A DNA stretch of 64,000 nt, from positions 317,458-381,457 of the forward strand of contig NZ_QNRK01000001.1 in the NCBI RefSeq assembly GCF_003315135.1. Direction: 5' to 3'. Every line of letters begins with the position of its first letter. The stretch's first letter is position 1. Below the pieces are notes generated by a model. The model did not search any database, was not told where the DNA came from, and worked only from the letters and a program-made list of their open reading frames with translations. Position numbers and translations under genes: made by a program. Source of the DNA: Roseiarcus fermentans (GTDB lineage Bacteria; Pseudomonadota; Alphaproteobacteria; Rhizobiales; Beijerinckiaceae). Below are positions 1-64,000 of the stretch, piece by piece.

Positions 1-711
1 CCAACCGTTGTCGTTCGCAGCCTCGACGCCGTCGCCATGGAGTACGAGATTCAGTTTTTTGTTTCGAACGTCGAGGAGGGGCCCGACGCGCAGACCGAAC
101 TCTTCGATCTCGTGTTCCGGCACTGCGCCTCGGCGGGCATCCGCCTTGCGCCGCCGTCTGGGAGTCCTGCGCCGCTGCCGCCGCGCGTCGCGCTGCCGGA
201 CGCGGCGGATATGCCGCGCCGCCTGCTCGATCACCTTCCGATCTTCGCCCCGCTCTCCGAGGCGGAGCGAATCCAGCTCGCCCCGAAAATGAAGCGGAGA
301 ACCCACAAGGCCGGCGATGTTCTCGTCAGGCAAGGCAGCGTCGCCCAGGCGCTCACCATCCTGAGCGCCGGCGTTCTGGTCGCCATTCAGAGCCACGGGA
401 CAGGAGAAGAGGAAGCGATGCGCCTCGCTCCCGGCGACAGCTTCGGCGAGGCGGGGCTGCTGGCCGGCGCCGCGACCATGTTCACGATCCGGGCGTTGAC
501 GAAGGCGACGGTCTACGAAATCGCCAAGGCCGATCTCGCGCCGATATTCGAGCAGAGGCCCGCAATCGCCGCCGGGCTCGGCGAGATCCTCGCGCGGCGC
601 GTGGCGGCCGGAAAGGCGCGGATCGAGGGATTCGCGGACCGCGACACGCCCCCCGAAACGCTGGCGACGAAGCTCGGCCAGCGCGTCAAGGACCTCTTCG
701 GCCTGGCGTGA
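1..711 (+). CDS. Mechanosensitive ion channel with C-terminal cyclic nucleotide-binding domain (5' partial)
   Basis: The reading frame is open from base 1, so only the C-terminal part is present (about 236 residues). The first 55 residues resemble the last cytoplasmic segment of MscS-family channels (YEIQFFVSNVEEG). They are followed by a cAMP-binding-like fold, from about LLDHLPIFAPLSEAER to TVYEIAKADLAPIFEQRP, with the typical GDSFGEAGLL phosphate-binding cassette. This MscS plus cNMP-domain architecture is known in alphaproteobacteria and is thought to gate the inner-membrane channel by nucleotide binding. An internal ATG at 37 could be mistaken for a start, but the protein clearly continues upstream of it. 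The assignment of the C-terminal domain is firm; the channel part is inferred from a short stretch. Confidence 0.75.
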   Translation, partial: PTVVVRSLDAVAMEYEIQFFVSNVEEGPDAQTELFDLVFRHCASAGIRLAPPSGSPAPLPPRVALPDAADMPRRLLDHLPIFAPLSEAERIQLAPKMKRRTHKAGDVLVRQGSVAQALTILSAGVLVAIQSHGTGEEEAMRLAPGDSFGEAGLLAGAATMFTIRALTKATVYEIAKADLAPIFEQRPAIAAGLGEILARRVAAGKARIEGFADRDTPPETLATKLGQRVKDLFGLA

Positions 712-714
712 TCG

Positions 715-880
715 CGAGCGGTCGTACGATCGAGGCCTTGGCGACCGACCGCGCCGCCGGGCCCAGAAAGACGCCGATCGCGGCGGCGAAAACAGATGGA
801 TCGCGACGCCGGCGAACAACGCCGGGATCGACCCGGCGATCGGGACGCCGAGCGTCAACCGCGTCACGAGGGGTGAGTAG
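715..880 (-). pseudogene. Decayed ABC-2 type permease fragment
   Basis: Read on the minus strand from about 880, one frame gives LTLGVPIAGSIPALFAGVAIHLF. After a one-base shift a second frame continues AAAIGVFLGPAARS. Joined, these resemble the membrane segment of ABC-2 (YhhJ/RbbA-like) permeases, where a hydrophobic helix is followed by a GIFLGT-ARS type motif. There is no start, no stop of a normal gene and no neighbour from a transporter operon, so it looks like a frameshifted remnant. The recognition rests on about 45 residues. Confidence 0.4.
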
Positions 881-1016
881 TTTCCGAGGCTTTGCCACGG
901 CCTGTTTCGCGTGACCCATTGGCCAGCGGATTCCAGCGCGGTCGGCGCTTTCCGAGACGCCGTCCGCGGCGCCGACGACGCCGGGCGGCGCCGATCATCG
1001 ATCGAGGAGAAAGACT

Positions 1017-2165
1017 TTGAAGAGATCTTACCCCACCCGCACGCCCCCGGCCCTGTTCGAACCCGCGCAAGCCGGCGCTCTGAAACTCGCCAACCGCATC
1101 GTGATGGCCCCGCTGACGAGAAACCGCGCCGGCCCGGGCCTGGTTCCGGGTCCGTTCGCCGTCGACTATTACGCCCAGCGCGCCACGGCCGGCCTGATCA
1201 TCGCCGAAGCCACCCAGATCTCGGCCCAGGCGCAGGGCTACGCGAATACCCCGGGCTGCTACACCGACGATCAGGTGCGGGGCTGGAAGGCCGTCACCGA
1301 CGCCGTGCACGCCAAGGGCGGGACGATCGTCGTTCAGCTCTGGCATACCGGCCGCGTCTCTCACACGAGCTTCCAGAAGGACGGCCGAGCGCCCGTCGGG
1401 CCGTCCGCGATCCGGGCGAGAACCAAGACCTTCATCGCCAACGAGGGCTTCGTCGACGCCTCGGCGCCGCGCGCGCTCGACCTCGCCGAGATTCCCGGCC
1501 TTGTCGGGGACTTCCGCTACGCTTCGACCCGCGCCATCGAGGCCGGATTCGACGGCGTCGAGTTGCATGGCGCTCACGGCTACCTGCTCGACGCCTTCCT
1601 GCGCGACGGGACCAACCATCGCACCGACGCCTATGGCGGCTCGATCGCCAACCGTGCGCGGCTGCTGCTCGAGGTGGTCGAGGCTTGCGCCGACGCCATC
1701 GGCGCCGCCCGCCTCGGCGTCCGGATCTCGCCGGTCTCCACCGCCGGCGACTCTCGAGACAGCAATCCGCAGGCCCTTTTCACGCACGTCGTGAAGGGCC
1801 TCAATCCGTTCGGCCTCGCCTATGTGCATGTGGTGGAGGGCGAAACCGGCGGACCCCGGTACACGATTCCGTTCGACTATCCCGCGCTGCACGGCTGCTT
1901 CGACGGCGTCTGGATGGTCAACAACGGCTATGATCGCAAGATGGCGATCGAGGCCGTCGCGAGCGGCCGCGCCGATCTCGTGTCGTTCGGGCGCCTCTTC
2001 ATCGCCAACCCGGATCTGGTCGAGCGCCTGCGGGACAACGCCCCGCTCAACCCGCTGATGGAGCAGGAGACGTTCTATGGCGGCGGCGCCCACGGCTACA
2101 CCGACTATCCCACCCTCGCGCAGAGCGGCGCCGCGACCGACGCGGGCGCGTTGGCGCCGGCCTGA
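1017..2165 (+). CDS. nemA: Old Yellow Enzyme-family alkene reductase (NemA-like)
   Basis: This 382-residue FMN-dependent flavoprotein uses NAD(P)H to reduce activated C=C bonds and electrophiles such as N-ethylmaleimide. Family hallmarks are all present: MAPLTRNRA near residues 30-38, QLWHTGR (107-113), the substrate-binding and proton-donor block ELHGAHGYL with H184, H187 and Y189, the YGGSIANRARLLLEV block after residue 206, and SFGRLFIANPDLVERL near the C-terminus. The length is typical. The start is a TTG at 1017 preceded by GAGGAGA; no in-frame ATG fits the conserved N-terminus. The gene stands alone with no obvious operon partner, and no TetR/NemR-like repressor is adjacent. The cytosolic detoxification role is inferred from the family, and the exact substrate is unknown. 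Confidence 0.88.
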   Translation: MKRSYPTRTPPALFEPAQAGALKLANRIVMAPLTRNRAGPGLVPGPFAVDYYAQRATAGLIIAEATQISAQAQGYANTPGCYTDDQVRGWKAVTDAVHAKGGTIVVQLWHTGRVSHTSFQKDGRAPVGPSAIRARTKTFIANEGFVDASAPRALDLAEIPGLVGDFRYASTRAIEAGFDGVELHGAHGYLLDAFLRDGTNHRTDAYGGSIANRARLLLEVVEACADAIGAARLGVRISPVSTAGDSRDSNPQALFTHVVKGLNPFGLAYVHVVEGETGGPRYTIPFDYPALHGCFDGVWMVNNGYDRKMAIEAVASGRADLVSFGRLFIANPDLVERLRDNAPLNPLMEQETFYGGGAHGYTDYPTLAQSGAATDAGALAPA

Positions 2166-2461
2166 GGAGCCGGCCGTCTCGCAACGGCGGCCGTCCGCTT
2201 CGGCCGCGCGTTTCGGAGACAATTCTTTCAGACGCTCGGGATCCGAGGCCCTCGGACCAGACGGGCGTCGCGGGCTGCGCGAAAAAGCGCCTCGCGTTCG
2301 CCTGGGCGGCGGCTTGCTGAATCGGCCGATCGCGCGCCGGGATTCCTCCCTTTCGACGATTGCCCCGCCGTCGGCCGTTCGGCGGGCCATCGTCGGCTTG
2401 CCATGAGCCGCCGCCTGTGGCAAAAGCCGCGCGCTTGTTCCGGCGTCCCAGGCGCCCGAAC

Positions 2462-2536
<75 letters not shown>

Positions 2537-3240
2537 GCAAAATCCCCGCCGTCTCAAAACCCTGCCGCAAATTGGACCGCTTGTCCGAATCGCCCTGACA
2601 AGGTCCGTTGCAAAACGGGGCCCGGTGTGGCGGGCGCCGCGCGCAAGGAATGGGGTTTTCTGCGCGGGTGGCGGCGCCGATGGAGCTTCGCTGTATCGTC
2701 GGGGAGTCCGAGCTCCGAGCCAACCTCGGGAAGGACCGGAAAGCGACAGCCTGGCGGACGCTCGACGCCGGGCGAACCGCGCTGCCGGGACCTTCAAGCG
2801 TTTGATCGCGGACGTCCAGATCGAAGCACGAAACAGCTCAGTCGAAGTAGACGTCGGTCATCAGGGTGGAAAGCCGCAATACCTTCCGCTGACCCAGCCT
2901 CGCCCTGCGGATTGACACGCGGAAGGGGTGTCGCGCCATCGGCGATCTGCAATAAGGGCCGGGCTTCTGAGGGTTTTGCGATGTAATCCCAGGACGTATT
3001 GTAATAAATGAGAATGCTGTTCCAATGCCATCCAAAGGATATGTGTCGAGGCGTCGCCTGTTGAAGTTGGTAAAGTGAATTTATCTATCCAATTGAAGCT
3101 TGACCTCGTCATTTCTGAATATTTCTTTAGAAAATACGCTGTTTGTACGGCTTGAACGGATTGTCGCTCACGGCGTATCGAGGGCAAGCTATCCGACGAA
3201 TCGACTGCTTACAAAACCTTAGGCTGGGCAGGAGGCAAAG
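2537..3240. other. Gene-poor 0.7 kb interval
   Basis: No convincing coding region is visible on either strand. The first part is GC-rich like its neighbours; from about 2980 to 3190 the sequence becomes clearly AT-richer. Short open frames (for example a minus frame ending LRLSTLMTDVYFD near 2838) match no family I recognise. The AT-rich part probably holds the promoter region of the secretion genes that follow. Confidence 0.5.
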
Positions 3241-5022
3241 TTGCGCTTGCTAATATTGCGTGAAGGGTCGCATTCATTGCCCCATCGTCGGTCAAAGATT
3301 TCGTCGTCACTTAGGTGTGCGCTGGCAATCCCCGCCGCCCTTCTCGGCTGCCCGCTCGTCGCCCACGCGCAGGTCGTTGTGGCGCCGAGCCAGGTGACGC
3401 CGCAGACTCTGAGGCCCGCTCCGACGAATGCGCCGGTCGGCTTGACGGTCCCGGGCGCGGAAGCCCTGCAAGCGCCGGCCGGGGCGGAGCGATCGAACAT
3501 TATCGTTCGCCGCTTCGCGATCGAGGGAGGTTTTCCCGAGCTCGAAGGCGAGACCCGCGCGCTCGCCCAGCCCCTGGAGGGGCGGCGGATCACGGCCGCG
3601 CAAATCTATGAATTCGCCAACGCGCTGGAGCAGGCCTATGCCCGCGCCGGCTACGTTCTCGTCCGGGTCACGGTGCCCCCGCAAAAGCTCAGCGACCGCC
3701 GCGACGTCCGGATCGTCGTCATCGACGGTTTCATCGAAAGGGTTGAGGTCGACAATGTGGCGGAGCGGGTTCGGGCGCTGGTCGCCGCCCGAACGGCGTC
3801 ACTCGTCGGTCGCCGGCACATCACGCTGGCCGAGATCGAACGAAGTCTTCTGATCGCCGGCGACGCGCCGGGGTTGCGGCTGAAGAGCACGCTCGCGCGC
3901 GGCGCGACCCCGGGCGGCGCGCTCCTGGTGCTCGAGGGCACAGATCAGCCCGTAACCGGGGCGGTCACGATCGACAACCATCTGCCCACTGCGCTGGGCA
4001 CGTGGAGCTATGGCGCCGATCTCGCGGTCAACTCGCCGTTCGGGTTTGGCGAGCAGTTTTATGCCTCGGCCCTGACCTCTGCCGATATTTCTACGCCGAA
4101 TATGAACTCGCCGCTGTGGGTCGTCGGCGGAGGGGCGGTGATCCCGCTTGGCCTCGACGGCTGGACTTTGAACCCGGAATACACCAATTCCCGCAGCCAG
4201 CCGACGCCAGGGACCAGCGCCCTCGCCAACACCGGTCGGTTCCAGCGCGTCGCGCTGCGGACGTCCTATCCGCTGATCCGCACCCGGTCCGAGACCCTGA
4301 CCTTGACCGGCGCCTACGAATACATCATCCAGAATGTCTACCTGCCTGTCTTTGCGACCGACTTGAACAGCGACCGATACAGCGCGCTTCGGGCCGGCGC
4401 GGTTTATGAAGCCGGGCTTCCCTGGTTGGGCGAGGCGCTGCAGGCTTCGGCGGTTTTCTCGCATGGCGTCGGCGGGCGCGGCGCCGCCGATGTGTCCGTC
4501 TCGGGCATTCCGTTGTCGCGGCTGGGCGCCAGCCCTTATTTCTCCAAGATCACTGCTGACGCGCGTCTCAGCCAGCCTCTGCCGGAATCGTTCCGGCTGG
4601 ATCTGATTGGTCGCGGACAGACGTCCTTCGGCCAGCCGGTGCTGCAGCCTGAGCAGTTCCAGCTCGACGGCCCGCTCGCCGTCTCAGGCTACCCGATCGG
4701 CACGCTGAACGTCGATGAAGGCGTCTCGCTGCGGGGCGAACTGGGCCGGCCCTTCGTTATCGCGGGCGCCGCCACCGTCCCCGTCGTCGTGACCCCTTAC
4801 GCCTTCGGGGCGACCGGCGTTGGACGGCTGCTTGACCCGACCGTGCTCGAAGTCGGCACAATTCACGCCGGCTCTTTCGGCGCTGGCCTGCGCAGCGGCT
4901 TCGACCTGCCGAACGGCTATCAGGGCGCCACCCTCGGCCTCGAGGCCGCGAGACAATATTCGAACCTGGCGACAGTTGGGCACGGCTGGCGCTTCAATGG
5001 GGTGCTGAGCCTCCACTTCTGA
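3241..5022 (+). CDS. Two-partner secretion outer-membrane transporter (TpsB; ShlB/FhaC/HecB family)
   Basis: This 593-residue protein is expected to form an outer-membrane 16-strand barrel that exports the TpsA adhesin encoded next door. It has a signal peptide ending around AHA-43, a Pro-rich linker, a POTRA domain at about residues 84-172 (NIIVRRFAIEGGFPE to VVIDGFIERVEVDN), a probable second POTRA, and a ShlB-type barrel ending in phenylalanine as is usual for outer-membrane proteins. The LAVSGYPIG segment corresponds to the conserved VRGY-type loop-6 motif, with Ser in place of Arg. The start is TTG at 3241, directly behind a strong GGAGG; no ATG fits. The tpsA gene follows in the same direction after 357 bp, the usual TpsB-TpsA arrangement. 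Family assignment is very secure; the cargo pairing is inferred from adjacency. Confidence 0.92.
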   Translation: MRLLILREGSHSLPHRRSKISSSLRCALAIPAALLGCPLVAHAQVVVAPSQVTPQTLRPAPTNAPVGLTVPGAEALQAPAGAERSNIIVRRFAIEGGFPELEGETRALAQPLEGRRITAAQIYEFANALEQAYARAGYVLVRVTVPPQKLSDRRDVRIVVIDGFIERVEVDNVAERVRALVAARTASLVGRRHITLAEIERSLLIAGDAPGLRLKSTLARGATPGGALLVLEGTDQPVTGAVTIDNHLPTALGTWSYGADLAVNSPFGFGEQFYASALTSADISTPNMNSPLWVVGGGAVIPLGLDGWTLNPEYTNSRSQPTPGTSALANTGRFQRVALRTSYPLIRTRSETLTLTGAYEYIIQNVYLPVFATDLNSDRYSALRAGAVYEAGLPWLGEALQASAVFSHGVGGRGAADVSVSGIPLSRLGASPYFSKITADARLSQPLPESFRLDLIGRGQTSFGQPVLQPEQFQLDGPLAVSGYPIGTLNVDEGVSLRGELGRPFVIAGAATVPVVVTPYAFGATGVGRLLDPTVLEVGTIHAGSFGAGLRSGFDLPNGYQGATLGLEAARQYSNLATVGHGWRFNGVLSLHF

Positions 5023-5379
5023 GCCCGCCGCGGCGAAGGTCCATGCGCAATCCGATGAGATCACCCGCTTGTTCGGGAGCGTTGGCGCTTCGGCAAAATA
5101 GGCCGCTGTAGTCATGCCATGACTGGCCTGGCGTTGCTATCAACTGAGCGCCAGAAGAATAACGAACCGCCGTCCGCAGACTTCGCTCTCCTCTCCGCGA
5201 GTGTTATCGCCAGACAACCCGTGCTTGGCGTGGGTAAGCGGGGCAGCTAAGCACCAGGGCGGCCATTTTTCCGCAGAGCAAAATAAATAAACTCTTGTAA
5301 TAGAAGTCAAGATGGTCAAATATAAGTAGCTTACATAAGTCAACTTATTGAATTTTTTCCTCGCTTTGCGGAGGATATC
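5023..5379. promoter_or_regulatory. AT-rich tpsB-tpsA intergenic region with TAAGT/ACTTA palindromes
   Basis: The interval becomes AT-rich after about 5270. At 5335-5348 there is an inverted repeat ATAAGT-CA-ACTTAT, and a related imperfect one (TAAG-TAG-CTTA) lies at about 5322-5332. GGAGGATAT at 5370-5378 serves the TTG start of tpsA. The size and composition suggest tpsA has its own promoter and perhaps an operator, rather than simple read-through from tpsB. No rho-independent terminator is obvious after tpsB. Confidence 0.4.
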
Positions 5380-8300
5380 TTGTCAACACGCGTGTTCGCT
5401 CTTGCCGGTCCGTCGCGACGCAGTCTACGCCGATGGCTCGCGGTTACCGCGAGCGCCGGGTTCGGGTTCGGCCCCATTGCGTCATCGATGGCCGGAGGTC
5501 TCGGCGTTCTGCCGCAGGGCGGCTCGGTCGCCGCCGGCCAGGCGACGATCGGCGCTCCCGCGAACAACAGCCTCACGGTCAATCAGGGCTCCCAGAATGC
5601 TGTCATCAACTGGAACTCGTTTTCGATAGGCCAGTCCAACATTGTCACCTACCACCAGCCGAACGCGGGTTCGGCCGCGCTCAACCGGGTGACTGGCGGG
5701 ACGCCCTCGACCCTTGCCGGGCGGCTGAACGCCAACGGCCAACTCTATCTCGTCAATCCGAACGGCGTCGCGATCACCAAGACCGGAATCGTTCAGGTCG
5801 GCGGCGGCTTCGTCGGCTCGACGCTCGGCATCAGCGACGACGACTTCATGAGCGGCAAGCGGACGTTCAAGGGCAATGGCCATTCGGCCACCGTCAGCAA
5901 CGCCGGCCGGATTTCCGCCGGCAAGGGCGGCTTCGTCGGGCTGATCGGCGGCACAGCGTCGAATTCGGGGACCGTCCGGGTCCAGCTCGGAAAGGTCGGG
6001 CTGGGGTCAGGCGAATCGGTCACGCTCGACGTCAATGGCGACGGCTTCATGCAAGTCGCGGTCCCGACCGCCTCCAAGGCTGCCGCCGGCGGGGGGTTGG
6101 TCGACGTTTCGGGCCGCATCAACGCGCCAGGCGGATCGATTGAGCTCGAGGCGGCTACGGTCAAGCAGGCGATCCGCAATGCCGTGAACGTTTCCGGCGC
6201 GCTCTCCGCCCGCTCACTCTCCGGCCATTCCGGTTCGATCGTCCTCGGCGGCGGCGCCGGCGGAAAGGTCAATGTCTCCGGCAGCCTCGATGTCTCGGCC
6301 GGACGAAGCGCGGCCCGCGCGGCTTCCGTCAGATCGGCCTCGGCGATCCGCAACGCGAGGGCCGCGGCCGCGGCCAGATCCGCATTGGCGCCGGCCGATG
6401 GCGGGAGCATCGCCATAACCGGCGCCGATGTCGCCATCGGTGACAAGGCGAGTCTCAAGGCGCTGAGCTGGGGCGCCAGGGGCGGCGCCATCAGCGTCAC
6501 TGGCGACACGCTCTCCATCGGCTCCGCGACCCTCGACGTTTCCGGCGCGACGGGCGGCGGTCGTCTTCTGATCGGCGGCGGCCCGCAAGGCGCAGGGCCG
6601 CTCGCCGACGCCGGAACCGTCCGCATCGCGTCGGGGGCGACGCTGACAGCCAATGCGACTCGAGACGGCGACGGCGGCCAGATCGTGGTCTGGTCGGACA
6701 ATTCCACCACAATCCATGGCGCGCTCGCCGCGCAAGGCGCGGGCTCCGGCGGCGGCGGCAAGATCGAAACGTCGGGCCACATCCTGGATGTCGCGGGCGC
6801 CGCGGTGACTGCGTCGGCGCCGCACGGCGCGGCCGGCGTGTGGCTGCTCGATCCGTACGACTTGAATGTCAGCGGGGCCGCCACCACCGCAAATCAGAAT
6901 CCCGCCGGGACCTGGACCTCCACCGGCGCGGGCGGCGCCGTCCTGAACACCGACATCGACGCGGCGTTGAACGGCGGGACCAACGTCGTGCTTCAGACCA
7001 GCGCCACGCCAGGTGCCGGTTTGGGGAACCTGAACGTCTATTCCCCGATCGCGTGGACCACGAACACCACGCTCACGCTGACCGCCTCCAATGACGTCAA
7101 CGTCTATGCCAATATCACGGCGACAGGAGACACCGCCGGGATCGTTATCAATCCAAACACAGCCGTTGGAAGCGCGCCTGCGAGTGGAAGCGGGACGTTC
7201 AATGTGCAGCTTGCGTCGATCACCTTGTCCGGGGCGACCCCGAGTCTGTCGATCGGCGGCTTTGCCTATACAATTATCAACAGCCTCGGGATCGCTCAGG
7301 ACGCGGTCGTCCCGCCGGCGCAGCCAAGTCTTCAGGGGGTGGCGTCCTCGGATCTGACCGCTCATTACGCGCTCGGCAGTGATATCGCGGCGGGGGCGAC
7401 CGCCGGCTGGAACGCCGGCGCAGGCTTTACTCCGATTGGAACAGTGGGCTTGCCGTTTAACGGAACTTTTGACGGTCTTGGACATACGATCACGGGTTTG
7501 ACGATCAATCGTCCGGCTACTGCCGATGTCGGTCTCTTCGGATCCACCGGCACGGGTTCGGTGATTCGAAATGTCGGCCTGGTCGGCGGAAGTGTCTTAG
7601 CGACAAGCAGCACCGGCGGACTGGTGGGAAGCAATACCGGCGGGGCCATCGTGAATAGCTACAACACCGGCTCTGTCACCGGGACCTCGAGTCTGGGCGG
7701 CCTGGCGGGGAGCAATACGGGTTCGATCCGCGACAGCTACACGACTGGAAACGTCAGCGGCACGAGCAGTGTCGGCGGGTTGGTCGGCGGCAGCACCGGC
7801 CCGGTCACCGATAGTTACGCCGCTGGAAACGTAACCGGAACGAGCAGTGTCGGCGGCTTGATCGGAGGCAGCACCGGGGCGGTCACGGATAGTTATGCGA
7901 CCGGGAACGTGAGCGGCAGCAGTAGCGTGGGCGGGTTAATCGGAGGCAGCACAGGTACAATAACCCACGTTTACTCCACCGGCGCCGTGACCGGCTCGTC
8001 GAGTGTTGGGGGGTTGTTGGGATCTAGCACCGGCGATGTATACAGCAGCTACTGGAATACCGAGACATCAGGGCAAGCGACATCTGCGGGAGCACCGGAG
8101 GCAATCGGACTCACCAGCGCTCAAATGATGCAGCAATCGAATTTCGTCGAATGGGACTTCGTCAACACCTGGATTATTTACAACGGACTGACGGACCCAC
8201 TGCTGCGGCATTTCATGGCGCCGCTGACGGTGACAGCCAACAATGCCAACAAGACCTACAATGGGCAGGCCTTTTCGGGCGGTAACGGCGTCACGTACTC

Positions 8301-9531
8301 CGTCACGCCTGCCGTCGGCACCGTGCTCGGCGCTGTGACTTACGGCGGGAGTTCGCAGGGCGCGGTCAACGCCGGCGGCTACGCCATTACGCCGAGCGGG
8401 CTCTATTCCAATCAGCAAGGATACCAGATCACGTATGGCGACGGCGCTCTCACGGTGGCGCCGGCCCTGGCGACGGTGACCGGCGCCAAGGTCTATGACG
8501 CCACGACCGGCTTCGTGGTCGGCCAGCTCGCGGTCGCCGGCGGGGTCAACGGCGAGACCCTGTCGCTGACCGCCGGGACCGGAACCGCGGAAACCCCCAA
8601 TGTCGGGACGGCGAGCGGGGCCCTGTCGGGGCTCGAGCTGGCGGTCAGCGGCGGCAATGCGCTGGCCTCCAACTATCTGCTGCCGGAGACGGGGCTGCTG
8701 ACCATCACCCAGGCGGCGCTGACCTATGTCGCGAACCCAGCGAGCCGGACGTATGGCGCGGCCAATCCGGCGCTGTCCGGGACGACGACGGGCTATCAGG
8801 GGGACGACACCCAGGCCAATTCGACCACCGGCACGTTGAGCTTTACCACGCCGGCGACGCCGTCGAGCAATGTCGGCCGCTATCTGATCGCCGGCGGCGG
8901 CCTCACCCCCAACTCCGGCAATTACCGCTTCGTCCAGGCGGCCGGCAATTCGACCGCGCTGACCATTACGCAGGCGCCCGCGTCGGTAACCGGCGCCAAG
9001 GTTTATGATGGGACGACCGGCTTCGTGGTCGGCCAGCTCGCGGTCGCCGGCGGGGTCAATGGCGAGACCCTGTCGCTGACCGCCGGAACCGGAACCGCGC
9101 CCAGCCCCGATGTCGGGACGACGATCGGGACCCTGTCGGGCCTTGCGCTGTCGGTCGCCGGCGGCAATGGGCTGGCCTCGAACTATCTGCTGCCGACGTC
9201 TGGGTTGCTGACCATCATCGCCAACGGCGCGCCCCCTTATATCATACCGCCCATACCGCCGGCCCCGTTCGTCGATATCGGACAATCCCTGTTTTTCCCA
9301 AGCAGCTTCAGTGCGATTGTCATCCCCGGCGCCGTTAATGACCTATGGGCGAATCTATTTTCGGATTCCCGTTCGCTAGCCTGTTCGCCGGAGAGCGTGT
9401 GGCGGCGATTCCATCGTTTCGGCACGGTCGAATTGACGGGTCGGGATTTGGGTTCCTGCGAACGGTGGCGCTATGAACCCTGGGACGCTCGCCGCGGCGC
9501 AGCCGCCGATGGCGCTTTTCCGATCGAGTGA
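5380..9531 (+). CDS. TpsA filamentous haemagglutinin-like adhesin with GLUG and MBG/YDG repeats
   Basis: This 1383-residue secreted beta-helix protein is exported by the preceding TpsB. The N-terminus has a positively charged leader (PSRRSLRRWL) and hydrophobic stretch, then the TPS secretion (haemagglutination activity) domain at about residues 45-160 with the NPNGV motif near 126. After a Gly/Ala/Ser-rich beta-helix come about seven GLUG-type units (GGLVGSNTG, GGLIGGSTG and so on) encoded at about 7609-8050, then MBG and YDG Ig-like domains with two nearly identical YDG copies. The last 100 residues are unlike the rest (Cys, Trp, Arg-rich) and may be a distinct tail. The start is TTG at 5380 behind GGAGGATAT. 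The expected role is adhesion or biofilm; no toxin domain is recognisable. Confidence 0.9.
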   Translation: MSTRVFALAGPSRRSLRRWLAVTASAGFGFGPIASSMAGGLGVLPQGGSVAAGQATIGAPANNSLTVNQGSQNAVINWNSFSIGQSNIVTYHQPNAGSAALNRVTGGTPSTLAGRLNANGQLYLVNPNGVAITKTGIVQVGGGFVGSTLGISDDDFMSGKRTFKGNGHSATVSNAGRISAGKGGFVGLIGGTASNSGTVRVQLGKVGLGSGESVTLDVNGDGFMQVAVPTASKAAAGGGLVDVSGRINAPGGSIELEAATVKQAIRNAVNVSGALSARSLSGHSGSIVLGGGAGGKVNVSGSLDVSAGRSAARAASVRSASAIRNARAAAAARSALAPADGGSIAITGADVAIGDKASLKALSWGARGGAISVTGDTLSIGSATLDVSGATGGGRLLIGGGPQGAGPLADAGTVRIASGATLTANATRDGDGGQIVVWSDNSTTIHGALAAQGAGSGGGGKIETSGHILDVAGAAVTASAPHGAAGVWLLDPYDLNVSGAATTANQNPAGTWTSTGAGGAVLNTDIDAALNGGTNVVLQTSATPGAGLGNLNVYSPIAWTTNTTLTLTASNDVNVYANITATGDTAGIVINPNTAVGSAPASGSGTFNVQLASITLSGATPSLSIGGFAYTIINSLGIAQDAVVPPAQPSLQGVASSDLTAHYALGSDIAAGATAGWNAGAGFTPIGTVGLPFNGTFDGLGHTITGLTINRPATADVGLFGSTGTGSVIRNVGLVGGSVLATSSTGGLVGSNTGGAIVNSYNTGSVTGTSSLGGLAGSNTGSIRDSYTTGNVSGTSSVGGLVGGSTGPVTDSYAAGNVTGTSSVGGLIGGSTGAVTDSYATGNVSGSSSVGGLIGGSTGTITHVYSTGAVTGSSSVGGLLGSSTGDVYSSYWNTETSGQATSAGAPEAIGLTSAQMMQQSNFVEWDFVNTWIIYNGLTDPLLRHFMAPLTVTANNANKTYNGQAFSGGNGVTYSVTPAVGTVLGAVTYGGSSQGAVNAGGYAITPSGLYSNQQGYQITYGDGALTVAPALATVTGAKVYDATTGFVVGQLAVAGGVNGETLSLTAGTGTAETPNVGTASGALSGLELAVSGGNALASNYLLPETGLLTITQAALTYVANPASRTYGAANPALSGTTTGYQGDDTQANSTTGTLSFTTPATPSSNVGRYLIAGGGLTPNSGNYRFVQAAGNSTALTITQAPASVTGAKVYDGTTGFVVGQLAVAGGVNGETLSLTAGTGTAPSPDVGTTIGTLSGLALSVAGGNGLASNYLLPTSGLLTIIANGAPPYIIPPIPPAPFVDIGQSLFFPSSFSAIVIPGAVNDLWANLFSDSRSLACSPESVWRRFHRFGTVELTGRDLGSCERWRYEPWDARRGAAADGAFPIE
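7609..8050 (+). repeat. GLUG repeats within tpsA
   Basis: About seven units of roughly 22 codons are visible. Each pairs a GGLxGxSTG turn with a DSYxTGNVxG strand. GLUG repeats are a known feature of bacterial surface proteins. The repeats are similar at DNA level, so copy number could vary by recombination. Confidence 0.8.
8470..9219 (+). repeat. Duplicated YDG domain units within tpsA
   Basis: Two copies of a roughly 80-codon unit lie at about 8470-8710 and 8980-9219. Both contain GAKVYD, TTGFVVGQLAVAGGVNG and ETLSLTAGTGTA blocks and are almost identical in DNA over the central 80 bases. A different MBG-type module (TYVANPASRTYGAANP) separates them. This points to recent internal duplication or gene conversion. 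Confidence 0.8.
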
Positions 9532-9736
9532 GAAACAAGACCTCGCATGACGACGGCCCCCCTGCGCGCGCGAACGCGAAGCGAGTCGAGCCCGGGACAC
9601 CCGCCAGGCATGGATCCTCGGCGGCGACGGCTTTGCGTCCGCAGGCTTTGGCCGGAAGGACGAATGGCCGCCATCCGATCTCCGACCGTTTCGAACCAAT
9701 CGACCCCAACCGCGTCTTGCGCCGATGAGGTGGACC

Positions 9737-10360
9737 ATGCACTCAACGCCAGGTTTTCTCGCAGCGATTTGCGGCGTGATCCCGTTCCTTGCCGTCGGCT
9801 CTCTGTCCCTCGCGCAAACGGTCCAGCCGCCGGCGCCCTCGGTGACGCCGGAGGCTCCTCGCGCCAGCGAAGCTGAGCCGACCAGCACGTCCGCCCGCTA
9901 TGGCGATTGGATCATGCGTTGCCAGCGGCTCGGCGATGGCGTCGATGCCGAGCGCGTGTGTGAAGCAGCGCAATTGATCCATGCTCAAGACCAGCAATAT
10001 CCGGTCGCCGAAGTCGCCATCGGGCGCTTGAAGAAGACGGACCCGTTGCATCTGACGATCGCTTTGCCGGTCAACATAGCCTTTCCCACTCCGCCGCGTT
10101 TATCCCTCAACGGCAAGGATGTGGACGGCCTGCTTTTCGTCTGGCTGAAATGCATTCCGGGGGGCTGCTACGCCAACGCGCCCCTCACGGAGGACGTGTT
10201 GCGCCGCTGGAAGGACGAGACGGGCGGCCGCCGCATCCTCTGGACCGATGGGTCTGGCCGGGAATCCGCGGTGGAACTCTCGTTCCAAGGACTCGGTCCG
10301 GCTCTCGCCGCCTTGAACCGGGCCATCCCGGGCGCGCTGGTCACGGCCAAGAAGCCGTAG
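9737..10360 (+). CDS. Invasion-associated locus B (IalB) family exported protein
   Basis: This roughly 207-residue protein has an N-terminal signal peptide (hydrophobic FLAAICGVIPFLAVGSLSLAQ), a Pro/Ala/Thr linker and an IalB domain that begins YGDWIMRC and contains Cys pairs (MRCQRL...RVCEAA and CIPGGCYAN) expected to form disulfides in the periplasm. IalB was described in Bartonella as an invasion-associated periplasmic protein, and many free-living alphaproteobacteria carry homologues of unknown function. GAGG at 9727-9730 sits six bases before the ATG at 9737, so I prefer that start over an in-frame ATG at 9725 that overlaps the ribosome site. It follows tpsA by about 200 bp on the same strand, but co-transcription is not evident. 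Confidence 0.85.
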   Translation: MHSTPGFLAAICGVIPFLAVGSLSLAQTVQPPAPSVTPEAPRASEAEPTSTSARYGDWIMRCQRLGDGVDAERVCEAAQLIHAQDQQYPVAEVAIGRLKKTDPLHLTIALPVNIAFPTPPRLSLNGKDVDGLLFVWLKCIPGGCYANAPLTEDVLRRWKDETGGRRILWTDGSGRESAVELSFQGLGPALAALNRAIPGALVTAKKP

Positions 10361-10489
10361 ACCCTGCAACGTGTGTTCCCGCATCGCAGCCCTGAACGGG
10401 CGTGCTGCAGAACTGGCGCTGCGGATCGCGACCGCGGACCGCCGGATGCCTGCCCCCGGCCTGACTGCGTACGGTTCGAACCCGTCCTC

Positions 10490-11659
10490 TCAGCCGATCC
10501 CGGCCGGCAGGACCACGCGGTCGAGCCCGAGCCAGTCGGCCATGGCGCCGAGTTCCTCGGCGATCGCGTCCATCGCGTCGGCGGGGGCGGACGGCTCGAA
10601 GTGCACGGCATGGACCAGAAGCCGGCCGCCCTGGCGGTCGGCCTTGAGGTCGAGCCGCGCCACGAGCCGGTCGCCGAGCAGGAAGGGCAGGACGTAATAG
10701 CCGTGGAGCCGCTTGTCGGCGGGGGTATAGATCTCGATCCGGTAGTGGAAACCGAACAGGCGGAAGGCGCGCGACCGCTCCCAGACCAGCGGGTCGAAGG
10801 GGGCGAGCAGCGCCCGGGCCGAGAGGCGTCGCGGCAGCCGGGCGTCGCGGTGCAGGAACGCCGGCCGGTCCCAGCCCTGGACCTCGACCGGCCGCAGCAC
10901 GCCGGCTTCGACGAGGGTCTCGACCGCCGCTCTCGCCTCTTCCGGGCCGAGACGAAAATAGTCGCGCAGTTCGAGCGCGGTGGCGACGCCGAGCGCCAGC
11001 GCCGCACGCTCGATCAGCGCGCGGTGCGCCTCGGCCTCGCCAGGCGTCGGCAGAGCCAGGATCGCGGCCGGAATGACCCGCTCGGTCAGGTCGTAGACGC
11101 GCTCGAAACCGCCGCGGCGCGTCGCCGTGGTGATGCGGCCGGCCCAGAACAGCCATTCGAGCGCGCGCTTGGCGTCGCTCCATTCCCACCAGCCCTGACG
11201 CTCGCGCGTTTCCTCGAAATCGGAGGCGGCGAGCGGACCCTCCTTGCGAATGCGCTCCAGCGCCGCCTCGGCCTCGGCCCTGCGCTCGGTCGCGAAGACG
11301 CGCAGGCCCTTCCAGCCGGCTTCGCCGCGCTCGGCCCTGGCCATGCGCCAGCGCAGCAGCGGGTGCAAGGCGACCGGCACGAGCGAGGCCTCGTGCGCCC
11401 AATATTCGAACAGCCGCCGCTGCCGCCGGCCGCCCCAGGCCGCCGCGTCGATCAGCGACCGATCGTAGGGCCCGAGACGCGAGAAGGCCGGCAGGTAGTG
11501 AGCGCGCACCAGGATGTTGACGCTGTCGATCTGGTGGAGCGAGAGCCTGTCGATCGTCCGCAGCCACTGCGCGGCGGTGACCTTGCCCGGGCGCCGGACG
11601 CCGAATCCCTGCGCCGCCAACGCGATCCGCCGAGCCTCGGCCGACGAGAGTTGCTCCAC
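10490..11659 (-). CDS. ycaQ: AlkZ/YcaQ-family winged-helix DNA glycosylase
   Basis: This 389-residue protein of the HTH_42 superfamily carries the conserved N-terminal helix motif LHQIDSVNILVRAHYLPAFSRLG, whose QxD residues (Q-I-D) match the catalytic QxQ/QxD position of AlkZ and YcaQ glycosylases. Downstream it has HEASLVP, the winged-helix region and a C-terminal barrel-like domain (PFDPLVWERSRAFRLFGFHYRIEIYTPADKR). The QxD version groups with E. coli YcaQ, which unhooks nitrogen-mustard interstrand crosslinks, rather than with azinomycin-resistance AlkZ. The start is GTG at 11659. It stands alone, divergent from vanAB. Confidence 0.85.
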   Translation of the reverse strand: MEQLSSAEARRIALAAQGFGVRRPGKVTAAQWLRTIDRLSLHQIDSVNILVRAHYLPAFSRLGPYDRSLIDAAAWGGRRQRRLFEYWAHEASLVPVALHPLLRWRMARAERGEAGWKGLRVFATERRAEAEAALERIRKEGPLAASDFEETRERQGWWEWSDAKRALEWLFWAGRITTATRRGGFERVYDLTERVIPAAILALPTPGEAEAHRALIERAALALGVATALELRDYFRLGPEEARAAVETLVEAGVLRPVEVQGWDRPAFLHRDARLPRRLSARALLAPFDPLVWERSRAFRLFGFHYRIEIYTPADKRLHGYYVLPFLLGDRLVARLDLKADRQGGRLLVHAVHFEPSAPADAMDAIAEELGAMADWLGLDRVVLPAGIG

Positions 11660-11886
11660 CTGTCATCCCCCCGGCCTGCCGCCGCACGCAAATCGCTTCG
11701 ATCCCGCGAAGTGGCGTCCCCTCCCTCGAAGCGTCAAGGCCGAACCTCCAGCGAATCGAACGCGGGCCGCGCCGCTCCAGGAACGGCGGCGCCCGGCGCG
11801 GGTTCGTGGTATGGGAGCATCGACTGCGGCCGGCCGGCGAAAGCCTCGCCTCCCGTTACGGCCGGTCGGTCATCAGGAGGAACGCG

Positions 11887-12960
11887 ATGGCGAGCGGCCA
11901 ACCCTTCCCGCTGAACGCCTGGTATCCGGCGGCCTGGAGCCACGAGGTCCAGCCCGCGCTCCTTCCGCGCACCCTGTGCGGGCGGGACATCGTCCTCTAC
12001 CGTCGTCCGAACGGCGGCGTGGCGGCGCTCGAGGACGCCTGCTGGCACCGGCTCCTGCCGCTGTCGATGGGGCGGCTCGCCGGCGACGAAGTGGTCTGCG
12101 GCTATCACGGCCTGGTCTTCAACGCGTCCGGACGCTGCACGCACATGCCGGCGCAGTCGACGATCAACCCGGCCGCGTGCGTGCGCGCCTATCCGGCGGT
12201 CGAGCGGCATCGTCTGGTGTGGGTCTGGCCCGGCGATCCCGCTTTGGCGGACGAATCCGCCATGCCCGACTTCCACTGGAACGACGGAACCGAATGGCGA
12301 GGCGAAGGCGGCGCGTTCACCAGCCTCAAGTGCGACTGGCGCCTCGTCGTCGACAATCTGATGGATCTCACCCACGAGACCTACGTCCATTCTGGAAGCA
12401 TCGGCCATGACGCCATCCTCGACGCGCCGTTCGAGGTCACGCACACCGACCGCACGGCGACGATGACGCGCTGGATGATCGACATCGACGCCCCGCCCTT
12501 CTGGGGCCGGCTGCTCGGCAAGCCCGGACGCGTCGATCGGTGGCAGATCGTCACCTTCCAGGCGCCGGCGGTGGTCGTGGGCGACGTCGGCGTCGCGCCG
12601 ACCGGAACCGGCGCGCGCGCAGGGGACCGGTCGCAAGGCGTCAACGGCGCCTTCCTCGCCGCGATCGCGCCCGAAACCGAGACGAGCTGTCATTACTTCT
12701 GGAATTTCGTGCGCACGTTCCGCGTCGACGACGACCAGCTCACCGACAGCCTTCGCCGCGGCCATGTCGATGAGGGACGGGGGGTGTACGACCAGGACCA
12801 CGTCGTGCTCGAGGCGCAGCAGCGCGCGATCGCGCGCAATCCGCGCACGCCCTTCTACAATCTCAACATCGACGCCGGGGCGCTGTGGGCGCGGCGCCTG
12901 ATCGACCGTCTGGTCGCGCGGGAGCAAGCGACCCGCGCCCCCGGCCAGGCCGCGGAATAG
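11887..12960 (+). CDS. vanA: Vanillate O-demethylase oxygenase subunit (Rieske)
   Basis: This 357-residue terminal oxygenase, together with VanB, converts vanillate to protocatechuate and formaldehyde using NADH and O2. The Rieske 2Fe-2S ligands are C52-W-H54 and C71-G-Y-H74; the mononuclear iron motif D-N-L-M-D-L-T-H-E-T-Y-V-H is near residue 160. Length and domain order are typical. The start at 11887 has an ideal AGGAGG six bases upstream, so a longer frame from 11806 is rejected. vanB follows after 9 bp, indicating one operon. Related methoxybenzoates or other aromatic methyl ethers are possible substrates. Confidence 0.9.
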   Translation: MASGQPFPLNAWYPAAWSHEVQPALLPRTLCGRDIVLYRRPNGGVAALEDACWHRLLPLSMGRLAGDEVVCGYHGLVFNASGRCTHMPAQSTINPAACVRAYPAVERHRLVWVWPGDPALADESAMPDFHWNDGTEWRGEGGAFTSLKCDWRLVVDNLMDLTHETYVHSGSIGHDAILDAPFEVTHTDRTATMTRWMIDIDAPPFWGRLLGKPGRVDRWQIVTFQAPAVVVGDVGVAPTGTGARAGDRSQGVNGAFLAAIAPETETSCHYFWNFVRTFRVDDDQLTDSLRRGHVDEGRGVYDQDHVVLEAQQRAIARNPRTPFYNLNIDAGALWARRLIDRLVAREQATRAPGQAAE

Positions 12961-12969
12961 GAGACGGCG

Positions 12970-13935
12970 ATGGCCGAGGCGATCGACCGGGTGGGCTTCG
13001 TCCGCGCGACGCGGACCCTGACGCCGACCATCCGCCTGATCGAGATCGAGCCCGTGGACGGTTTCGTTGCGCCCACGCCGGGGAGCCACCTCGACGTGTC
13101 CGTCATGATCGGCGACCGGCCCGACGTCCGCTCCTATTCGGTCGTGGGGCCGTGCGCGGACGGCGCCTATCGGATCGCGGTCAAGCGGCTCGAAGCCTCG
13201 CGCGGCGGCTCCGCCTATATGTGGAGCCTCGCGCCCGGTTCGCGGCTGGCCCATTCGGCGCCCGGCAATCATTTCGGCCTCACCCTCGGGCGGCCCGACT
13301 ATCTTCTGCTGGCGGGCGGGATCGGCGTCACGCCGATCTTCTCGCACGCGCTCGCGCTTCAACGCGCGGGCGCGCGCTTCCGCCTCGTCTACGCCTGTCG
13401 CAGCCGGTCCGACCTGGCGCTTGCCGACGAGCTTCGCGGCGAGATCGGCGACCGCCTCGAGATCGTGATCGGCGAGGAGAGGGGGCGGGTCGACGTCGCG
13501 GGCGAGATCGCCCGGCTCGACGCCGACGGCGAGGTTTACGTCTGCGGCCCGATCGGCATGCTGGAGACGGCGCGGCGGGCGTGGGCCGAAAGCGGGCGGC
13601 CGCCGGACCGCCTGCGGTTCGAGACCTTCGGCGCGAGCGGGCGCTGGCCGGCGGTTCCCTTCGCCCTCAAGATCCCGAGGCTGGGCAAGGAGATCCACGT
13701 GCCGGCGACGCAGAGCCTGCTCGACGCGCTGGAAGCCGCCGGCGTCGAGATGATCGCCGACTGCCGGCGCGGCGAATGCGGGCTGTGCGCCCTGCCGATC
13801 CTCGGCCTGAACGGAGTGGTCGATCACCGCGACGTCTTCTTCAGCGATGCGGAGAAGGCGGCGAACGCCAAACTCTGCACCTGCGTGTCGCGCGTCTACG
13901 GGAGCGAGATCACGCTGGACACGCCGGACCGCTGA
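12970..13935 (+). CDS. vanB: Vanillate O-demethylase reductase subunit
   Basis: This 321-residue phthalate-dioxygenase-reductase type protein passes electrons from NADH to VanA. Visible motifs are RSYS (54-57, flavin binding), GGIGVTP (116-122) and CGP (192-194) for NAD binding, and a C-terminal plant-type ferredoxin with C265, C270, C273 and C303. The start ATG at 12970 has GGAGACGG upstream, 9 bp after the vanA stop. The 3' end overlaps the convergent xth gene by about 40 bp. Confidence 0.92.
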   Translation: MAEAIDRVGFVRATRTLTPTIRLIEIEPVDGFVAPTPGSHLDVSVMIGDRPDVRSYSVVGPCADGAYRIAVKRLEASRGGSAYMWSLAPGSRLAHSAPGNHFGLTLGRPDYLLLAGGIGVTPIFSHALALQRAGARFRLVYACRSRSDLALADELRGEIGDRLEIVIGEERGRVDVAGEIARLDADGEVYVCGPIGMLETARRAWAESGRPPDRLRFETFGASGRWPAVPFALKIPRLGKEIHVPATQSLLDALEAAGVEMIADCRRGECGLCALPILGLNGVVDHRDVFFSDAEKAANAKLCTCVSRVYGSEITLDTPDR

Positions 13936-14759
13936 TCCACCTGTTTCTTGCCGGCCCGCCGCCGCGCGCCGCGACCGGCGCCTGTGGCGATCGTGAGTTC
14001 GACCCATGCCGGGGCGTGGTCGCTGGCCGTTTCCCATCCGCGAACCTCGCGGTCGACGCCCGCCGCCAGGAGGCCCGCGGCCACGGACGGCGCGAGCAGC
14101 AGATGGTCGATTCGCAGCCCGGCGTCGCGGCCGAAAGCGTTCCGGACATAATCCCAGAACGTGTACACCCGCGCGTCGGGATGCGCGGCGCGCAGCGCGT
14201 CGGTCCAGCCCTGGTCGACGAGGCGTCGAAAGGCGTCGCGGACTTCGGGGCGGAACAGCGCGTCGTCGACCCATCGCTCGGGCTTGTAGACGTCGAGATC
14301 GGTCGGCATGACGTTGAAGTCGCCGGCGAGCACGACCGGCGCGCCGCTGTCGAGCAGGGTCCTCGCGTGCGCCGCGAGTCGGTCGAACCATTGCAGCTTG
14401 GCGTCGAACTTCGGCCCCGGCGCCGGATTGCCGTTGGGCAGATAGACGCAGCCGACCAGCACGCCCCGCACCGCCGCTTCGATGTAGCGGCTCGGGGCGT
14501 CGTCGGCATCGCCCGGCAGGCTGCGCCGCGTCTCGATCGGATCGACCCCCCGCCCGAGGATGGCGACGCCGTTCCAGCGCTTCTCGCCCCGCCAGATCGC
14601 GCCGTAGCCGGCGTCGCGAACAGGCCCTGCCGGAAACCGGTCGGGCGCCGCCTTGAGCTCCTGAAGGCAGGCGATGTCCGGCCGAGCTTCGTCCAGCCAG
14701 CGCAGGAGCACGGGCAGCCTGCCGTTGACCCCGTTGACGTTGAAGGTCGCGATCTTCAT
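13896..14759 (-). CDS. xth: Exodeoxyribonuclease III / AP endonuclease
   Basis: This 287-residue endonuclease-exonuclease-phosphatase family enzyme cuts DNA 5' of abasic sites and degrades 3' ends in base-excision repair. It shows IATFNVNGVNGR at the N-terminus, CLQELKA with catalytic E34, KRWNGVAIL, VVLAGDFNVMP, RIDHLL and the terminal SDHAPAWVEL. The ATG at 14759 matches the usual MKIATFN start; a longer frame extends upstream but has no family similarity. The C-terminal tail is Arg/Lys-rich (GRGARRRAGKKQ), slightly longer than usual, and its coding sequence overlaps vanB tail to tail. Confidence 0.9.
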   Translation of the reverse strand: MKIATFNVNGVNGRLPVLLRWLDEARPDIACLQELKAAPDRFPAGPVRDAGYGAIWRGEKRWNGVAILGRGVDPIETRRSLPGDADDAPSRYIEAAVRGVLVGCVYLPNGNPAPGPKFDAKLQWFDRLAAHARTLLDSGAPVVLAGDFNVMPTDLDVYKPERWVDDALFRPEVRDAFRRLVDQGWTDALRAAHPDARVYTFWDYVRNAFGRDAGLRIDHLLLAPSVAAGLLAAGVDREVRGWETASDHAPAWVELTIATGAGRGARRRAGKKQVDQRSGVSSVISLP

Positions 14760-14791
14760 CGGCCGCCGCGGGTCAGCGAAGAAAACGACGC

Positions 14792-15067
14792 CTATCGGCC
14801 TCCCCATCCGCTGGCGCCGACGAGGCGCAGGACGAGCAGCAGCACAACGGCGCCGATTGTGGCGTTGACGGTCAGCCCGATGACGCCGGAGCTCAGGTGA
14901 ATCCCGAGGCGATGCAGGAGCCAGTCGCCGACGAGCGCCCCGACGACGCCAATGGCCGCGTCTCCGACGAGACCGAACCCGTTTCCCTTGACGATCTTGC
15001 CCGCCAGCCATCCGGCGACGATCCCGACGGCCAGAATGACAATCAAGGTCTGGTCAGAAAGATGCAT
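14792..15067 (-). CDS. GlsB/YeaQ/YmgE-family stress response membrane protein
   Basis: This 91-residue inner-membrane protein has three hydrophobic segments rich in Gly (IVILAVGIVAGWLAGKIVKG, GDAAIGVVGALVGDWLL and the C-terminal IGLTVNATIGAVVLLLVLRL). It matches the transglycosylase-associated protein family, whose molecular role is still unclear. The ATG at 15067 is chosen because GGGGAAGG sits just upstream; a second ATG at 15079 overlaps that site. xth follows 32 bp downstream on the same strand, so the two may be co-transcribed. Confidence 0.85.
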   Translation of the reverse strand: MHLSDQTLIVILAVGIVAGWLAGKIVKGNGFGLVGDAAIGVVGALVGDWLLHRLGIHLSSGVIGLTVNATIGAVVLLLVLRLVGASGWGGR

Positions 15068-15187
15068 GCCCTTCCCCATTGGTGATCGTGGTTCGCGAGC
15101 CGAGGCGATTCGCGAATGTCGGCCTTGTCGGCGACGCCTGGCGAACTGTCCATGTCGACCCGGGTCCCGTCGTCCGTCCTTCCGCTC

Positions 15188-16270
15188 TCAGCTGCGCGCC
15201 GGCGCGTCCGCCTTCACCAGCGCCAGCTTCGCCAGCGGGATCGTCATCCGTTCCGGCGCCGCGGCGAGCCGCCTCGCCATTCCCGCCTCGAGCCGGTTGC
15301 AGAAGTCTGCGATGCGCCCCGCGTCCCCCGCCGGATGGAGGGCGGCGGCGAGCGTCGGGAAGACCGAGGCGCGCGAAAAGCGCGCCCATTGCGCCCCGAA
15401 CGTGACGGCGTCGCCCGTGCGCTGGTAGTCTTGCCAGAAGCGATCCTCGCCCTCGAAGATCTCGAGCCGCTCGAGCGCCAGACCGGCGAGGTGTCCGTCG
15501 GCGGCGAAGGGCTCGACGAATTCCGCACGGCCTCGGCCGACGGTCGGGATCGCCATGCGGCGGAGTTCCTCGGCCGCAAGAAAGCCGTCGCCGGCCATGC
15601 CGACGAGGGTCGCATACAGGGCGTCGAGCAACGGCGCGTAGCCGAACCGCCCGTCGTCGTCGGTCGCCATCGTCAGCACGACGAGGCGTCCGCCCGCTCG
15701 AAGCTCGCGGCCGCGGCGAAGGAGAAACGCGCGCCAGTCCTCGGCCGCCTGGCGCGCGAACGCGACGCGGGCGTCCGCGTCGCGGCTGCAGGCGACCTGA
15801 ACCTGATCCGGAATCGGCGCGGGAACGCGGCTCAGCCACTGGATCGCCCAGGAGCTCCAGCCGAGCGTGACGCTGGCGTCGGGCAGGAGCTGCTCGAAAT
15901 AGGACCGTCCGACGGCGCAGGCGAAGGCCGCCGGATCCTCCTTGAGATAGCTCTGCGGGTCGTTGTTCAGGGTCTCGAACAGCGCGGAAAAATCGTTGCC
16001 GGGCAGATCGGTGTGAACCACGTTGATCGCGCGCGCCGCGCCGACGCGCGCCCTCAGGGCGCGAAGCGCGCCGGCGATCGGGGCGAGCGAGTTCCGGCCC
16101 TCCGACGCGCCGTAGTCGACGATGACGATCGTCTCGGCGAGCGAGGCCGCCCGGGCCGCCTCTTCGAACAGCGCGATCGCGGGAACGAGTCCGGCCGCCT
16201 GCAGGCGGGAGCCGCGATTGTAGGCGCCGTGTCCTTCCATCGGTTGCACGGCCGCCGGCGTCTCGCCCAT
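15188..16270 (-). CDS. SABATH-family SAM-dependent carboxyl methyltransferase
   Basis: This 360-residue enzyme resembles the plant SABATH (Methyltransf_7) family that methylates carboxyl groups of salicylate, jasmonate, indole-acetate or gibberellins. Signature correspondences are MEGHGAYNRGS (plant MNGGxGxxSYxxNS), DYGASEGRNS (plant DLGCSSGPNT, the SAM site), HTDLPGNDFSALF (plant NDLPGNDFNxLF) and WSSWAIQWLSRVP (plant SSYSLHWLSQVP). The length is that of the family. The start ATG at 16270 is behind GAGGAGGGG. The gene is monocistronic by spacing. Family membership is convincing; the acid substrate cannot be read from sequence. Confidence 0.85.
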   Translation of the reverse strand: MGETPAAVQPMEGHGAYNRGSRLQAAGLVPAIALFEEAARAASLAETIVIVDYGASEGRNSLAPIAGALRALRARVGAARAINVVHTDLPGNDFSALFETLNNDPQSYLKEDPAAFACAVGRSYFEQLLPDASVTLGWSSWAIQWLSRVPAPIPDQVQVACSRDADARVAFARQAAEDWRAFLLRRGRELRAGGRLVVLTMATDDDGRFGYAPLLDALYATLVGMAGDGFLAAEELRRMAIPTVGRGRAEFVEPFAADGHLAGLALERLEIFEGEDRFWQDYQRTGDAVTFGAQWARFSRASVFPTLAAALHPAGDAGRIADFCNRLEAGMARRLAAAPERMTIPLAKLALVKADAPARS

Positions 16271-16532
16271 CGTCCCCTCCTCGATCCGCGCCCGATTCGA
16301 CGGCCGCGGCGGTCGTGACCGCCCCCGGGAGGCCGAATGCGTCCCCGCTTCCAGCGCGCGCGGCCGTCGCAGGCGCTGCGCGGCTATTCTGTTCGCCCCG
16401 CCCGGGCTATGCAAATCCCTTCGTCATTGCGATTGTCTCCCCCCGATCACCGGTCGTCGCGCGTCAAGACGACGTCTCTCCGACGGCCGGCCGTTGCACG
16501 TCTCTCGAGTCTTCCTTCAATCGGAGCGCCCG

Positions 16533-16661
16533 ATGTCGCGTGATCGCAGGCTCGTGCTCGCCGCATGCTATCTGACGATGCTGCGGATCGGCGACAACAG
16601 TACGGCGGTGATGGCGGCGCTGCCGGCCATGACTCGCGACCTGGGCCTCGGCCCGGCGTAG
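16533..16661 (+). pseudogene. Truncated N-terminus of an MFS transporter
   Basis: From an ATG at 16533 the frame reads MSRDRRLVLAACYLTMLRIG then DNSTAVMAALPAMTRDLGL, and stops at TAG 16659-16661. This is the first transmembrane helix and loop of a drug-efflux type major facilitator (the conserved part around STAVMAALP). After the stop no further MFS sequence is apparent, so roughly 90 percent of the gene is gone. The flanking 16271-16532 and 16662-16830 hold nothing else I recognise. Confidence 0.55.
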
Positions 16662-16830
16662 CCGCGAACCCGGCGGTGGCCCTCGTCACGCCCCGCTCTC
16701 GATCTGCCGATGAAGGCAATCCGATCGGCCTTCGCGGAGAAAATGGAATCCGTCCCGGCGCGATTCTTTCTTGACCGGCCCCCGGTCCAACCTATCTTCA
16801 GGCGTAGTGTAAGTCGGGAGCAGCCACGTC

Positions 16831-17172
16831 TTGCCCATGGGATATCTCGAAGGATCCGATGCGATCTCTGTCCAGGACCTTGCCCTCATGCGGTCCACGG
16901 GCAGGCAACACGTGGTTCTCGACGTGCGAGAGGCGAGAGAACTCGAAATCTGCCGGCTCGACGGCGCCCTGCACATTCCGATGGCGGAGGTGCAGGCGCG
17001 CGTCGGCGAACTGCCGGCGAGCCGCCCGCTGGTCGTCATGTGCCATCACGGCGGCCGCAGCCGGATGATTGTCGGTTTTCTCCGGCGCGCCGGCTTCGAC
17101 AATGCCGTCAACCTCGAGGGCGGCATCGACGCCTGGGCCAGAGAGGTCGACCAATCGGTGCGGCGCTATTGA
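16831..17172 (+). CDS. Single-domain rhodanese (sulfurtransferase)
   Basis: This 113-residue protein contains one rhodanese domain: VVLDVREARELEICRLDGALHIPM, then the active-site loop CHHGGRSR with catalytic C71, then NLEGGIDAWAREVD. Single-domain rhodaneses move sulfane sulfur or act in redox and metal handling, resembling the GlpE/PspE group. I use the TTG at 16831 (GGGAG ten bases upstream); an ATG two codons later is nearly equivalent. It ends 33 bp before selO on the same strand, so the two are probably co-transcribed. Confidence 0.85.
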   Translation: MPMGYLEGSDAISVQDLALMRSTGRQHVVLDVREARELEICRLDGALHIPMAEVQARVGELPASRPLVVMCHHGGRSRMIVGFLRRAGFDNAVNLEGGIDAWAREVDQSVRRY

Positions 17173-17205
17173 TGGCGTGCGCCGCCAGAGGGAAAGCAGC
17201 GACCG

Positions 17206-18723
17206 ATGCCGCCGACTGACGCCATTGAGAATCCCGTCGCCGGCGCCGTGGGCCCGATCGCCGCCTTCTCCAACAGCTACGCGCGCCTGCCGGAGCGGTT
17301 TTTCGCGCGGCTGTCGCCCGCGCCGGCGCCGGCGCCGGAGCTGATCGCGTTCAACGCGTCGCTCGCCGCGGAACTGGGGGTCGATGTGCGAGGCCTCGAA
17401 CCGGCGCGACTGGCGGCGGTGTTTTCCGGCGCAGTCACGCCGCCGGGCGCGGAGCCGATCGCGATGGCCTACGCCGGCCATCAGTTCGGCAATTTCGTTC
17501 CTCAGCTCGGCGACGGCCGCGCGATCCTGCTCGGCGAGGTTCTGGATCGCTACGGCGCGCGTCGCGACATTCAACTGAAGGGCGCTGGCCGGACGCCGTT
17601 CTCGCGGGGCGGCGACGGCCGCGCCGCCCTGGGGCCGGTGCTGCGCGAATATCTCGTCAGCGAGGCCATGCACGCGCTCGGCATTCCGACCACGCGGGCG
17701 CTGGCCGCCGTCACGACCGGCCAACCCGTCTATCGCGACCGTCCGGCGCCCGGCGCGGTGCTGACCCGCGTCGCCTCCAGCCACATCCGCGTCGGAACCT
17801 TCCAGTATTTCGCCGCGCGCGGCGACCGGGAGGCGGTCGAACGGCTGTGCGACTACGTCATCGATCGTCACTTCCCCGAGGCGCGCGAGGCCGAGCGGCC
17901 GCCGCTGGCGCTGCTTCAGGCGGTCGTCGAACGCCAGGCTCAGCTGATCGCACGCTGGATGCAGGTCGGGTTCATCCACGGCGTGATGAATACCGACAAC
18001 ACCGCGCTCTCGGGCGAGACCATCGACTTCGGACCGTGCGCCTTCCTGGACGCCTACGACCCGGCGACGTCGTTCAGCGCGATCGACGAATACGGGCGTT
18101 ACGCCTACGCCAATCAGCCGCGGATTGCGCAATGGAACCTCGCCAGGTTCGCCGAGACCCTGTTGCCGCTCGTGGACGCGGACCCGGCAAAGGCGGTCGA
18201 ACGCGCGACGGAGGCGGTCGTCGCGTTCGCGTCCCGCTATCAGGAGCGCTGGCTCGCCGGCATGCGGGAGAAGCTCGGACTGTCGGGCGAAGACGACGGC
18301 GATCTCGACCTCGTTCGCGACCTCTTGCAGGCGATGCACGACAACGCCGCCGACTTCACCCTGACCTTCCGCCGGCTGTGCGCGGCCGCGGCGGACGAGA
18401 CGGCCGACGGGCCGCGCGCCCTGTTCGCCAATCCGGAGGCCTACGACCGCTGGGCGGCGCGCTGGCGGGCGCGTCTGGCCGCCGACGGGCGGGAGCCCGG
18501 CGCGCGCGCGCAAGCCATGCGGGCGGTCAATCCGGCCTTCATTCCGCGCAATCATCGCGTCGAGCAGGCCCTCGCGGCGGCGCTCGACCGGGGAGACTTC
18601 GCGCCGTTCGCCGAGCTGGCCGCGGTTCTCGCGCGCCCCTACGAGGACCAGCCGGCCTTCGCCGACTATGCCGACCCGCCGCGAACGGAAGAACGCGTCT
18701 TCCAGACGTTCTGCGGCACCTGA
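17206..18723 (+). CDS. selO: SelO-family protein adenylyltransferase (YdiU/UPF0061)
   Basis: This 505-residue pseudokinase-fold enzyme transfers AMP from ATP to Ser, Thr or Tyr of target proteins, in known cases linked to redox homeostasis. Conserved blocks are [71 protein letters not shown] and [11 protein letters not shown]. The C-terminus is FCGT, so the antepenultimate position is occupied by Cys where eukaryotic SelO has selenocysteine. The start ATG at 17206 agrees with the family length. It sits directly after the rhodanese gene, which is consistent with a thiol/redox theme but does not prove it. Confidence 0.92.
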
Positions 18724-18738
18724 TCGGGCGTCCGGTCG

Positions 18739-19221
18739 TCACGCGATCGACAGGACCTCGATCTCCCGGTCGCCCATGGCGACGACGTCGCCCGCCGTCT
18801 TGCCGATCAGCGCCCGCGCGACAGGCGAGACATAGGAGATCGACCCGGCGCCGGGATCGGCCTCGTCCTCGCCGACGATCCTGAAGCTTTGCCGTCGGCC
18901 GTCGTCCCGGCTGAACGTCACCCGGTGTCCGAAGGCGACCGCCTCGCAGTCGGCCGGCGGCGGGACGAGGTGGGCCGTCCCGAGGCGATCGGTGAAATAT
19001 CGCACGTCGCGCGCGGCGAGCGCGGCGGCGCGCCGCCGCTCGCCGGCGTCCTCGATCCGCTGCGCGGACTCGCAGGCCGCGCGACTGAGCGCCAGCGCGG
19101 CCGTCAGCGCCGCCAGCCCCGAGGCGGTCACCAGATTGGGATGGGGCGAAACGGGCCGGTGCGGCAGTTCGACCTCGGCCGCCGCCTCTGCGCTGTCTTC
19201 GCGGGTGAAGGCCACGCTCAT
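18739..19221 (-). CDS. GreA/GreB-family elongation factor-like protein
   Basis: This 160-residue protein has an N-terminal helical part (SGLAALTAALALSRAACESAQ to YFTDRLGTAHLV) and a C-terminal GreA/GreB domain with the typical VAFGHRVTFSRDDGRRQSFRIVGEDEADP-type start and YVSPVARALIGKTAGDVV core. Such short paralogues act on RNA polymerase through the secondary channel or, like Rnk, compete with Gre factors. The start ATG at 19221 gives the family length; upstream in-frame codons are Arg-rich and unlike the family. It converges with selO, the two stops lying only about 15 bp apart. Confidence 0.82.
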   Translation of the reverse strand: MSVAFTREDSAEAAAEVELPHRPVSPHPNLVTASGLAALTAALALSRAACESAQRIEDAGERRRAAALAARDVRYFTDRLGTAHLVPPPADCEAVAFGHRVTFSRDDGRRQSFRIVGEDEADPGAGSISYVSPVARALIGKTAGDVVAMGDREIEVLSIA

Positions 19222-19764
19222 CGGATCGACTTTCCTTGTTCTGCGGCGATCCCCGGCCGTCGTCGCGTCGCGAGCCCCCGAGCGCTTTACCATGGCGCTC
19301 GCCGGCGCGATGTCAACGAGGCGGAAATCTGCCCGTTCGCAGGGTGAACGCGCCGGACCGCGCGGCAAGAGCGCTCAACGCTGTCAGCGGATTCGCTCGT
19401 CGGTCGCGCTCCTCCGCTGCACGCAGAGGTTTCGGCCGATGAGATCGCGCTTCCTCGGTCCCTGCGACAATATATCGGCCGACCTTTCTCGCATAATGAC
19501 CTTTGCGAGCTTCAGATACGAGACGCTGTCAACTTCAAAAATCGTTTACTCGTCGTTGACAGTCCTTGACGTAAGTGTTGGATGTGCAAGCTTTCTGCTT
19601 TTCCCCGACCAGCCCGCGCCTGAAACGACCGGAACGGAGGCTGCGAAGGTCTCGGCACGACAGGGCGCATCCGGGCCGGGCGCTCGACCTTTCGCCTTCG
19701 GATTGCCGCGCGTCGACCGGGATGGCTTTTCCGACGCATCGGGACCTCCAACGGGACGAAGACC
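19222..19764. other. Intergenic region with divergent TTGACA motifs
   Basis: No gene is visible. A perfect 8-bp inverted repeat, CTGTCAAC at 19526-19533 and GTTGACAG at 19555-19562, places TTGACA hexamers in both orientations in a locally AT-rich stretch. This may mark divergent promoters or an operator between the Gre-like gene and the SPOR-domain gene. No good -10 hexamer is evident on either side. Confidence 0.35.
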
Positions 19765-20763
19765 ATGGCCGTCGATGACGATTCGTCCGACCTTGATGTC
19801 CAGGACTTTCGGCTGTGGTGGGAGCAGGGCCAGCTGCGCCCGACGAACGACGGCGATCTCAAAGTCTGGAAGCTGGCCGCCACACTGGTTGTGATCGTCG
19901 CTCTCGCCGCGATCGTCGTGTTCGCGCCGGGTGAACACGGCCCGAGCCCGCCCAAGGGGCCGCCCGCCGCGGCGGCCCTCGACGACCATCGCGCCCCCGG
20001 GCCGGCTCCCGGCGACGCGACGACGACGGCGCCCGACGGCGGGAAACCGGCGGCCGCGGCGCCGTCGCACCCGAGCGCGCAGTCTGCGTCGCCGTCGGCT
20101 CGATCCGCCGACCCCAGACCCGTTCGGACCGCAGCCGTGCGGCCGGACGGCGCGCTGATCGCGACGCCGGCCTCGATCGAGGCCTCAGCCCGGAAGCCGC
20201 CCGGCTGGTCCGCGGCGGCCGCGATCGCGGACGGTCCGGCGCCCGAGCGGCCGCCCAGGCCCGATGCGCGGACGAAGACTCCGCCCCCGCGGCCTCCGTC
20301 CCGAGCCGTCGTCGCGACGCGGGAGACGGCCGGCCCCGCCGCGGTCGAGCCGACGCCCGAGACGCCCGTCAGGCCGGTCAGCGCGACGATGGCCGGGCCG
20401 GTCGCCGCGCAACCCGCGACCGACACCATCCCGGCGTCCTTCGACCGCATGCTGCACACCCTCGGCGGGCTCATCGGCGCGAACACGGCCCCCGTCGGCC
20501 AATCCGGATCGGCGCCGGCGATGACCGACTGGGCCGTCCAGCTGGCGTCAGTGAAAACCGAGACCGAGGCGAGGACCAGGCTTGCGCGCCTGAGCGTCCG
20601 GCACGCCGCGGCGCTCGAGGGCGCCAGGATCGGCGTGCGCAAGGCGGACGTCGATGGCGTGACGGTCTACCGTTTGCGGGTCGTCGACCTGTCCAGAGCC
20701 GACGCCTCGGGCCTTTGCGCGAGGCTGAAGGAGGACGGCGGCGACTGCCTGGTGGTCCGCTGA
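19765..20763 (+). CDS. SPOR-domain membrane protein
   Basis: This 332-residue protein has a short cytoplasmic N-terminus, one transmembrane helix at about residues 37-54 (LAATLVVIVALAAIVVFA), a long Pro/Ala-rich periplasmic linker and a C-terminal SPOR domain (TDWAVQLASVKTETEARTRL to LCARLKEDGGDCLVVR). SPOR domains bind denuded glycan strands at the division septum, so a role in cell division or peptidoglycan processing is expected. The layout resembles FtsN and DedD, but there is no specific similarity that lets me name it. It is followed by a small RNA gene rather than an operon partner. Confidence 0.85.
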   Translation: MAVDDDSSDLDVQDFRLWWEQGQLRPTNDGDLKVWKLAATLVVIVALAAIVVFAPGEHGPSPPKGPPAAAALDDHRAPGPAPGDATTTAPDGGKPAAAAPSHPSAQSASPSARSADPRPVRTAAVRPDGALIATPASIEASARKPPGWSAAAAIADGPAPERPPRPDARTKTPPPRPPSRAVVATRETAGPAAVEPTPETPVRPVSATMAGPVAAQPATDTIPASFDRMLHTLGGLIGANTAPVGQSGSAPAMTDWAVQLASVKTETEARTRLARLSVRHAAALEGARIGVRKADVDGVTVYRLRVVDLSRADASGLCARLKEDGGDCLVVR

Positions 20764-20893
20764 CCGCCGCCGCCGGCGCGGGGAGAGCGCCTTGGCGGCC
20801 TCGGGCTCGCGAACGACGGCGGTCGCTTTCCGGCCTGCGACGACTCGTCGCAGGCGATTATGAACCTTTGCTCGATTCGGGATACGAAAGTTC

Positions 20894-20922
20894 TTGCAAT
20901 GGGTGCGGCGCAGCATTAGGGT
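20894..20922 (+). promoter_or_regulatory. Sigma-70 type promoter of the suhB-like sRNA
   Basis: TTGCAA at 20894-20899 and TAGGGT at 20917-20922 are separated by 17 bp. The predicted start at about 20927-20930 coincides with the 5' arm of the first sRNA hairpin. Confidence 0.55.
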
Positions 20923-20926
20923 ATGG

Positions 20927-21014
20927 ATGTGCGGTGCAGCTTTGCCCGCACATGCCCTCCTTGGGCGTTTCCTCCCTAGACTTACAGGCCGCCGCAAGGC
21001 GGCCTCCTTTTCTT
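20927..21014 (+). ncRNA. suhB/MmgR (alpha-r8) family trans-acting sRNA candidate
   Basis: The segment can fold into a first hairpin ATGTGCGG/CCGCACAT, a small GCCC-TCCTT-GGGC hairpin, a single-stranded TTTCCTCCCT, and a strong GC-rich terminator hairpin followed by T residues. From memory, TTTCCTCCCT is the ultraconserved single-stranded element of the rhizobial MmgR/suhB (Rfam suhB) sRNA family, and it is complementary to Shine-Dalgarno sequences. A 17-bp-spaced promoter precedes it. MmgR controls polyhydroxybutyrate accumulation in Sinorhizobium; targets here are unknown. The length of about 85 nt fits. It lies between the SPOR gene and the convergent FAH gene. Confidence 0.72.
20986..21014 (+). 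terminator. Rho-independent terminator of the sRNA
   Basis: AGGCCGCC-GCAA-GGCGGCCT forms a perfect 8-bp stem with a GNRA-type tetraloop, followed by CCTTTTCTT. Confidence 0.85.
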
Positions 21015-21069
21015 GGGGGAGGCCGTAGGCCTTTGACGGCCGCCCGCCTGTGGCTCACGCGCGCCGCCG

Positions 21070-22026
21070 CTAAGTCTTCTGGTCGACGATGCGGTTGCGC
21101 TGCACGCCGAGATCGATTGCGCCGTCGACGGTCGCGATGCGCGACTCGACTGTGTCGCCGGCCCTCAGATAGGCGTCGCGGCCGGCCTGGATTTTCATGA
21201 ACATCGCCCACTTGACCGCTTCGGGCAGGAGCGCGGCGATGCGCTGGCGCGCCGGAGACGGGACGTTGAGGGCGCAGCCGGCGGGCGTGCCGGTCGAGAG
21301 CAGGTCGCCGACATGCAGATCCTGCACGCCCGAAAGCTCGGTCAGCGTCTCGGCCGGCCCGTAGACGAGGTTCGCGACGCTGTCAGCTTGACGGACCCTT
21401 CCGTTCACCGTCAAGGAAAGCCGCAAGTCGCCGAGCCGGGCAAAATCGGCGGGCGCGAGCAGGCAGAGGTAGGGGCCGACCGGGCCGAAGGTGCGAAAGC
21501 TCTTGCCCTTGTAGAACTGCGTCTGCGGGATCTGCACGTCGCGCGCCGAATAGTCGTTGACGATCACGGCGCCGGCGACGAACGCGGAGAGGTCGGCCTC
21601 CGTGACCGTTACGGGCGCCGTCACGTCGCGCTTGAGCACGAGGCCGAGCTCGATCTCGTAGTCGAGGAAGCGCACCCGCGACGGCCGCACGACATCCGTG
21701 TCGGCCGGCGCGATGCAGCTCTGCGCCTTGGTGAAGATCATGTTGTAGGTCTTGGCGTCCGGGTTCATGCCGGATTCGATCATGTGCTGGCGGTAGTTCG
21801 CCCCCTGGCACAGGAACTGCTGGTTCCGCGTGACCGGCGAGAGAAGCTCGACCTCGGCCTCCGCCACCGTCGCGCCGCTCAGGGCGGACAGCGTCTCGAT
21901 CGCATTGGCTTCGAGAAACGCGCGCGTGGTTGCGAAATCGCCGGGGATGGGCGTGATCCGCCCGGCGCGCGCGACGCCCCATTGCGCCCGCCCCTCGTGT
22001 TTGAAATGCAGAACGTTCAAAGGCAT
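21070..22026 (-). CDS. Fumarylacetoacetate hydrolase (FAH) family protein
   Basis: This 318-residue protein of the FAH superfamily has acidic metal-ligand residues in RFLDYEIELGLVLKRD (E-x-E pattern) and the conserved VNDYSARDVQ, FYKGKSFRTFGPVGPYL and LSTGTPAGCAL motifs. Family members hydrolyse or isomerise ring-cleavage products such as acylpyruvates or 2-hydroxy-muconate type compounds. It is the last gene of a minus-strand cluster with a dioxygenase and a hydroxylase (spacing about 50 bp and 12 bp), so I infer hydrolysis of the meta-cleavage product of the same aromatic substrate. Start ATG at 22026. Confidence 0.87.
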   Translation of the reverse strand: MPLNVLHFKHEGRAQWGVARAGRITPIPGDFATTRAFLEANAIETLSALSGATVAEAEVELLSPVTRNQQFLCQGANYRQHMIESGMNPDAKTYNMIFTKAQSCIAPADTDVVRPSRVRFLDYEIELGLVLKRDVTAPVTVTEADLSAFVAGAVIVNDYSARDVQIPQTQFYKGKSFRTFGPVGPYLCLLAPADFARLGDLRLSLTVNGRVRQADSVANLVYGPAETLTELSGVQDLHVGDLLSTGTPAGCALNVPSPARQRIAALLPEAVKWAMFMKIQAGRDAYLRAGDTVESRIATVDGAIDLGVQRNRIVDQKT

Positions 22027-22074
22027 GAATACGTCCTCGATGGCCGGAGAGAGAAACGGGCGACGCCGGGTGCG

Positions 22075-23145
22075 TCAGCCGAACAGCTTCATGAGGGTGC
22101 GCAGTTTTTTCAGATTGACGTCCGGGCTGGTCCTGAGGCCATGGACGAGCGCTTTCACGTTCGCCAGGGTGGGCTTCGGCCGGGTGAAGCTCGCCGGCAT
22201 CGCCTGGCCCCATTGCGCCATGCCGGCGCGGCTCGCCGGATGAACCCCGGTCGGCTGGTCGGCGGTGAACAGGTCGCCGTCGCAATAGTGCTCGTGCTTG
22301 TCGCCCCAGGGGTCGTCCCAGTAGTCGAAGATCTGGCTGCCGAGCAGATGCCGGCCGATGCCCCAGGCGTGTCTCCACCCGCGGTCGCGCATCAGGCGGC
22401 CGCCGACGCCGACGGCGTCCGGGTCGACCAGCTCGAACGAGATATGGTTCAGGGCCGGCGCGAACGTCTGCGCCAGGGCGAGGGTGTGGTGGTCGGTCGG
22501 CCGCTCGCCGCGGTCGAGGCGCAGGAAGGCGACCGCGGGCGAGCCGTCGGGAAGCGCCTGCACGTCGCTCGGAATGAAGCCGAAATGGCGCGTGTACCAG
22601 GCCGCTGTCGCCTGATAGTCGGCGAGTTCGAGGGCGACGTGGCCGAGACGGATCACCTCGGGCGGCGCGAACGGCGGCCGCTGGCCCGCGTTGACGCGCG
22701 CAGGCTGATCGATGGAATTCAGCGGCAAGGGCGGTCGATGCGGCAATTCCGCGACCTTGACGCGGCCGAAGATCGCCTCGACGCAAAAGCCCGACGGGTC
22801 GATCAGGCGCACGCGCCGGCCACCGCCGGGCAGATCGACCGCCTCGATCGCGGACGCTCCCGGCAGCCGCGCGAGGGCTTCGAGATCGGCGAGGGTCTCC
22901 ACTTCGAGACCGAGGCCGACGAAACGCGGCGCCGCGGCCTTGCGGACGACGTAGCAATAGGGGTCGGGCCCCGCGGCGCGCAGCAGCAGCCGCTGGCCGT
23001 CGTTCGAGACCTGGCGCAGCCCGAAGTCGATGAGGTATTCCCCCGCCTTCTCGAGATCGGGGCGATCGAAGATCGCGTAGGCGAGCGCGGAGGCTCGCGT
23101 GGTCGGATCGGGATGGCGCGCCGGCTGCGCGGTGGAGAGCTGCAT
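22075..23145 (-). CDS. VOC-superfamily extradiol-type ring-cleavage dioxygenase
   Basis: This 356-residue protein has two vicinal-oxygen-chelate modules, the layout of type I extradiol dioxygenases such as catechol 2,3-dioxygenase. In the second module likely metal ligands are His in RLGHVALEL, His in LNHISFELVD, and Glu in DKHEHYCDGD near residue 300. The N-terminal module (LAYAIFDRPDLEKAGEYLIDFGL) is degenerate as expected. It lies between the hydroxylase and FAH genes, which supports oxidative cleavage of a dihydroxylated ring produced by the hydroxylase. The natural catechol is unknown. Confidence 0.85.
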   Translation of the reverse strand: MQLSTAQPARHPDPTTRASALAYAIFDRPDLEKAGEYLIDFGLRQVSNDGQRLLLRAAGPDPYCYVVRKAAAPRFVGLGLEVETLADLEALARLPGASAIEAVDLPGGGRRVRLIDPSGFCVEAIFGRVKVAELPHRPPLPLNSIDQPARVNAGQRPPFAPPEVIRLGHVALELADYQATAAWYTRHFGFIPSDVQALPDGSPAVAFLRLDRGERPTDHHTLALAQTFAPALNHISFELVDPDAVGVGGRLMRDRGWRHAWGIGRHLLGSQIFDYWDDPWGDKHEHYCDGDLFTADQPTGVHPASRAGMAQWGQAMPASFTRPKPTLANVKALVHGLRTSPDVNLKKLRTLMKLFG

Positions 23146-23157
23146 CGGTGGACTCCT

Positions 23158-24837
23158 TCAGACGGTGAGGGCGGGGACGGCGCCCGAGGGGGCTTCGGCG
23201 CGGACTGGCGTTCCGATCAGGGCGAGGCTTTCGCTGACGAGTCGGTCGGCCTCCGCGACCGGGCCGTCGTGCAGGACGGTGCGGTCGGGGCGAACGACCG
23301 CGGCCCAGCCGCAGGGCGCGGCGCCGGGCAGGAACGTCCCATCGAGATCCTCCCAACTGTCTTCCCGGCGGAAGCGGCGGGCCTGGCCGCGATGCGCGAT
23401 CTGGACCATTGCGCCGCCGCAGGCGGCGAAGGCGCGGGCCGTGGCGGCAGTCAGGCCGTCGCGCGGATCCCGCCCGAACCCGACCAGGGTCAGCCCCGAC
23501 CCCAGGACGTCGTCGCTGAGGCGAACGGCGCCGTCGGGGCCGCGGACCCAGCCTTGCGGCAGCGGACCGCCGCGCGTGAGCTTCGACCCCGAGCGGCCGG
23601 GGACGAACAATCCGCGCGGGAACACGTTCTTCGGCTTGATCCCCAGGTCGTCGACATAGCGGCGCATCGCCGCCGTGAGGCGCGTGAGGCGCAGCAGTCC
23701 GTGCGTCAGCAGCGCGACGGCGGCGCTGCGCGGCATGATCACGCGGCCCATCAGCTTCGCCAGATCGATCATCGCCTTGGCGTGGGGGCGGCGCTCCTCG
23801 TCGTAGCTGTCGAGGATGGCCGGCGCGGCGCGGCCCTGCACGACCCAGGCGATCTTCCAGGCGAGGTTGGCCGCGTCGCGCAGTCCGGCGACCAGGCCCT
23901 GGCCGGCGAACGGCGGCGTGATGTGCGCGGCGTCGCCGGCGAGAAACACCCGGCCCTTGCGGAAGGACTTGGCCGCGCGGGCATGAAAGCGATAAACGGC
24001 CTTCCGTTCGACCGTCATCGCCGCCGGACCGCCCCAGGGCGCGAGCAGTTCGCTCACCCGGGCGTCGCTTTCCATGTCGGCCCGGGTTTCGCCGGGCCGG
24101 AGCATGAACTCCCAGCGCTCGCGGCCGCCGGGCGCAGTCATGTGCGGAGTGGGCCGGCGGTGATCGCAGAGGAACTCGACGTGGTCGATCGGATGTCTTG
24201 CGCCGCGCGCGTCGACGATCAGCCAGTCCTCGCCGTAGGTCCGACCGTCGAACGCCTGCCCGATGAGCCGGCGGACGAGGGAGCCCGCGCCGTCCGCGCC
24301 GACGAGATAGCGGGCGCGGACGGCGGCCGTCGCCCCGGCGCCGACGTCGAGGGTCGCGACGACGCCGTCGGGGGTCTCGACGAACCCGGCCAGCGTGACG
24401 CCGAGCGCGGTGTGAACCTGTCGGTATTGCGCCGCGCGGCCTCGCAGCGCCGCCTCGAGCTCGGGCTGGTAGAACGTCACGAGCCTGGGGTGCCCGTCGA
24501 GGGGGCCGAGCGTGTTGAGCCGGCCGAACTCGCCGAGCCGGGGCGAAAGCATGCGCACCTGCGGGATCGCGACCGTCTGGAAATCGCCGTCCTCGAGCCC
24601 GGCCAGTTGCAGGATTCTCAACGCCTCGTTGTCCAGCGCGATCGCCCGGGGCGCCATGAAGATCTCCTGGGCCTTGTCCACCGCCAGCACCCGGACGCCA
24701 TACCGCCCCAGCAGATTGGCGATCGCGGCGCCGACCGGGCCGTAGCCGACCACCAGAACCTCGACCTCCGCCGGGACCGGGATCTGCGGCGGCGAGCGCG
24801 CAGCGTCGGTCCCGGAGTCGTCCACAAGCCTGTCCAT
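23158..24837 (-). CDS. FAD-dependent aromatic hydroxylase (MhpA/PheA-like)
   Basis: This 559-residue class A flavoprotein monooxygenase shows the GxGxxG FAD site GYGPVG (31-36), the DG motif VGADGAGSLVRR near 179-190 that touches both FAD and NAD(P)H, and the GD motif GRVFLAGDAAH with G301-D302. The overall pattern fits bifunctional 3-(3-hydroxyphenyl)propionate hydroxylase MhpA and relatives. It is the promoter-proximal gene of the three-gene catabolic cluster and is divergent from a TetR regulator. The reaction inferred is NAD(P)H-dependent ortho-hydroxylation of a phenolic acid. I do not assign the mhpA symbol because the pathway lacks its other named members. Confidence 0.86.
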   Translation of the reverse strand: MDRLVDDSGTDAARSPPQIPVPAEVEVLVVGYGPVGAAIANLLGRYGVRVLAVDKAQEIFMAPRAIALDNEALRILQLAGLEDGDFQTVAIPQVRMLSPRLGEFGRLNTLGPLDGHPRLVTFYQPELEAALRGRAAQYRQVHTALGVTLAGFVETPDGVVATLDVGAGATAAVRARYLVGADGAGSLVRRLIGQAFDGRTYGEDWLIVDARGARHPIDHVEFLCDHRRPTPHMTAPGGRERWEFMLRPGETRADMESDARVSELLAPWGGPAAMTVERKAVYRFHARAAKSFRKGRVFLAGDAAHITPPFAGQGLVAGLRDAANLAWKIAWVVQGRAAPAILDSYDEERRPHAKAMIDLAKLMGRVIMPRSAAVALLTHGLLRLTRLTAAMRRYVDDLGIKPKNVFPRGLFVPGRSGSKLTRGGPLPQGWVRGPDGAVRLSDDVLGSGLTLVGFGRDPRDGLTAATARAFAACGGAMVQIAHRGQARRFRREDSWEDLDGTFLPGAAPCGWAAVVRPDRTVLHDGPVAEADRLVSESLALIGTPVRAEAPSGAVPALTV

Positions 24838-24926
24838 CGCTGCCCACTCCTCCCAGTCGCCAGGGTCCGCGTCGCCGGCGCCGCACGCGATGCGAGGTGG
24901 ACCGCGGCGCTGGCTCTTAGACTATC

Positions 24927-24963
24927 TTGACTAGGTTTGAACATGAGTGTTCAATATTGTCAA
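24927..24963. promoter_or_regulatory. Operator/promoter region between the TetR gene and the aromatic operon
   Basis: A perfect palindrome TTGAACA-TGAG-TGTTCAA occupies 24937-24954. It is flanked by a nearly symmetric outer pair TTGAC (24927-24931) and GTCAA (24959-24963). On the plus strand TTGACT (24927-24932) and TTCAAT (24950-24955) are 17 bp apart, giving a plausible promoter for the regulator with the palindrome inside it. On the minus strand TTGACA (24958-24963) could be a -35 toward the hydroxylase. The arrangement is that of a TetR-type autoregulated divergent operator. Confidence 0.65.
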
Positions 24964-24974
24964 TAGGAGTTCAA

Positions 24975-25613
24975 ATGAAATCGCCTGCACCGGCGCAAGC
25001 GCGCATCTACGAAGCCGCCGTGCGCCTCTTCGCCGACCGGGGAACGACGCATGCGAGCGTGACCGAGCTCGCGCAGGCGGCGGGCCTCGCCCGCGGCACG
25101 ATCTACAACAACGTCGAAAATCCGGACTCGCTGTTCGATGAGGTCGCAGCCGCGCTCGGCGACGAGATGCACGCGCGGATCCTCCAGAGCTTCAGGGCGA
25201 CTGACGATCCGGCGCTGCGCCTCACGCGCGGCATGCGCTTTTTCGTCCGCCGCGCGCACGAAGAACCGCACTGGGGCCGATTCATCGTGCGCTTCGCCTT
25301 CACGGCTTCGACGATGCGAAGCCTGCTCGCCGGCCCCCCGGCGCGCGATCTTCGCGACGGGGTCGCGGCGGGCCGCTACCGCATCCGCCCCGAGCAGGCG
25401 CCGTCCGTGCTCGCCTTCGTCGGCTCGACGACGCTTGCGGCGATGTGGCTGGTGCTCAATGGCGAGAAGACCTGGCGGGAAGCGGGCTCCGACGCCGCCG
25501 AACTGACGCTGTGCGCCATCGGGGTCGCGCCGGAGGAAGCCCGGGCGCTCGCCTCGACGGACCTGCCGCCGCTGCCGGAGCCTGCCGATGCGTCTCTCGT
25601 CGACGACGCGTGA
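24975..25613 (+). CDS. TetR/AcrR-family transcriptional regulator
   Basis: This 212-residue regulator has an N-terminal TetR helix-turn-helix at about residues 8-55 (ARIYEAAVRLFADRGT, VTELAQAAGLARGTIYNNV) and a helical ligand-binding C-terminal domain. The start ATG at 24975 is set by AGGAG at 24965-24969; an in-frame start at 24927 would put coding sequence through the operator. It is transcribed away from the hydroxylase-dioxygenase-FAH operon across a 137-bp gap holding a clear palindrome, so it probably represses that operon and itself, with the aromatic substrate or an intermediate as inducer. Confidence 0.88.
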   Translation: MKSPAPAQARIYEAAVRLFADRGTTHASVTELAQAAGLARGTIYNNVENPDSLFDEVAAALGDEMHARILQSFRATDDPALRLTRGMRFFVRRAHEEPHWGRFIVRFAFTASTMRSLLAGPPARDLRDGVAAGRYRIRPEQAPSVLAFVGSTTLAAMWLVLNGEKTWREAGSDAAELTLCAIGVAPEEARALASTDLPPLPEPADASLVDDA

Positions 25614-25803
25614 CGGCGCGTCCTGGTAGGGCGCGCCGCAGGTCGTCGGCCGCGTATCGCGCTCGAACCGAGCGCGGTTGCAACCGCTCGCCGGGCCCGA
25701 CGTCGAGCCTGCTTCGGCGGCGCCTTGCCGGCGGGCGCAGGCGGTGACACCATGCCCCTCGACCGTCGCGAGGCCTTCGACCGCGACGCCGAGACAAGCC
25801 GGC

Positions 25804-27075
25804 ATGCGCCCGTCGCCCGCTGATCCGCTCTTCGCCGGAATCGACGTCGGCTCCTCCGGCGCCCGCGCCGTCGTGATCGACGAAACCGGCGCAACGCTCT
25901 CCGAGGGCCGCGCCTCCATGGCGGAGTTCGGAACCGATCCGCGCAACCCGATGACGTGGGCGGCGGCGGTCGAAAGCGCGCTCGGCGCCGCGCTCGGCTG
26001 CGTCGCGCGCGGCCGCGTCGCCGCGCTAGCGGTCGACGGCACCTCCGGCACGCTGGTCGCGGTCGACGCGCGGGGCGAACCGCTGGCGCTCGCGCGGATG
26101 TACGACGACCCCTGCGAGGATTCCGCCCTGCTCGCGGCGATCGACGCCGCGGCGCCGGCCGAGAGCGCCGCGCGCGGGCCGACGAGCGGCCTCGCCCGGG
26201 CGGCGCTGTTCGCCAGGCTGAAGCCGGCCAGGATTCTGCATCAGGCCGACTGGATCGCCTTCCGCTTCAGCGGCCGCTTCCTCAGCGACGCCAACAATGC
26301 GCTCAAGACCGGCTTCGATCCGGTCGTCCTCGCCTGGCCGGCCTGGATCGAGCGCGTCGGCGTTGACGCCGCGCTCCTGCCCGAGGTCGTTGCGCCCGGC
26401 GCCATGGTCGGAACCATCACGCCCGCCGCCGCGCGCGCCTTCGGCCTGCCCGCGGACGTGGGCGTCGCCGCGGGAACGACCGACGGCTGCGCCTCGTTTC
26501 TCGCCACCGGGGCGAGCCGGGTGGGCGACGGGGTGACCGCGCTCGGCGCCTCCCTGACGCTGAAGCTTCTGTCGGACAGGCCGATCTTCGCGCCGCGCTA
26601 CGGCGTCTACAGCCATCGGCTGCTCGACATGTGGCTCGCGGGCGGCGCGTCCAACTCCGGCGGCGCGGCGCTTCTGGCGCATTTCCCCCCGAGCGAGATC
26701 GAAGCGCTCACCCCGCTCATCGACCCGGAGGCCGACAGCGGGCTCGATTATTATCCGCTGACCCGCAAGGGCGAGCGGTTTCCCTTCGCCGATCCGGACT
26801 TCGCGCCGCGGATGGCGCCGCGTCCGGAGCGCCGCGAACAATTCCTCCAGGCGATCCTCGAAGGCGTTGCCGGCATCGAGGCGCTCGGCTACCGCAGGCT
26901 CGCGGACCTCGGCGCGCCGAGGCTCGTCTCGATGCGCACCGTCGGCGGCGGGGCGAGGAACCCCGCCTGGACTCGCATCCGCGAGCGCAAGCTCGGCGTC
27001 CCGTTCCTCGAGCCGATCTCGAGCGAGGCCGCCTATGGCGCGGCGTTGCTGGCCCGGCGCGCATGGAGCGGTTGA
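25804..27075 (+). CDS. FGGY-family carbohydrate kinase
   Basis: This 423-residue kinase begins with the phosphate-binding GIDVGSSGARAVVID, contains the central AVDGTSGTLVAVD block, and has AAGTTDGCASFLATGA and a C-terminal adenosine segment TVGGGARNPAWTRIR. It is shorter than xylulokinase or glycerol kinase and fits the D-ribulose kinase/XK-1 type group seen in cyanobacteria and plants, but substrate choice in FGGY kinases is hard to predict. The ATG at 25804 is the start giving the canonical N-terminus. It precedes a tagaturonate reductase homologue by about 235 bp on the same strand, suggesting a sugar or sugar-acid pathway. Confidence 0.85.
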   Translation: MRPSPADPLFAGIDVGSSGARAVVIDETGATLSEGRASMAEFGTDPRNPMTWAAAVESALGAALGCVARGRVAALAVDGTSGTLVAVDARGEPLALARMYDDPCEDSALLAAIDAAAPAESAARGPTSGLARAALFARLKPARILHQADWIAFRFSGRFLSDANNALKTGFDPVVLAWPAWIERVGVDAALLPEVVAPGAMVGTITPAAARAFGLPADVGVAAGTTDGCASFLATGASRVGDGVTALGASLTLKLLSDRPIFAPRYGVYSHRLLDMWLAGGASNSGGAALLAHFPPSEIEALTPLIDPEADSGLDYYPLTRKGERFPFADPDFAPRMAPRPERREQFLQAILEGVAGIEALGYRRLADLGAPRLVSMRTVGGGARNPAWTRIRERKLGVPFLEPISSEAAYGAALLARRAWSG

Positions 27076-27310
27076 CAGCCAGTGCGACGCTCACGAGACC
27101 GTCTGGGCAAGACAATGCGCCAGCCGCCTGAACAAGGGAACCCATGACCGATCGCGTCCCGCCCTTCGCGCTCCACGCCGATCGCCTGGATGGCGCCCGA
27201 GCCGGGCGCCCGCGCCATCGCGCGAGCGATCCGCCTCGCTCGCGGCGGCGGCGATCGTCTGCCGGCGCGAGCGGCGTTCAAGGTATGAGCCCCGAAGGAG
27301 GGCATGATCG

Positions 27311-28831
27311 ATGAACACTCTCAACCGCGCGGCGCTGGCGAGCGGCGCCGTCGTCGCGCCTCACGCGCCGCTCGCCGCTCGCCCGGTCGAGATCCTGCAG
27401 ATCGGCGAAGGCGTGTTCATGCGCGGCTTCGTCGACTGGATGGTGGACGTCGCCAACGAGAAGGGGGTCTATCGCGGCGGCGTCGCGGTCGCGGCGCCCC
27501 GCCGTCACGCCGAGCCTCCGCCGCTCGCGGCGCAGGACGGCCTCTACACCGTCCTCTTGCGCGGACGCGAGGGCGGGGCGGAGGTGTCGGAGCGCCGCAT
27601 CGTCTCCGCCATCCAGACGGTGCTCGACCCCTATGCGCAATGGCCCGAGACGATCGCCCTCGCCGCGTCGCCGGCGCTGAAGTTCCTCGTCTCCAACACG
27701 ACCGAAGCCGGCGTCGTCGACATCCCCGAGCCCTATGATCCGGCCGTCTGTCCCGAGAGCTTCCCGGCCAAGGTCGCGGCGCTCCTCAAAGCGCGCTACG
27801 ACGCGCTCGGCGGCCCCGAGGCGCCGCCGCTGATCGTTCTGCCCTGCGAGCTGATCGAGGCCAACGGCGCGACCCTGCGGCGCATCGTGCTCGAGCATGC
27901 CCGGCGCTGGGATTTTTCCGAGGCCGCGCTGTGCTGGATCGGGGAAAGCTGCCGCTTCTTCGACACGCTGGTCGACCGGATCGTGCCGGGCTTCCCGACC
28001 GACGAGGCGGAGCGCCTGTTTGCCGAGTGGGGCTATCGCGACCCGCTGGCGATCGTCGCCGAACCGTTCCATCTGTGGGTGATCGAGGCGCCGCCCGACG
28101 TCGCCGCAGCGCTGCCGCTCGCCGCCGCCGGGGCGAACGTCGTCTGGACGGACGATGTCCGCCCCTATCGCGAGCGCAAGTTGCGGCTCCTGAACGGGAC
28201 CCACACCGCGACGGCGCTGGCGGCCTTCCTCGCCGGGCTCGACACCGTGTTCGAGATGGTCGAGGACCCGCTGTTCGCCCGCGCCGTCGAACGGGTGGCG
28301 TTCGAGGAGCTCGCGCCCTCCGTGCCGCTGCCGGAGGCCGAACGGCTCTCCTACGCGCGCTCGGTGATCGAGCGCTTCGGCAATCCGTTCCTTCGCCACG
28401 AGCTCACGTCGATTGCGTTCAACTCGGTGTCGAAGTGGCGGGTGCGGCTGCTTCCGCCGGTCCGGCAGGCCGTCGCCGCGGGACGGTCGGCGCCGGGGCT
28501 CGTCGCCTTCTCGCTCGCGGCGCTGCTCTGGTTCTATCGCTGCGAGCGAGAGCAAGGCGGCTTCGTCGGGCGGCGCGCCAAAGGCGCCTATCCGATCCGC
28601 GACGAGCCGGAAAACCTGACCATCATGGCGGAAGCGTGGGCGCTGGAGCCGGCGGTCGGCGCGGCGGCGGTCGCGGCGCGGTTGCTGGCGGACCGCCGCC
28701 TGTGGGGCGAGGACCTGACGAAGGTCGGAAACCTGGCGGCGCTGGCGCTCGCAGCGTTCGAGGCGATCGAGCGGCGCGGCGTTCGCGGCGCGCTCGAGGC
28801 GAGCCTCGCTTCCGGCGCCGGGCTCGCTTGA
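27311..28831 (+). CDS. uxaB: Tagaturonate reductase (mannitol dehydrogenase superfamily)
   Basis: This 506-residue NAD-dependent polyol/uronate dehydrogenase interconverts D-tagaturonate and D-altronate in galacturonate catabolism if the family name holds. The N-terminal Rossmann part starts ILQIGEGVFMRGFVDWM; VSNTTEAGV and the catalytic ERKLRLLNGTHTATAL block (Lys, Asn, His) are conserved. The start ATG at 27311 is preceded by GAAGGAGGG. No uxaA or uxaC is present in the window, so the pathway is incomplete here and other sugar acids remain possible. It is the likely partner of the upstream FGGY kinase. Confidence 0.83.
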   Translation: MNTLNRAALASGAVVAPHAPLAARPVEILQIGEGVFMRGFVDWMVDVANEKGVYRGGVAVAAPRRHAEPPPLAAQDGLYTVLLRGREGGAEVSERRIVSAIQTVLDPYAQWPETIALAASPALKFLVSNTTEAGVVDIPEPYDPAVCPESFPAKVAALLKARYDALGGPEAPPLIVLPCELIEANGATLRRIVLEHARRWDFSEAALCWIGESCRFFDTLVDRIVPGFPTDEAERLFAEWGYRDPLAIVAEPFHLWVIEAPPDVAAALPLAAAGANVVWTDDVRPYRERKLRLLNGTHTATALAAFLAGLDTVFEMVEDPLFARAVERVAFEELAPSVPLPEAERLSYARSVIERFGNPFLRHELTSIAFNSVSKWRVRLLPPVRQAVAAGRSAPGLVAFSLAALLWFYRCEREQGGFVGRRAKGAYPIRDEPENLTIMAEAWALEPAVGAAAVAARLLADRRLWGEDLTKVGNLAALALAAFEAIERRGVRGALEASLASGAGLA

Positions 28832-28894
28832 TCGAGGCCGGCCTGGAATGATGGCGCGGAGCCGGCGGCAAAACCGACTGGCGTCAGCGACGCG

Positions 28895-29482
28895 CTACCG
28901 CGACACGATGACCGCGCAGGGCAGGCATCCCTTCGGAACCACGAGGTCCCGAACGGCGAAACCGCCGTCGTTGACAAACAAGTCCTTGTACAAACAATTG
29001 TAATATAAGATGGTTCGTTTCCTGTCGCCGTCCAGGTCGGGAAGCGCCTTCACGGCGCCCATGAACCTGAACGTTGCTCTTTCATTGAAAGGATTGAACA
29101 GCATAAAGATCGTGGCGTCTTCCGGGAGAAGTTCGCAAGCGTCGCCAGTCAAGATTTGGACGTTCTTGTACCGCTTGAGTCTTTTCGCTGCCGCAGCGGC
29201 GATCTCCGGATCAATTTCTATCCCGTAAATCCTGTTGCGACCGTATCGATGTAGCCACCAGTTGATCACCCGTCCCTTGCCACAGCCGACATCGACGAGG
29301 ACGTCCTTGTCCGTGACGACGACGCCGGCAAATAAAATCGGCAAGACATCGTAGGAACTGGAAACCGACGGATAGGCGTCGGGAAACCGGGGCGCGGTCA
29401 TTCCATGGAGAAGCCCGCCGTATCGCAGGTCCATCGTCGCATTGCGAACGTGGGACAACAGTTTCAACAAGGCGCCGCGCAC
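28895..29482 (-). CDS. Class I SAM-dependent methyltransferase of lower GC content
   Basis: This 195-residue protein has a SAM-binding motif I VLVDVGCGKGRVINW, an acidic residue after motif II (YGIEIDPEIAAAAAKRL) and a later LFNPFNE motif reminiscent of NPPY/NPF-type methyltransferases. The substrate is unknown. Codons such as AAA, TTT and TAT are much commoner than in the flanking genes. The start GTG at 29482 has GAGGAGG nine bases upstream. A near-consensus sigma-70 promoter precedes it. It is a single gene between two unrelated plus-strand operons. Lower GC plus a strong promoter suggest horizontal acquisition. Confidence 0.82.
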   Translation of the reverse strand: MRGALLKLLSHVRNATMDLRYGGLLHGMTAPRFPDAYPSVSSSYDVLPILFAGVVVTDKDVLVDVGCGKGRVINWWLHRYGRNRIYGIEIDPEIAAAAAKRLKRYKNVQILTGDACELLPEDATIFMLFNPFNERATFRFMGAVKALPDLDGDRKRTILYYNCLYKDLFVNDGGFAVRDLVVPKGCLPCAVIVSR

Positions 29483-29541
29483 TGCCGTTCGCCTCCTCGC
29501 GGGTTCGTGGGGACAATATCGGCATGACGCCGTGCGAATCC

Positions 29542-29570
29542 ATATTATCCTTGTAAACTATGTTTGTCAA
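29542..29570 (-). promoter_or_regulatory. Near-consensus sigma-70 promoter of the methyltransferase
   Basis: On the minus strand TTGACA (plus coordinates 29565-29570) and TAATAT (29542-29547) are separated by exactly 17 bp. This predicts a start near 29535 and a leader of about 53 nt before the GTG at 29482. It is the best promoter match in the window, where most others are weak. Confidence 0.75.
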
Positions 29571-29759
29571 GGACGCCTGTTCGGCTGAAGTTCGGTCGGC
29601 CTGCGGAACTCGGGCTCGAAACCGACCGGACACACATGCACAGGGTCAAGCGGGGTCGCGTCGTGTTCGCCGCGGCCGGCCCGGCGAAGGCGCGCGTCGG
29701 CCCGCTCCGTCGCTTCCCTGAACGCGTTGCCGATGACAAGATCCCGGGCGAACGGATAA

Positions 29760-31019
<1,260 letters not shown>

Positions 31020-31022
31020 ACG

Positions 31023-32036
31023 ATGGCGCGCCTGTCGATGGTCGAGGCGATCCGCGACGCCATGGACTGCAAGATGGCCGAGGACGAGCGCGTCGTGGTG
31101 TTCGGCGAGGACGTCGGCTATTTCGGCGGCGTGTTCCGCTGCACCGAGGGGCTGCAGCGCAAATACGGCAAGCAGCGGTGCTTCGACGCGCCGATCAACG
31201 AATCCGGCATCGTCGCGGTCGCGATCGGCATGGGCGCCTACGGCCTGAGGCCGGTGGCGGAGATCCAGTTCGCCGACTACGTCTATCCCGGCTACGACCA
31301 GATCGTGTCGGAGGCGGCGCGCCTGCGCTTCCGTTCGGGGGGCGAGTTCTTCGCGCCGATCGTCATCCGCATGCCGTGCGGCGGCGGCATCTACGGCGGC
31401 CAGACCCACAGCCAGAGTCCCGAGGCCCTGTTCACCCACGTGAGCGGCCTCAAGACGGTCATTCCGTCCAACCCCTACGACGCCAAGGGCCTGCTGATCG
31501 CCGCGATCGAGGATGACGATCCGGTGATCTTCCTCGAGCCGAAACGGCTCTACAACGGCCCCTTTTCCGGCCATCCCGAGCAGCCCGCGGTCCCCTGGGC
31601 GAAGCACCCGCTGAGCGAGGTTCCGGAGGGCCGCTACGCCGTGCCGCTCGGCAAGGCGGCGGTGCGGCGCGAGGGCAAGGGCGTCACCGTGCTCTGCTAC
31701 GGCACGATGGTGCACGTCGCGGAGGCGGCCGCCGAGGAGACGGGCGTGGACGCGGAGATCGTCGACCTGCGCAGCCTCGTGCCGCTCGACGTCGACGCGA
31801 TCGTCGCCTCGGTGGAGAAGACCGGGCGCTGCGTCATCGTGCACGAGGCGACGCTGAGCAGTGGGTTCGGCGCCGAACTCGCCGCGCAGGTGATGGAGCG
31901 CTGCTTCTATGCGCTCGAGGCGCCGGTCGAGCGCGTCGCCGGCTGGGACACGCCCTATCCGCATGCCGAGGAGTGGGACTATTTCCCCGGTCCCGCGCGC
32001 GTCGGCCGCGCCCTTCTCAAGGCGATGGAGGCCTGA
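31023..32036 (+). CDS. bkdA2: Branched-chain 2-oxoacid dehydrogenase E1 beta subunit
   Basis: This 337-residue transketolase-like subunit completes the E1 heterotetramer. Conserved segments include VVVFGEDVGYFGGVFR, FDAPINESGIVAVAIGMG, RMPCGGGIYGGQTHSQSPE and the C-terminal TGRCVIVHEATLSSGFGAE. It starts 3 bp after the E1 alpha stop, with E2 3 bp downstream, implying translational coupling. The length is typical. Confidence 0.94.
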   Translation: MARLSMVEAIRDAMDCKMAEDERVVVFGEDVGYFGGVFRCTEGLQRKYGKQRCFDAPINESGIVAVAIGMGAYGLRPVAEIQFADYVYPGYDQIVSEAARLRFRSGGEFFAPIVIRMPCGGGIYGGQTHSQSPEALFTHVSGLKTVIPSNPYDAKGLLIAAIEDDDPVIFLEPKRLYNGPFSGHPEQPAVPWAKHPLSEVPEGRYAVPLGKAAVRREGKGVTVLCYGTMVHVAEAAAEETGVDAEIVDLRSLVPLDVDAIVASVEKTGRCVIVHEATLSSGFGAELAAQVMERCFYALEAPVERVAGWDTPYPHAEEWDYFPGPARVGRALLKAMEA

Positions 32037-32039
32037 GAC

Positions 32040-33362
32040 ATGGGCCTGCGCACGATCAAGATGCCCGACATCGGCGAAGGCGTGGCCGAGGCCGAGATCG
32101 TCGAGTGGCATGTCGGGGTCGGCGACCTGGTCCAGGAGGATCAGCCGGTCGCTGCGGTCATGACGGACAAGGCGACCGTCGAGATCCCGACACCGGTCGC
32201 GGGCCAGGTGGTCGCGCTCGGCGGCGCGGTCGGCGACGTGCTGCCGGTCGGCTCGGAGCTGATCCGCATCGATGCGCCGGGCCTGCCCGACTCGAGCCCC
32301 GCCCCGCCGCCGAAAGGCGTCGCCAAAGCCGCGGCCGGCGCCCGCGACGCCCGCCCGGCGGAGGCGGTGGCAGCGGCGGCCTCCCGCCCGGCCGCCGACG
32401 AGGAGCCGGCCGCGCGGTCGGACAGGACCGCGCCGTCGCCTCCCGCGGCGGCGCGCGCTGCGCCTCGCGGCGCGCCGCGCCCGCCGGGCGAGAAGCCGCT
32501 CGCCTCGCCCGCCGTGCGCCTAAAGGCGCGCGAGGCCGGCGTCGACCTGCGCTTCGTGCCCGGAACCGGACCGGCCGGCCGCGTCACCCACGACGACCTC
32601 GACGCCTTCATCGCCCATCCGCCTGACGCGCCGGGGAAAGGCGGCGGGCGCGCGCGCAACATGGCCGTCGAGACCGTGAAGATCGTCGGCATGCGCCGCC
32701 GCATCGCCCAGGCCATGGCCGAGTCGTCGCGCAGGGTCGCCCACTTCTCCTACGTCGAGGAGGTCGACGTCACCGCGCTCGAGGAGCTGCGCGCCGCGCT
32801 GAACGCCCGCGCCACGGCAGAGCGGCCGCGGCTGACGGTGCTGCCGTTCCTGATGCTGGCGATCGTCAAGGCGGTCGCGGACTTCCCCGAGGTCAATGCG
32901 CATTTCGACGACGACAACGACCTGCTCACCACCTACGGCGCCGTGCATCTCGGGATCGCGACCCAGACGCCGGCCGGGCTGATGGTCCCGGTGGTGCGCC
33001 ACGTCGAGACGCTCGGCCTCAACGAGGCATCGCGGGAAATGCGCCGGGTGAGCGAGGCGGCGCGCCATGGAACCGCGCTGCGCGAGGAGCTGACCGGCTC
33101 GACCATCACGCTGACCTCGCTCGGAGCGCTCGGCGGGATCGTCTCGACGCCGATCGTCAACCGGCCCGAGGTGGCGATCGTCGGCGTCAACCGGATCGTG
33201 GTGAAGCCGATCTGGCGCGACGGCGCCTTCACGCCCCGCAAGACCATGAATTTGTCGTCGTCCTTCGATCACCGGGTGATCGACGGCCACGGCGCGGCCA
33301 GTTTCATCCAGCGTGTCCGCGCGCTCGTCGAAGCGCCGGCGTCGCTGTTCATCGAGGATTAG
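32040..33362 (+). CDS. bkdB: Branched-chain 2-oxoacid dehydrogenase E2 (dihydrolipoyl acyltransferase)
   Basis: This 440-residue core protein carries one lipoyl domain at the N-terminus with the lipoylated Lys in VMTDKATVEIP, an Ala/Pro-rich linker, a peripheral-subunit-binding domain (SPAVRLKAREAGVDLRFV to RVTHDDLDAFI) and a C-terminal acyltransferase domain with the active-site block SSFDHRVIDGHGAASF. It accepts acyl groups from E1 and passes them to CoA. The E3 gene follows after a 110-bp gap that contains a REP-like palindrome. Confidence 0.93.
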   Translation: MGLRTIKMPDIGEGVAEAEIVEWHVGVGDLVQEDQPVAAVMTDKATVEIPTPVAGQVVALGGAVGDVLPVGSELIRIDAPGLPDSSPAPPPKGVAKAAAGARDARPAEAVAAAASRPAADEEPAARSDRTAPSPPAAARAAPRGAPRPPGEKPLASPAVRLKAREAGVDLRFVPGTGPAGRVTHDDLDAFIAHPPDAPGKGGGRARNMAVETVKIVGMRRRIAQAMAESSRRVAHFSYVEEVDVTALEELRAALNARATAERPRLTVLPFLMLAIVKAVADFPEVNAHFDDDNDLLTTYGAVHLGIATQTPAGLMVPVVRHVETLGLNEASREMRRVSEAARHGTALREELTGSTITLTSLGALGGIVSTPIVNRPEVAIVGVNRIVVKPIWRDGAFTPRKTMNLSSSFDHRVIDGHGAASFIQRVRALVEAPASLFIED

Positions 33363-33395
33363 AGCGAGGTTCGTCGAGGTGATTCGCACGTCCGA

Positions 33396-33438
33396 CCCTC
33401 ATCCGGCGCTTCGCGTCGCATTCCCCCGAGGGGGAAGG
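33396..33438. repeat. REP-like intergenic palindromic element (copy 1)
   Basis: CCCTCATCCGGCGCTTCGCG at 33396-33415 followed by a TTCCCC-CGAG-GGGGAA hairpin lies between E2 and E3. The same 20 bases occur in reverse complement at the end of copy 2 (51828-51847), so this is a dispersed family of inverted intergenic repeats. Confidence 0.7.
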
Positions 33439-33472
33439 GCAACGGCGAGAGGCGCGAAAGGCGAGGCATGCC

Positions 33473-34861
33473 ATGAGCGAGCTTAGCTGCAAGGTCCTGA
33501 TCATCGGTGGCGGGCCCGGCGGCTATGTCGCGGCGATCCGCGCGGGCGAACTCGGGCTCGACACGGTGCTGGTCGAGGACGGCCGCTTCGGCGGAACCTG
33601 CCTGCACGTCGGCTGCATTCCCTCGAAGGCGATCATCCACGCAGCCGACGCCGTCCATGCGCTGGCCGAGCCCGCGGCGCTCGCCGCCATCGGCGTCGCG
33701 CTCGCGCCGCCGGTTCTCGATTACGCCAAGACGGTCGCCTGGAAGGACGCGATCGTGGCGCGGCTCTCGACCGGGGTCGGCCGGCTGCTCGACAAGGCGA
33801 AAGTGCGCACGATCCGCGGCCGCGCCGCCCTCGTCGACGGCAAGACGGCGATCGCCCATTCCGACACCGGCGACCAGCGCATTTCTTGCGAGCATCTCGT
33901 CATCGCCACCGGTTCCGAACCGTTCAAGCTCGCCGCGCTGCCGTTCGGCGGCGACATTCTGTCCTCGACCGAAGCGCTGGCGCTGACACGCGTGCCGGGC
34001 CGGCTCGCCGTGGTCGGCGCCGGCTACATCGGCATGGAGCTCGGCACGGCCTTCGCCAAGCTCGGCGCGAAGGTCACGATCGTCGAAGCGCTGCCGAGAA
34101 TCCTGCCGCTCTACGACGAGGAGCTCTCGCTGCCCGTCGCCCGCCGCGCCGCCGACCTCGGCGTCGACGTCCGCTGCGGCGCGCGGGCGCTCCGCTTCGG
34201 CGAGGGCGCGCTTCATCTCGCCGACGCGGACGGAGAGGAGAGCGCCGTCGCCGCCGACAAGGTGCTGGTCGCGGTCGGACGGCGTCCGCGCACCGCAGGC
34301 TTCGGGCTCGAACGGCTCGACCTGACCATGGCGGGACCGTTCGTCCGCATCGACGAAAGGTGCGCGACCTCGATGCGCAACGTGTGGGCGGTCGGCGACG
34401 TGACCGGCGAGCCGATGCTCGCCCATCGCGCCATGGCGCAGGGCGAGATGGTCGCCGAGATCATTGCGGGCAGGAAGTGCGCCTTCGACCATCGCGCCAT
34501 TCCATCCGTCTGCTTCACCGATCCGGAGATCGTCGCTGTCGGTCTCTCGCCGGAGGCGGCGCGCGCGGCCCACGGCGAGATCGTCACCGGGCTTTTTCCC
34601 TTCCGCGCCAACGGCCGCGCGATGACCAAACAGGACGACGAGGGATTCGTGCGCATCGTGGCGCGCAACGACAACCACGTCGTGCTCGGCGTCCAGGCCG
34701 TCGGCGCCGGCGTCTCGGAACTGTCGTCGGGATTCGCGCTCGCGATCGAGATGGGCGCGCGGCTCGAGGATGTGGCCGGCACGATCCACGCCCACCCGAC
34801 TCAGGGTGAGGCGTTTCACGAAGCCGCGCTGAAGGCGCTGGGCCACCCGCTGCATATCTGA
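33473..34861 (+). CDS. lpdA: Dihydrolipoyl dehydrogenase (E3)
   Basis: This 462-residue FAD disulfide oxidoreductase reoxidises dihydrolipoamide with NAD. It has the FAD-binding GGGPGGYVAAIRAGELG, the redox-active disulfide GGTCLHVGCIPSK with C43 and C48, an NAD site GAGYIGMELG, VGRRPRT, WAVGDVTGEPMLAHRA and the catalytic HAHPTQGEAFHEA pair near the C-terminus. It completes the bkd operon and could also serve other 2-oxoacid complexes. Start ATG at 33473. Confidence 0.94.
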   Translation: MSELSCKVLIIGGGPGGYVAAIRAGELGLDTVLVEDGRFGGTCLHVGCIPSKAIIHAADAVHALAEPAALAAIGVALAPPVLDYAKTVAWKDAIVARLSTGVGRLLDKAKVRTIRGRAALVDGKTAIAHSDTGDQRISCEHLVIATGSEPFKLAALPFGGDILSSTEALALTRVPGRLAVVGAGYIGMELGTAFAKLGAKVTIVEALPRILPLYDEELSLPVARRAADLGVDVRCGARALRFGEGALHLADADGEESAVAADKVLVAVGRRPRTAGFGLERLDLTMAGPFVRIDERCATSMRNVWAVGDVTGEPMLAHRAMAQGEMVAEIIAGRKCAFDHRAIPSVCFTDPEIVAVGLSPEAARAAHGEIVTGLFPFRANGRAMTKQDDEGFVRIVARNDNHVVLGVQAVGAGVSELSSGFALAIEMGARLEDVAGTIHAHPTQGEAFHEAALKALGHPLHI

Positions 34862-35054
34862 GCGGCGCCTGGCCCGCCCGACGCCTCGACGCGCTCCAGC
34901 TCCAGCCGGAGGGGGAGTGTCGCTGGAAGCGGCCGTCGTATGTCGTATATTGACGCCTGTCGCGACGATGGAGCGCGTTCCCTTGGCGATCGCCCGGCAG
35001 TAATCAACGTGCGCGGGGATTTCCATGCCGCAGGGCGCGGCGGCGGCGCGGATG

Positions 35055-35095
35055 CCTGCGTCGCTGCGCTCCTCGCAATGGCGGCGTCGGAGGAA
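35055..35095. repeat. Short GC-rich palindromic repeat remnant
   Basis: GCGTCGCTGCGCTCCTCGCA followed by ATGGCGGCG matches a dispersed repeat (in the other strand TTGCGAGGAGCGCAGCGACG) that I recall as frequent between genes of Hyphomicrobiales. The call rests on memory and on a single copy in this window. Confidence 0.4.
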
Positions 35096-35148
35096 GCGTC
35101 CGTCTCGGGCGACGGTCCCTTTTATTCCTGTTTGCGAAAGCGGAAGAC

Positions 35149-36117
35149 GTGACGGCGTATCGCCTCCTCGATCCCGACGAAATCGCTCTTCGTCTCGAAG
35201 CCCGGCTCGGGCCGCTGCACGCAAAACTCCGTCTCGGCATGGAGCGCGAGCACGAGGCGCAGGCGTTCGGGCAGGGCCTGAGTTTCCTGCACATCGAGAA
35301 CATGCCGGTGATGCAGGCGATCATCGAGGTCGCGCTGCGCGTCACCGGAACCTACCGACTCGGCCTGGCGAATGCCGGCAAGGTGGAGCTGCGGCGCAAC
35401 GTCGTGCGCCTCGCCCGCCTGCCGGACGCGTTCGACGGCTTCACGATTCTGCATCTGAGCGACCTGCATGCGGACCTGAGCGCTCCGGCCATGCGCCGCG
35501 CCGCCGAACTGGCGCGCGACCTCGATTACGATCTCTGCGTGCTGACGGGCGACTATCGCGGCGCCGCCCACGGCGATTGCCGCCCCAGCCTCGAAGCGGT
35601 CGCCGTCCTCCGCCAGGCGCTGCGCGGCGACCTTTACGCGGTCCTCGGCAATCACGATTCGATCGCCATGGTTCCCGACCTCGAGGCGCTCGGCATCCGG
35701 GTTCTTCTCAACGAATGCGCGGTCGTCGAGCGCGGGAACGCCTCGATCTGGCTCGCCGGGGTCGATGACGCGCATTTCTACCGCGCCGACAACCTCGAGA
35801 AGGCCGCGGCGGACATTCCCCAGGAGTGCGTCTCGGTGCTGCTCTCGCACACGCCGGAAATCTACCGGCAGGCCGCGCACGCGGGTTTCGACCTGATGCT
35901 GAGCGGCCACACCCACGGCGGGCAGATCTGCCTGCCCGGCGGCGTTCCCATCCTGCTCGAAGCCAAGCTGCCGCGCGCTTTCGCCGCCGGCGCCTGGCGG
36001 CACGCGAGCATGGCGGGCTACACCTCAGTGGGGGCGGGGTCCTGCGTCGTTCCGGTGCGCTTCAACAATCGGCCGGAGATCACCTTGCATCGGCTGGCGT
36101 GCGGCGGGCCCGCGTAG
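35149..36117 (+). CDS. Metallophosphoesterase (YkuE/YaeI-like)
   Basis: This 322-residue protein has all five calcineurin-type motifs: HLSDLHADLS, TGDYRG, LGNHDS, LLSHTPEIY and SGHTHGGQI. The combination resembles YkuE/YaeI-type lipid or cyclic-phosphate phosphoesterases. It lacks an N-terminal membrane segment or signal peptide, so it is probably cytoplasmic or peripheral; the first 95 residues (LDPDEIALRLEARLG onward) are an unusual leading helical region. The GTG at 35149 behind GCGGAAG is the assumed start. It is monocistronic. Confidence 0.83.
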   Translation: MTAYRLLDPDEIALRLEARLGPLHAKLRLGMEREHEAQAFGQGLSFLHIENMPVMQAIIEVALRVTGTYRLGLANAGKVELRRNVVRLARLPDAFDGFTILHLSDLHADLSAPAMRRAAELARDLDYDLCVLTGDYRGAAHGDCRPSLEAVAVLRQALRGDLYAVLGNHDSIAMVPDLEALGIRVLLNECAVVERGNASIWLAGVDDAHFYRADNLEKAAADIPQECVSVLLSHTPEIYRQAAHAGFDLMLSGHTHGGQICLPGGVPILLEAKLPRAFAAGAWRHASMAGYTSVGAGSCVVPVRFNNRPEITLHRLACGGPA

Positions 36118-36236
36118 GCCGGCCGGCGCTTCGCACACCATTGCCTGCGCGGGCGGCCCCGCCTCGGCGCCTTCGGGTTTCGACGGACGATGCCGAAGCG
36201 CGACGAGCGTCCCGAACGGCGCCGATCCCGCGCGCG

Positions 36237-36647
36237 CTATTGCGCAACGAAGGTTCCGCTCCATGCGCCGCCCGCCAGCCTGATCTGGTTATTGACGATC
36301 TGGGCCGACTGAGTGGAAGGCAACGCCATCCTCGCGATCATCGGGACGTGGCTCGTGGCCCGAGTGTTTTTCAAGGTAATCCTGGTCGCGCCCCCGGAAC
36401 GACAGACGGATACGTTGCCCGTCAGCCAAGGCGCGCCGGCCTTGCTGGCGGTGTAGACGAGCCCGTGGGCGCCATCGGCGATTGAAATCGTCAACGGCTT
36501 GCCATCGTTCTCGGTCGTCTCCTTCCAGTGGGTTTTCACTTTGCTTGCCTTCATCTCGCTGACACTCTTGAGGCATTCGGCCTGAGCGAGCGTCGATGCC
36601 CCGAGACTGAACAAGCACATGAGAATTTTGACAGGAGTCAGAGTCAC
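36237..36647 (-). CDS. Small exported protein of unknown function
   Basis: This 136-residue protein has a clear signal peptide ([20 protein letters not shown]) and two Cys in the mature part (AECLK near the cleavage site and NVSVCRSGG) that could pair in the periplasm. I do not recognise the family. The start GTG at 36647 has GGAGG five bases upstream, which rules out the longer Arg-rich frame. Base composition is slightly more AT-rich than its neighbours. It lies alone between a phosphoesterase and enoyl-CoA hydratase. Confidence 0.65.
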
Positions 36648-36893
36648 GTTCGCCTCCGGGGGATGGGACTGCGCAGGCCTCTTGGTTGGGAGCGCCGATC
36701 GCGGCACAGGCGCAAAAGGACACCGCTCTGTCAACCGCCGGTTGCGGACTTTGTTCCTTCCCGGCCTCGCATGCTGAGGAGCGCGGGTCCGAGCCGCGAC
36801 GGGCCGCCTCCTGGACGCGCCGGGCGCAGGGCCTCTTTCCACGCCGCGCTCCATTCGCTAGGTCTGCGCGAATCTTCCCCGGAGGCGCGCCCA

Positions 36894-37667
36894 ATGACCT
36901 ACGAAAACATCCTCGTCGAAACGCATGGGAAAGTCGGGGTCATCCGGCTCAACCGGCCCCACGCGCTGAACGCGCTCTCGGCCGGGCTGATCGAGGACCT
37001 CAACAAGGCGCTCGAGGCCTTCGAGGCCGACAAGGGCGTCGGCGCGATCGTGCTGACCGGTTCGGAAAAAGCCTTCGCCGCCGGCGCCGACATCAAGGAA
37101 ATGCAGGACAAGACCTTCGCCGACGTGTTCATCGAGGATTTCATCTCGAAATGGGAGAACGTCGCCAAGACCCGCAAGCCGGTGATCGCGGCGGTGGCGG
37201 GCTTCGCGCTCGGCGGCGGCTGCGAGCTCGCCATGATGTGCGACTTCATTCTCGCCGCCGACACGGCGAAATTCGGTCAGCCGGAGATCAAGCTCGGCGT
37301 CATTCCGGGCGCCGGCGGCACCCAGCGTCTCACCCGCTTCGTCGGCAAGTCGAAGGCGATGGAGATGGTGCTGACCGGCCGGATGATGGACGCGGCCGAG
37401 GCCGAGCGCGCGGGCCTCGTCTCGCGCGTCGTGCCGGCGGCGCAGCTTTTCGAGGAGGCGCTCAAGGTCGCCGCGACCATCGCCGCGCTGTCCGCCGCCG
37501 CGGTCTACGCCGCCAAGGAGAGCGTCAACCGCTCCTACGAGACGACGCTCACCGAGGGCATCCGCTTCGAGCGCCGCATCTTCCACTCGCTGTTCGCCAC
37601 CGAGGACCAGAAGGAAGGCATGAAGGCGTTCGTCGAGAAGCGCGCCGCGGCGTTCAGGAACCGGTAG
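36894..37667 (+). CDS. Enoyl-CoA hydratase
   Basis: This 257-residue crotonase-family enzyme hydrates trans-2-enoyl-CoA. It shows the oxyanion-hole segment [26 protein letters not shown] with one catalytic Glu, and [20 protein letters not shown] with the second Glu. Length and motifs match short-chain (crotonyl) hydratase. ATG at 36894 follows GGAGG by eight bases; a longer upstream frame is rejected. Branched-chain acyl-CoA oxidation would connect it to the bkd operon 2 kb upstream, though they are not co-transcribed. Its 3' end is duplicated 2 kb downstream. Confidence 0.92.
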
Positions 37668-38081
37668 CGCGAGCGAAACCGGTCGGCGGGACCGCGGTCG
37701 GTTTTCCCGTCCCGGCGCCGGGATTCCGGAAGTCGGCGAAAGGAACGCCGGCCGGCGCGGCGACGGGCGCCCAGACCGCGGGCGGCGCCTGCGGCGTTCG
37801 GCGGCGCTGATGTCGGGCCGCCTTGCGATCGAGGCGAAGGCCCTGTGGACAAGGTCGCGCGCATGATTGTCGCGAGCGGGGGCGAAGCGGGGAGGGCGGG
37901 CCATTTCGCACCGCGTCGGAACGTCCCTCGCGCGATGTCAGGTCCCGAGGCGCCGAAACAGGCGGCGGTCCGTCCCGATTTACGGCTCACCACAAGAATG
38001 CGATGCTCACGCGCGCACGCTTTCCCGAGGCGCATCCGGAAACACGACCGTGTCCCCGTCGCGGGCCAATCGAGGGCAGCG

Positions 38082-39581
38082 TTGACCAAATCGACAAGAT
38101 GGACAGGCGCGGGTCGAGACCTGGAATGGAGCAATCCTTCGAACTGGTCGAACGGCGTGCCCACAGCTGGCGAGTATGCGGTCGTCCAGGATGGCCGTTC
38201 CTGGCTCGTATCGCTGCGATCGAATGGCGTCGCCGACCAGGTCGGCGACCTGCGCATGACCGGCGGCCGTCTCATTCTCACGAACGGCGAGCTCGATTTC
38301 TCGCCGGCGGCGCGATCCAATGCGCCGAGCTACGACCTCGAACTGAGCGCAGGCGCCGCTCTGACGGTGGCTTCGGGCGCGAAACTCGCCGGGCGTCAGA
38401 CGATGCTCATCGGCGGCGACGGCTCGGCGGTCCGGCTCGACGTCGAGGGCGTCGTGAGCGAGGAATACGCTCTCGTTCATGGCGGCGAACTGGTCGTTTC
38501 AGGTAAGGGACGCTGGACCTCCGGAACCAGCGGAATCGAGGTCGGGGGAACCGGCGACGGCGCGCTGGTCGTCGAAAGCGGGGGTCAGGTCTCCGGCGGC
38601 CCGAACGGCTTCAGCAATCCCGCCGCGGCGCTGCAGCTCGGAGACGGTTTCGGCAAGGGCTCTGCGGACATCCTCGGATCCGGCTCCCGCGTCGCCCTGA
38701 CCGACGTCTATGTCGGCGCGATCGCCGAGGGCTACAGCGGCGCCTTGACGATAGCCGGCGGCGGGGTTGTCAACGACGAAGTCGGAGTCGTCGCCCCGGG
38801 CGGCGACGGCTATGTCGTGATCGACGGCAAGGGCTCGCGCTGGACGAATCTCAGCTCGTTGTCGTTCGGCCAGACCGCTCCGACGGTTTCCTCGCTGACC
38901 GTGACTCACGGAGGCGAACTGGACTGGGGCGGAGCCGGCTTCGGCCTCTACGACACGCTGGCGATCGACGGTTCCGCCATTCTGCATGGAAAGACGATTT
39001 TCGACGGCGGCGAAATCGATGCGCTTTCCGGCGGGGGCGCCGTTGAGGTAACCCAGCAGATCGACATCGCCTCGAACTGGCTGTTCGCGGGACAGGAGCT
39101 GGCCTCGGTCTCGGGCGCGCAAGGCGCCAAGCTCACGCTCGCCGGGCCGATCGAGGGCGACGCCGCCTCGACGCTGCGGATCGGCGCCGGCGACGTCGCC
39201 GTCGCGCACCGGTCGAACCATTACGGCTCGACAGAGATTTACGCGGCAGTCCTCGAGGTCGGCGCGCAAGGCGCGCTGGGCGCCGGAGCCGTGGAATTCG
39301 TCGGCGGCAAACATGCCGCGACCTTGCAGATCGACCCGGGTGTCAACCTCCTCAACGCTATCCAATCCTTCGGCGCCGCCGATACGATCGACCTTCTGGG
39401 CTTCAAATTCGCGCCCGGCGTCGAGGAGACATGGACGCCGAACGCCCATGGCGCGGGCGGAACGCTGACCCTGCAGGAGGGGCGCTCGTCGGCGACGTTG
39501 CATTTCGCTGACACGTTCGCCCGCAGTTCGTTCGTCCTGTCCGCCGACGCGTCCGGGGGGACCTCCGTCAAACTGGGTTGA
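38082..39581 (+). CDS. Beta-helix repeat protein with type-I-secretion-like C-terminus
   Basis: This protein of about 499 residues starts WTGAGRDLEWSNPSNWSNGVPTA, then runs through many Gly/Val/Thr-rich strands with recurring GGELVVSGKG, GDGALVVESGG and GGDGYVVIDGKGSRW units that suggest a right-handed beta-helix like autotransporter passengers. No barrel, TPS domain or Sec signal is seen. The end (DTIDLLGFKFAPGV, GGTLTLQEGRSSATLHF, FARSSFVLSADASGGTSVKLG) resembles the C-termini of alphaproteobacterial type I secreted proteins. The start is uncertain: the frame is open from 37845, but conserved-looking sequence begins only near 38085; TTG 38082 follows GAGGG. No T1SS genes are near. It lies between duplicated DNA segments. 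Confidence 0.62.
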   Translation: MTKSTRWTGAGRDLEWSNPSNWSNGVPTAGEYAVVQDGRSWLVSLRSNGVADQVGDLRMTGGRLILTNGELDFSPAARSNAPSYDLELSAGAALTVASGAKLAGRQTMLIGGDGSAVRLDVEGVVSEEYALVHGGELVVSGKGRWTSGTSGIEVGGTGDGALVVESGGQVSGGPNGFSNPAAALQLGDGFGKGSADILGSGSRVALTDVYVGAIAEGYSGALTIAGGGVVNDEVGVVAPGGDGYVVIDGKGSRWTNLSSLSFGQTAPTVSSLTVTHGGELDWGGAGFGLYDTLAIDGSAILHGKTIFDGGEIDALSGGGAVEVTQQIDIASNWLFAGQELASVSGAQGAKLTLAGPIEGDAASTLRIGAGDVAVAHRSNHYGSTEIYAAVLEVGAQGALGAGAVEFVGGKHAATLQIDPGVNLLNAIQSFGAADTIDLLGFKFAPGVEETWTPNAHGAGGTLTLQEGRSSATLHFADTFARSSFVLSADASGGTSVKLG

Positions 39582-39655
39582 AGCCGCAAGCGCCCGCCTC
39601 GAGACTGACCGCGCCATCCACAGGCGCTTCGATGCGATATACGCGTCCACGCGCA

Positions 39656-39772
39656 GTTCGCCACCGAGGGCCGGAAGGAACCGTGAAGGCGTTCGTCGAG
39701 AAGGGCGCCGCAGCGTTTCCGGAACCGGTGGCGTGAGAGCGCCCGGTCGGAAGGACCGCAGTCGGTTTTCCA
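39656..39772 (+). pseudogene. Duplicated, decayed 3' end of the enoyl-CoA hydratase gene
   Basis: About 117 bases here are roughly 85 percent identical by eye to 37592-37707, which covers the last 25 codons of the hydratase gene plus about 40 bases downstream (GTTCGCCACCGAGG start, GGCGTTCGTCGAGAAG core, GTCGGTTTTCC end). Weaker similarity may extend to about 39625. Small indels and a premature TGA show it is not coding. Confidence 0.8.
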
Positions 39773-39849
39773 GCCCTCAGAAGATCCAGCGCCCCCTTTG
39801 CAGAACCCATTCGGCGTTCTATATAGGTCGTGCGGGCCGCAAGGTCCGC

Positions 39850-40150
39850 TATGGCGATAAATGGACGTCGAAATAAGTCTTTCGGACCCGGGGGCGGTAC
39901 CCGGCGCCTCCACCAAAGCCCGCATTGTCGGCGGGTTTCGGCGGGGGCGAAATAGGTTCGACGGGGGACCCAAAGGACGATCTTTTGCCCGGCATGATAC
40001 CGCCGTTATCGGGTCAACCTTATAGTTGCCAACGACAACTATGCTCCGGTGGCCCTCGCCGCGTAATGCGGTGATGGTACTGGGAATCAAGTCCTGAGGG
40101 TTTGCACCTGAAGGCGGGGTCCGGAGGCGCCTGGCAACAGAAGCCTCCAC
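39850..40150 (+). ncRNA. ssrA: Circularly permuted (two-piece) tmRNA
   Basis: The order is that of alphaproteobacterial tmRNA. The acceptor piece comes first and ends in CGCCTCC-ACCA (CCA at 39913-39915) with a T-arm just before it. It is followed by an intervening loop (about 39916-39942), then the coding piece beginning GGGGGCGAAATAGGTTCGAC at 39943. GGGGGCG pairs with CGCCTCC to rebuild the acceptor stem. The tag reading frame at 40028-40066 encodes ANDNYAPVALAA then TAA. tmRNA frees stalled ribosomes and marks the nascent chain for ClpXP. Outer ends are approximate. The SspB gene follows directly. Confidence 0.9.
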
Positions 40151-40158
40151 TTCTTTTT
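40123..40158 (+). terminator. Rho-independent terminator after ssrA
   Basis: GGAGGC (40123-40128) pairs with GCCTCC (40143-40148) across a 14-base loop and is followed by ACTTCTTTTT. The hairpin may also belong to the precursor 3' end removed during tmRNA maturation. Confidence 0.6.
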
Positions 40159-40249
40159 GCGATTGGCTGCGGCCCACGGAGCGGCGGCGCTTGTCGGGAA
40201 GTTTGCAAGTTCCCGGCGCCCGGCCAAACGGAAGCGGACCTGAAAGCGA

Positions 40250-40828
40250 ATGTCGACCGATCTCATCCGCTACGACCTCCTCGTTCAGGACGCGTTGCGC
40301 TCGGTTGTCCGCAGGGTGCTGGCCGACGCCGCGCGCTCGGGCCTTCCCGGCGATCATCATTTCAACATCGCGTTCAAGACCCAGGCGCCGGGCGTCGTCG
40401 TGCCCGCCCAGGTCAAGGCGCGTTTCCCGGACGAGATGTCGATCGTCCTTCAGCACGAGTTCTGGGACCTGACGGTCGGCCAGGATGGGTTCGAGGTGAG
40501 CCTCAATTTCTCCCGCAGGCCCGAGCGGCTGACCGTGCCGTTCGATGCAATCACCGGTTTCACCGACCCGTCGGTGCCGTTCGGCTTCAAGCTCGAGCCG
40601 CGCGTGGCCGAGGACCAGCCCGCGACCCGGCCGACGCCGACGGCGGCGCCGGCCCCCGAATCGCGGCTGCACGCGAAGCCCGCGCCCGGTCCGGCGCCCG
40701 AGTCGAAACGCGAGCCGGCGAAACCTGCGCCCGCCGCCGACAAGACGGACGCGGCGGCCGCGGCCGCACGGCCGCCGCCGCCGGGAGCGGCCAAGGTCGT
40801 CTCGATCGACGCCTTCCGCAAGAAATAG
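40250..40828 (+). CDS. sspB: SspB-family ClpXP adaptor
   Basis: This 192-residue protein resembles the alpha-type SspB adaptor that tethers ssrA-tagged proteins to ClpXP. The N-terminal domain (IRYDLLVQDALRSVVRRVL, HHFNIAFKTQAPGVVVP, EMSIVLQHEFWDL, FSRRPERLTVPFDAITGFTDPSVPFGFKL) binds the tag. A flexible Pro/Ala/Lys linker ends in KVVSIDAFRKK, the expected ClpX-binding (XB) tail. The start ATG at 40250. It sits about 100 bp after ssrA itself, an elegant functional neighbour. Confidence 0.9.
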   Translation: MSTDLIRYDLLVQDALRSVVRRVLADAARSGLPGDHHFNIAFKTQAPGVVVPAQVKARFPDEMSIVLQHEFWDLTVGQDGFEVSLNFSRRPERLTVPFDAITGFTDPSVPFGFKLEPRVAEDQPATRPTPTAAPAPESRLHAKPAPGPAPESKREPAKPAPAADKTDAAAAAARPPPPGAAKVVSIDAFRKK

Positions 40829-40860
40829 CTTTCAACCGATAGACCCGGAGCGGCCGCACG

Positions 40861-41049
40861 ATGGGGGATATCGTCAACTTGCGCCGGGCGCGCAAGCGTC
40901 GCGACCGCGAACGGGAATCGGCCGCCGCGGCGGAGAACCGTGTCGTTTTCGGAACGCCCAAGGCCGAACGACGTCGGATCGAGGCGGAGCGCGAGGCCGG
41001 CGATCGACGCCTCGACGGCCACAAGCTCGAGCCGGACGGCCGCGACTGA
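40861..41049 (+). CDS. DUF4169-like small basic protein
   Basis: This 62-residue, highly charged protein (MGDIVNLRRARKRRDRERE start, HKLEPDGRD end) matches the pattern of the alphaproteobacterial DUF4169 family, often found beside SspB and a ribbon-helix-helix gene. Function is unknown. It starts 33 bp after sspB and ends one base before the next gene, so the three form an operon. Confidence 0.78.
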   Translation: MGDIVNLRRARKRRDRERESAAAAENRVVFGTPKAERRRIEAEREAGDRRLDGHKLEPDGRD

Positions 41050-41050
41050 C

Positions 41051-41278
41051 ATGAGCGGCGCCCGCGTCGTCAAGCGCTCCGTCGTGATCGCGGGCCATCG
41101 AACCAGCATCTCGCTCGAAGACGCGTTCTGGCTGCGGCTGCAGACGATCGCGGCCGGCAAGGGCGTCTCGATCAACGCGCTCGCCGCCGAGATCGACGCG
41201 GCGCGCGGCGAAGCCAATCTGTCCTCCGCAATGCGCGTCTTCGTTCTCGAAACCGTGAGCGCCCGCGCCGGCGGATGA
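41051..41278 (+). CDS. Ribbon-helix-helix domain protein
   Basis: This 75-residue protein carries VVKRSVVIAGHRTSISLEDAFW followed by LQTIAAGKGVSINALAAEID and a C-terminal helix (SSAMRVFVLETV). This is the pattern of the RHH_4 family of small DNA-binding or scaffold proteins common in alphaproteobacteria. The ATG at 41051 follows the DUF4169 stop almost directly. It may regulate its own operon, but no operator is evident. Confidence 0.8.
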   Translation: MSGARVVKRSVVIAGHRTSISLEDAFWLRLQTIAAGKGVSINALAAEIDAARGEANLSSAMRVFVLETVSARAGG

Positions 41279-41321
41279 GTCGGGCAGCCCCGCCGGCTCG
41301 GCGACCGATCGGCGCGCGCGC

Positions 41322-44300
41322 TCAGTACAGGCCGCTGGCGGCGGGGTCCGGCGCCGAAGGGGCGGCTTTCGGCTTCGGCCGCGCGGGCGGGAGCGGCGTC
41401 TCGGACCCGTCCGCCTTCGACCCTGCCGCGCCCCCGGGCTCCGGCGGCGATCCGGCGGATCCTTCCGGCGCCGCCCCGAGGAGACGCCCGGCCGCCTCGA
41501 GCGCCGCCTTGTCCGCCGCCGCCTTCTCCGCTGCGGCCTTTTCGTCCGCCGCCGCTTTTCCCGCCGCGGCCTTCTCCGCCGCGGCCTTGTCCGCCGCCGC
41601 CTTCTCCGCTGCGGCCTTTTCGGCCGCCGCCTTGTCCGCCGCCGCCCTGTCCGCTGCGGCCTTTTCGGCCGCCGCTTTTTCCGCCGCCGCTTTTTCCGCC
41701 GCGGCCTTTTCCGCCGCGAGCCGTTCCTCTTCCGCCCGCTGCGCCGCCAGACGCTGGGCGAGACCGTTCAGCCGCTCCTGCTCGGCGCGCCAGTCCTCGA
41801 TCTCCGCCGCCCGGCGATCGAGGAACCGCTCGCCCTTCAGCCGGCGGTTGAAGAACGCGCGCTCGCGGATGTCGGCCTCGAGATTGGCGATCCGGTCCGA
41901 CTCGCGCCCGATCGCCTGGGTGGCGAGGCCGGCGGCGAGCGCGGCCACGTCGAGCCGCCGCTTCGGCGCGCCGGTCGCGTCGGAGACCGTGACGCTCGCC
42001 GCGGGCGGCGGCCCGGTCCAGAACTTGAGCCCGGTCGCCGGTTCGCTCAACCCGAGCCGGGTCTCGAGCGCGAGATCGGAGAGCGCGAAGGTCGCGGTCA
42101 GCGCCGCCTGGACGCGGCCGGCGGCGAACGCCAGCGGGCCGAGCCGGATCGTCCCGGCGCTCAGCGCGATCGGCGTCGCGCCGGAAGGAATCGCGAGCGC
42201 GCCTTTGTCGAGCGCCGCGCCGAACTGGTAGGCGACGTTGGTCTCGTCGATCTCCGCGCCGTCGACCTCGGCCGCGGCGATGACGCGGTCGAGCGCGGCG
42301 GGGTCGCTACGCGGCAGGGCGGCGCCGGAAAGCATGACCTCGCCCCCGCCGGCGAGGCCGGCGACGAGGGCGGCCGGGCTCCTTCCGGTCGAGGCGAAGT
42401 CGAGGCGACCGCCGACCCGACCGGACAGGCCCGGGCGCGTCAGCGCCAGCGGCTCGGCCGACAAGGCGCCTTCCAGCGTCGCGTTGTCGCCGCTGCGCCG
42501 CAAGGTCGCGCGCCCGGAGACGACGCCCCCGCCGACGGTCATGGCGACGTCGTCGAGGTCGAGCCGCCCGCCGTCGAGGCGGAGGCTGGTCGAGAAGCCG
42601 CGCGCGGCCAGGCCTTCGGACAGCCCGAGGGTCGCGGCGCTCAGGCGCACGGCGGCGGAGGGCAGGGTCAGCGGCGGGGCCGGGAACCCGGCCGTCGACC
42701 AGATCGCGGGCGCTCGGGCGGGTTGCGCGGGCCCGAGCGCCAGCGCGGCGAGGTCGGCGAGGCGAAGCCGGTCGAACGACAGCGCGCCGGTGACGGCGGC
42801 CGGCTCAGCCTGCGTCGGGGAGGCCGGCCCCGCGACCGCGTCCTCGGCGCGCGCGAGGTCGGGGCCGGCCAGCGTCCGCGCGCCCTCCCCGGGCCGCTCG
42901 TAGACGAGCGATCCCGCCGCCCTGACGCCGGCGACGGCGGCGGATATGCGGGAGACCGTCCAGCGGTCGGCGCGCCGGGTGACGTCGGCGGCGGCTTCGA
43001 CCGGGCCGAGGGTCGGACCGGGCGGGGCAAGGCCGAGGAGGGCGGCGAGCGGCGCGATGTTTGCCGCCTCGACCTTCAGCGCCCCGAACAGGCTCGCGGC
43101 GTCGCCCTCGGCGGCGGGCGCGTATCGGCCGCGCCAGGCGACCGCCGCGCCCGCGACCCGCGCGGAGCCGTCGACGTCGTAGCCCGCCTCCCAGGCGCCG
43201 GACGCGTGCAGGTCGACATGCGCGGCGTCGACATGCGCGGCGTCGACGTGGGCGGCGTCGACATGGGCGGCGCCGACATGGGCGCCGCCGCCCGCCGCCG
43301 CCGCGCCGAAACCGATCTGGCGCAGCAGCGCGGCCGAATCGCGCGCCTCGAGACCGAGGGTGATGGCGCGCCGGTCTGCGTCCCCCTGCGGCTCGACCTC
43401 GAGCGCGAGCCGCGTCCCGGCGACCGCGCCGCTCGCCTTCAACGTCCGCAGGACCGGCGCTTCGGCGGCGGCGGACGGCCCGCCGACCGCCTCGAAATCG
43501 ATCGAGGCGGGGGAGAGCGACGACGCCCGATCGACCAGAGCCCGAGTGAACGGGCCCGGCGCGAGGCGGGCGATGAGCGCGGCGAAATCCCCGAGCCTGT
43601 CCGCGTTGAGCCGCCCCCTTGCGGAGATTCCTTCCGGACCGAAAACGCCCGTCGCCTCGAGCGCGGCGCCGCCCAGCCCGCCGATCGTCAGCCGGTCCAG
43701 CGTGGTCGTCGGACCGGCCTTGCCGATCTTCAGGCTGAGCGAAGCGCCTGCGATCCCGGCCCCGCCGAGATGGGCGACGCTGAGCGCCCGGGCTTCGAGC
43801 GCGAGCGACAGGTCGTAGCCGCCGATCAGCGCCCGGGCGGCCTCGAGGCTCGGCAGCGCGTCGATGTCGAGCGAATCGGTCGCGAGGTCGGCCTGGATTC
43901 GTCCGGGCGCGCCGCCGGCCGGCCGCGTGACCGCGAGCGCCCCGGTCAAGGTCGAGCGGCCCAATTCGATTCGCAGTCCCTGCCCGGAGACGCCGGCGGC
44001 CGTCGCCTCGATCGTCCCCGACGCGGCGAACCGCGACCCCGACATCGCGTCGCCGAGCGCTTGGGCCCAGGGCGCGAAATCCGGAGCGCCCTGGCCGGCC
44101 CAGGTTCCGACGACGCCGGCGTCCTCCGTGGCGAAGTCGATCGCGCCGGCGAAGGTGGGCGCGACGCCGATGTCCGCCCTCCCCTCGGCCTTCAGGCGGG
44201 TCGTTCCCGGCAGGCCGGCCTCGAACCGGACCGTCATCGGATCGCCCGGCCTCGCCTCGACAGCCGCCGTCAATCCGGTGACGGCGTCGCCGCCGAGAAT

Positions 44301-45365
44301 GGCGGTCGCGACCGCGAAGCGCCCGTCGAGCGTCGCCGGCCCGGCGGCGGCGAGCGCCGGCGCGAGCGCGGCCGACAGCCGCTCGATCGCCCGCGCGGGC
44401 GCGACGCCGTCCTCGCCCTTGCGGCGCAGGAGCGCATCCAGATTGGCCTGTTTGGCCTCGGCGCGGATCGTGAGCCGCGCGGGGGCGCCGAAGGCGAGCC
44501 CCGCCGACCCCTCGGCGCGCAGCGCCCGTTCCTCCTGACCGAAGCGGAACTCGGCGCCGGTCAGCGACGCGCCGTCGAGGTCGGCCGCGAGCGCGCCGGC
44601 GGCGCGCCACGGGATCGGCCCGTCGACGTCGGGCGCGGCTCCCGACAGCACCGCGGCGCCGAGCGCGCTCGGGCCATGAGCGCGGAAGGCGAGCGTCCCG
44701 TCGAATTCGAGAGCCGGCCAGCCTGGACCGCGCTCGATCCCGAGCCGGATCGGAGCGCCGTCGGCGCCGGCTTTCTCCGTGGCGAGCCGGAATGCGAGGG
44801 GGGCGCCGCCCGGTCCGGCGACGCTGCCGGAAACATGATAGGGCCCGGCGAGCGACGCCGCGTCGCCGTCGACATCGACGTCGCGAATCGTAAACTCGGG
44901 CGCGCCGCGCCCGGCCGCGATGCGGATCGTTCCGTCGCGCACCGCGACCCGGTCGAAACCGACCGCTTCCGCCGGGGCCGAGCCCGCGCCGGGAAGGACG
45001 AGCGCGCCGTCGGCCGCGCGGGCGAGGGTCAGGACCGGCTTGTCCAGCCGCACCTCGGTGAAGCGAAAGGCGCCGCTCGCGAGCTTGACCAGCGCGAGTT
45101 CGAGCCGCGCGCCCGCGAAGGTCAGCCGGGGCGCGCCCTCGCCCGGTCCGGCGGCGGACCCCGCGCCGACCTCCAGATAGGGGGTCGGAAGGAGCCTCAG
45201 CGTCACCGGCCCGTCGAGCGCCACCCGGCCGCCGGTCAGCGCTGCGAGACGCGCGGCGACGTCCGCGCGATGGGCCGACCAGTCGACGAGATAAGGCGCG
45301 ACCAGCGCCGCCGTCAGAAACGTGACGAGCGCGACCGCGATGAGGGTCAGGATGACGCGCACGGA
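41322..45365 (-). CDS. AsmA-family protein with Ala/Lys/Glu-rich C-terminal coiled coil
   Basis: This protein of about 1347 residues has an N-terminal transmembrane anchor (VILTLIAVALVTFLTAALVAPYL), then a large AsmA/DUF3971-like periplasmic region (WSAHRADVAARLAALTGGRVALDG, LRLLPTPYLEVGAG onward). AsmA-like proteins form bridge-like grooves thought to carry lipids between membranes. Two oddities: a five-copy AAHVD repeat in the middle, and a tail of about 70 residues made of AEKAA/ADKAA units. The start is likely GTG at 45365 because the anchor should lie at the N-terminus; an ATG at 45503 would add 46 Arg-rich residues. It is divergent from the ABC importer operon. Confidence 0.85.
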   Translation of the reverse strand, partial: SVRVILTLIAVALVTFLTAALVAPYLVDWSAHRADVAARLAALTGGRVALDGPVTLRLLPTPYLEVGAGSAAGPGEGAPRLTFAGARLELALVKLASGAFRFTEVRLDKPVLTLARAADGALVLPGAGSAPAEAVGFDRVAVRDGTIRIAAGRGAPEFTIRDVDVDGDAASLAGPYHVSGSVAGPGGAPLAFRLATEKAGADGAPIRLGIERGPGWPALEFDGTLAFRAHGPSALGAAVLSGAAPDVDGPIPWRAAGALAADLDGASLTGAEFRFGQEERALRAEGSAGLAFGAPARLTIRAEAKQANLDALLRRKGEDGVAPARAIERLSAALAPALAAAGPATLDGRFAVATAILGGDAVTGLTAAVEARPGDPMTVRFEAGLPGTTRLKAEGRADIGVAPTFAGAIDFATEDAGVVGTWAGQGAPDFAPWAQALGDAMSGSRFAASGTIEATAAGVSGQGLRIELGRSTLTGALAVTRPAGGAPGRIQADLATDSLDIDALPSLEAARALIGGYDLSLALEARALSVAHLGGAGIAGASLSLKIGKAGPTTTLDRLTIGGLGGAALEATGVFGPEGISARGRLNADRLGDFAALIARLAPGPFTRALVDRASSLSPASIDFEAVGGPSAAAEAPVLRTLKASGAVAGTRLALEVEPQGDADRRAITLGLEARDSAALLRQIGFGAAAAGGGAHVGAAHVDAAHVDAAHVDAAHVDLHASGAWEAGYDVDGSARVAGAAVAWRGRYAPAAEGDAASLFGALKVEAANIAPLAALLGLAPPGPTLGPVEAAADVTRRADRWTVSRISAAVAGVRAAGSLVYERPGEGARTLAGPDLARAEDAVAGPASPTQAEPAAVTGALSFDRLRLADLAALALGPAQPARAPAIWSTAGFPAPPLTLPSAAVRLSAATLGLSEGLAARGFSTSLRLDGGRLDLDDVAMTVGGGVVSGRATLRRSGDNATLEGALSAEPLALTRPGLSGRVGGRLDFASTGRSPAALVAGLAGGGEVMLSGAALPRSDPAALDRVIAAAEVDGAEIDETNVAYQFGAALDKGALAIPSGATPIALSAGTIRLGPLAFAAGRVQAALTATFALSDLALETRLGLSEPATGLKFWTGPPPAASVTVSDATGAPKRRLDVAALAAGLATQAIGRESDRIANLEADIRERAFFNRRLKGERFLDRRAAEIEDWRAEQERLNGLAQRLAAQRAEEERLAAEKAAAEKAAAEKAAAEKAAADRAAADKAAAEKAAAEKAAADKAAAEKAAAGKAAADEKAAAEKAAADKAALEAAGRLLGAAPEGSAGSPPEPGGAAGSKADGSETPLPPARPKPKAAPSAPDPAASGLY
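41505..41715 (-). repeat. Ala/Glu/Lys repeat tail of the AsmA-like protein
   Basis: About a dozen units of 15-18 bp encode AEKAA, ADKAA or ADRAA repeats. Such sequence forms a single charged alpha helix or coiled coil. The DNA is imperfect (GCCGCC and TTTTCC blocks alternate), so it is not a simple microsatellite. Confidence 0.85.
43212..43286 (-). repeat. Five-copy 15-bp tandem repeat (AAHVD) in the AsmA-like gene
   Basis: Five units of the type GTCGACATGCGCGGC stand in tandem, two identical and three with one to three changes. On the coding strand they add five AAHVD pentapeptides. Units divisible by three can expand without breaking the frame. Confidence 0.85.
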
Positions 45366-45584
45366 CCAACGATCATGAATTCTCCCCGCACACCCACGGG
45401 GTCGGCGCCGCGACCGCGGCGCCGCAAACTGGCGCGAAAATGCGGCGAGGGCAATGCGACGACCGTCCCGGGTCGCAAGGTCCCGGCGAGACGCGACATC
45501 CAAACGTCATCAAGCTCGACTACCCACACCGGCAATGCGATAACCCCTGACAAGGATCGCGACGGGGCGACGGGAGAGCTCGAC

Positions 45585-46691
45585 ATGGCTATCAGAAAAG
45601 CGGCTTTGCTCGGGGGCGCCGGGCTGGCGTTCCTCGCGTTCGGTCTCCCCGCATGCGCCGCGCCCCCCGACGACCTGGTGGCGGCCGCCAAGAAGGAAGG
45701 CCAGCTGACCGTCATCGCCCTGCCGCGGGACTGGTGCGGCTACGGGTCGCTGATCGACAGTTTCAAGACGAAATACGGGATCGCGGTCAACGAGCTGAAC
45801 CCCGACGGCGGGTCGGGCGACGAGGTCGAGGCGATCAAGGCCAACAAGGCCAACAAGGGCCCGCAGGCCCCCGACGTGATCGACGTCGGCCTGTCGTTCG
45901 GCCCGGCCGCGAAGGCCGAGGGGCTGCTCGCGCCCTACAAGGTGTCGACCTGGGACACGATTCCCGATTCCGCGAAGGACGCCGAGGGCTACTGGACCGG
46001 CGACTATTACGGCGTGCTGTCGTTCGCGGTGAACGCCGACCTCGTGAAGACGGAGCCCACCGACTGGCCGGACCTGCTCAAGCCGGAGTTCAAGGGGTCG
46101 GTCGCGCTGGCCGGCGACCCGAGGGCGTCGAACCAGGCGACGATGGGCGTCTACGCCGCGGGTCTCTCGGGCGGCGCGACGGACGCCGCCAAGGCCGCGG
46201 AGGATGGGCTGAAGTTCTTCGCCGAGCTCAACAAGGCCGGCAACTTCGTCCCCGCGATCGGCAAGGCCGCGTCGATCGCCCAGGGCGAGACGCCGGTGCT
46301 GGTGTTCTGGGACTACAACGCCCTCTCGGCGCGCGACAACCTGAAGGGCAACCCCAAGGTGGACGTGATCGTGCCGAAGACCGGGGTCGTGGCGGGCGTG
46401 TACGTCCAGGCGATCAGCGCCTTCGCGCCGCATCCGAACGCCGCCAAACTCTGGCTCGAACACCTCTATTCGGACGAGGGCCAGGTCGGCTGGCTCAAGG
46501 GCTATTGCCACCCGATTCGGTTCAACGCCCTAGTCGAGGCGGGCAAGGTCCCGGCCGACGTGCTCGCGGCCCTGCCTCCCCCGGCCGGCTACGCCAAGGC
46601 CAAGTTCCCGACGCTCGACGAACAGAAGGCCGCCAAGCAGGTGATCTCGAAGGACTGGGACACGGTGGTCGGCGCGACGGTCGCGAAGTAG
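45585..46691 (+). CDS. ABC transporter extracellular substrate-binding protein
   Basis: This 368-residue periplasmic binding protein has a signal peptide (KAALLGGAGLAFLAFGLPACAA) and a type II fold of the iron/polyamine/phosphonate group (LVAAAKKEGQLTVIALPRDW, PDVIDVGLSFGPAAKAEGLLAPY, TPVLVFWDYNALSARDN). The ligand cannot be deduced. The start ATG at 45585 is behind GGGAGAG. The stop is followed by two hairpins before the permease genes, a common means of making more binding protein than membrane components. Confidence 0.88.
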   Translation: MAIRKAALLGGAGLAFLAFGLPACAAPPDDLVAAAKKEGQLTVIALPRDWCGYGSLIDSFKTKYGIAVNELNPDGGSGDEVEAIKANKANKGPQAPDVIDVGLSFGPAAKAEGLLAPYKVSTWDTIPDSAKDAEGYWTGDYYGVLSFAVNADLVKTEPTDWPDLLKPEFKGSVALAGDPRASNQATMGVYAAGLSGGATDAAKAAEDGLKFFAELNKAGNFVPAIGKAASIAQGETPVLVFWDYNALSARDNLKGNPKVDVIVPKTGVVAGVYVQAISAFAPHPNAAKLWLEHLYSDEGQVGWLKGYCHPIRFNALVEAGKVPADVLAALPPPAGYAKAKFPTLDEQKAAKQVISKDWDTVVGATVAK

Positions 46692-46745
46692 CCGCGCGTT
46701 CGCCGGGACGGGCGGCGTCTCGCCGCCCCCGATCGCTCGAGGAAG

Positions 46746-46831
46746 GACGCCCGTTTCGACGGGCGTCAAGGTCCGGAAGGACCCCGTCTTCTCGACAGGC
46801 CGCAGGGCGTCCGCAAGGACGCCCGTCTTTT
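46746..46831 (+). terminator. Twin stem-loops between binding-protein and permease genes
   Basis: GACGCCCGT-TTCG-ACGGGCGTC at 46746-46767 is a perfect 9-bp stem on a stable tetraloop. GGGCGTCC-GCAA-GGACGCCC at 46805-46824 is a perfect 8-bp stem followed by GTCTTTTG. The two share the GACGCCCGT sequence. They probably act as partial terminators or 3' stability elements for the binding-protein mRNA. Confidence 0.65.
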
Positions 46832-46895
46832 GACAGGCTGGGGCCCGCGCGAAACGCGAGCCCTCCGGACGCCAACGGGAAGCCGCCCCCTCGTC

Positions 46896-47774
46896 ATGCC
46901 CACCGCCTCCGCCTCCCTCCGCTTCGCGCGGCGCCTCGACTGGCCGGCGTGGCTCGGCGTGACGCCGTTCTTCGTATTCGCCGCGATGTTCCTGATCCTG
47001 CCGACGGCGGGGCTGCTCGCCGGCGCATTCCAGGATCGCGACGGCGCCTTCACCTTCGCCAACTTCCTGCGTCTGGGCCAGCCGTCGATCCGGCTGTCGT
47101 TCGCGCTCAGCCTCGAGATCAGCGCCGCCTCCGCCGCGATCGGCGCGCTCGCCGGGCTCGCGCTGGCGCTCGCCGCGCTGCGCGGCGGAGTGGCCGATTG
47201 GGTGCGGCCGGCGCTCATGACCTTCAGCGGCGTCGCCTCCAATTTCGCCGGCGTTCCGCTCGCCTTCGCCTTCATGGCCACGCTCGGCCGGCTCGGGCTC
47301 GTCACCGTGCTGCTCAGGCAGCTCGGCCTCGACCTCTATGCGCACGGCTTCAACATCCTGACGTTCTGGGGGCTCACCGTCACCTATCTCTACTTCCAGA
47401 TCCCGCTCATGGTCCTGGTGGTGGCGCCGGCGGTCGACGGGCTGAAGCGGGAATGGGCGGAGGCCGCCGAAACCCTCGGCGCGAGCGCCTGGCAATACTG
47501 GCGGATGATCGCGCTGCCGATCCTCCTGCCGAGCGCCCTCGGCGGGTCGCTGCTGTTGTTCGCCAACGCCTTCGGCGCGATCGCGACCGCCTACGCGCTC
47601 ACCGGCTCGTCGTTCAACATCGCGCCGATCCTGCTCTATGCGCAGATCCGCGGCGACGTTCTGCACGACCCGAATCTCGGCTACGCCATGGCGGTCGGGA
47701 TGCTCGCCATCACCGGCGTCTCGAATCTCGTCTACCTCGCCTTGCGCGGCCGGGCGGAGCGCCGGTTCCGATGA
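46896..47774 (+). CDS. ABC transporter permease (first membrane subunit)
   Basis: This 292-residue permease of the spermidine/iron type has about six transmembrane helices (for example TPFFVFAAMFLILPTAGLLAGAF) and the EAA loop EWAEAAETLGASAWQYWRMIALPIL that docks on the ATPase. ATG at 46896 gives a short cytoplasmic N-terminus; no strong ribosome site is seen. The stop overlaps the next start (ATGA), so the two permeases are translationally coupled. Confidence 0.88.
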   Translation: MPTASASLRFARRLDWPAWLGVTPFFVFAAMFLILPTAGLLAGAFQDRDGAFTFANFLRLGQPSIRLSFALSLEISAASAAIGALAGLALALAALRGGVADWVRPALMTFSGVASNFAGVPLAFAFMATLGRLGLVTVLLRQLGLDLYAHGFNILTFWGLTVTYLYFQIPLMVLVVAPAVDGLKREWAEAAETLGASAWQYWRMIALPILLPSALGGSLLLFANAFGAIATAYALTGSSFNIAPILLYAQIRGDVLHDPNLGYAMAVGMLAITGVSNLVYLALRGRAERRFR

Positions 47775-48553
47775 CCCGCGGACGGCTCGGCGCCTGGGCG
47801 GCGGTGGCGCTGGGGGCGGTGTATTTCCTCGCCCCGCTGGTCGCGACGTTCGAATTCTCGCTGCGCATGCGCCGCGGCCAATACAGCTTCGACGCCTACG
47901 AGACCGTGTTCGCCAGCGGCGCCTTCCGGGAATCGTTCCTCTATTCGACGGTCCTCGCGCTCGCCACCATCGTCGTCGTGGCCGCGCTCGTGGTGCCGAC
48001 CGCCTATTTCGTCCGCCTGCGCCTGCCCCGCCTCGCCGGGATCGTCGAGTTCATCACGCTCCTGCCGCTGGTCATTCCGGCGATCGTGCTGGTGTTCGGC
48101 TACATCCGGCTCTACGGCTCGTCGTCCGCGCTGCCGCTGACGGGATCGTCGCTCGGCGCCGACGCGCTGCTGATGTTCGGCTACGTCGGCCTCGGCCTTC
48201 CCTACATGTACCGCGCGGTCGACACGGCCCTGCAGGCGATCGACGCGCGGACGCTGACCGAGGCGGCGGAGAGCCAGGGGGCGGGCTCGCTGCGCATCCT
48301 CGTCGAGGTCATCCTTCCCAACATCCGCTCGGGCGTGCTGTCGGGCGCGTTCCTCACCTTCGCGATCGTGATCGGCGAATTCACCTTCGCGAGCCTGCTC
48401 GACCGGCCGGCCTTCGGCCCCTATCTCCAGCGCATCGGCGCCTCGCGCGCCTACGAGCCGGCGGCGCTGGCGATCGTGGCCTTCGCGTTGACCTGGGCGT
48501 CGCTCGGCCTCATCCATCTCGTCGGCGGCGCGTCGCCGGGCGCCAAGCGATAG
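47771..48553 (+). CDS. ABC transporter permease (second membrane subunit)
   Basis: This 260-residue permease resembles PotC-type subunits, with membrane segments such as WAAVALGAVYFLAPLVATFEF and the EAA motif TEAAESQGAGSLRILVEVILPNI. It starts at 47771, overlapping the previous stop by four bases. The heterodimer with the preceding gene is expected to form the channel of the importer. Confidence 0.89.
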   Translation: MTRGRLGAWAAVALGAVYFLAPLVATFEFSLRMRRGQYSFDAYETVFASGAFRESFLYSTVLALATIVVVAALVVPTAYFVRLRLPRLAGIVEFITLLPLVIPAIVLVFGYIRLYGSSSALPLTGSSLGADALLMFGYVGLGLPYMYRAVDTALQAIDARTLTEAAESQGAGSLRILVEVILPNIRSGVLSGAFLTFAIVIGEFTFASLLDRPAFGPYLQRIGASRAYEPAALAIVAFALTWASLGLIHLVGGASPGAKR

Positions 48554-48635
48554 GCGCGCCGGCGGTCGCCGCCCGGGCCGGCCCGGGAGGGAAGGGCGCC
48601 GAGGCGGCGCCGGCGAAGACATGAGGAGTTGCGCC

Positions 48636-49586
48636 ATGAAAGCCGCGATCGTTCAGGGAGCCGGGCTCGCGCCCGCCTACGCTGATTTTCCGGAGCCCGT
48701 TCCCGGCGAGGGCGAGCGCCTCGTCAAGGTGAGGGCGGCCGCGCTGACGCAACTCGCCCGCGGCCGCGCTTCGGGCGCGCACTACAGCGCGTCCGGCGCC
48801 TACCCGTTCATCGCCGGCGTCGACGGGGTCGGCCGTCTCGAGGACGGCGCCCGCGTCTATTTCTTGCTGCCGCGCGCCCCGTACGGCGCATTTGCCGAAG
48901 AAACCGTCGTCGCGGCGCAGAACTGCCTGCGCGTGCCGGAGGATCTCGATGACGTGACGGCGGCGGCGATCGCCAATCCCGGCATGTCGTCCTGGGCGGC
49001 GCTGACCGAGCGCGCCCGGCTCGTCGCTGGCGAGACGGTGCTGGTCAACGGGGCGACCGGCGCTTCCGGCCGGCTGGCCGTGCAGATCGCCCGGCGCCTG
49101 GGCGCGAAACGGGTGATCGCGACCGGCCGCAATCCGGCGGCGCTGGCCGCGCTCGAAACCCTCGGCGCCGACGCGACCATCGCGCTCGGCGCCGACGAGC
49201 GCGCGCTCGAGGCGCGCTTTCGCGACGCCTTCGCCGCAGGCGTCGACGTCGTGCTCGACTACCTCTGGGGCCGCAGCGCCGAGCTCCTGCTGTCCGCCGC
49301 GGCCGCGGCGGCGGCGAAATCGAGCGAGATCCGCTTCGTCCAGATCGGCGCCCTGACGGGAGGACAGATTCCGTTTCTCGCCGACGTGCTGCGCTCCACC
49401 CCCATCTCGATCATGGGCAGCGGCCTCGGCAGCGTGCCGGCTCCCCGCCTGCTGGCGGCGATCGCCGCCGTGCTCGCGGCGGCGACGCCCGCCGGCCTCG
49501 CGATCGCCGCCCGCGCCGTGCCGCTCGCCGACGTCGGCGCGGTGTGGGGGGAGGCGGAGGGCGCGCGCGCGGTGTTCGTTCCGTGA
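48636..49586 (+). CDS. Quinone oxidoreductase-like (zinc-free MDR) protein
   Basis: This 316-residue medium-chain dehydrogenase/reductase has a GroES-like N-terminal domain and a Rossmann domain with VLVNGATGASGRLAVQIARRLGAKRVIATGRN. The Cys zinc ligands of true alcohol dehydrogenases are absent, so it fits NADPH quinone oxidoreductases. ATG at 48636 has AGGAG seven bases upstream; an ATG at 48621 overlaps that site. It lies inside the ABC importer operon, between permease and ATPase genes, so it may act on the imported compound. Confidence 0.86.
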   Translation: MKAAIVQGAGLAPAYADFPEPVPGEGERLVKVRAAALTQLARGRASGAHYSASGAYPFIAGVDGVGRLEDGARVYFLLPRAPYGAFAEETVVAAQNCLRVPEDLDDVTAAAIANPGMSSWAALTERARLVAGETVLVNGATGASGRLAVQIARRLGAKRVIATGRNPAALAALETLGADATIALGADERALEARFRDAFAAGVDVVLDYLWGRSAELLLSAAAAAAAKSSEIRFVQIGALTGGQIPFLADVLRSTPISIMGSGLGSVPAPRLLAAIAAVLAAATPAGLAIAARAVPLADVGAVWGEAEGARAVFVP

Positions 49587-49697
49587 GGCGCGGCGCTCGT
49601 TTCGCTCCGGGCGAGAAGCGCGCCGGGCGGGGCCGGGGGCGCTCGCCGGGATCGCCGGCCGGGACATCAAGCAACGCCATGCGCAAGGGGTCCACCG

Positions 49698-50759
49698 ATG
49701 TCCTTTCTCGAACTCGCTGACATCCGCAAGACGTTCGGCGCCGCGGCGGTCGTCAAGGACTTCAGCCTTCCGGTCGAGCGCGGCGAGTTCGTCACCTTCC
49801 TCGGGCCGAGCGGCTGCGGCAAGACCACGGTCCTGCGCATGATCGCCGGTTTCGAGACCCCTTCGGCGGGGGCGATCCGCATCGCGGGCGCCGACGTCAC
49901 CCACCTGCGCGCCAACCGCCGCGCCGTCGGCATGGTGTTTCAGGCCTATGCGCTGTTTCCCAACATGACGGTCGAGCGCAACATCGGCTTCGGCCTCAAG
50001 GTCGCGGGCAGGCCCGCGGCGGAGATTTCCAGGCGCGTGACCGAGATGCTGGAGCTGATCAAGCTGCCCCAACTCGGGCGCCGCTATCCGCACCAGCTCT
50101 CGGGCGGACAGCAGCAGCGCGTGTCGCTGGCGCGCGCGCTCGCGCCGAACCCGCAGATCCTGCTGCTCGACGAGCCGCTGTCGGCGCTCGACGCGCGCAT
50201 CCGCGTCGCCTTGCGCGAGGAGATTCGGTCGCTGCAGCGGCGGCTCGGCGTCACCACCATCTTCGTCACCCACGACCAGGAGGAGGCGCTGTCGGTCTCG
50301 GACCGAATCGTGGTGATGAACGAGGGCGCGATCGAGCAGGTCGGCACGCCTTCCGACATCTACAGCCGGCCGAAGACGCGCTTCGTCGCCTCCTTCGTCG
50401 GCACGCTGAACATGTTCGAGGGTCGGGTCGTCGATCCGGCCCGGGGCGCGATCCGGCTCGGCGAGACGACGATCTTCGCCGCCGCGCCGATCGAGAATGC
50501 GAAAGCGGGGGATGCCAGGACGATCGCGCTGCGCCCCGAGGCGCTGCGCTGCGGCCCGGGCGGCGGCGGCAATGTCCTCAGCGCCGTGGTCGAGGACATG
50601 AGCTTCCTCGGCTCGGTCGTGCGGATCAAGGCGCTCTTCGGCGAGCAGCCGTTTCACATCGACACGTTCAACGCCGGCGGCGTCGCGCCGCCCCGCCCGG
50701 GCGCGACGGTCGAGATCGGCTTCGCCCGCGAGGACGTCATCGTTCTCGACCGCCCGTGA
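49698..50759 (+). CDS. ABC transporter ATP-binding protein (PotA/FbpC-like)
   Basis: This 353-residue importer ATPase has Walker A GPSGCGKTT, Q-loop VFQAYALFPNMTV, signature LSGGQQQRVSLARAL, Walker B ILLLDEPLSALDA, the H-loop VTHDQEEAL and a C-terminal TOBE domain (IALRPEALRCG onward). It completes the importer with the binding protein and two permeases encoded upstream. Start ATG at 49698. Confidence 0.92.
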   Translation: MSFLELADIRKTFGAAAVVKDFSLPVERGEFVTFLGPSGCGKTTVLRMIAGFETPSAGAIRIAGADVTHLRANRRAVGMVFQAYALFPNMTVERNIGFGLKVAGRPAAEISRRVTEMLELIKLPQLGRRYPHQLSGGQQQRVSLARALAPNPQILLLDEPLSALDARIRVALREEIRSLQRRLGVTTIFVTHDQEEALSVSDRIVVMNEGAIEQVGTPSDIYSRPKTRFVASFVGTLNMFEGRVVDPARGAIRLGETTIFAAAPIENAKAGDARTIALRPEALRCGPGGGGNVLSAVVEDMSFLGSVVRIKALFGEQPFHIDTFNAGGVAPPRPGATVEIGFAREDVIVLDRP

Positions 50760-50809
50760 GGGGGGCGGCGCCGGTCGACAGGCGGGCCGTCGCTTGACTC
50801 GCGCCCGAA

Positions 50810-50829
50810 TATGTATGTGCATATTCATA
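50810..50829. promoter_or_regulatory. Imperfect 20-bp palindrome upstream of the amino-acid importer
   Basis: TATGTATGTGCATATTCATA has eight of ten symmetric base pairs. It follows TTGACT at 50794-50799 and sits in the short AT-rich gap before the binding-protein gene at 50882. Its position relative to the possible -35 suggests an operator over the -10 region, but no regulator gene is adjacent. Confidence 0.45.
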
Positions 50830-50881
50830 AAGGACCGCCGGGCCGACGCCCCGCGCGGCGTTCGAAGAGGAGCGATCAGCG

Positions 50882-51733
50882 ATGCAGGATATCGAAGGCT
50901 TCCGCGTCTCCCGGCGCACGGCGCTAAAGTGGAGCCTGGCCGGACTCGCGGCGACGGGCCTCGCGGGCGGCTTGCGGAGCGCTGCCGCCGACACCCTCGC
51001 CGACATCAAGAAGCGCGGCGAGCTCGTGGTCGCGACGGAAATGCAGTTTCCGCCCTTCGACATCTCCGACAACGGCGTCTACAAGGGCGTCGACCGCGAG
51101 CTGATCGACGCCGTGGCCAAGGAACTCGGCGTCAAGGTCTCCTACCTCGACCTGCCCTGGACCAGCGTGCTGCCCGGGCTCGAGGCGAAGAAATTCGATC
51201 TCGTCATTGCGCCGGTGACGATCACCAAGGAGCGCATGAAGCGCTACGCCTTCTCGGTGCCGATCGCCGACGCGACCGCCTCCCTGATGAAGCGCGCCGA
51301 CGACAAGACCATCACCAAGCCCGAGGACCTCGCCGGCAAGACGGTCGGCGGCCAGAAGGGGACCGCGCAAGTCGCGCAATTCAAGGAATTCGCCGCGAAA
51401 CTGCCGAAGCCGGTCGAGGTCAAGGAATACGTCGACAACAACCAGTCCTACGCCGATCTCGCGGCGGGGCGGATCGACGCGGCCATCAATTCGCTGCCGA
51501 ACCTCGCCTACGCGGCGTCGCAGCGGCCCGAGGCCTTCGCTTTGGTGCTGCCGCCGTTCGGCCAGCCGACCTATTTTTCCTGGGTGGCGCGTCCCGACGA
51601 CCAGTCGCTGATCGAGGCGGTCAATGCGGCGATCGTCAAGCTCGACGGCGACGGCACGATGGCGAAGATCCAGACAACCTGGTTCGGCCAGCCGACGGCT
51701 CTGCCCACGACCGTGCCCGAGCCGAAGATCTGA
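50882..51733 (+). CDS. Amino-acid ABC transporter substrate-binding protein (Tat-exported)
   Basis: This 283-residue SBP_bac_3 protein has a twin-arginine signal (VSRRTALKWSLAGLAATGLAGG) rather than a plain Sec signal. The mature domain begins LADIKKRGELVVATEMQFPPFD and contains GLEAKKFDLVIAPVTITKERM and LAAGRIDAAINSLP, the pattern of polar amino-acid (Gln/Arg/His/Cys) binding proteins. It heads an operon of two permeases and an ATPase. A REP-like element follows the stop. Start ATG at 50882 after GAGGAG. Confidence 0.9.
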   Translation: MQDIEGFRVSRRTALKWSLAGLAATGLAGGLRSAAADTLADIKKRGELVVATEMQFPPFDISDNGVYKGVDRELIDAVAKELGVKVSYLDLPWTSVLPGLEAKKFDLVIAPVTITKERMKRYAFSVPIADATASLMKRADDKTITKPEDLAGKTVGGQKGTAQVAQFKEFAAKLPKPVEVKEYVDNNQSYADLAAGRIDAAINSLPNLAYAASQRPEAFALVLPPFGQPTYFSWVARPDDQSLIEAVNAAIVKLDGDGTMAKIQTTWFGQPTALPTTVPEPKI

Positions 51734-51751
51734 GGCGACTGCGGCGGCGAA

Positions 51752-51847
51752 CCCTCACCCTGCGGCCTGGGGCCGCTGTCCCTCTCCCTGTCGGAGAGGG
51801 GTCGCTTCCCCCTCAGGGGGAAGGTGGCGCGAAGCGCCGGATGAGGG
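51752..51847. repeat. REP-like intergenic palindromic element (copy 2)
   Basis: The element begins CCCTCA and ends TGAGGG, with internal stems including CTTCCCCC-TCA-GGGGGAAG. Its final 20 bases are the exact reverse complement of 33396-33415. It separates the binding-protein gene from the permease genes, where it could also stabilise the upstream mRNA. Confidence 0.75.
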
Positions 51848-51883
51848 CCCGCCGCCGCAACCGTTTCCGGCCCCGTTTCCGGC

Positions 51884-52534
51884 ATGCGCTTTTCCGTCTT
51901 CTCCCACTCGTTCGGCTACCTGGCGCACGCGGCGGGCGTGACGCTGGCGCTGTCGCTCGCCGGCATCGCGCTCGGGTTCGTGATCGGGATGGCGGTATGC
52001 GTCGCCCGCCTGTCCGGCAAGCCGTGGCCGGAACGGCTCGGCGCGGCTTACGTCAGCGTGTTCCGCGGCGTGCCGCTGCTGGTGCTGCTCTTGTTCATCT
52101 ACTATTTCCTCGCCACCGTCGGGCTCGACGTTCCGGCGCTGGTCGCGGCGATCGGCGGCCTCAGCCTCTCCTCGGGCGCCTATCAGGCCGAGATTCTGCG
52201 CGGCGCCCTGAACGCCGTGCCGCGCGGTCAGGGCGAGGCGGCAGTGGCGCTCGGCTACGGCGCCGTCGACCGCTGGCGGCGCATCCTGCTGCCGCAGGCG
52301 GTGCGCATTTCGGTGCCGCCGCTGATCAACGAGTTCATCCTCCTCATCAAGGCGTCGTCGCTGGTGTCGGTGGTCGGCATCGCCGAACTCACCCGCGTCA
52401 GCATGAACATCGCCTCGATGACCTACCGGCCGCTGGAAGCCTATCTCGCGGGCGGCTTCTTCTATCTCGTCATCAATCTGACGCTCGCCGGGCTCGGCTC
52501 GCTCGCCGAACGGCGTCTCGCGAGAGGCGCGTGA
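51884..52534 (+). CDS. Amino-acid ABC transporter permease (HisQ/HisM type)
   Basis: This 216-residue permease has the FRGVPLLVLLLFIYYFL segment and the EAA-type loop PRGQGEAAVALGYGAVDRWRRILLPQAVR of polar amino-acid permeases. The start ATG at 51884. Its stop overlaps the start of the next permease, indicating coupled translation. Confidence 0.9.
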   Translation: MRFSVFSHSFGYLAHAAGVTLALSLAGIALGFVIGMAVCVARLSGKPWPERLGAAYVSVFRGVPLLVLLLFIYYFLATVGLDVPALVAAIGGLSLSSGAYQAEILRGALNAVPRGQGEAAVALGYGAVDRWRRILLPQAVRISVPPLINEFILLIKASSLVSVVGIAELTRVSMNIASMTYRPLEAYLAGGFFYLVINLTLAGLGSLAERRLARGA

Positions 52535-53196
52535 TGGACTGGGACGTTCTCATCCGCTACGCGCCTTCGCTCGGCCGCGGCTTTCTCGTCACCATCGCCT
52601 GCTGGGCCTCCGGCTGCGCGCTCGGGCTGGCGCTCGGCTTCGCCGTCGCGCTGGCGGCCGGCGCCCGGAGCCTTGCGCTCAGAGCCGTCCTGCGCGTCTA
52701 TGTCGAGATCCTCCGCGGGACGCCGTTCCTGATGCAACTCTTCATCCTGTACGCCGGCGGCCCGGCCGTCGGCCTGCGGCTGAGCGCGACGGAAGCCGGC
52801 ATCCTCGGCCTCGGCCTCTATTCCTCGGCCTATTTCTCCGAGATTTTTCGCGCCGGCTTCGCGGCGGTGCCGCGCGGGCAGGTCGAGGCGGCGATGAGCG
52901 TCGGCATGGCGCCCTGGGACATCCTCGCCCGCGTCCGCCTGCCCAACGCGCTCGTCGCCGCGACGCCGCCGATCGTCAACACCCTGATCGTGATGTCCAA
53001 GGAGACGGTCGTACTGTCGATCATCACCGTGCCCGAGCTCATGTACCAGATGCAGACGATGGCCGCCGAGACCTTCACCGCCTTCGACGCGATCTTCGCG
53101 ATGGCCGTCTTCTACTGGTGCCTGGTCGAGGTCGTGTCGCGCCTCGGGCGTCGGGTCGAGCAGCGGGCGACCGCCTTCCTCGCGAGCCGCGCATGA
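52534..53196 (+). CDS. Amino-acid ABC transporter permease (second subunit)
   Basis: This 220-residue HisM/GlnP-like permease has VEILRGTPFLMQLFILYAGGP and the EAA loop PRGQVEAAMSVGMAPWDILARVRLPNA. The start ATG at 52534 overlaps the upstream TGA by one base, and its stop overlaps the ATPase start. With the preceding gene it forms the membrane channel. Confidence 0.9.
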   Translation: MDWDVLIRYAPSLGRGFLVTIACWASGCALGLALGFAVALAAGARSLALRAVLRVYVEILRGTPFLMQLFILYAGGPAVGLRLSATEAGILGLGLYSSAYFSEIFRAGFAAVPRGQVEAAMSVGMAPWDILARVRLPNALVAATPPIVNTLIVMSKETVVLSIITVPELMYQMQTMAAETFTAFDAIFAMAVFYWCLVEVVSRLGRRVEQRATAFLASRA

Positions 53197-53975
53197 CCGT
53201 CCCCATGATCGCCATGCGCGCCGTCGGCAAGAGTTTTGGGGCGCACCAGGTGCTGCGCGGGGTCGATCTCGACGTCGCGCCCTCCGAGGTGGTCTGCCTG
53301 ATCGGCCCGAGCGGATCGGGCAAGAGCACGCTGTTGCGCTGCGTGAATTTCCTCGAACCCTACGACGAGGGCGAGGTGCGCATCGCGGGCGAACTGATCG
53401 GCTACGACCTCGACAGCGAGGGCGAGCGGCGCCCGATGGCGCCCAGCCGCCTGCGCGCGATGCGGCGCGAGATCGGCATGGTGTTCCAGCACTTCAATCT
53501 CTGGCCGCACATGACCGCGCTCGAGAACGTCAGCGAGCCGCTCAGGCGGGTGCGCGGCCTCCCCAAGGGCGAGGCGACGGACCGGGCGGCGGCGATGCTG
53601 AGGCGGGTGGGGCTCGCCGACAAGGCCGGCGCGCATCCGCTGCGGCTGTCGGGCGGCCAGCAGCAGCGCGTCGCCATCGCGCGCGCCCTCGCCATGCAGC
53701 CGCGCCTCATGCTGTTCGACGAGCCGACCTCGGCGCTCGATCCCGAACTCGTGGGCGAAGTGCTCGAAGTGATGCGGGCGCTGGCGGCCGAGGGCATGAC
53801 AATGCTGATCGTCACCCACGAGATGGGCTTCGCCGCCCATGTCGCCAGCCGCATCGCCTTCATCGACGGCGGCCGCATCCTCGAATCCGGGCCGCCGCGG
53901 CGGGTCTTTCACGAGAGCGCCGAGCCGCGCGTGCGGCAATTCCTGCAGACCTACCACGACCGCAACGCCTTCTGA
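53193..53975 (+). CDS. Amino-acid ABC transporter ATP-binding protein (GlnQ/HisP type)
   Basis: This 260-residue ATPase has Walker A GPSGSGKST, VFQHFNLWPHMTALENV, signature LSGGQQQRVAIARALA, Walker B LMLFDEPTSALDPE and VTHEMGFA, all typical of polar amino-acid importers. An insertion after Walker A (GYDLDSEGERRPMAPSRLRAMR) is of the HisP-like type. It starts at 53193 with an ATGA overlap and ends the operon. Confidence 0.93.
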   Translation: MTVPMIAMRAVGKSFGAHQVLRGVDLDVAPSEVVCLIGPSGSGKSTLLRCVNFLEPYDEGEVRIAGELIGYDLDSEGERRPMAPSRLRAMRREIGMVFQHFNLWPHMTALENVSEPLRRVRGLPKGEATDRAAAMLRRVGLADKAGAHPLRLSGGQQQRVAIARALAMQPRLMLFDEPTSALDPELVGEVLEVMRALAAEGMTMLIVTHEMGFAAHVASRIAFIDGGRILESGPPRRVFHESAEPRVRQFLQTYHDRNAF

Positions 53976-54473
53976 GCGGACGGCGCCGTTCGCCATCGAA
54001 TCCGGCAAGCGGATCGGCCGCGCCCGAGCACAGCGGACAGTGTCCACCAAAGGAAAAGTGGAGGGCGCAAGTTTCTGACGACGGCGGTGGCAAAGTCGTA
54101 AGACCAAAATCCCGCACGCCACGAGTATGTGCGGTCTCGGCGATAAACAATAAGTTTGTTATTGAACACCGTAAACAGAACGGATTTTAAAACACATTAT
54201 AATTATAGAGTCGTGATCAATCCAGACGAAGCAAACGCCAGACCGAAGGCATACCTCTTTTGGTTACGGCGCAAGAATTCTCTTAACAACTTGGCGGATA
54301 TTTCACTACAATGCGGCGACAACGGGAGCGCGGGTCACGGGTCGACGCCTCGGAGCGAGGCCCGAGGGAGAACATGGGGAGGTCATGCAGGCGTAACCGA
54401 GCGTCGGGCCATCGGTGGGTGGCGGGCAGTCATTTCCTTTTCCATTTTCAGTGTCTTGAAGGGGCTAAAGGCT
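53976..54473. other. Intergenic region with AT-rich segment upstream of the regulator
   Basis: No gene is visible. From about 54135 to 54310 the DNA is much more AT-rich than the surroundings, with a small inverted repeat AACAA-TAAGT-TTGTT near 54148-54163. An open frame from 54156 runs into the regulator gene, but its first part has no family similarity. I read this as the promoter and leader of the regulator. Confidence 0.4.
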
Positions 54474-55310
54474 ATGTCGACCGTTTATACTTCAAAGTCT
54501 TGTAGTAATTCTTGCGAGTCGGGGCTGACGATGGAGGGGGCGAGCGATCGGCCCGCCTCGTTTTATGGTCGGTCTCCCTTTTACGAGCGGATGTCGGGAG
54601 CGAACCCCGTGTTTCGCGATCTCGACGGGCCCGATGCGCCCGGAATCATTCGCGCCTGGCCCAGCGACAGGATTCTCGTCGTCTACGACAAGCTGTTCCT
54701 GGCGGAATGCCTGAAGAGCGTCTTGCAGACCTCGCTGAACGCACCGGTGCAGATCTGTTCGTCGCTCGACGAGATCTGCGACGAGGGACGGGAGGGCGAC
54801 GCGCGTCTGATCCTGTTCCTGATCGACACGGTGAAGACTCCGGACACCTACGACCTCCTGCGCCAGGCGACGGCCGTGGCGAAGGCGCCGGTCGTCGTGC
54901 TGTCGCACTCGCGCGAGCAGCGCGTGGTGCGCGAGGTCATGCAGTGCGGGGCGAAGGCTTACATCCCGATGATGACGGGCATTTCCGTCGCCATCGAGGC
55001 GGTGCGGTTCGTCCTGGCCGGCGGGACCTACGTCCCTCCGGAAAGCCTGATGGAGACGGGGCGTGAACCGGTCGCCGGCCTGGCGCTGGAGACGGTCAAC
55101 CCCGTCACCCTGCGGGAATTGTCGATCATCCAGGCGATTCAGCAGGGCAAATCGAACAAGATCATCGCGTATGAACTGAAGCTGTGCGAGAGCACGGTCA
55201 AGGTCCACATCCGCAACATCATGCGCAAGCTCAACGCGAAGAACCGCACGGCGGTGGCCGTGCGGTCGGCGGAACTCCTCGTCGCGCCGGAACTGGGCAA
55301 GATCGCATAG
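54474..55310 (+). CDS. NarL/LuxR-type response regulator with atypical receiver
   Basis: This 278-residue regulator has a receiver-like domain at about residues 65-185 and a C-terminal LuxR helix-turn-helix at 211-268 (VTLRELSIIQAIQQGKSNKIIAYEL, KLCESTVKVHIRNIMRKL). In the receiver the usual acidic pair is Y71-D72, the likely phospho-acceptor is D118, and the conserved Lys after GAKAYI is replaced (PMMTG), so phosphorylation may be weak or absent. I start at ATG 54474; the first 60 residues look unstructured. It is the nearest regulator to the Gly-Asn protein cluster, but the 392-bp gap means separate transcription. Confidence 0.82.
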   Translation: MSTVYTSKSCSNSCESGLTMEGASDRPASFYGRSPFYERMSGANPVFRDLDGPDAPGIIRAWPSDRILVVYDKLFLAECLKSVLQTSLNAPVQICSSLDEICDEGREGDARLILFLIDTVKTPDTYDLLRQATAVAKAPVVVLSHSREQRVVREVMQCGAKAYIPMMTGISVAIEAVRFVLAGGTYVPPESLMETGREPVAGLALETVNPVTLRELSIIQAIQQGKSNKIIAYELKLCESTVKVHIRNIMRKLNAKNRTAVAVRSAELLVAPELGKIA

Positions 55311-55702
55311 CCGCGGCAACCCGGCAACGCGCTCCGGCGGTCTCCAGCCGGGGCGCGTGGAGATCGCCTGCGCCGAATACCGGCCGAGGCCGGCCGGCGT
55401 CATGTCAAGTCAAGGCGCGGACATATATCCCGCCCTACACCTTTGCGCATCGCTCTATTTGCGCCGTTCTGCCTTCAATTAGCGATATAGAGGGCTATAT
55501 GACCAATAGTATTATTGGCGTAACTGAAACGACCGAATGCGGTAAACAGTTGCCGGTCTTATCGACCCAATTGGATTGCCGCATCGCCTCATTAGACATC
55601 TATTCTGCAATGAGAACATAGTCTTAAGTGCTGGTCGCGCCGAACGTGCGCGCTTTCGAACCCAACAGTCAGCAATTTCCTTTTTCAATTCAGGAGGACA
55701 CC
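55311..55702. promoter_or_regulatory. AT-rich leader of the Gly-Asn gene cluster with a CCAATA palindrome
   Basis: The region from about 55425 to 55700 is AT-rich and has no recognisable gene. CCAATA-GTAT-TATTGG at 55503-55518 is a perfect 6-bp inverted repeat, the kind of site bound by LuxR/NarL or MarR-like dimers. It ends with AGGAGG at 55692-55697 before the first Gly-Asn gene. Confidence 0.45.
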
Positions 55703-56122
55703 ATGAAGACGCTTCTCGCCGCGACCGCCGCCCTCGCTCTCCTCGCCGCTTCGCCCGCGTTCGCCGTCTCGGTCGGCAGCGGCAACGGCAACGGCAATGG
55801 CAACGTCGGCGCCCTCAACGGCAACGGCAACGGCAACGGCAACGTCGGCGCCGACAACGGCAACGGCAACGGCAATCTCAACAAGGGCATCGGCAACGGC
55901 AACCTGAACGGCAACCTGAACTTCGGCATCGGCAACGGCAATCTCAACGGCAACGCCAACAAGGGCATCCTCAACGGCAACCTCAACGGCAATCTGAACT
56001 TCGGCATCGGCAACGGCGTGGGCAACGGCAACGGCAACCACGGCATCCTCAACGGCAATGTCAACGGCAATCTCAACGCCGGCGTCGGCAACGGCAACGG
56101 CAACGGCAACGCCAACCACTAG
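55703..56122 (+). CDS. Exported Gly-Asn repeat protein 1
   Basis: This 139-residue protein has a Sec signal peptide cleaved near residue 21 (LLAATAALALLAASPAFA). The whole mature part is made of Gly-Asn dipeptides in units such as GNGNGNVGALN, GNLNGNLNFGIGN and GNANKGILN, with no Cys and hardly any charge. The units are irregular multiples of a short N-x-G step, which could build a beta-solenoid or an extended fibre. I know of no named family; the pattern recalls Asn-Gly-rich PPE-MPTR and curlin-like repeats only loosely. AGGAGG precedes the ATG. It is first of four such genes. Confidence 0.8.
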   Translation: MKTLLAATAALALLAASPAFAVSVGSGNGNGNGNVGALNGNGNGNGNVGADNGNGNGNLNKGIGNGNLNGNLNFGIGNGNLNGNANKGILNGNLNGNLNFGIGNGVGNGNGNHGILNGNVNGNLNAGVGNGNGNGNANH

Positions 56123-56165
56123 CCCGCTTTTCGGGCCGTCCCGCGCCGCTCGCGGCGCGGGACGG
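56122..56165 (+). terminator. Hairpins between Gly-Asn genes 1 and 2
   Basis: A small GCCCG/CGGGC hairpin is followed by a perfect 14-bp stem at 56136-56165 (CCGTCCCGCGCCGC with its complement around TC). There is no long T-run, so it may be an mRNA-stabilising or attenuating element rather than a full terminator. Confidence 0.6.
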
Positions 56166-56302
56166 GGAATGACGATTTTCCTCGCGAAGGCGGCGTCTGC
56201 CCCGGCCGCGGCTCGACGCCGACGGCGAGGCTGGCGGAACGAAGGCGTGGCCTCGGAGGCAGACTCGGACTTCTCGCCTTCCTCGAACAAAAGGAAACGA
56301 CG

Positions 56303-56875
56303 ATGTCTTCGACTTCGACCCTGGCGAACGCCATCGTGACGACATCCGTCTGGCTGTCGATGACCGCCGTTGCGCTCGCCGCCGTCCCGCCGTCTTCGTC
56401 GCCGGCCGTTCACAAGGCCGGTCCCGGCATACAGGTCGCCACCAGCGTTGCGAGCGGCAACGGCAACGGCAACGGCAACATCGGAACCGCCAACGGCAAC
56501 GGCAACGGCAACGGCAACGTCGGCCTCACCAACGGCAACGGCAACGGCAACGGCAACGTCGGCACGAGCAACGGCAACGCCAACGGCAATGGCAACGCCG
56601 ACGCCAACGGCAACATCGGCTACGACAACGGCGGCACCGGCAATATCGGCGCCTTCAATGGCCTCAACAATACGAGTGTGACCAGCGGCAACAACAACAT
56701 CGGCGCTGGCAACGGCAACAACAACGGTGGGACTAACAACGGCAACAGCAATATCGGTTCGTACAACGGCAACAACAACGGCAACGGCAACTCGAGTCCG
56801 ACGAGCGGCAACAACAACGGAAATCACAACAAAGGCTCGCTCAACGGCAACGGCAACGGCAACAACAACAAATAA
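56303..56875 (+). CDS. Exported Gly-Asn repeat protein 2
   Basis: This 190-residue protein has a signal-like hydrophobic N-terminus (IVTTSVWLSMTAVALAA), a short Pro/Ser linker with PPSSSPAVHKAGPG, then GNGNGNIGTAN, GNGNGNVGLTN and GNGNGNVGTSN units. The second half is richer in Asn (SGNNNIGAGNGNNNGG, GNNNGNGNSS) and ends GNGNNNK. It is the longest of the four. The ATG at 56303 follows AAAGGAAA. Same strand as and 180 bp downstream of gene 1. Confidence 0.78.
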   Translation: MSSTSTLANAIVTTSVWLSMTAVALAAVPPSSSPAVHKAGPGIQVATSVASGNGNGNGNIGTANGNGNGNGNVGLTNGNGNGNGNVGTSNGNANGNGNADANGNIGYDNGGTGNIGAFNGLNNTSVTSGNNNIGAGNGNNNGGTNNGNSNIGSYNGNNNGNGNSSPTSGNNNGNHNKGSLNGNGNGNNNK

Positions 56876-56937
56876 AGTGGGAAATTCGACGTTTCGCCGA
56901 AGCCGTTCACGACCGAGGCGAGCGCAGACTTCATTCC

Positions 56938-56963
56938 CCCGCCGGCGGGCCTCCGCCGGCGGG
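56938..56963 (+). terminator. Hairpin between Gly-Asn genes 2 and 3
   Basis: CCCGCCGGCGG-GCCT-CCGCCGGCGGG is a perfect 11-bp stem ending 45 bases before gene 3. Without a T-run it looks like a processing or stability element. Confidence 0.6.
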
Positions 56964-57007
56964 TCGAAATGTGGACGGGAGAGAAGAAAGGCAATCAGGA
57001 GTTGGCT

Positions 57008-57385
57008 ATGAATCGCAAGCACATTCTGTTTGGCGCGCTCCTCGCGCTCCTCGTTCCGCTCGCCGCCTACGCAGACGACGGCGCCGGCAACTTCAATGGC
57101 AACTTCAACGTCGGCAACGGCAACGGCAACGGCAACAGCGGAAACAACAACGGCAACTTCAACGTCGGAAACAACAACGGCAACCTGAACGTCGACAGCA
57201 GCAACGGCAACGGGGTGATCGGCAGCAACGTCGGCAACGGCGTCGGCGGCGCGATCGACACGACGACGCCGACGGCGACGCCGCTGTCGACGCCGGTCAC
57301 GCCGCCGCTGTCGACGCCGCTCGCGACGCCCGTCGCGACGCCGCTCGCGGCGCCGTTGTCGCTGCCGAACCTGAACCTGTTCTGA
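57008..57385 (+). CDS. Exported Gly-Asn repeat protein 3 with Thr/Pro tail
   Basis: This 125-residue protein has a clean signal peptide (HILFGALLALLVPLAAYA), then GNFNGNFNVGN, GNGNGNSGNNN and GNLNVDSSN repeats, then a different C-terminus of TPTATPLSTPV-type Thr/Pro/Ala repeats ending LSLPNLNLF. The tail could span the cell wall or be glycosylated. AGGAG six bases before ATG 57008 sets the start. It is 132 bp after gene 2. Confidence 0.78.
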   Translation: MNRKHILFGALLALLVPLAAYADDGAGNFNGNFNVGNGNGNGNSGNNNGNFNVGNNNGNLNVDSSNGNGVIGSNVGNGVGGAIDTTTPTATPLSTPVTPPLSTPLATPVATPLAAPLSLPNLNLF

Positions 57386-57480
57386 GGGGTTTGATCGGGC
57401 GCGGGAGGCGAACCATGACCTTCGATCGCGGCGCCGCGGCGCGTGCACGGCGCGGGCGGGAAGGCTTACGGGAGTTGACC

Positions 57481-57837
57481 ATGAATCGCGTCTATCTTCT
57501 GTTGGTCGCCGGCCTGGCGATCCTCGTCCCCGTCGTTGCGCCGGCGGCGACCGGGACCGGCAACGGCAATGGCAACGGCAACGTCGGCGACAACAACGGC
57601 AACGGAAACAGCGGCAACTTCAACGGCAACGGCAATATCGGAGACAACAACGGCAATCGAAACAGCGGCGACTTCAACGGCAACGGCAACATCGGCAGCA
57701 ATCTGGGCAATGGGTACGGCAGCAACGGCAACGACAATCACGTCGGCCGCTGGCGCTCCGGTCCCGGCCGCGCCTGGACGGCGCCGAGCTGGACGTCTCC
57801 GGGGCCGCACCACACCGGGTGGCGCTGGCGGCGCTGA
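57481..57837 (+). CDS. Exported Gly-Asn repeat protein 4 with basic aromatic tail
   Basis: This 118-residue protein has a signal peptide (YLLLVAGLAILVPVVAPAA), the most regular repeats of the set (GNGNGNVGDNNG, GNGNSGNFNG, GNGNIGDNNG) and a Trp/Arg/His/Pro-rich C-terminus (WRSGPGRAW, HTGWRWRR). Two starts are possible: 57416 (behind GGGAGG) and 57481 (behind GGGAG); the second gives a normal signal peptide. It ends 36 bp before the exporter adaptor gene, so it is very probably co-transcribed with it. Confidence 0.77.
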   Translation: MNRVYLLLVAGLAILVPVVAPAATGTGNGNGNGNVGDNNGNGNSGNFNGNGNIGDNNGNRNSGDFNGNGNIGSNLGNGYGSNGNDNHVGRWRSGPGRAWTAPSWTSPGPHHTGWRWRR

Positions 57838-57873
57838 CGTCGCGAGCCAGTCTTTCGAGGCGGGAGGCGAGAC

Positions 57874-59226
57874 ATGACCATCGGCCGAGCGATCCTGGTG
57901 GCGGCGGCGGGCGGCCTCGCGTGGTCGGGCGGCGCCGACCTTCACTTTCCCAGCATGGGCGGGCTCATGGCGCCGGGCGCCGCCACGCTTGCCTCGCGTT
58001 ACGATCTCGGCGCCGTCGAAGGCGCCGAAATCGTGCGGACTGTCACGGCGACGGGTTCGGTCGCCTCCACGATCAACGTCGAGGTCGGGGCGCAGCTCTC
58101 CGGGCAGATCGTCAAGCTTGCCGCCGACTTCAACGATCCCGTGCGCAAGGGCCAGGTTCTCGCGGAGATCGAGGACAGCTCCTTCCGAGCGCAGGTCGAG
58201 CAGGCCCGCGCCGCGTTCGAGGGCGCCGGGGCCGACGTTCGCGTCGCCGAAGCCAAGCTCGCGCGCGCGATGGCCGACGAAGCCCAGATCGTCACGCAGC
58301 GCAGCGTCCTCTCCGCCCGTCTCGACGCGGCGCGCGGCGCCGCGACGATCGCGCGGCGGGAGGCCGAGCGGAAGTCCGCCCTCCTCGCCAAGAGCGTGAT
58401 CGCCGCCTCCGACGCCGACGACGCGGCTTCGCGCGCCGGCATGGCGGCGGCGAACGAGCGCGAGGCCGAAGCCAATCTCGCCGCGCTCGCCGCGCAGAGC
58501 CAGGGCGCAAAGGCCGACATCGCGCGTGCGAGCGCCGAAGCCGACAGCGCGCGCGCCGCGGTCCGCCGCGCCGCCGCGCAGCTCGAAAACGCCTCCATCG
58601 ACCTCCAGCACACGCGCATCCGCTCGCCGATCGACGGCGTCGTCATCGGGCGGGGAGTCGAGGAAGGGCAGACGCTGGCGTCGACCCTCGAGACGCGCAC
58701 GCTGTTCGTGATCGCCGGAGACTTGCGCCGGATGGAGATCCGCGCCCGGGTCGACGAAAGCGACATCGCGCAGGTCCGGATCGGCGAGCCCGTCACGTTC
58801 ACCGTGGACGCCTATCCGGAGCGGCGTTTCGCGGCGACGGTGAGCCAGATCCGCAAGGACCCGATGGTGATCCAGAACGTGGTCACCTACATCGTCGTGC
58901 TCGCGGCGGCCAACGACGACTACGCCCTTCTGCCCGGGATGACGGTGGTGGCGAAGATCGAGACGGAACGCGCCGTCGCCTCGCGCACGGTTCCGCTCGC
59001 CGCGCTGCGGTTCCATCCGCGCGGCCCGACGTCGGCGGCGGAGCCGAAGGGTTCGGTGGTCTGGACGCTGAAGGACGGCGCGCCGACCCCGGTTGCGGTG
59101 ACGATCGGAAACGACGACGGCGAGCGCGCCGCCGTCACCTCCGGCGATCTCGCCCCGGGCGAGCAGGTCTTGACCGGCGAAGCGCCGCCGGGCCCCGCGC
59201 CAGTCCGGCCGCGGGGCGACGGCTGA
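57874..59226 (+). CDS. MacA/HlyD-type periplasmic adaptor of a tripartite exporter
   Basis: This 450-residue protein has an N-terminal hydrophobic segment, a biotinyl-lipoyl-like half motif (VEVGAQLSGQIVKLAADFNDPVRKGQVLAEI), a long Ala-rich coiled-coil hairpin (about residues 105-240), the second lipoyl half (TRIRSPIDGVVIGRGVEEGQTL) and barrel domains. This is the architecture of MacA and related membrane-fusion proteins that link an inner-membrane ABC pump to TolC. The stop and the ATPase start overlap (59226). No tolC is in the window. Confidence 0.9.
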   Translation: MTIGRAILVAAAGGLAWSGGADLHFPSMGGLMAPGAATLASRYDLGAVEGAEIVRTVTATGSVASTINVEVGAQLSGQIVKLAADFNDPVRKGQVLAEIEDSSFRAQVEQARAAFEGAGADVRVAEAKLARAMADEAQIVTQRSVLSARLDAARGAATIARREAERKSALLAKSVIAASDADDAASRAGMAAANEREAEANLAALAAQSQGAKADIARASAEADSARAAVRRAAAQLENASIDLQHTRIRSPIDGVVIGRGVEEGQTLASTLETRTLFVIAGDLRRMEIRARVDESDIAQVRIGEPVTFTVDAYPERRFAATVSQIRKDPMVIQNVVTYIVVLAAANDDYALLPGMTVVAKIETERAVASRTVPLAALRFHPRGPTSAAEPKGSVVWTLKDGAPTPVAVTIGNDDGERAAVTSGDLAPGEQVLTGEAPPGPAPVRPRGDG

Positions 59227-59939
59227 TGCTGATCTCGGCCCAGGACATCAGCCGCCGCTACGGCGCCGCCGACCTGCCGTTCTTCGCCCTCAGGCCGACG
59301 TCGCTCGAGATCGAGGCCGGCGCCTTCGTGGCCGTGGTCGGCGCGTCCGGATCCGGAAAGTCGACGCTGATGGCGCTGCTCGGGCTGCTCGACCGCCCCT
59401 CGTCCGGCCGCCTCCTGTTCGAGGGCCGGGAGACGACCGCGCTTCGGCCCGATGCGACCGCGCGGATCCGCAATCGCCGGATCGGTTTCATTTTCCAGCA
59501 ATACCACCTCCTCGCCCGCATGACGGTGCTGCGCAACGTCGAGCTGCCGCTCGTCTACGCGGGGGAATCGCCCCGCAACCGGCGCCGGCGCGCCGAGGCG
59601 GCGCTCGAGTCGGTGGGCCTGACGGCCAAATTCCACGCCATGCCGGCGAACCTCAGCGGCGGCGAGCAGCAGCGGGTGGCGATCGCGCGCGCGATCGCCG
59701 CCGACCCGGTCCTGCTGCTCGCCGACGAGCCGACCGGGGCGCTCGACTCGACGTCGGGCGAGGGCGTCCTGGGGCTGATCGAGGCGCTGAACGCGCAAGG
59801 GCGCACGGTGGTCATGGTGACCCACGATTCCGGCGTCGCCGCGCGCGCGCGGCGCGTCATCCGGATGCGGGACGGCGAGATCGTTTCCGACGGGCCGGCG
59901 GACCCGGAGACCCGTCACCCGGAGCGAGCCGCGTCATGA
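59226..59939 (+). CDS. MacB/LolD-type ABC transporter ATP-binding protein
   Basis: This 237-residue ATPase has Walker A GASGSGKST, FIFQQYHLLARMTVLRNVELP, signature LSGGEQQRVAIARAIA, Walker B VLLLADEPTGALDS and VTHDSGVA, all diagnostic of the MacB/LolD/FtsE clade. In MacB proper, ATPase and permease are fused; here they are two genes joined by an ATGA overlap. It powers the permease encoded next. Confidence 0.93.
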   Translation: MLISAQDISRRYGAADLPFFALRPTSLEIEAGAFVAVVGASGSGKSTLMALLGLLDRPSSGRLLFEGRETTALRPDATARIRNRRIGFIFQQYHLLARMTVLRNVELPLVYAGESPRNRRRRAEAALESVGLTAKFHAMPANLSGGEQQRVAIARAIAADPVLLLADEPTGALDSTSGEGVLGLIEALNAQGRTVVMVTHDSGVAARARRVIRMRDGEIVSDGPADPETRHPERAAS

Positions 59940-61165
59940 GGCCTTGGGACGCGCTGCACGCCGCCGCGCTGGCGCTGGTGGAAAACCCGGTGCGCACGCT
60001 CTTGACGCTGCTCGGCGTCATCATCGGCGTCGCCTGCGTCGTCAGCATGGCCGCGATCGGCGCCGGGGCGCAGCAACGCATCAGCGAGGAGATCGGCGCG
60101 TTCGGCGCCAATGTGCTGGTCGTCAATCCCGGGGCGACGCGCAAGGACGGCGTCAGTTCGGCGACCGGCGACCAGAAATCCCTCACCCTCGCCGACGCCG
60201 AGGCGATCGCCGGGCTTGCGACCATCGCGGCCGCCGCGGCGTCGGACTTCGGCAAGGTCCAGGTCGTGGCCAAGAATCGCAACTGGTCGACCACGGTCAA
60301 CGGCACCAACGTCCGGCACTTCGCCATCCGGCAGTGGACCATCGGCTCGGGGCGCGCGTTCTCGCCCGAGGAAGAGGTGTCCGCGGCGAAAGTCGCGGTG
60401 ATCGGCGCGACCGCCGCCGAGCATCTGTTCGGCGCGGACGATCCGATCGGTCAGGTCGTGCGCATTCTCAACACGCCCTTCACCGTGATCGGAGTGATGA
60501 AGCCCAAGGGGATGGCGTTTGGCGGACAGGATCAGGACGACGTCGTGTTCGTCCCGATCGCGGCGGCGGCGGTGCGGCTGATCGGCGGCGCCAACACCGT
60601 CAACCACGACGCCGTGGCCTATATCCTGGCGAGCGCCCGTTCGAGCGACTGGATGGGCTATGCGGTCGACGACGTCACGCGGCTCCTGCGCCAGCGCCAC
60701 GATCGCGGAACCCGCGACGACGACTTCACGGTGACGACCGCCTCCTCCGCCCTGGCGGCCCAGGAATCCTCGACCCGCACCGTCGCGCTGCTGCTCGGTT
60801 CGGTCGCGCTGTTCTCGCTCCTCGTCGGCGGCATCAGCATCATGAACATCATGCTCGTGTGCGTGACCGAGCGCACGCCCGAGATCGGGCTCAGGCTCGC
60901 CATCGGCGCCCGGCCGCGCGACGTCGCGTTTCAGTTTCTGCTCGAAGCGACGGCGCTGAGCGCGCTGGGCGGGCTCGTCGGCGTCATCCTCGGTTCCGTC
61001 GCGGCGGTGATCGTCACGCGGGTGCTCGGTTGGCCGGTCCTCGTCCGGCCCGAGATGGTCGCCGCCGCCCTCGGCCTCGCCGCCGCCTTCGGCGTCGGAT
61101 TCGGCTGGTACCCGGCGTGGCGGGCGTCGCTGCTGCAGCCGGTGGACGCCCTGCGCGCCCGGTAG
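59936..61165 (+). CDS. MacB-type ABC transporter permease
   Basis: This 409-residue protein has an N-terminal helix with LLTLLGVIIGVACVVSMAAIGAG, a large periplasmic MacB_PCD domain (about residues 40-260), and three C-terminal helices with GGISIMNIMLVCVTERTPEIGLRLAIGARPRDV (FtsX/MacB core). MacB-type pumps push periplasmic substrates to TolC by mechanotransmission rather than carrying them across the inner membrane. This suits substrates with Sec signals such as the four upstream Gly-Asn proteins; that pairing is inference. Confidence 0.92.
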   Translation: MRPWDALHAAALALVENPVRTLLTLLGVIIGVACVVSMAAIGAGAQQRISEEIGAFGANVLVVNPGATRKDGVSSATGDQKSLTLADAEAIAGLATIAAAAASDFGKVQVVAKNRNWSTTVNGTNVRHFAIRQWTIGSGRAFSPEEEVSAAKVAVIGATAAEHLFGADDPIGQVVRILNTPFTVIGVMKPKGMAFGGQDQDDVVFVPIAAAAVRLIGGANTVNHDAVAYILASARSSDWMGYAVDDVTRLLRQRHDRGTRDDDFTVTTASSALAAQESSTRTVALLLGSVALFSLLVGGISIMNIMLVCVTERTPEIGLRLAIGARPRDVAFQFLLEATALSALGGLVGVILGSVAAVIVTRVLGWPVLVRPEMVAAALGLAAAFGVGFGWYPAWRASLLQPVDALRAR

Positions 61166-61298
61166 CCGCCGCGAGGACGGCGCCGCCGACGACCGCCGCC
61201 GGCGCCGGAACCACCCTCCGCCGCATCGGCGAAACGCCCTCCGCTTGTATCGGGGCCCAGCTCATCTATCGTCGGGCGCGTCAACTTTGGGAGCCGAC

Positions 61299-62201
61299 AT
61301 GCCTCGCGTCCGCGCCAACGGGATCGACATCGCCTACGAGAGCCTCGGACGGGAGGGCGACCCCGCCATTCTGCTGATCCACGGCCTCGCCACGCCGCTC
61401 ACCGGCTGGCCCGACTCGCTCTGCGACGGCCTCGTCGGGCGCGGGTTCCGGATCGTCCGGTTCGACAACCGCGACATCGGCCGCTCGACCTTCTTTCCCG
61501 AACTCGGGGTCCCGGACATCGGCGCGCTGATGACGACCGCGCGGGCCGGCGGGCAGGCGGCTCCGCCCTATCCGCTCGACGCCATGGCGGCCGACGCCGC
61601 GGGTCTCCTCGACGCGCTCGGGATTGCGCGCGCCCACATCGCCGGCCTCTCGATGGGCGGCATGATCGCCCAGCTCGTCGCCCTGAACCACCCGGAGCGG
61701 GCCGCGAGCCTCGTCTCGATCATGTCCACCACCGGGCGGCGCGGTCTCGAGCCGGCGAAGCCGGAAGCCATGCGCGCGCTCATGGCCGTGCCCGCGAGCG
61801 CGAGTCGCGCCGACCGGCTGGCGACCGCGGTCGCGGCCGTCAGGGCGATCAGCGGCTCCGGCTTCCCGCAGACCGAGGCGGAGCTCGCCGCCTATGTCGG
61901 GCGAAGCATCGACTATACCCCGTTCGATCCGCCCGCGGCGGCGCGCCACATGGCGGCGATCGTCGCCGCGCCGCCGCGCCACGAGCGGCTGAACGGACTC
62001 CGCCTGCCGGCGCTCGTCCTGCACGGCTCGGAGGACCCGGTCATTCCGCCCGCGCACGGCGAGGACACGGCGCTGAGCATTCCCGGCGCGCGGCTCGTGA
62101 TCGTCCCCGGCATGGGCCACGACCTCAAGGAGGCGATGATGCCGACGTGGATCGACGCGATCGGCGATTTTGCGAACGAGGTCGAGGCGACCCGGGCGTG
62201 A
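61299..62201 (+). CDS. Alpha/beta hydrolase
   Basis: This 300-residue protein shows LLIHGLATPLTGW (oxyanion region), the nucleophile elbow GLSMGG, LVLHGSEDPVIPPAHG with the acid, and GMGHD with the catalytic His, so the Ser-Asp-His triad is complete. It belongs to the large esterase/epoxide-hydrolase-like group and the substrate is unknown. The start ATG at 61299 follows GGGAG. It is unrelated by spacing to the exporter (about 130 bp away). Confidence 0.88.
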   Translation: MPRVRANGIDIAYESLGREGDPAILLIHGLATPLTGWPDSLCDGLVGRGFRIVRFDNRDIGRSTFFPELGVPDIGALMTTARAGGQAAPPYPLDAMAADAAGLLDALGIARAHIAGLSMGGMIAQLVALNHPERAASLVSIMSTTGRRGLEPAKPEAMRALMAVPASASRADRLATAVAAVRAISGSGFPQTEAELAAYVGRSIDYTPFDPPAAARHMAAIVAAPPRHERLNGLRLPALVLHGSEDPVIPPAHGEDTALSIPGARLVIVPGMGHDLKEAMMPTWIDAIGDFANEVEATRA

Positions 62202-62312
62202 CGAGCGAACCGGCGGCGGTCGCGCCGGTCTCGTTGCCTGCCGCGCCCGCGGCTCGTAGAACGAGAGAGCCGGGACGGAGCGTTCTCGGCCGCGGGAAGC
62301 GGGAGATCCGCA

Positions 62313-64000
62313 TTGCGCAATCGACCGAAGTCCATCCGCCCGTCCCGGCGTGAGTCCGCCATCGCGTCGAAGGCCGCTTGCGCTGGGGCCCCGCATCGGC
62401 CCGCGGCCGGAACGACCGGCGGCCTCGCCGCTTTCGTCGCCCAGGCGCCGAACGCGATGGCGATGTTCGATCGCGACATGCGCTACGTCGCGGCGAGCCC
62501 GAAATGGCTAGCCAGGCACGGGCTTCAGGCGTGCCCGGCCGGCCGCAGCCACTACGAGGACCTTCCCAATTTCCCCGAAGCCTGGAAGGCCGCGCATCGG
62601 CGCTCTCTCGCCGGCGCGATCGAAGCCGCGGAAGAGCAGCGGTTGGTCGACGCGGACGGTCGCGCCTGCTGGGTCAGATGGCTGACCCGCCCGTGGCGCG
62701 ACGGAGCGGGAGAGATCAGCGGCATCGTCATCGCCGGCGAAGAGGTCACCGACCGGGTCGAGGCCCAGAAGAGAGCCAGCGATCTCGCGCGCCGCGCGCA
62801 GGAGGCGGAACGCCATCTCACGGAGGCTCTCGACGCGATCCCGGAAGGTTTCGCCATCTACGACGCCGACGACCGCCTGCTGGTGGTCAACCGGGCGATG
62901 CGCGCGATGTACGGCTTGGGCGACGGCGACCTCACGGGCGCGCGATTCGAGGACCTGCTTCGCGCCGCCGTCGCCAGGGGAATCGTCGGCCACGCGGTGA
63001 CGGACACGGAGGCGTGGGTCCGCGAGCGGCTGGAGCGGCATCGCAAACCCTGCGGCGCCGTCGAGCTTCGGCTCCTCGACGGGCGCTGGCTGCTCGGCGA
63101 AGAGCGCCGCACGCCCGACGGCGGCGTGGTCGCGATCCGGACCGACATCACCGAACTCAAGACGCGCCAGGGGGAACTGGCGCAGAAGAACGCGCTTCTC
63201 GAGACCACGCTCCTGAACATCGGCGAGGGGATCGCGGTTTTCGACGCAAACCGCAAGCTTCTGGTCGGAAACAACGATCTCGTCGCCCGGCTGCTCGACG
63301 CGCCGCCGGAGCTCGTCCGGCCCGGCGCCGCGCTCGACGACCTCGTGCGCCTGCGCGCCGAGCGCGGCGGCGACGGCGAGATCGGCTTCCCGTCGCTGGT
63401 CGACGCTCCGGCGGGGGCGTCCGGCAAGGGCGGGCCTTTGACCACGAGGGGCCGTGTCCCCGACGGCCGAACGATCGAGACCCGCGCCAACGCCATGCCG
63501 GACGGCGGAATCGTTCTCGTGTTCCGCGACGTGACCGATCTCGCCGACCGCGAGGCCAGGCTCGCCGAGGTTCAGCGCGAAATCGTGGTTCGCCAGGAAG
63601 CCGAGCGCCAGCGCATCGCGCGCGAACTGCACGACAGCCTCGGGCAGTATCTGGCGGCGATCACCATCAGGATCGGGCTCCTGACCCGGATCGCGGCCGA
63701 CGAACCGCCGCTCCTGTCCGGCCTCGCCGACCTCAAGGACCTGACGGCGACGGTCGCGGCGGAGGTGACCCGTCTCGCGTGGGAATTGCGGCCGATCGCG
63801 CTCGACGACATCGGGCTCGAAGCGGCGTTGCGGCGCCTGGCGGACGAATGGGAGCGGACCTCCGGGCTGCATTTCGATCTTCATCTGGACCTCGACCGGC
63901 GGCTGTCGAACGAGGTCGAGACCACCCTCTACCGGGCCCTGCAGGAGGGGATCACCAATGTCGTCAAGCACGCCGGGGCCAGGACCGTCGGCGTGATCCT
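62313..64000 (+). CDS. Multi-PAS sensor histidine kinase (3' partial)
   Basis: The frame is open to the end of the window (562 residues visible). It contains three PAS-like modules (about residues 40-150; LTEALDAIPEGFAIYDADDRLL from about 170; LLETTLLNIGEGIAVFDANRKLL from about 295), a HisKA_3 dimerisation helix with RIARELHDSLGQYL where H440 is the likely phosphorylated His, and the first part of the ATPase domain with the N box ALQEGITNVVKHAGA. No transmembrane segment is seen, so it should be a soluble sensor. A TTG at 62313 behind GGGAG is the likely start. A NarL-type partner is expected, possibly beyond the window. Confidence 0.85.
   Translation, partial: MRNRPKSIRPSRRESAIASKAACAGAPHRPAAGTTGGLAAFVAQAPNAMAMFDRDMRYVAASPKWLARHGLQACPAGRSHYEDLPNFPEAWKAAHRRSLAGAIEAAEEQRLVDADGRACWVRWLTRPWRDGAGEISGIVIAGEEVTDRVEAQKRASDLARRAQEAERHLTEALDAIPEGFAIYDADDRLLVVNRAMRAMYGLGDGDLTGARFEDLLRAAVARGIVGHAVTDTEAWVRERLERHRKPCGAVELRLLDGRWLLGEERRTPDGGVVAIRTDITELKTRQGELAQKNALLETTLLNIGEGIAVFDANRKLLVGNNDLVARLLDAPPELVRPGAALDDLVRLRAERGGDGEIGFPSLVDAPAGASGKGGPLTTRGRVPDGRTIETRANAMPDGGIVLVFRDVTDLADREARLAEVQREIVVRQEAERQRIARELHDSLGQYLAAITIRIGLLTRIAADEPPLLSGLADLKDLTATVAAEVTRLAWELRPIALDDIGLEAALRRLADEWERTSGLHFDLHLDLDRRLSNEVETTLYRALQEGITNVVKHAGARTVGVI

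What the first reader, a model, noticed from the sequence alone, without database searches (positions are those of the whole stretch)
54474..61165. Candidate surface-polymer system: regulator, four Gly-Asn repeat exported proteins and a MacAB-like exporter
Seen: four consecutive same-strand genes (55703-57837) encode small Sec-signal proteins whose mature parts are almost wholly Gly-Asn repeats with different tails. 36 bp later comes an overlapping adaptor-ATPase-permease set of the MacAB type. Known: MacAB pumps export substrates that are already periplasmic, through TolC. Inference: the Gly-Asn proteins reach the periplasm by Sec, are pumped out by this exporter, and form a fibre, coat or matrix. 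The upstream NarL-like regulator may control them. I know of no described system with this composition.
Basis: partly seen in the sequence, partly recalled or inferred. Interest (0 to 1): 0.82.

Follow-up and report, generated by a model that had tools for sequence, protein, structure and literature searches.

The report
Gly-Asn repeat proteins with dedicated exporter
A Roseiarcus-like bacterium carries a gene block that probably makes and exports curli-like surface proteins built almost only of glycine and asparagine, using a pump type that in some relatives stands beside true curli genes where the normal curli pore is missing.

Summary
A LuxR/NarL-type regulator gene is followed by four Gly-Asn (GN) repeat genes with signal-like N-termini and an overlapping MacA-like adaptor, ATPase and MacB-like permease. 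The same block recurs in two genus-mates and in three genomes of a second family. The six GN-linked triads form one fully supported clade. GN and curlin loci there share a FixJ-type regulator, about 50% identical. GN repeats read as a curlin motif with an all-Asn core.

Best reading: the GN proteins are curlin-like matrix or fibre subunits that cross the inner membrane by Sec, and the triad is their dedicated CsgG-independent exporter in this lineage. Secretion and fibre formation are inferred. AlphaFold models are weak. Searches of open-licence papers found no description.

The parts
54474..55310 (+). LuxR/NarL-type regulator with a degenerate receiver domain (start codon uncertain; an in-frame TTG lies at 54156)
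   Evidence: GerE 5.7e-18; Response_reg 16.6 bits, below its 30.2 cut-off; 58 and 53% identical to the regulators of the two genus-mates' GN loci
55311..55702 (+). AT-richer gap before GN1, likely promoter and control region
   Evidence: GC 0.55; promoter-like site 55593-55622 (2 sites in 54100-61400, 0.5 expected)
55703..56122 (+). GN1: signal-like N-terminus, eight 13-residue units (N-G-N-x-N-G-N-x-N-x-G-x-x)
   Evidence: orthologous group A4 of 11 sequences; unit profile and units
56137..56164 (+). 12-pair hairpin just after the GN1 stop, no U-tail: probable 3'-end protection or partial attenuation (inferred)
   Evidence: z -3.3 for 56115-56175; stable folds (-30 to -46 kcal/mol, no shuffle control) after the GN1 stop also in the 9 other loci folded
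56303..56875 (+). GN2: GN protein with the block NGNxGYxNGGTGNxGAFNGLGN..TSGNNNxGA
   Evidence: orthologous group A5 of 11 sequences
56938..56963 (+). 11-pair hairpin between GN2 and GN3
   Evidence: z -2.0 for 56870-56975
57008..57385 (+). GN3: short exported-type GN protein, 9-residue repeats, Pro/Thr/Leu tail
   Evidence: group A6 of 10 sequences; period 9
57481..57837 (+). GN4: GN3-type paralogue with a Trp/Arg/His-rich tail
   Evidence: group A6; period 9
57874..59226 (+). MacA-like periplasmic adaptor
   Evidence: HlyD_D23 5.4e-18, RND_mfp 4.6e-42
59226..59939 (+). MacB/LolD-type ATPase
   Evidence: ABC_tran 3e-32; best NCBIfam model MacB, 253.7 bits
59936..61165 (+). MacB-like permease
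   Evidence: MacB_PCD 1.7e-45 and FtsX 1e-17

Best explanation
The block is a curli-like export and assembly system with a new kind of subunit and a different pump. The regulator switches on the GN genes (inferred). GN1-GN4 cross the inner membrane unfolded by Sec and lose their signal peptides (suggested by sequence). In the periplasm the adaptor-ATPase-permease triad picks them up and, with a TolC-type outer-membrane channel encoded elsewhere, pumps them out, doing the work that CsgG does for curlins (inferred from genomic context). Outside, the alternating Asn repeats stack as a beta-arch solenoid with Asn ladders and polymerise into a fibre or matrix: GN1 as the main subunit, GN2 and the tailed GN3/GN4 as minor, capping or anchoring subunits (inferred). 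In relatives that have the GN genes without the triad, another exporter must serve.
For: (1) Regulator-GN1-GN2-GN3-adaptor-ATPase-permease is kept in order in G000 and G167, across two contigs in G138, and in L074, L243 and L244 of a second family; L244's contig ends inside the permease. (2) The GN-linked triads are one clade, 100/100; with the curlin-linked triads and L245 they are a 95/92 clade (midpoint root). (3) Four genomes of the second family have a triad of this set beside a divergent cluster of four curlin-type genes, with a FixJ-type regulator between in the three loci checked, and no CsgG. Of the 24 curlin-positive genomes among 238, these 4 lack CsgG, 19 of the other 20 have it, and G633 has neither CsgG nor the triad. 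(4) GN loci L074, L243 and L244 and curlin loci L149, L151 and L160 share that FixJ-type regulator, 48-53% identical over about 200 residues, E 3e-56 to 7e-73; the fourth, L161, was not compared. (5) In G044 and G080 the GN clusters abut curlin-like genes on the same strand (script pattern; over the Pfam cut-off only in G044). (6) Genus-mate G027 has CsgG and curlin repeats on one contig and no GN pattern. (7) The three members of the set without GN or curlin genes have another small protein with a signal-like N-terminus near the adaptor: L245 same strand and L150 divergent by the scripted test, L246 by eye only. (8) Repeat logic: curlin N-$-Psi-$-Psi-$-Q-X-G-X-X, 11 residues (PMC10192328, passages); GN1 N-$-N-$-N-$-N-$-N-X-G-X-X, 13; GN3 N-$-N-$-N-X-G-X-X, 9. 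(9) The GN1 model is mostly strand in its middle, block pLDDT 70-81 over residues 51-120. (10) MacAB-TolC is reported to export Sec-delivered enterotoxin II from the periplasm.
Against: Seven GN clusters lack the triad. GN proteins give no Curlin_rpt match, so the likeness to curlin is one of pattern and context, not of shown descent. The GN2 model is poor (47.5) and the GN1 model only fair (66.8), both from 11-sequence alignments, with no PDB match better than E 4.3. A 26-residue super-repeat, as in curlin's paired motifs, was not significant in GN1 (352 of 2000 shuffles). The GN and curlin labels need only two changes on the tree and the four curlin-linked genomes are one genus, so the association rests on few events. 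The curlin genes are divergent from the triad, not in one operon with it. Six plasmid triads at similar or lower identity, one with an adaptor 48% identical over two thirds of its length (Leisingera), have no GN or curlin ORFs. No TolC gene lies in the block and none was searched for.
Confidence: 0.55

Rival explanations
1. The GN proteins are exported and functionally tied to the triad but do not polymerise. They act as a hydrated, disordered coat, a cell-wall spacer or a flat Asn-array (ice- or mineral-binding) surface.
For: Low-confidence models. Regular Asn faces with variable, often hydrophobic residues confined to set positions would also suit a flat binding surface. Tails differ between GN3 and GN4.
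Against: Related loci in the second family carry curlin repeats instead of GN, and curlins polymerise.
Confidence: 0.2
2. The triad pumps something else (a small molecule, lipid or another peptide), and the GN genes are neighbours under the same regulator.
For: MacB-type pumps have many substrates (PMC8277102, passages). GN clusters exist without it.
Against: Ten of 13 triads in the set are GN- or curlin-linked and 0 of 18 loci outside it have GN or curlin ORFs by script. The block holds no biosynthetic gene.
Confidence: 0.15
3. The GN proteins stay in the periplasm, and the triad with its MacB mechanics works as an envelope-stress device that they modulate.
For: MacB/FtsX-type pumps are implicated in stress protection (partly in PMC8277102; otherwise general knowledge).
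Against: A GN2-like block is also built into a protein with a PEP-CTERM motif in G138 (L060), which points to the cell surface.
Confidence: 0.08
4. Chance neighbours.
For: GN clusters and triads also occur apart.
Against: Conserved order, with gaps of 36, 30 and 40 bp between the last GN gene and the adaptor in the window and its two genus-mates, kept to about 48% adaptor identity.
Confidence: 0.02

Closest known systems
Curli (Csg) system
   Same: Small Sec-exported proteins of short beta-type repeats in small gene clusters, a LuxR-type regulator (CsgD is of this class; recalled, and its NCBIfam model matches the window's regulator at 1.2e-11) and an alternating repeat closed by X-G-X-X
   Different: No curlin repeat in the GN proteins, no CsgG in the genome, an ABC triad in its place, Asn at the alternating positions
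Curlin clusters of CsgG-less Alphaproteobacteria (Dueholm 2012, PMC3521004, passages read)
   Same: Repeat subunits without the Csg secretion genes; that paper concludes that alternative proteins must fulfil the role
   Different: There the exporter is unnamed; here a MacAB-like triad is the candidate
MacAB-TolC tripartite ABC exporter
   Same: HlyD-family adaptor, MacB_PCD/FtsX permease, ATPase; takes substrates from the periplasm
   Different: ATPase and permease are separate genes, own clade, small repeat-protein genes beside it
Mycobacterial PE/PPE MPTR repeats (Pentapeptide_2, PF01469; the link to PE/PPE is recalled)
   Same: Gly- and Asn-rich short repeats
   Different: Only one GN2 relative (L147) matches weakly, 20.7 bits against a 26.4 cut-off; no window protein does

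Membership tests
Curli (Csg) system | Curlin repeat (PF07012) subunits | tested here: not met
   No match for the window's GN1-GN4 nor for the members of alignments A4 and A5, 0 of 22; no curlin match in G000
Curli (Csg) system | CsgG outer-membrane pore | tested here: not met
   PF03783 absent from G000, G138 and G167
Curli (Csg) system | CsgE, CsgF, CsgC/CsgH helpers | not tested
Curli (Csg) system | LuxR-family regulator beside the subunit genes | tested here: met
   GerE 5.7e-18 in the window and 2.1e-17 in L060; by BLAST to these in the other GN clusters, weakest in L147 (24% over 136 residues)
Curli (Csg) system | Amyloid fibres | not testable with these tools
   Needs a bench test
MacAB-type tripartite exporter | HlyD-type adaptor | tested here: met
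   HlyD_D23 5.4e-18
MacAB-type tripartite exporter | MacB periplasmic core plus FtsX permease | tested here: met
   1.7e-45 and 1e-17
MacAB-type tripartite exporter | MacB equivalog score (fused ATPase-permease) | tested here: not met
   253.7 and 232.8 bits against 966; the two halves are separate genes
MacAB-type tripartite exporter | TolC-type partner | not tested
   None in the block; the genome was not searched for it
Pentapeptide_2 / MPTR-type repeats | Score over the PF01469 cut-off | tested here: not met
   1 of 11 GN2 members matches, below the cut-off

The most novel reading that the evidence does not exclude
A second, CsgG-independent route to bacterial amyloid-like fibres: one clade of MacAB-type ABC triads is the dedicated pump for curlins in some CsgG-less Hyphomicrobiales and for a new all-Asn subunit family (the GN proteins) in Roseiarcus-like and other genomes. 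The two subunit types are interchangeable cargo of the same export locus.
Probability: 0.4. Interest if true: 0.9.

Novelty: new variant of a known kind. Interest (0 to 1): 0.77.

Why it matters
A 2012 survey found that many Alphaproteobacteria have curlin subunits but none of the other known Csg proteins, and concluded that alternative proteins must do their work (PMC3521004, passages). This block and its curlin-bearing relatives name a concrete candidate that can be knocked out. They also add a subunit family of extreme composition, almost only Gly and Asn, whose repeat tests which part of the curlin motif is essential for stacking.

Tried and rejected
Simple GGCAAC microsatellite: rejected, because 13- and 9-residue periods and three orthologous groups are kept across families. 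GN dipeptide runs as a marker: 17 of 199 family-sample genomes have the pattern, all read, 6 with GN clusters; of 56 of 397 order-sample genomes, at least one site was read in 55 and 7 were GN clusters. Many of the others are proteins with a GN tail that look like FecR-domain proteins (name recalled, not run against Pfam). G209 and a second site in G567 were not read. The marker would miss clusters without four GN in a row.

Distant MacA relatives: 0 of 18 loci outside the set have GN or curlin ORFs by script. Of the 14 more distant family-f36 matches, 12 were read; G723 and G596 were not. Six plasmid triads: none has GN or curlin ORFs; they were not put in the tree. Pentapeptide_2/MPTR: rejected. 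PDB sequence and fold searches found no convincing relative. A 26-residue super-repeat in GN1: not significant. A codon-position test gave no clear third-position excess in the window's GN1 (0.25, 0.29, 0.22), so it does not by itself prove the frame. Small signal-peptide ORFs before the adaptor as a mark of the set: not specific, since L247 and L248 outside it have them too, and four further outside loci give hits on that test, at least three of them false by eye. Plasmid search with a GN2 relative: no match, with BLAST's low-complexity filter on.

Rows dropped: L078 (very distant) and L256 (no permease found) were left out of the tree, 29 of 31 kept. L060's cut-off GN1 copy was left out of alignment A4.
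Full report
WHAT IS THERE. The window is part of a 6.79 Mb genome. Pfam identifies the regulator and the triad; none of the four GN proteins reaches a cut-off in Pfam or NCBIfam. The receiver half of the regulator scores below its Pfam cut-off.

THE REPEATS. Ten GN1 proteins give one 13-residue unit, N-G-N-x-N-G-N-x-N-x-G-x-x, with the variable, often hydrophobic residues at positions 4, 8, 10, 12 and 13 (N1, N9 and G11 were used to pick the units, so their invariance is by construction). GN3 and GN4 have a 9-residue period, and 18 scores higher still in all seven proteins compared. Curlin's motif is N-$-Psi-$-Psi-$-Q-X-G-X-X, 11 residues, as given in PMC10192328 (passages read). The three read as one scheme: an alternating strand of 5, 7 or 9 residues followed by X-G-X-X, with Asn in place of the curlin core residues. 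This is my inference. Pfam's curlin model does not match GN proteins. The same paper reports a Sinorhizobium fredii curlin-like protein with a Ser/Thr core outside any csg operon, a precedent for a polar core.

THREE ORTHOLOGOUS GN GROUPS. GN1, GN2 and GN3/GN4 have counterparts in other genera and families. A GN cluster with readable flanks was found in 13 genomes: G000, G138, G167, G044, G080, G316, G344, G390, G480, G301, and the genomes of L074, L243 and L244. G023 has GN genes on short contigs only (L064, L065). A LuxR-type regulator lies near the GN genes in all 13, by BLAST; the match is weak in L147, and in G138 it is on a second contig. Stable folds follow the GN1 stop in all 10 loci folded, but only the window's was compared with shuffles.

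WITH AND WITHOUT THE EXPORTER. Six of the 13 have the triad joined to the GN genes: G000, G138, G167, L074, L243 and L244. Seven do not: G044, G080, G316, G344, G390, G480 and G301. L074, L243 and L244 were found through the adaptor, so six of 13 overstates the share. In the family sample (199 genomes) the window's adaptor has three matches of 71% or more (itself, G138, G167), all with GN genes; the other 18 matches are at 37-40%. Seven further genus-mates in that sample have neither that adaptor nor the GN pattern. In the order sample (397 genomes) the L074 adaptor found six genomes at E <= 1e-75, none of them a GN-without-triad genome; G080 was tested in the family sample only. Only the best few candidates per genome are scored by that tool, so a miss is possible. 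The regulator is therefore the constant partner of the GN genes, and the exporter belongs to one lineage.

THE CURLIN LINK. Each genome has 3-6 curlin matches over the Pfam cut-off there and one gene was scanned singly. The curlin genes run away from the triad, with a FixJ-type regulator between in L149, L151 and L160. These genomes have no CsgG. Family f36 is the family of L074's genome: L074's record is titled Xanthobacteraceae, and G576 and G680 show the same match coordinates. In 238 genomes of f36, 24 have curlin repeats. The 4 with a curlin-linked triad lack CsgG; of the other 20, 19 have CsgG, and G633 has neither. G680 is among the 19: its CsgG lies with its curlin genes, and its triad with its GN genes. 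The nominal Fisher p is 0.0005, but the four are close relatives, and Pfam's CsgG model also matches proteins that are not curli pores (PMC3521004). The FixJ-type regulator of GN loci L074, L243 and L244 is 48-53% identical to that of curlin loci L149, L151 and L160, against 25-30% between these and the FixJ-type regulator of L147. In G044 and G080, which lack CsgG, the GN cluster abuts curlin-like genes (over the Pfam cut-off in G044 only). Genus-mate G027 has CsgG and curlin repeats on one contig and no GN pattern. So GN and curlin genes occupy the same kind of locus.

THE TRIAD SET. A tree of concatenated adaptor, ATPase and permease (29 of 31 loci, midpoint root) puts the six GN-linked triads together at 100/100. 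These with the four curlin-linked ones and L245 are together at 95/92; L150 and then L246, on a long branch, join at 100/99. Within this set of 13, 10 are GN- or curlin-linked; of 18 loci outside it, none is. The nominal p of 6e-6 ignores kinship: on the tree the labels need two changes. The three unlinked members have another small protein with a signal-like N-terminus near the adaptor (L245 and L150 by script; L246 by eye). So do L247 and L248 outside the set and, by eye, two annotated Sinorhizobium plasmid triads, where they are called hypothetical proteins. Four other plasmid triads read (Leisingera, Tropicibacter, Azospirillum, S. sojae) show no GN or curlin ORF.

HOW IT MOST LIKELY WORKS. 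Shown: the genes, the signal-like N-termini, the conserved order, the clade, the curlin context. Known for the family: MacAB-TolC is postulated to take substrates from the periplasm and is reported to export Sec-delivered enterotoxin II (PMC8277102, passages read). Inferred: GN proteins are Sec-exported, pumped out by the triad with a TolC-type channel, and stack outside the cell as curlin-like matrix or fibre. Weak points: modest AlphaFold models (GN1 66.8, GN2 47.5), no fold match, no test of secretion.

NOVELTY. Text searches for GN repeats, for curlins with ABC transporters and for curli with MacB listed no paper that by title or abstract describes either pairing (the best listings were seen, not every hit; passages were read). 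The library holds open-licence papers only. The block fails the membership tests for curli and holds a divergent member of the MacAB-type exporters, so I file it as a new variant: curli-like cargo with a MacAB-type pump.

Noticed in passing
L159:6523-7929 (-), own genome G000:C22:91029-91547: A second place in the window's genome has a GN2-like block inside a 468-aa ORF whose start resembles L060:3594-4991 of G138. The L060 protein carries a PEP-CTERM motif and lies upstream of a GN locus.
   Followed up: partly
L061:8171-9565; L062:11979-13352: In G080 and G044 a Porin_2 gene lies beside the regulator of the GN cluster; possibly an outer-membrane partner.
   Followed up: partly
L143:9632-10345, L144:8953-9654, L145:8989-9579: Three genomes of family f50 have an extra GN protein with a similar C-terminal tail holding two cysteines.
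   Followed up: no
L279 (Sinorhizobium fredii NXT3 plasmid) 8443-12281; L281 (S. meliloti LMB1 plasmid) 8312-11974: MacAB-like triads preceded by a small protein annotated as hypothetical, with a signal-like N-terminus by eye; such pairs may be a general small-protein export arrangement.
   Followed up: partly
L093, L098-L109 and others: Many Hyphomicrobiales have proteins that look like FecR-domain proteins (recalled) with long GN tails, unrelated to the 13-residue GN family.
   Followed up: no
window 7744-7952: A 78-base tandem repeat (2.7 copies) that in one frame would encode a GLUG-like adhesin repeat (name recalled; frame not checked).
   Followed up: no
L069:13004-16867 (-): About 9.5 kb past the window's end a long repetitive open frame, probably a surface protein.
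   Followed up: no
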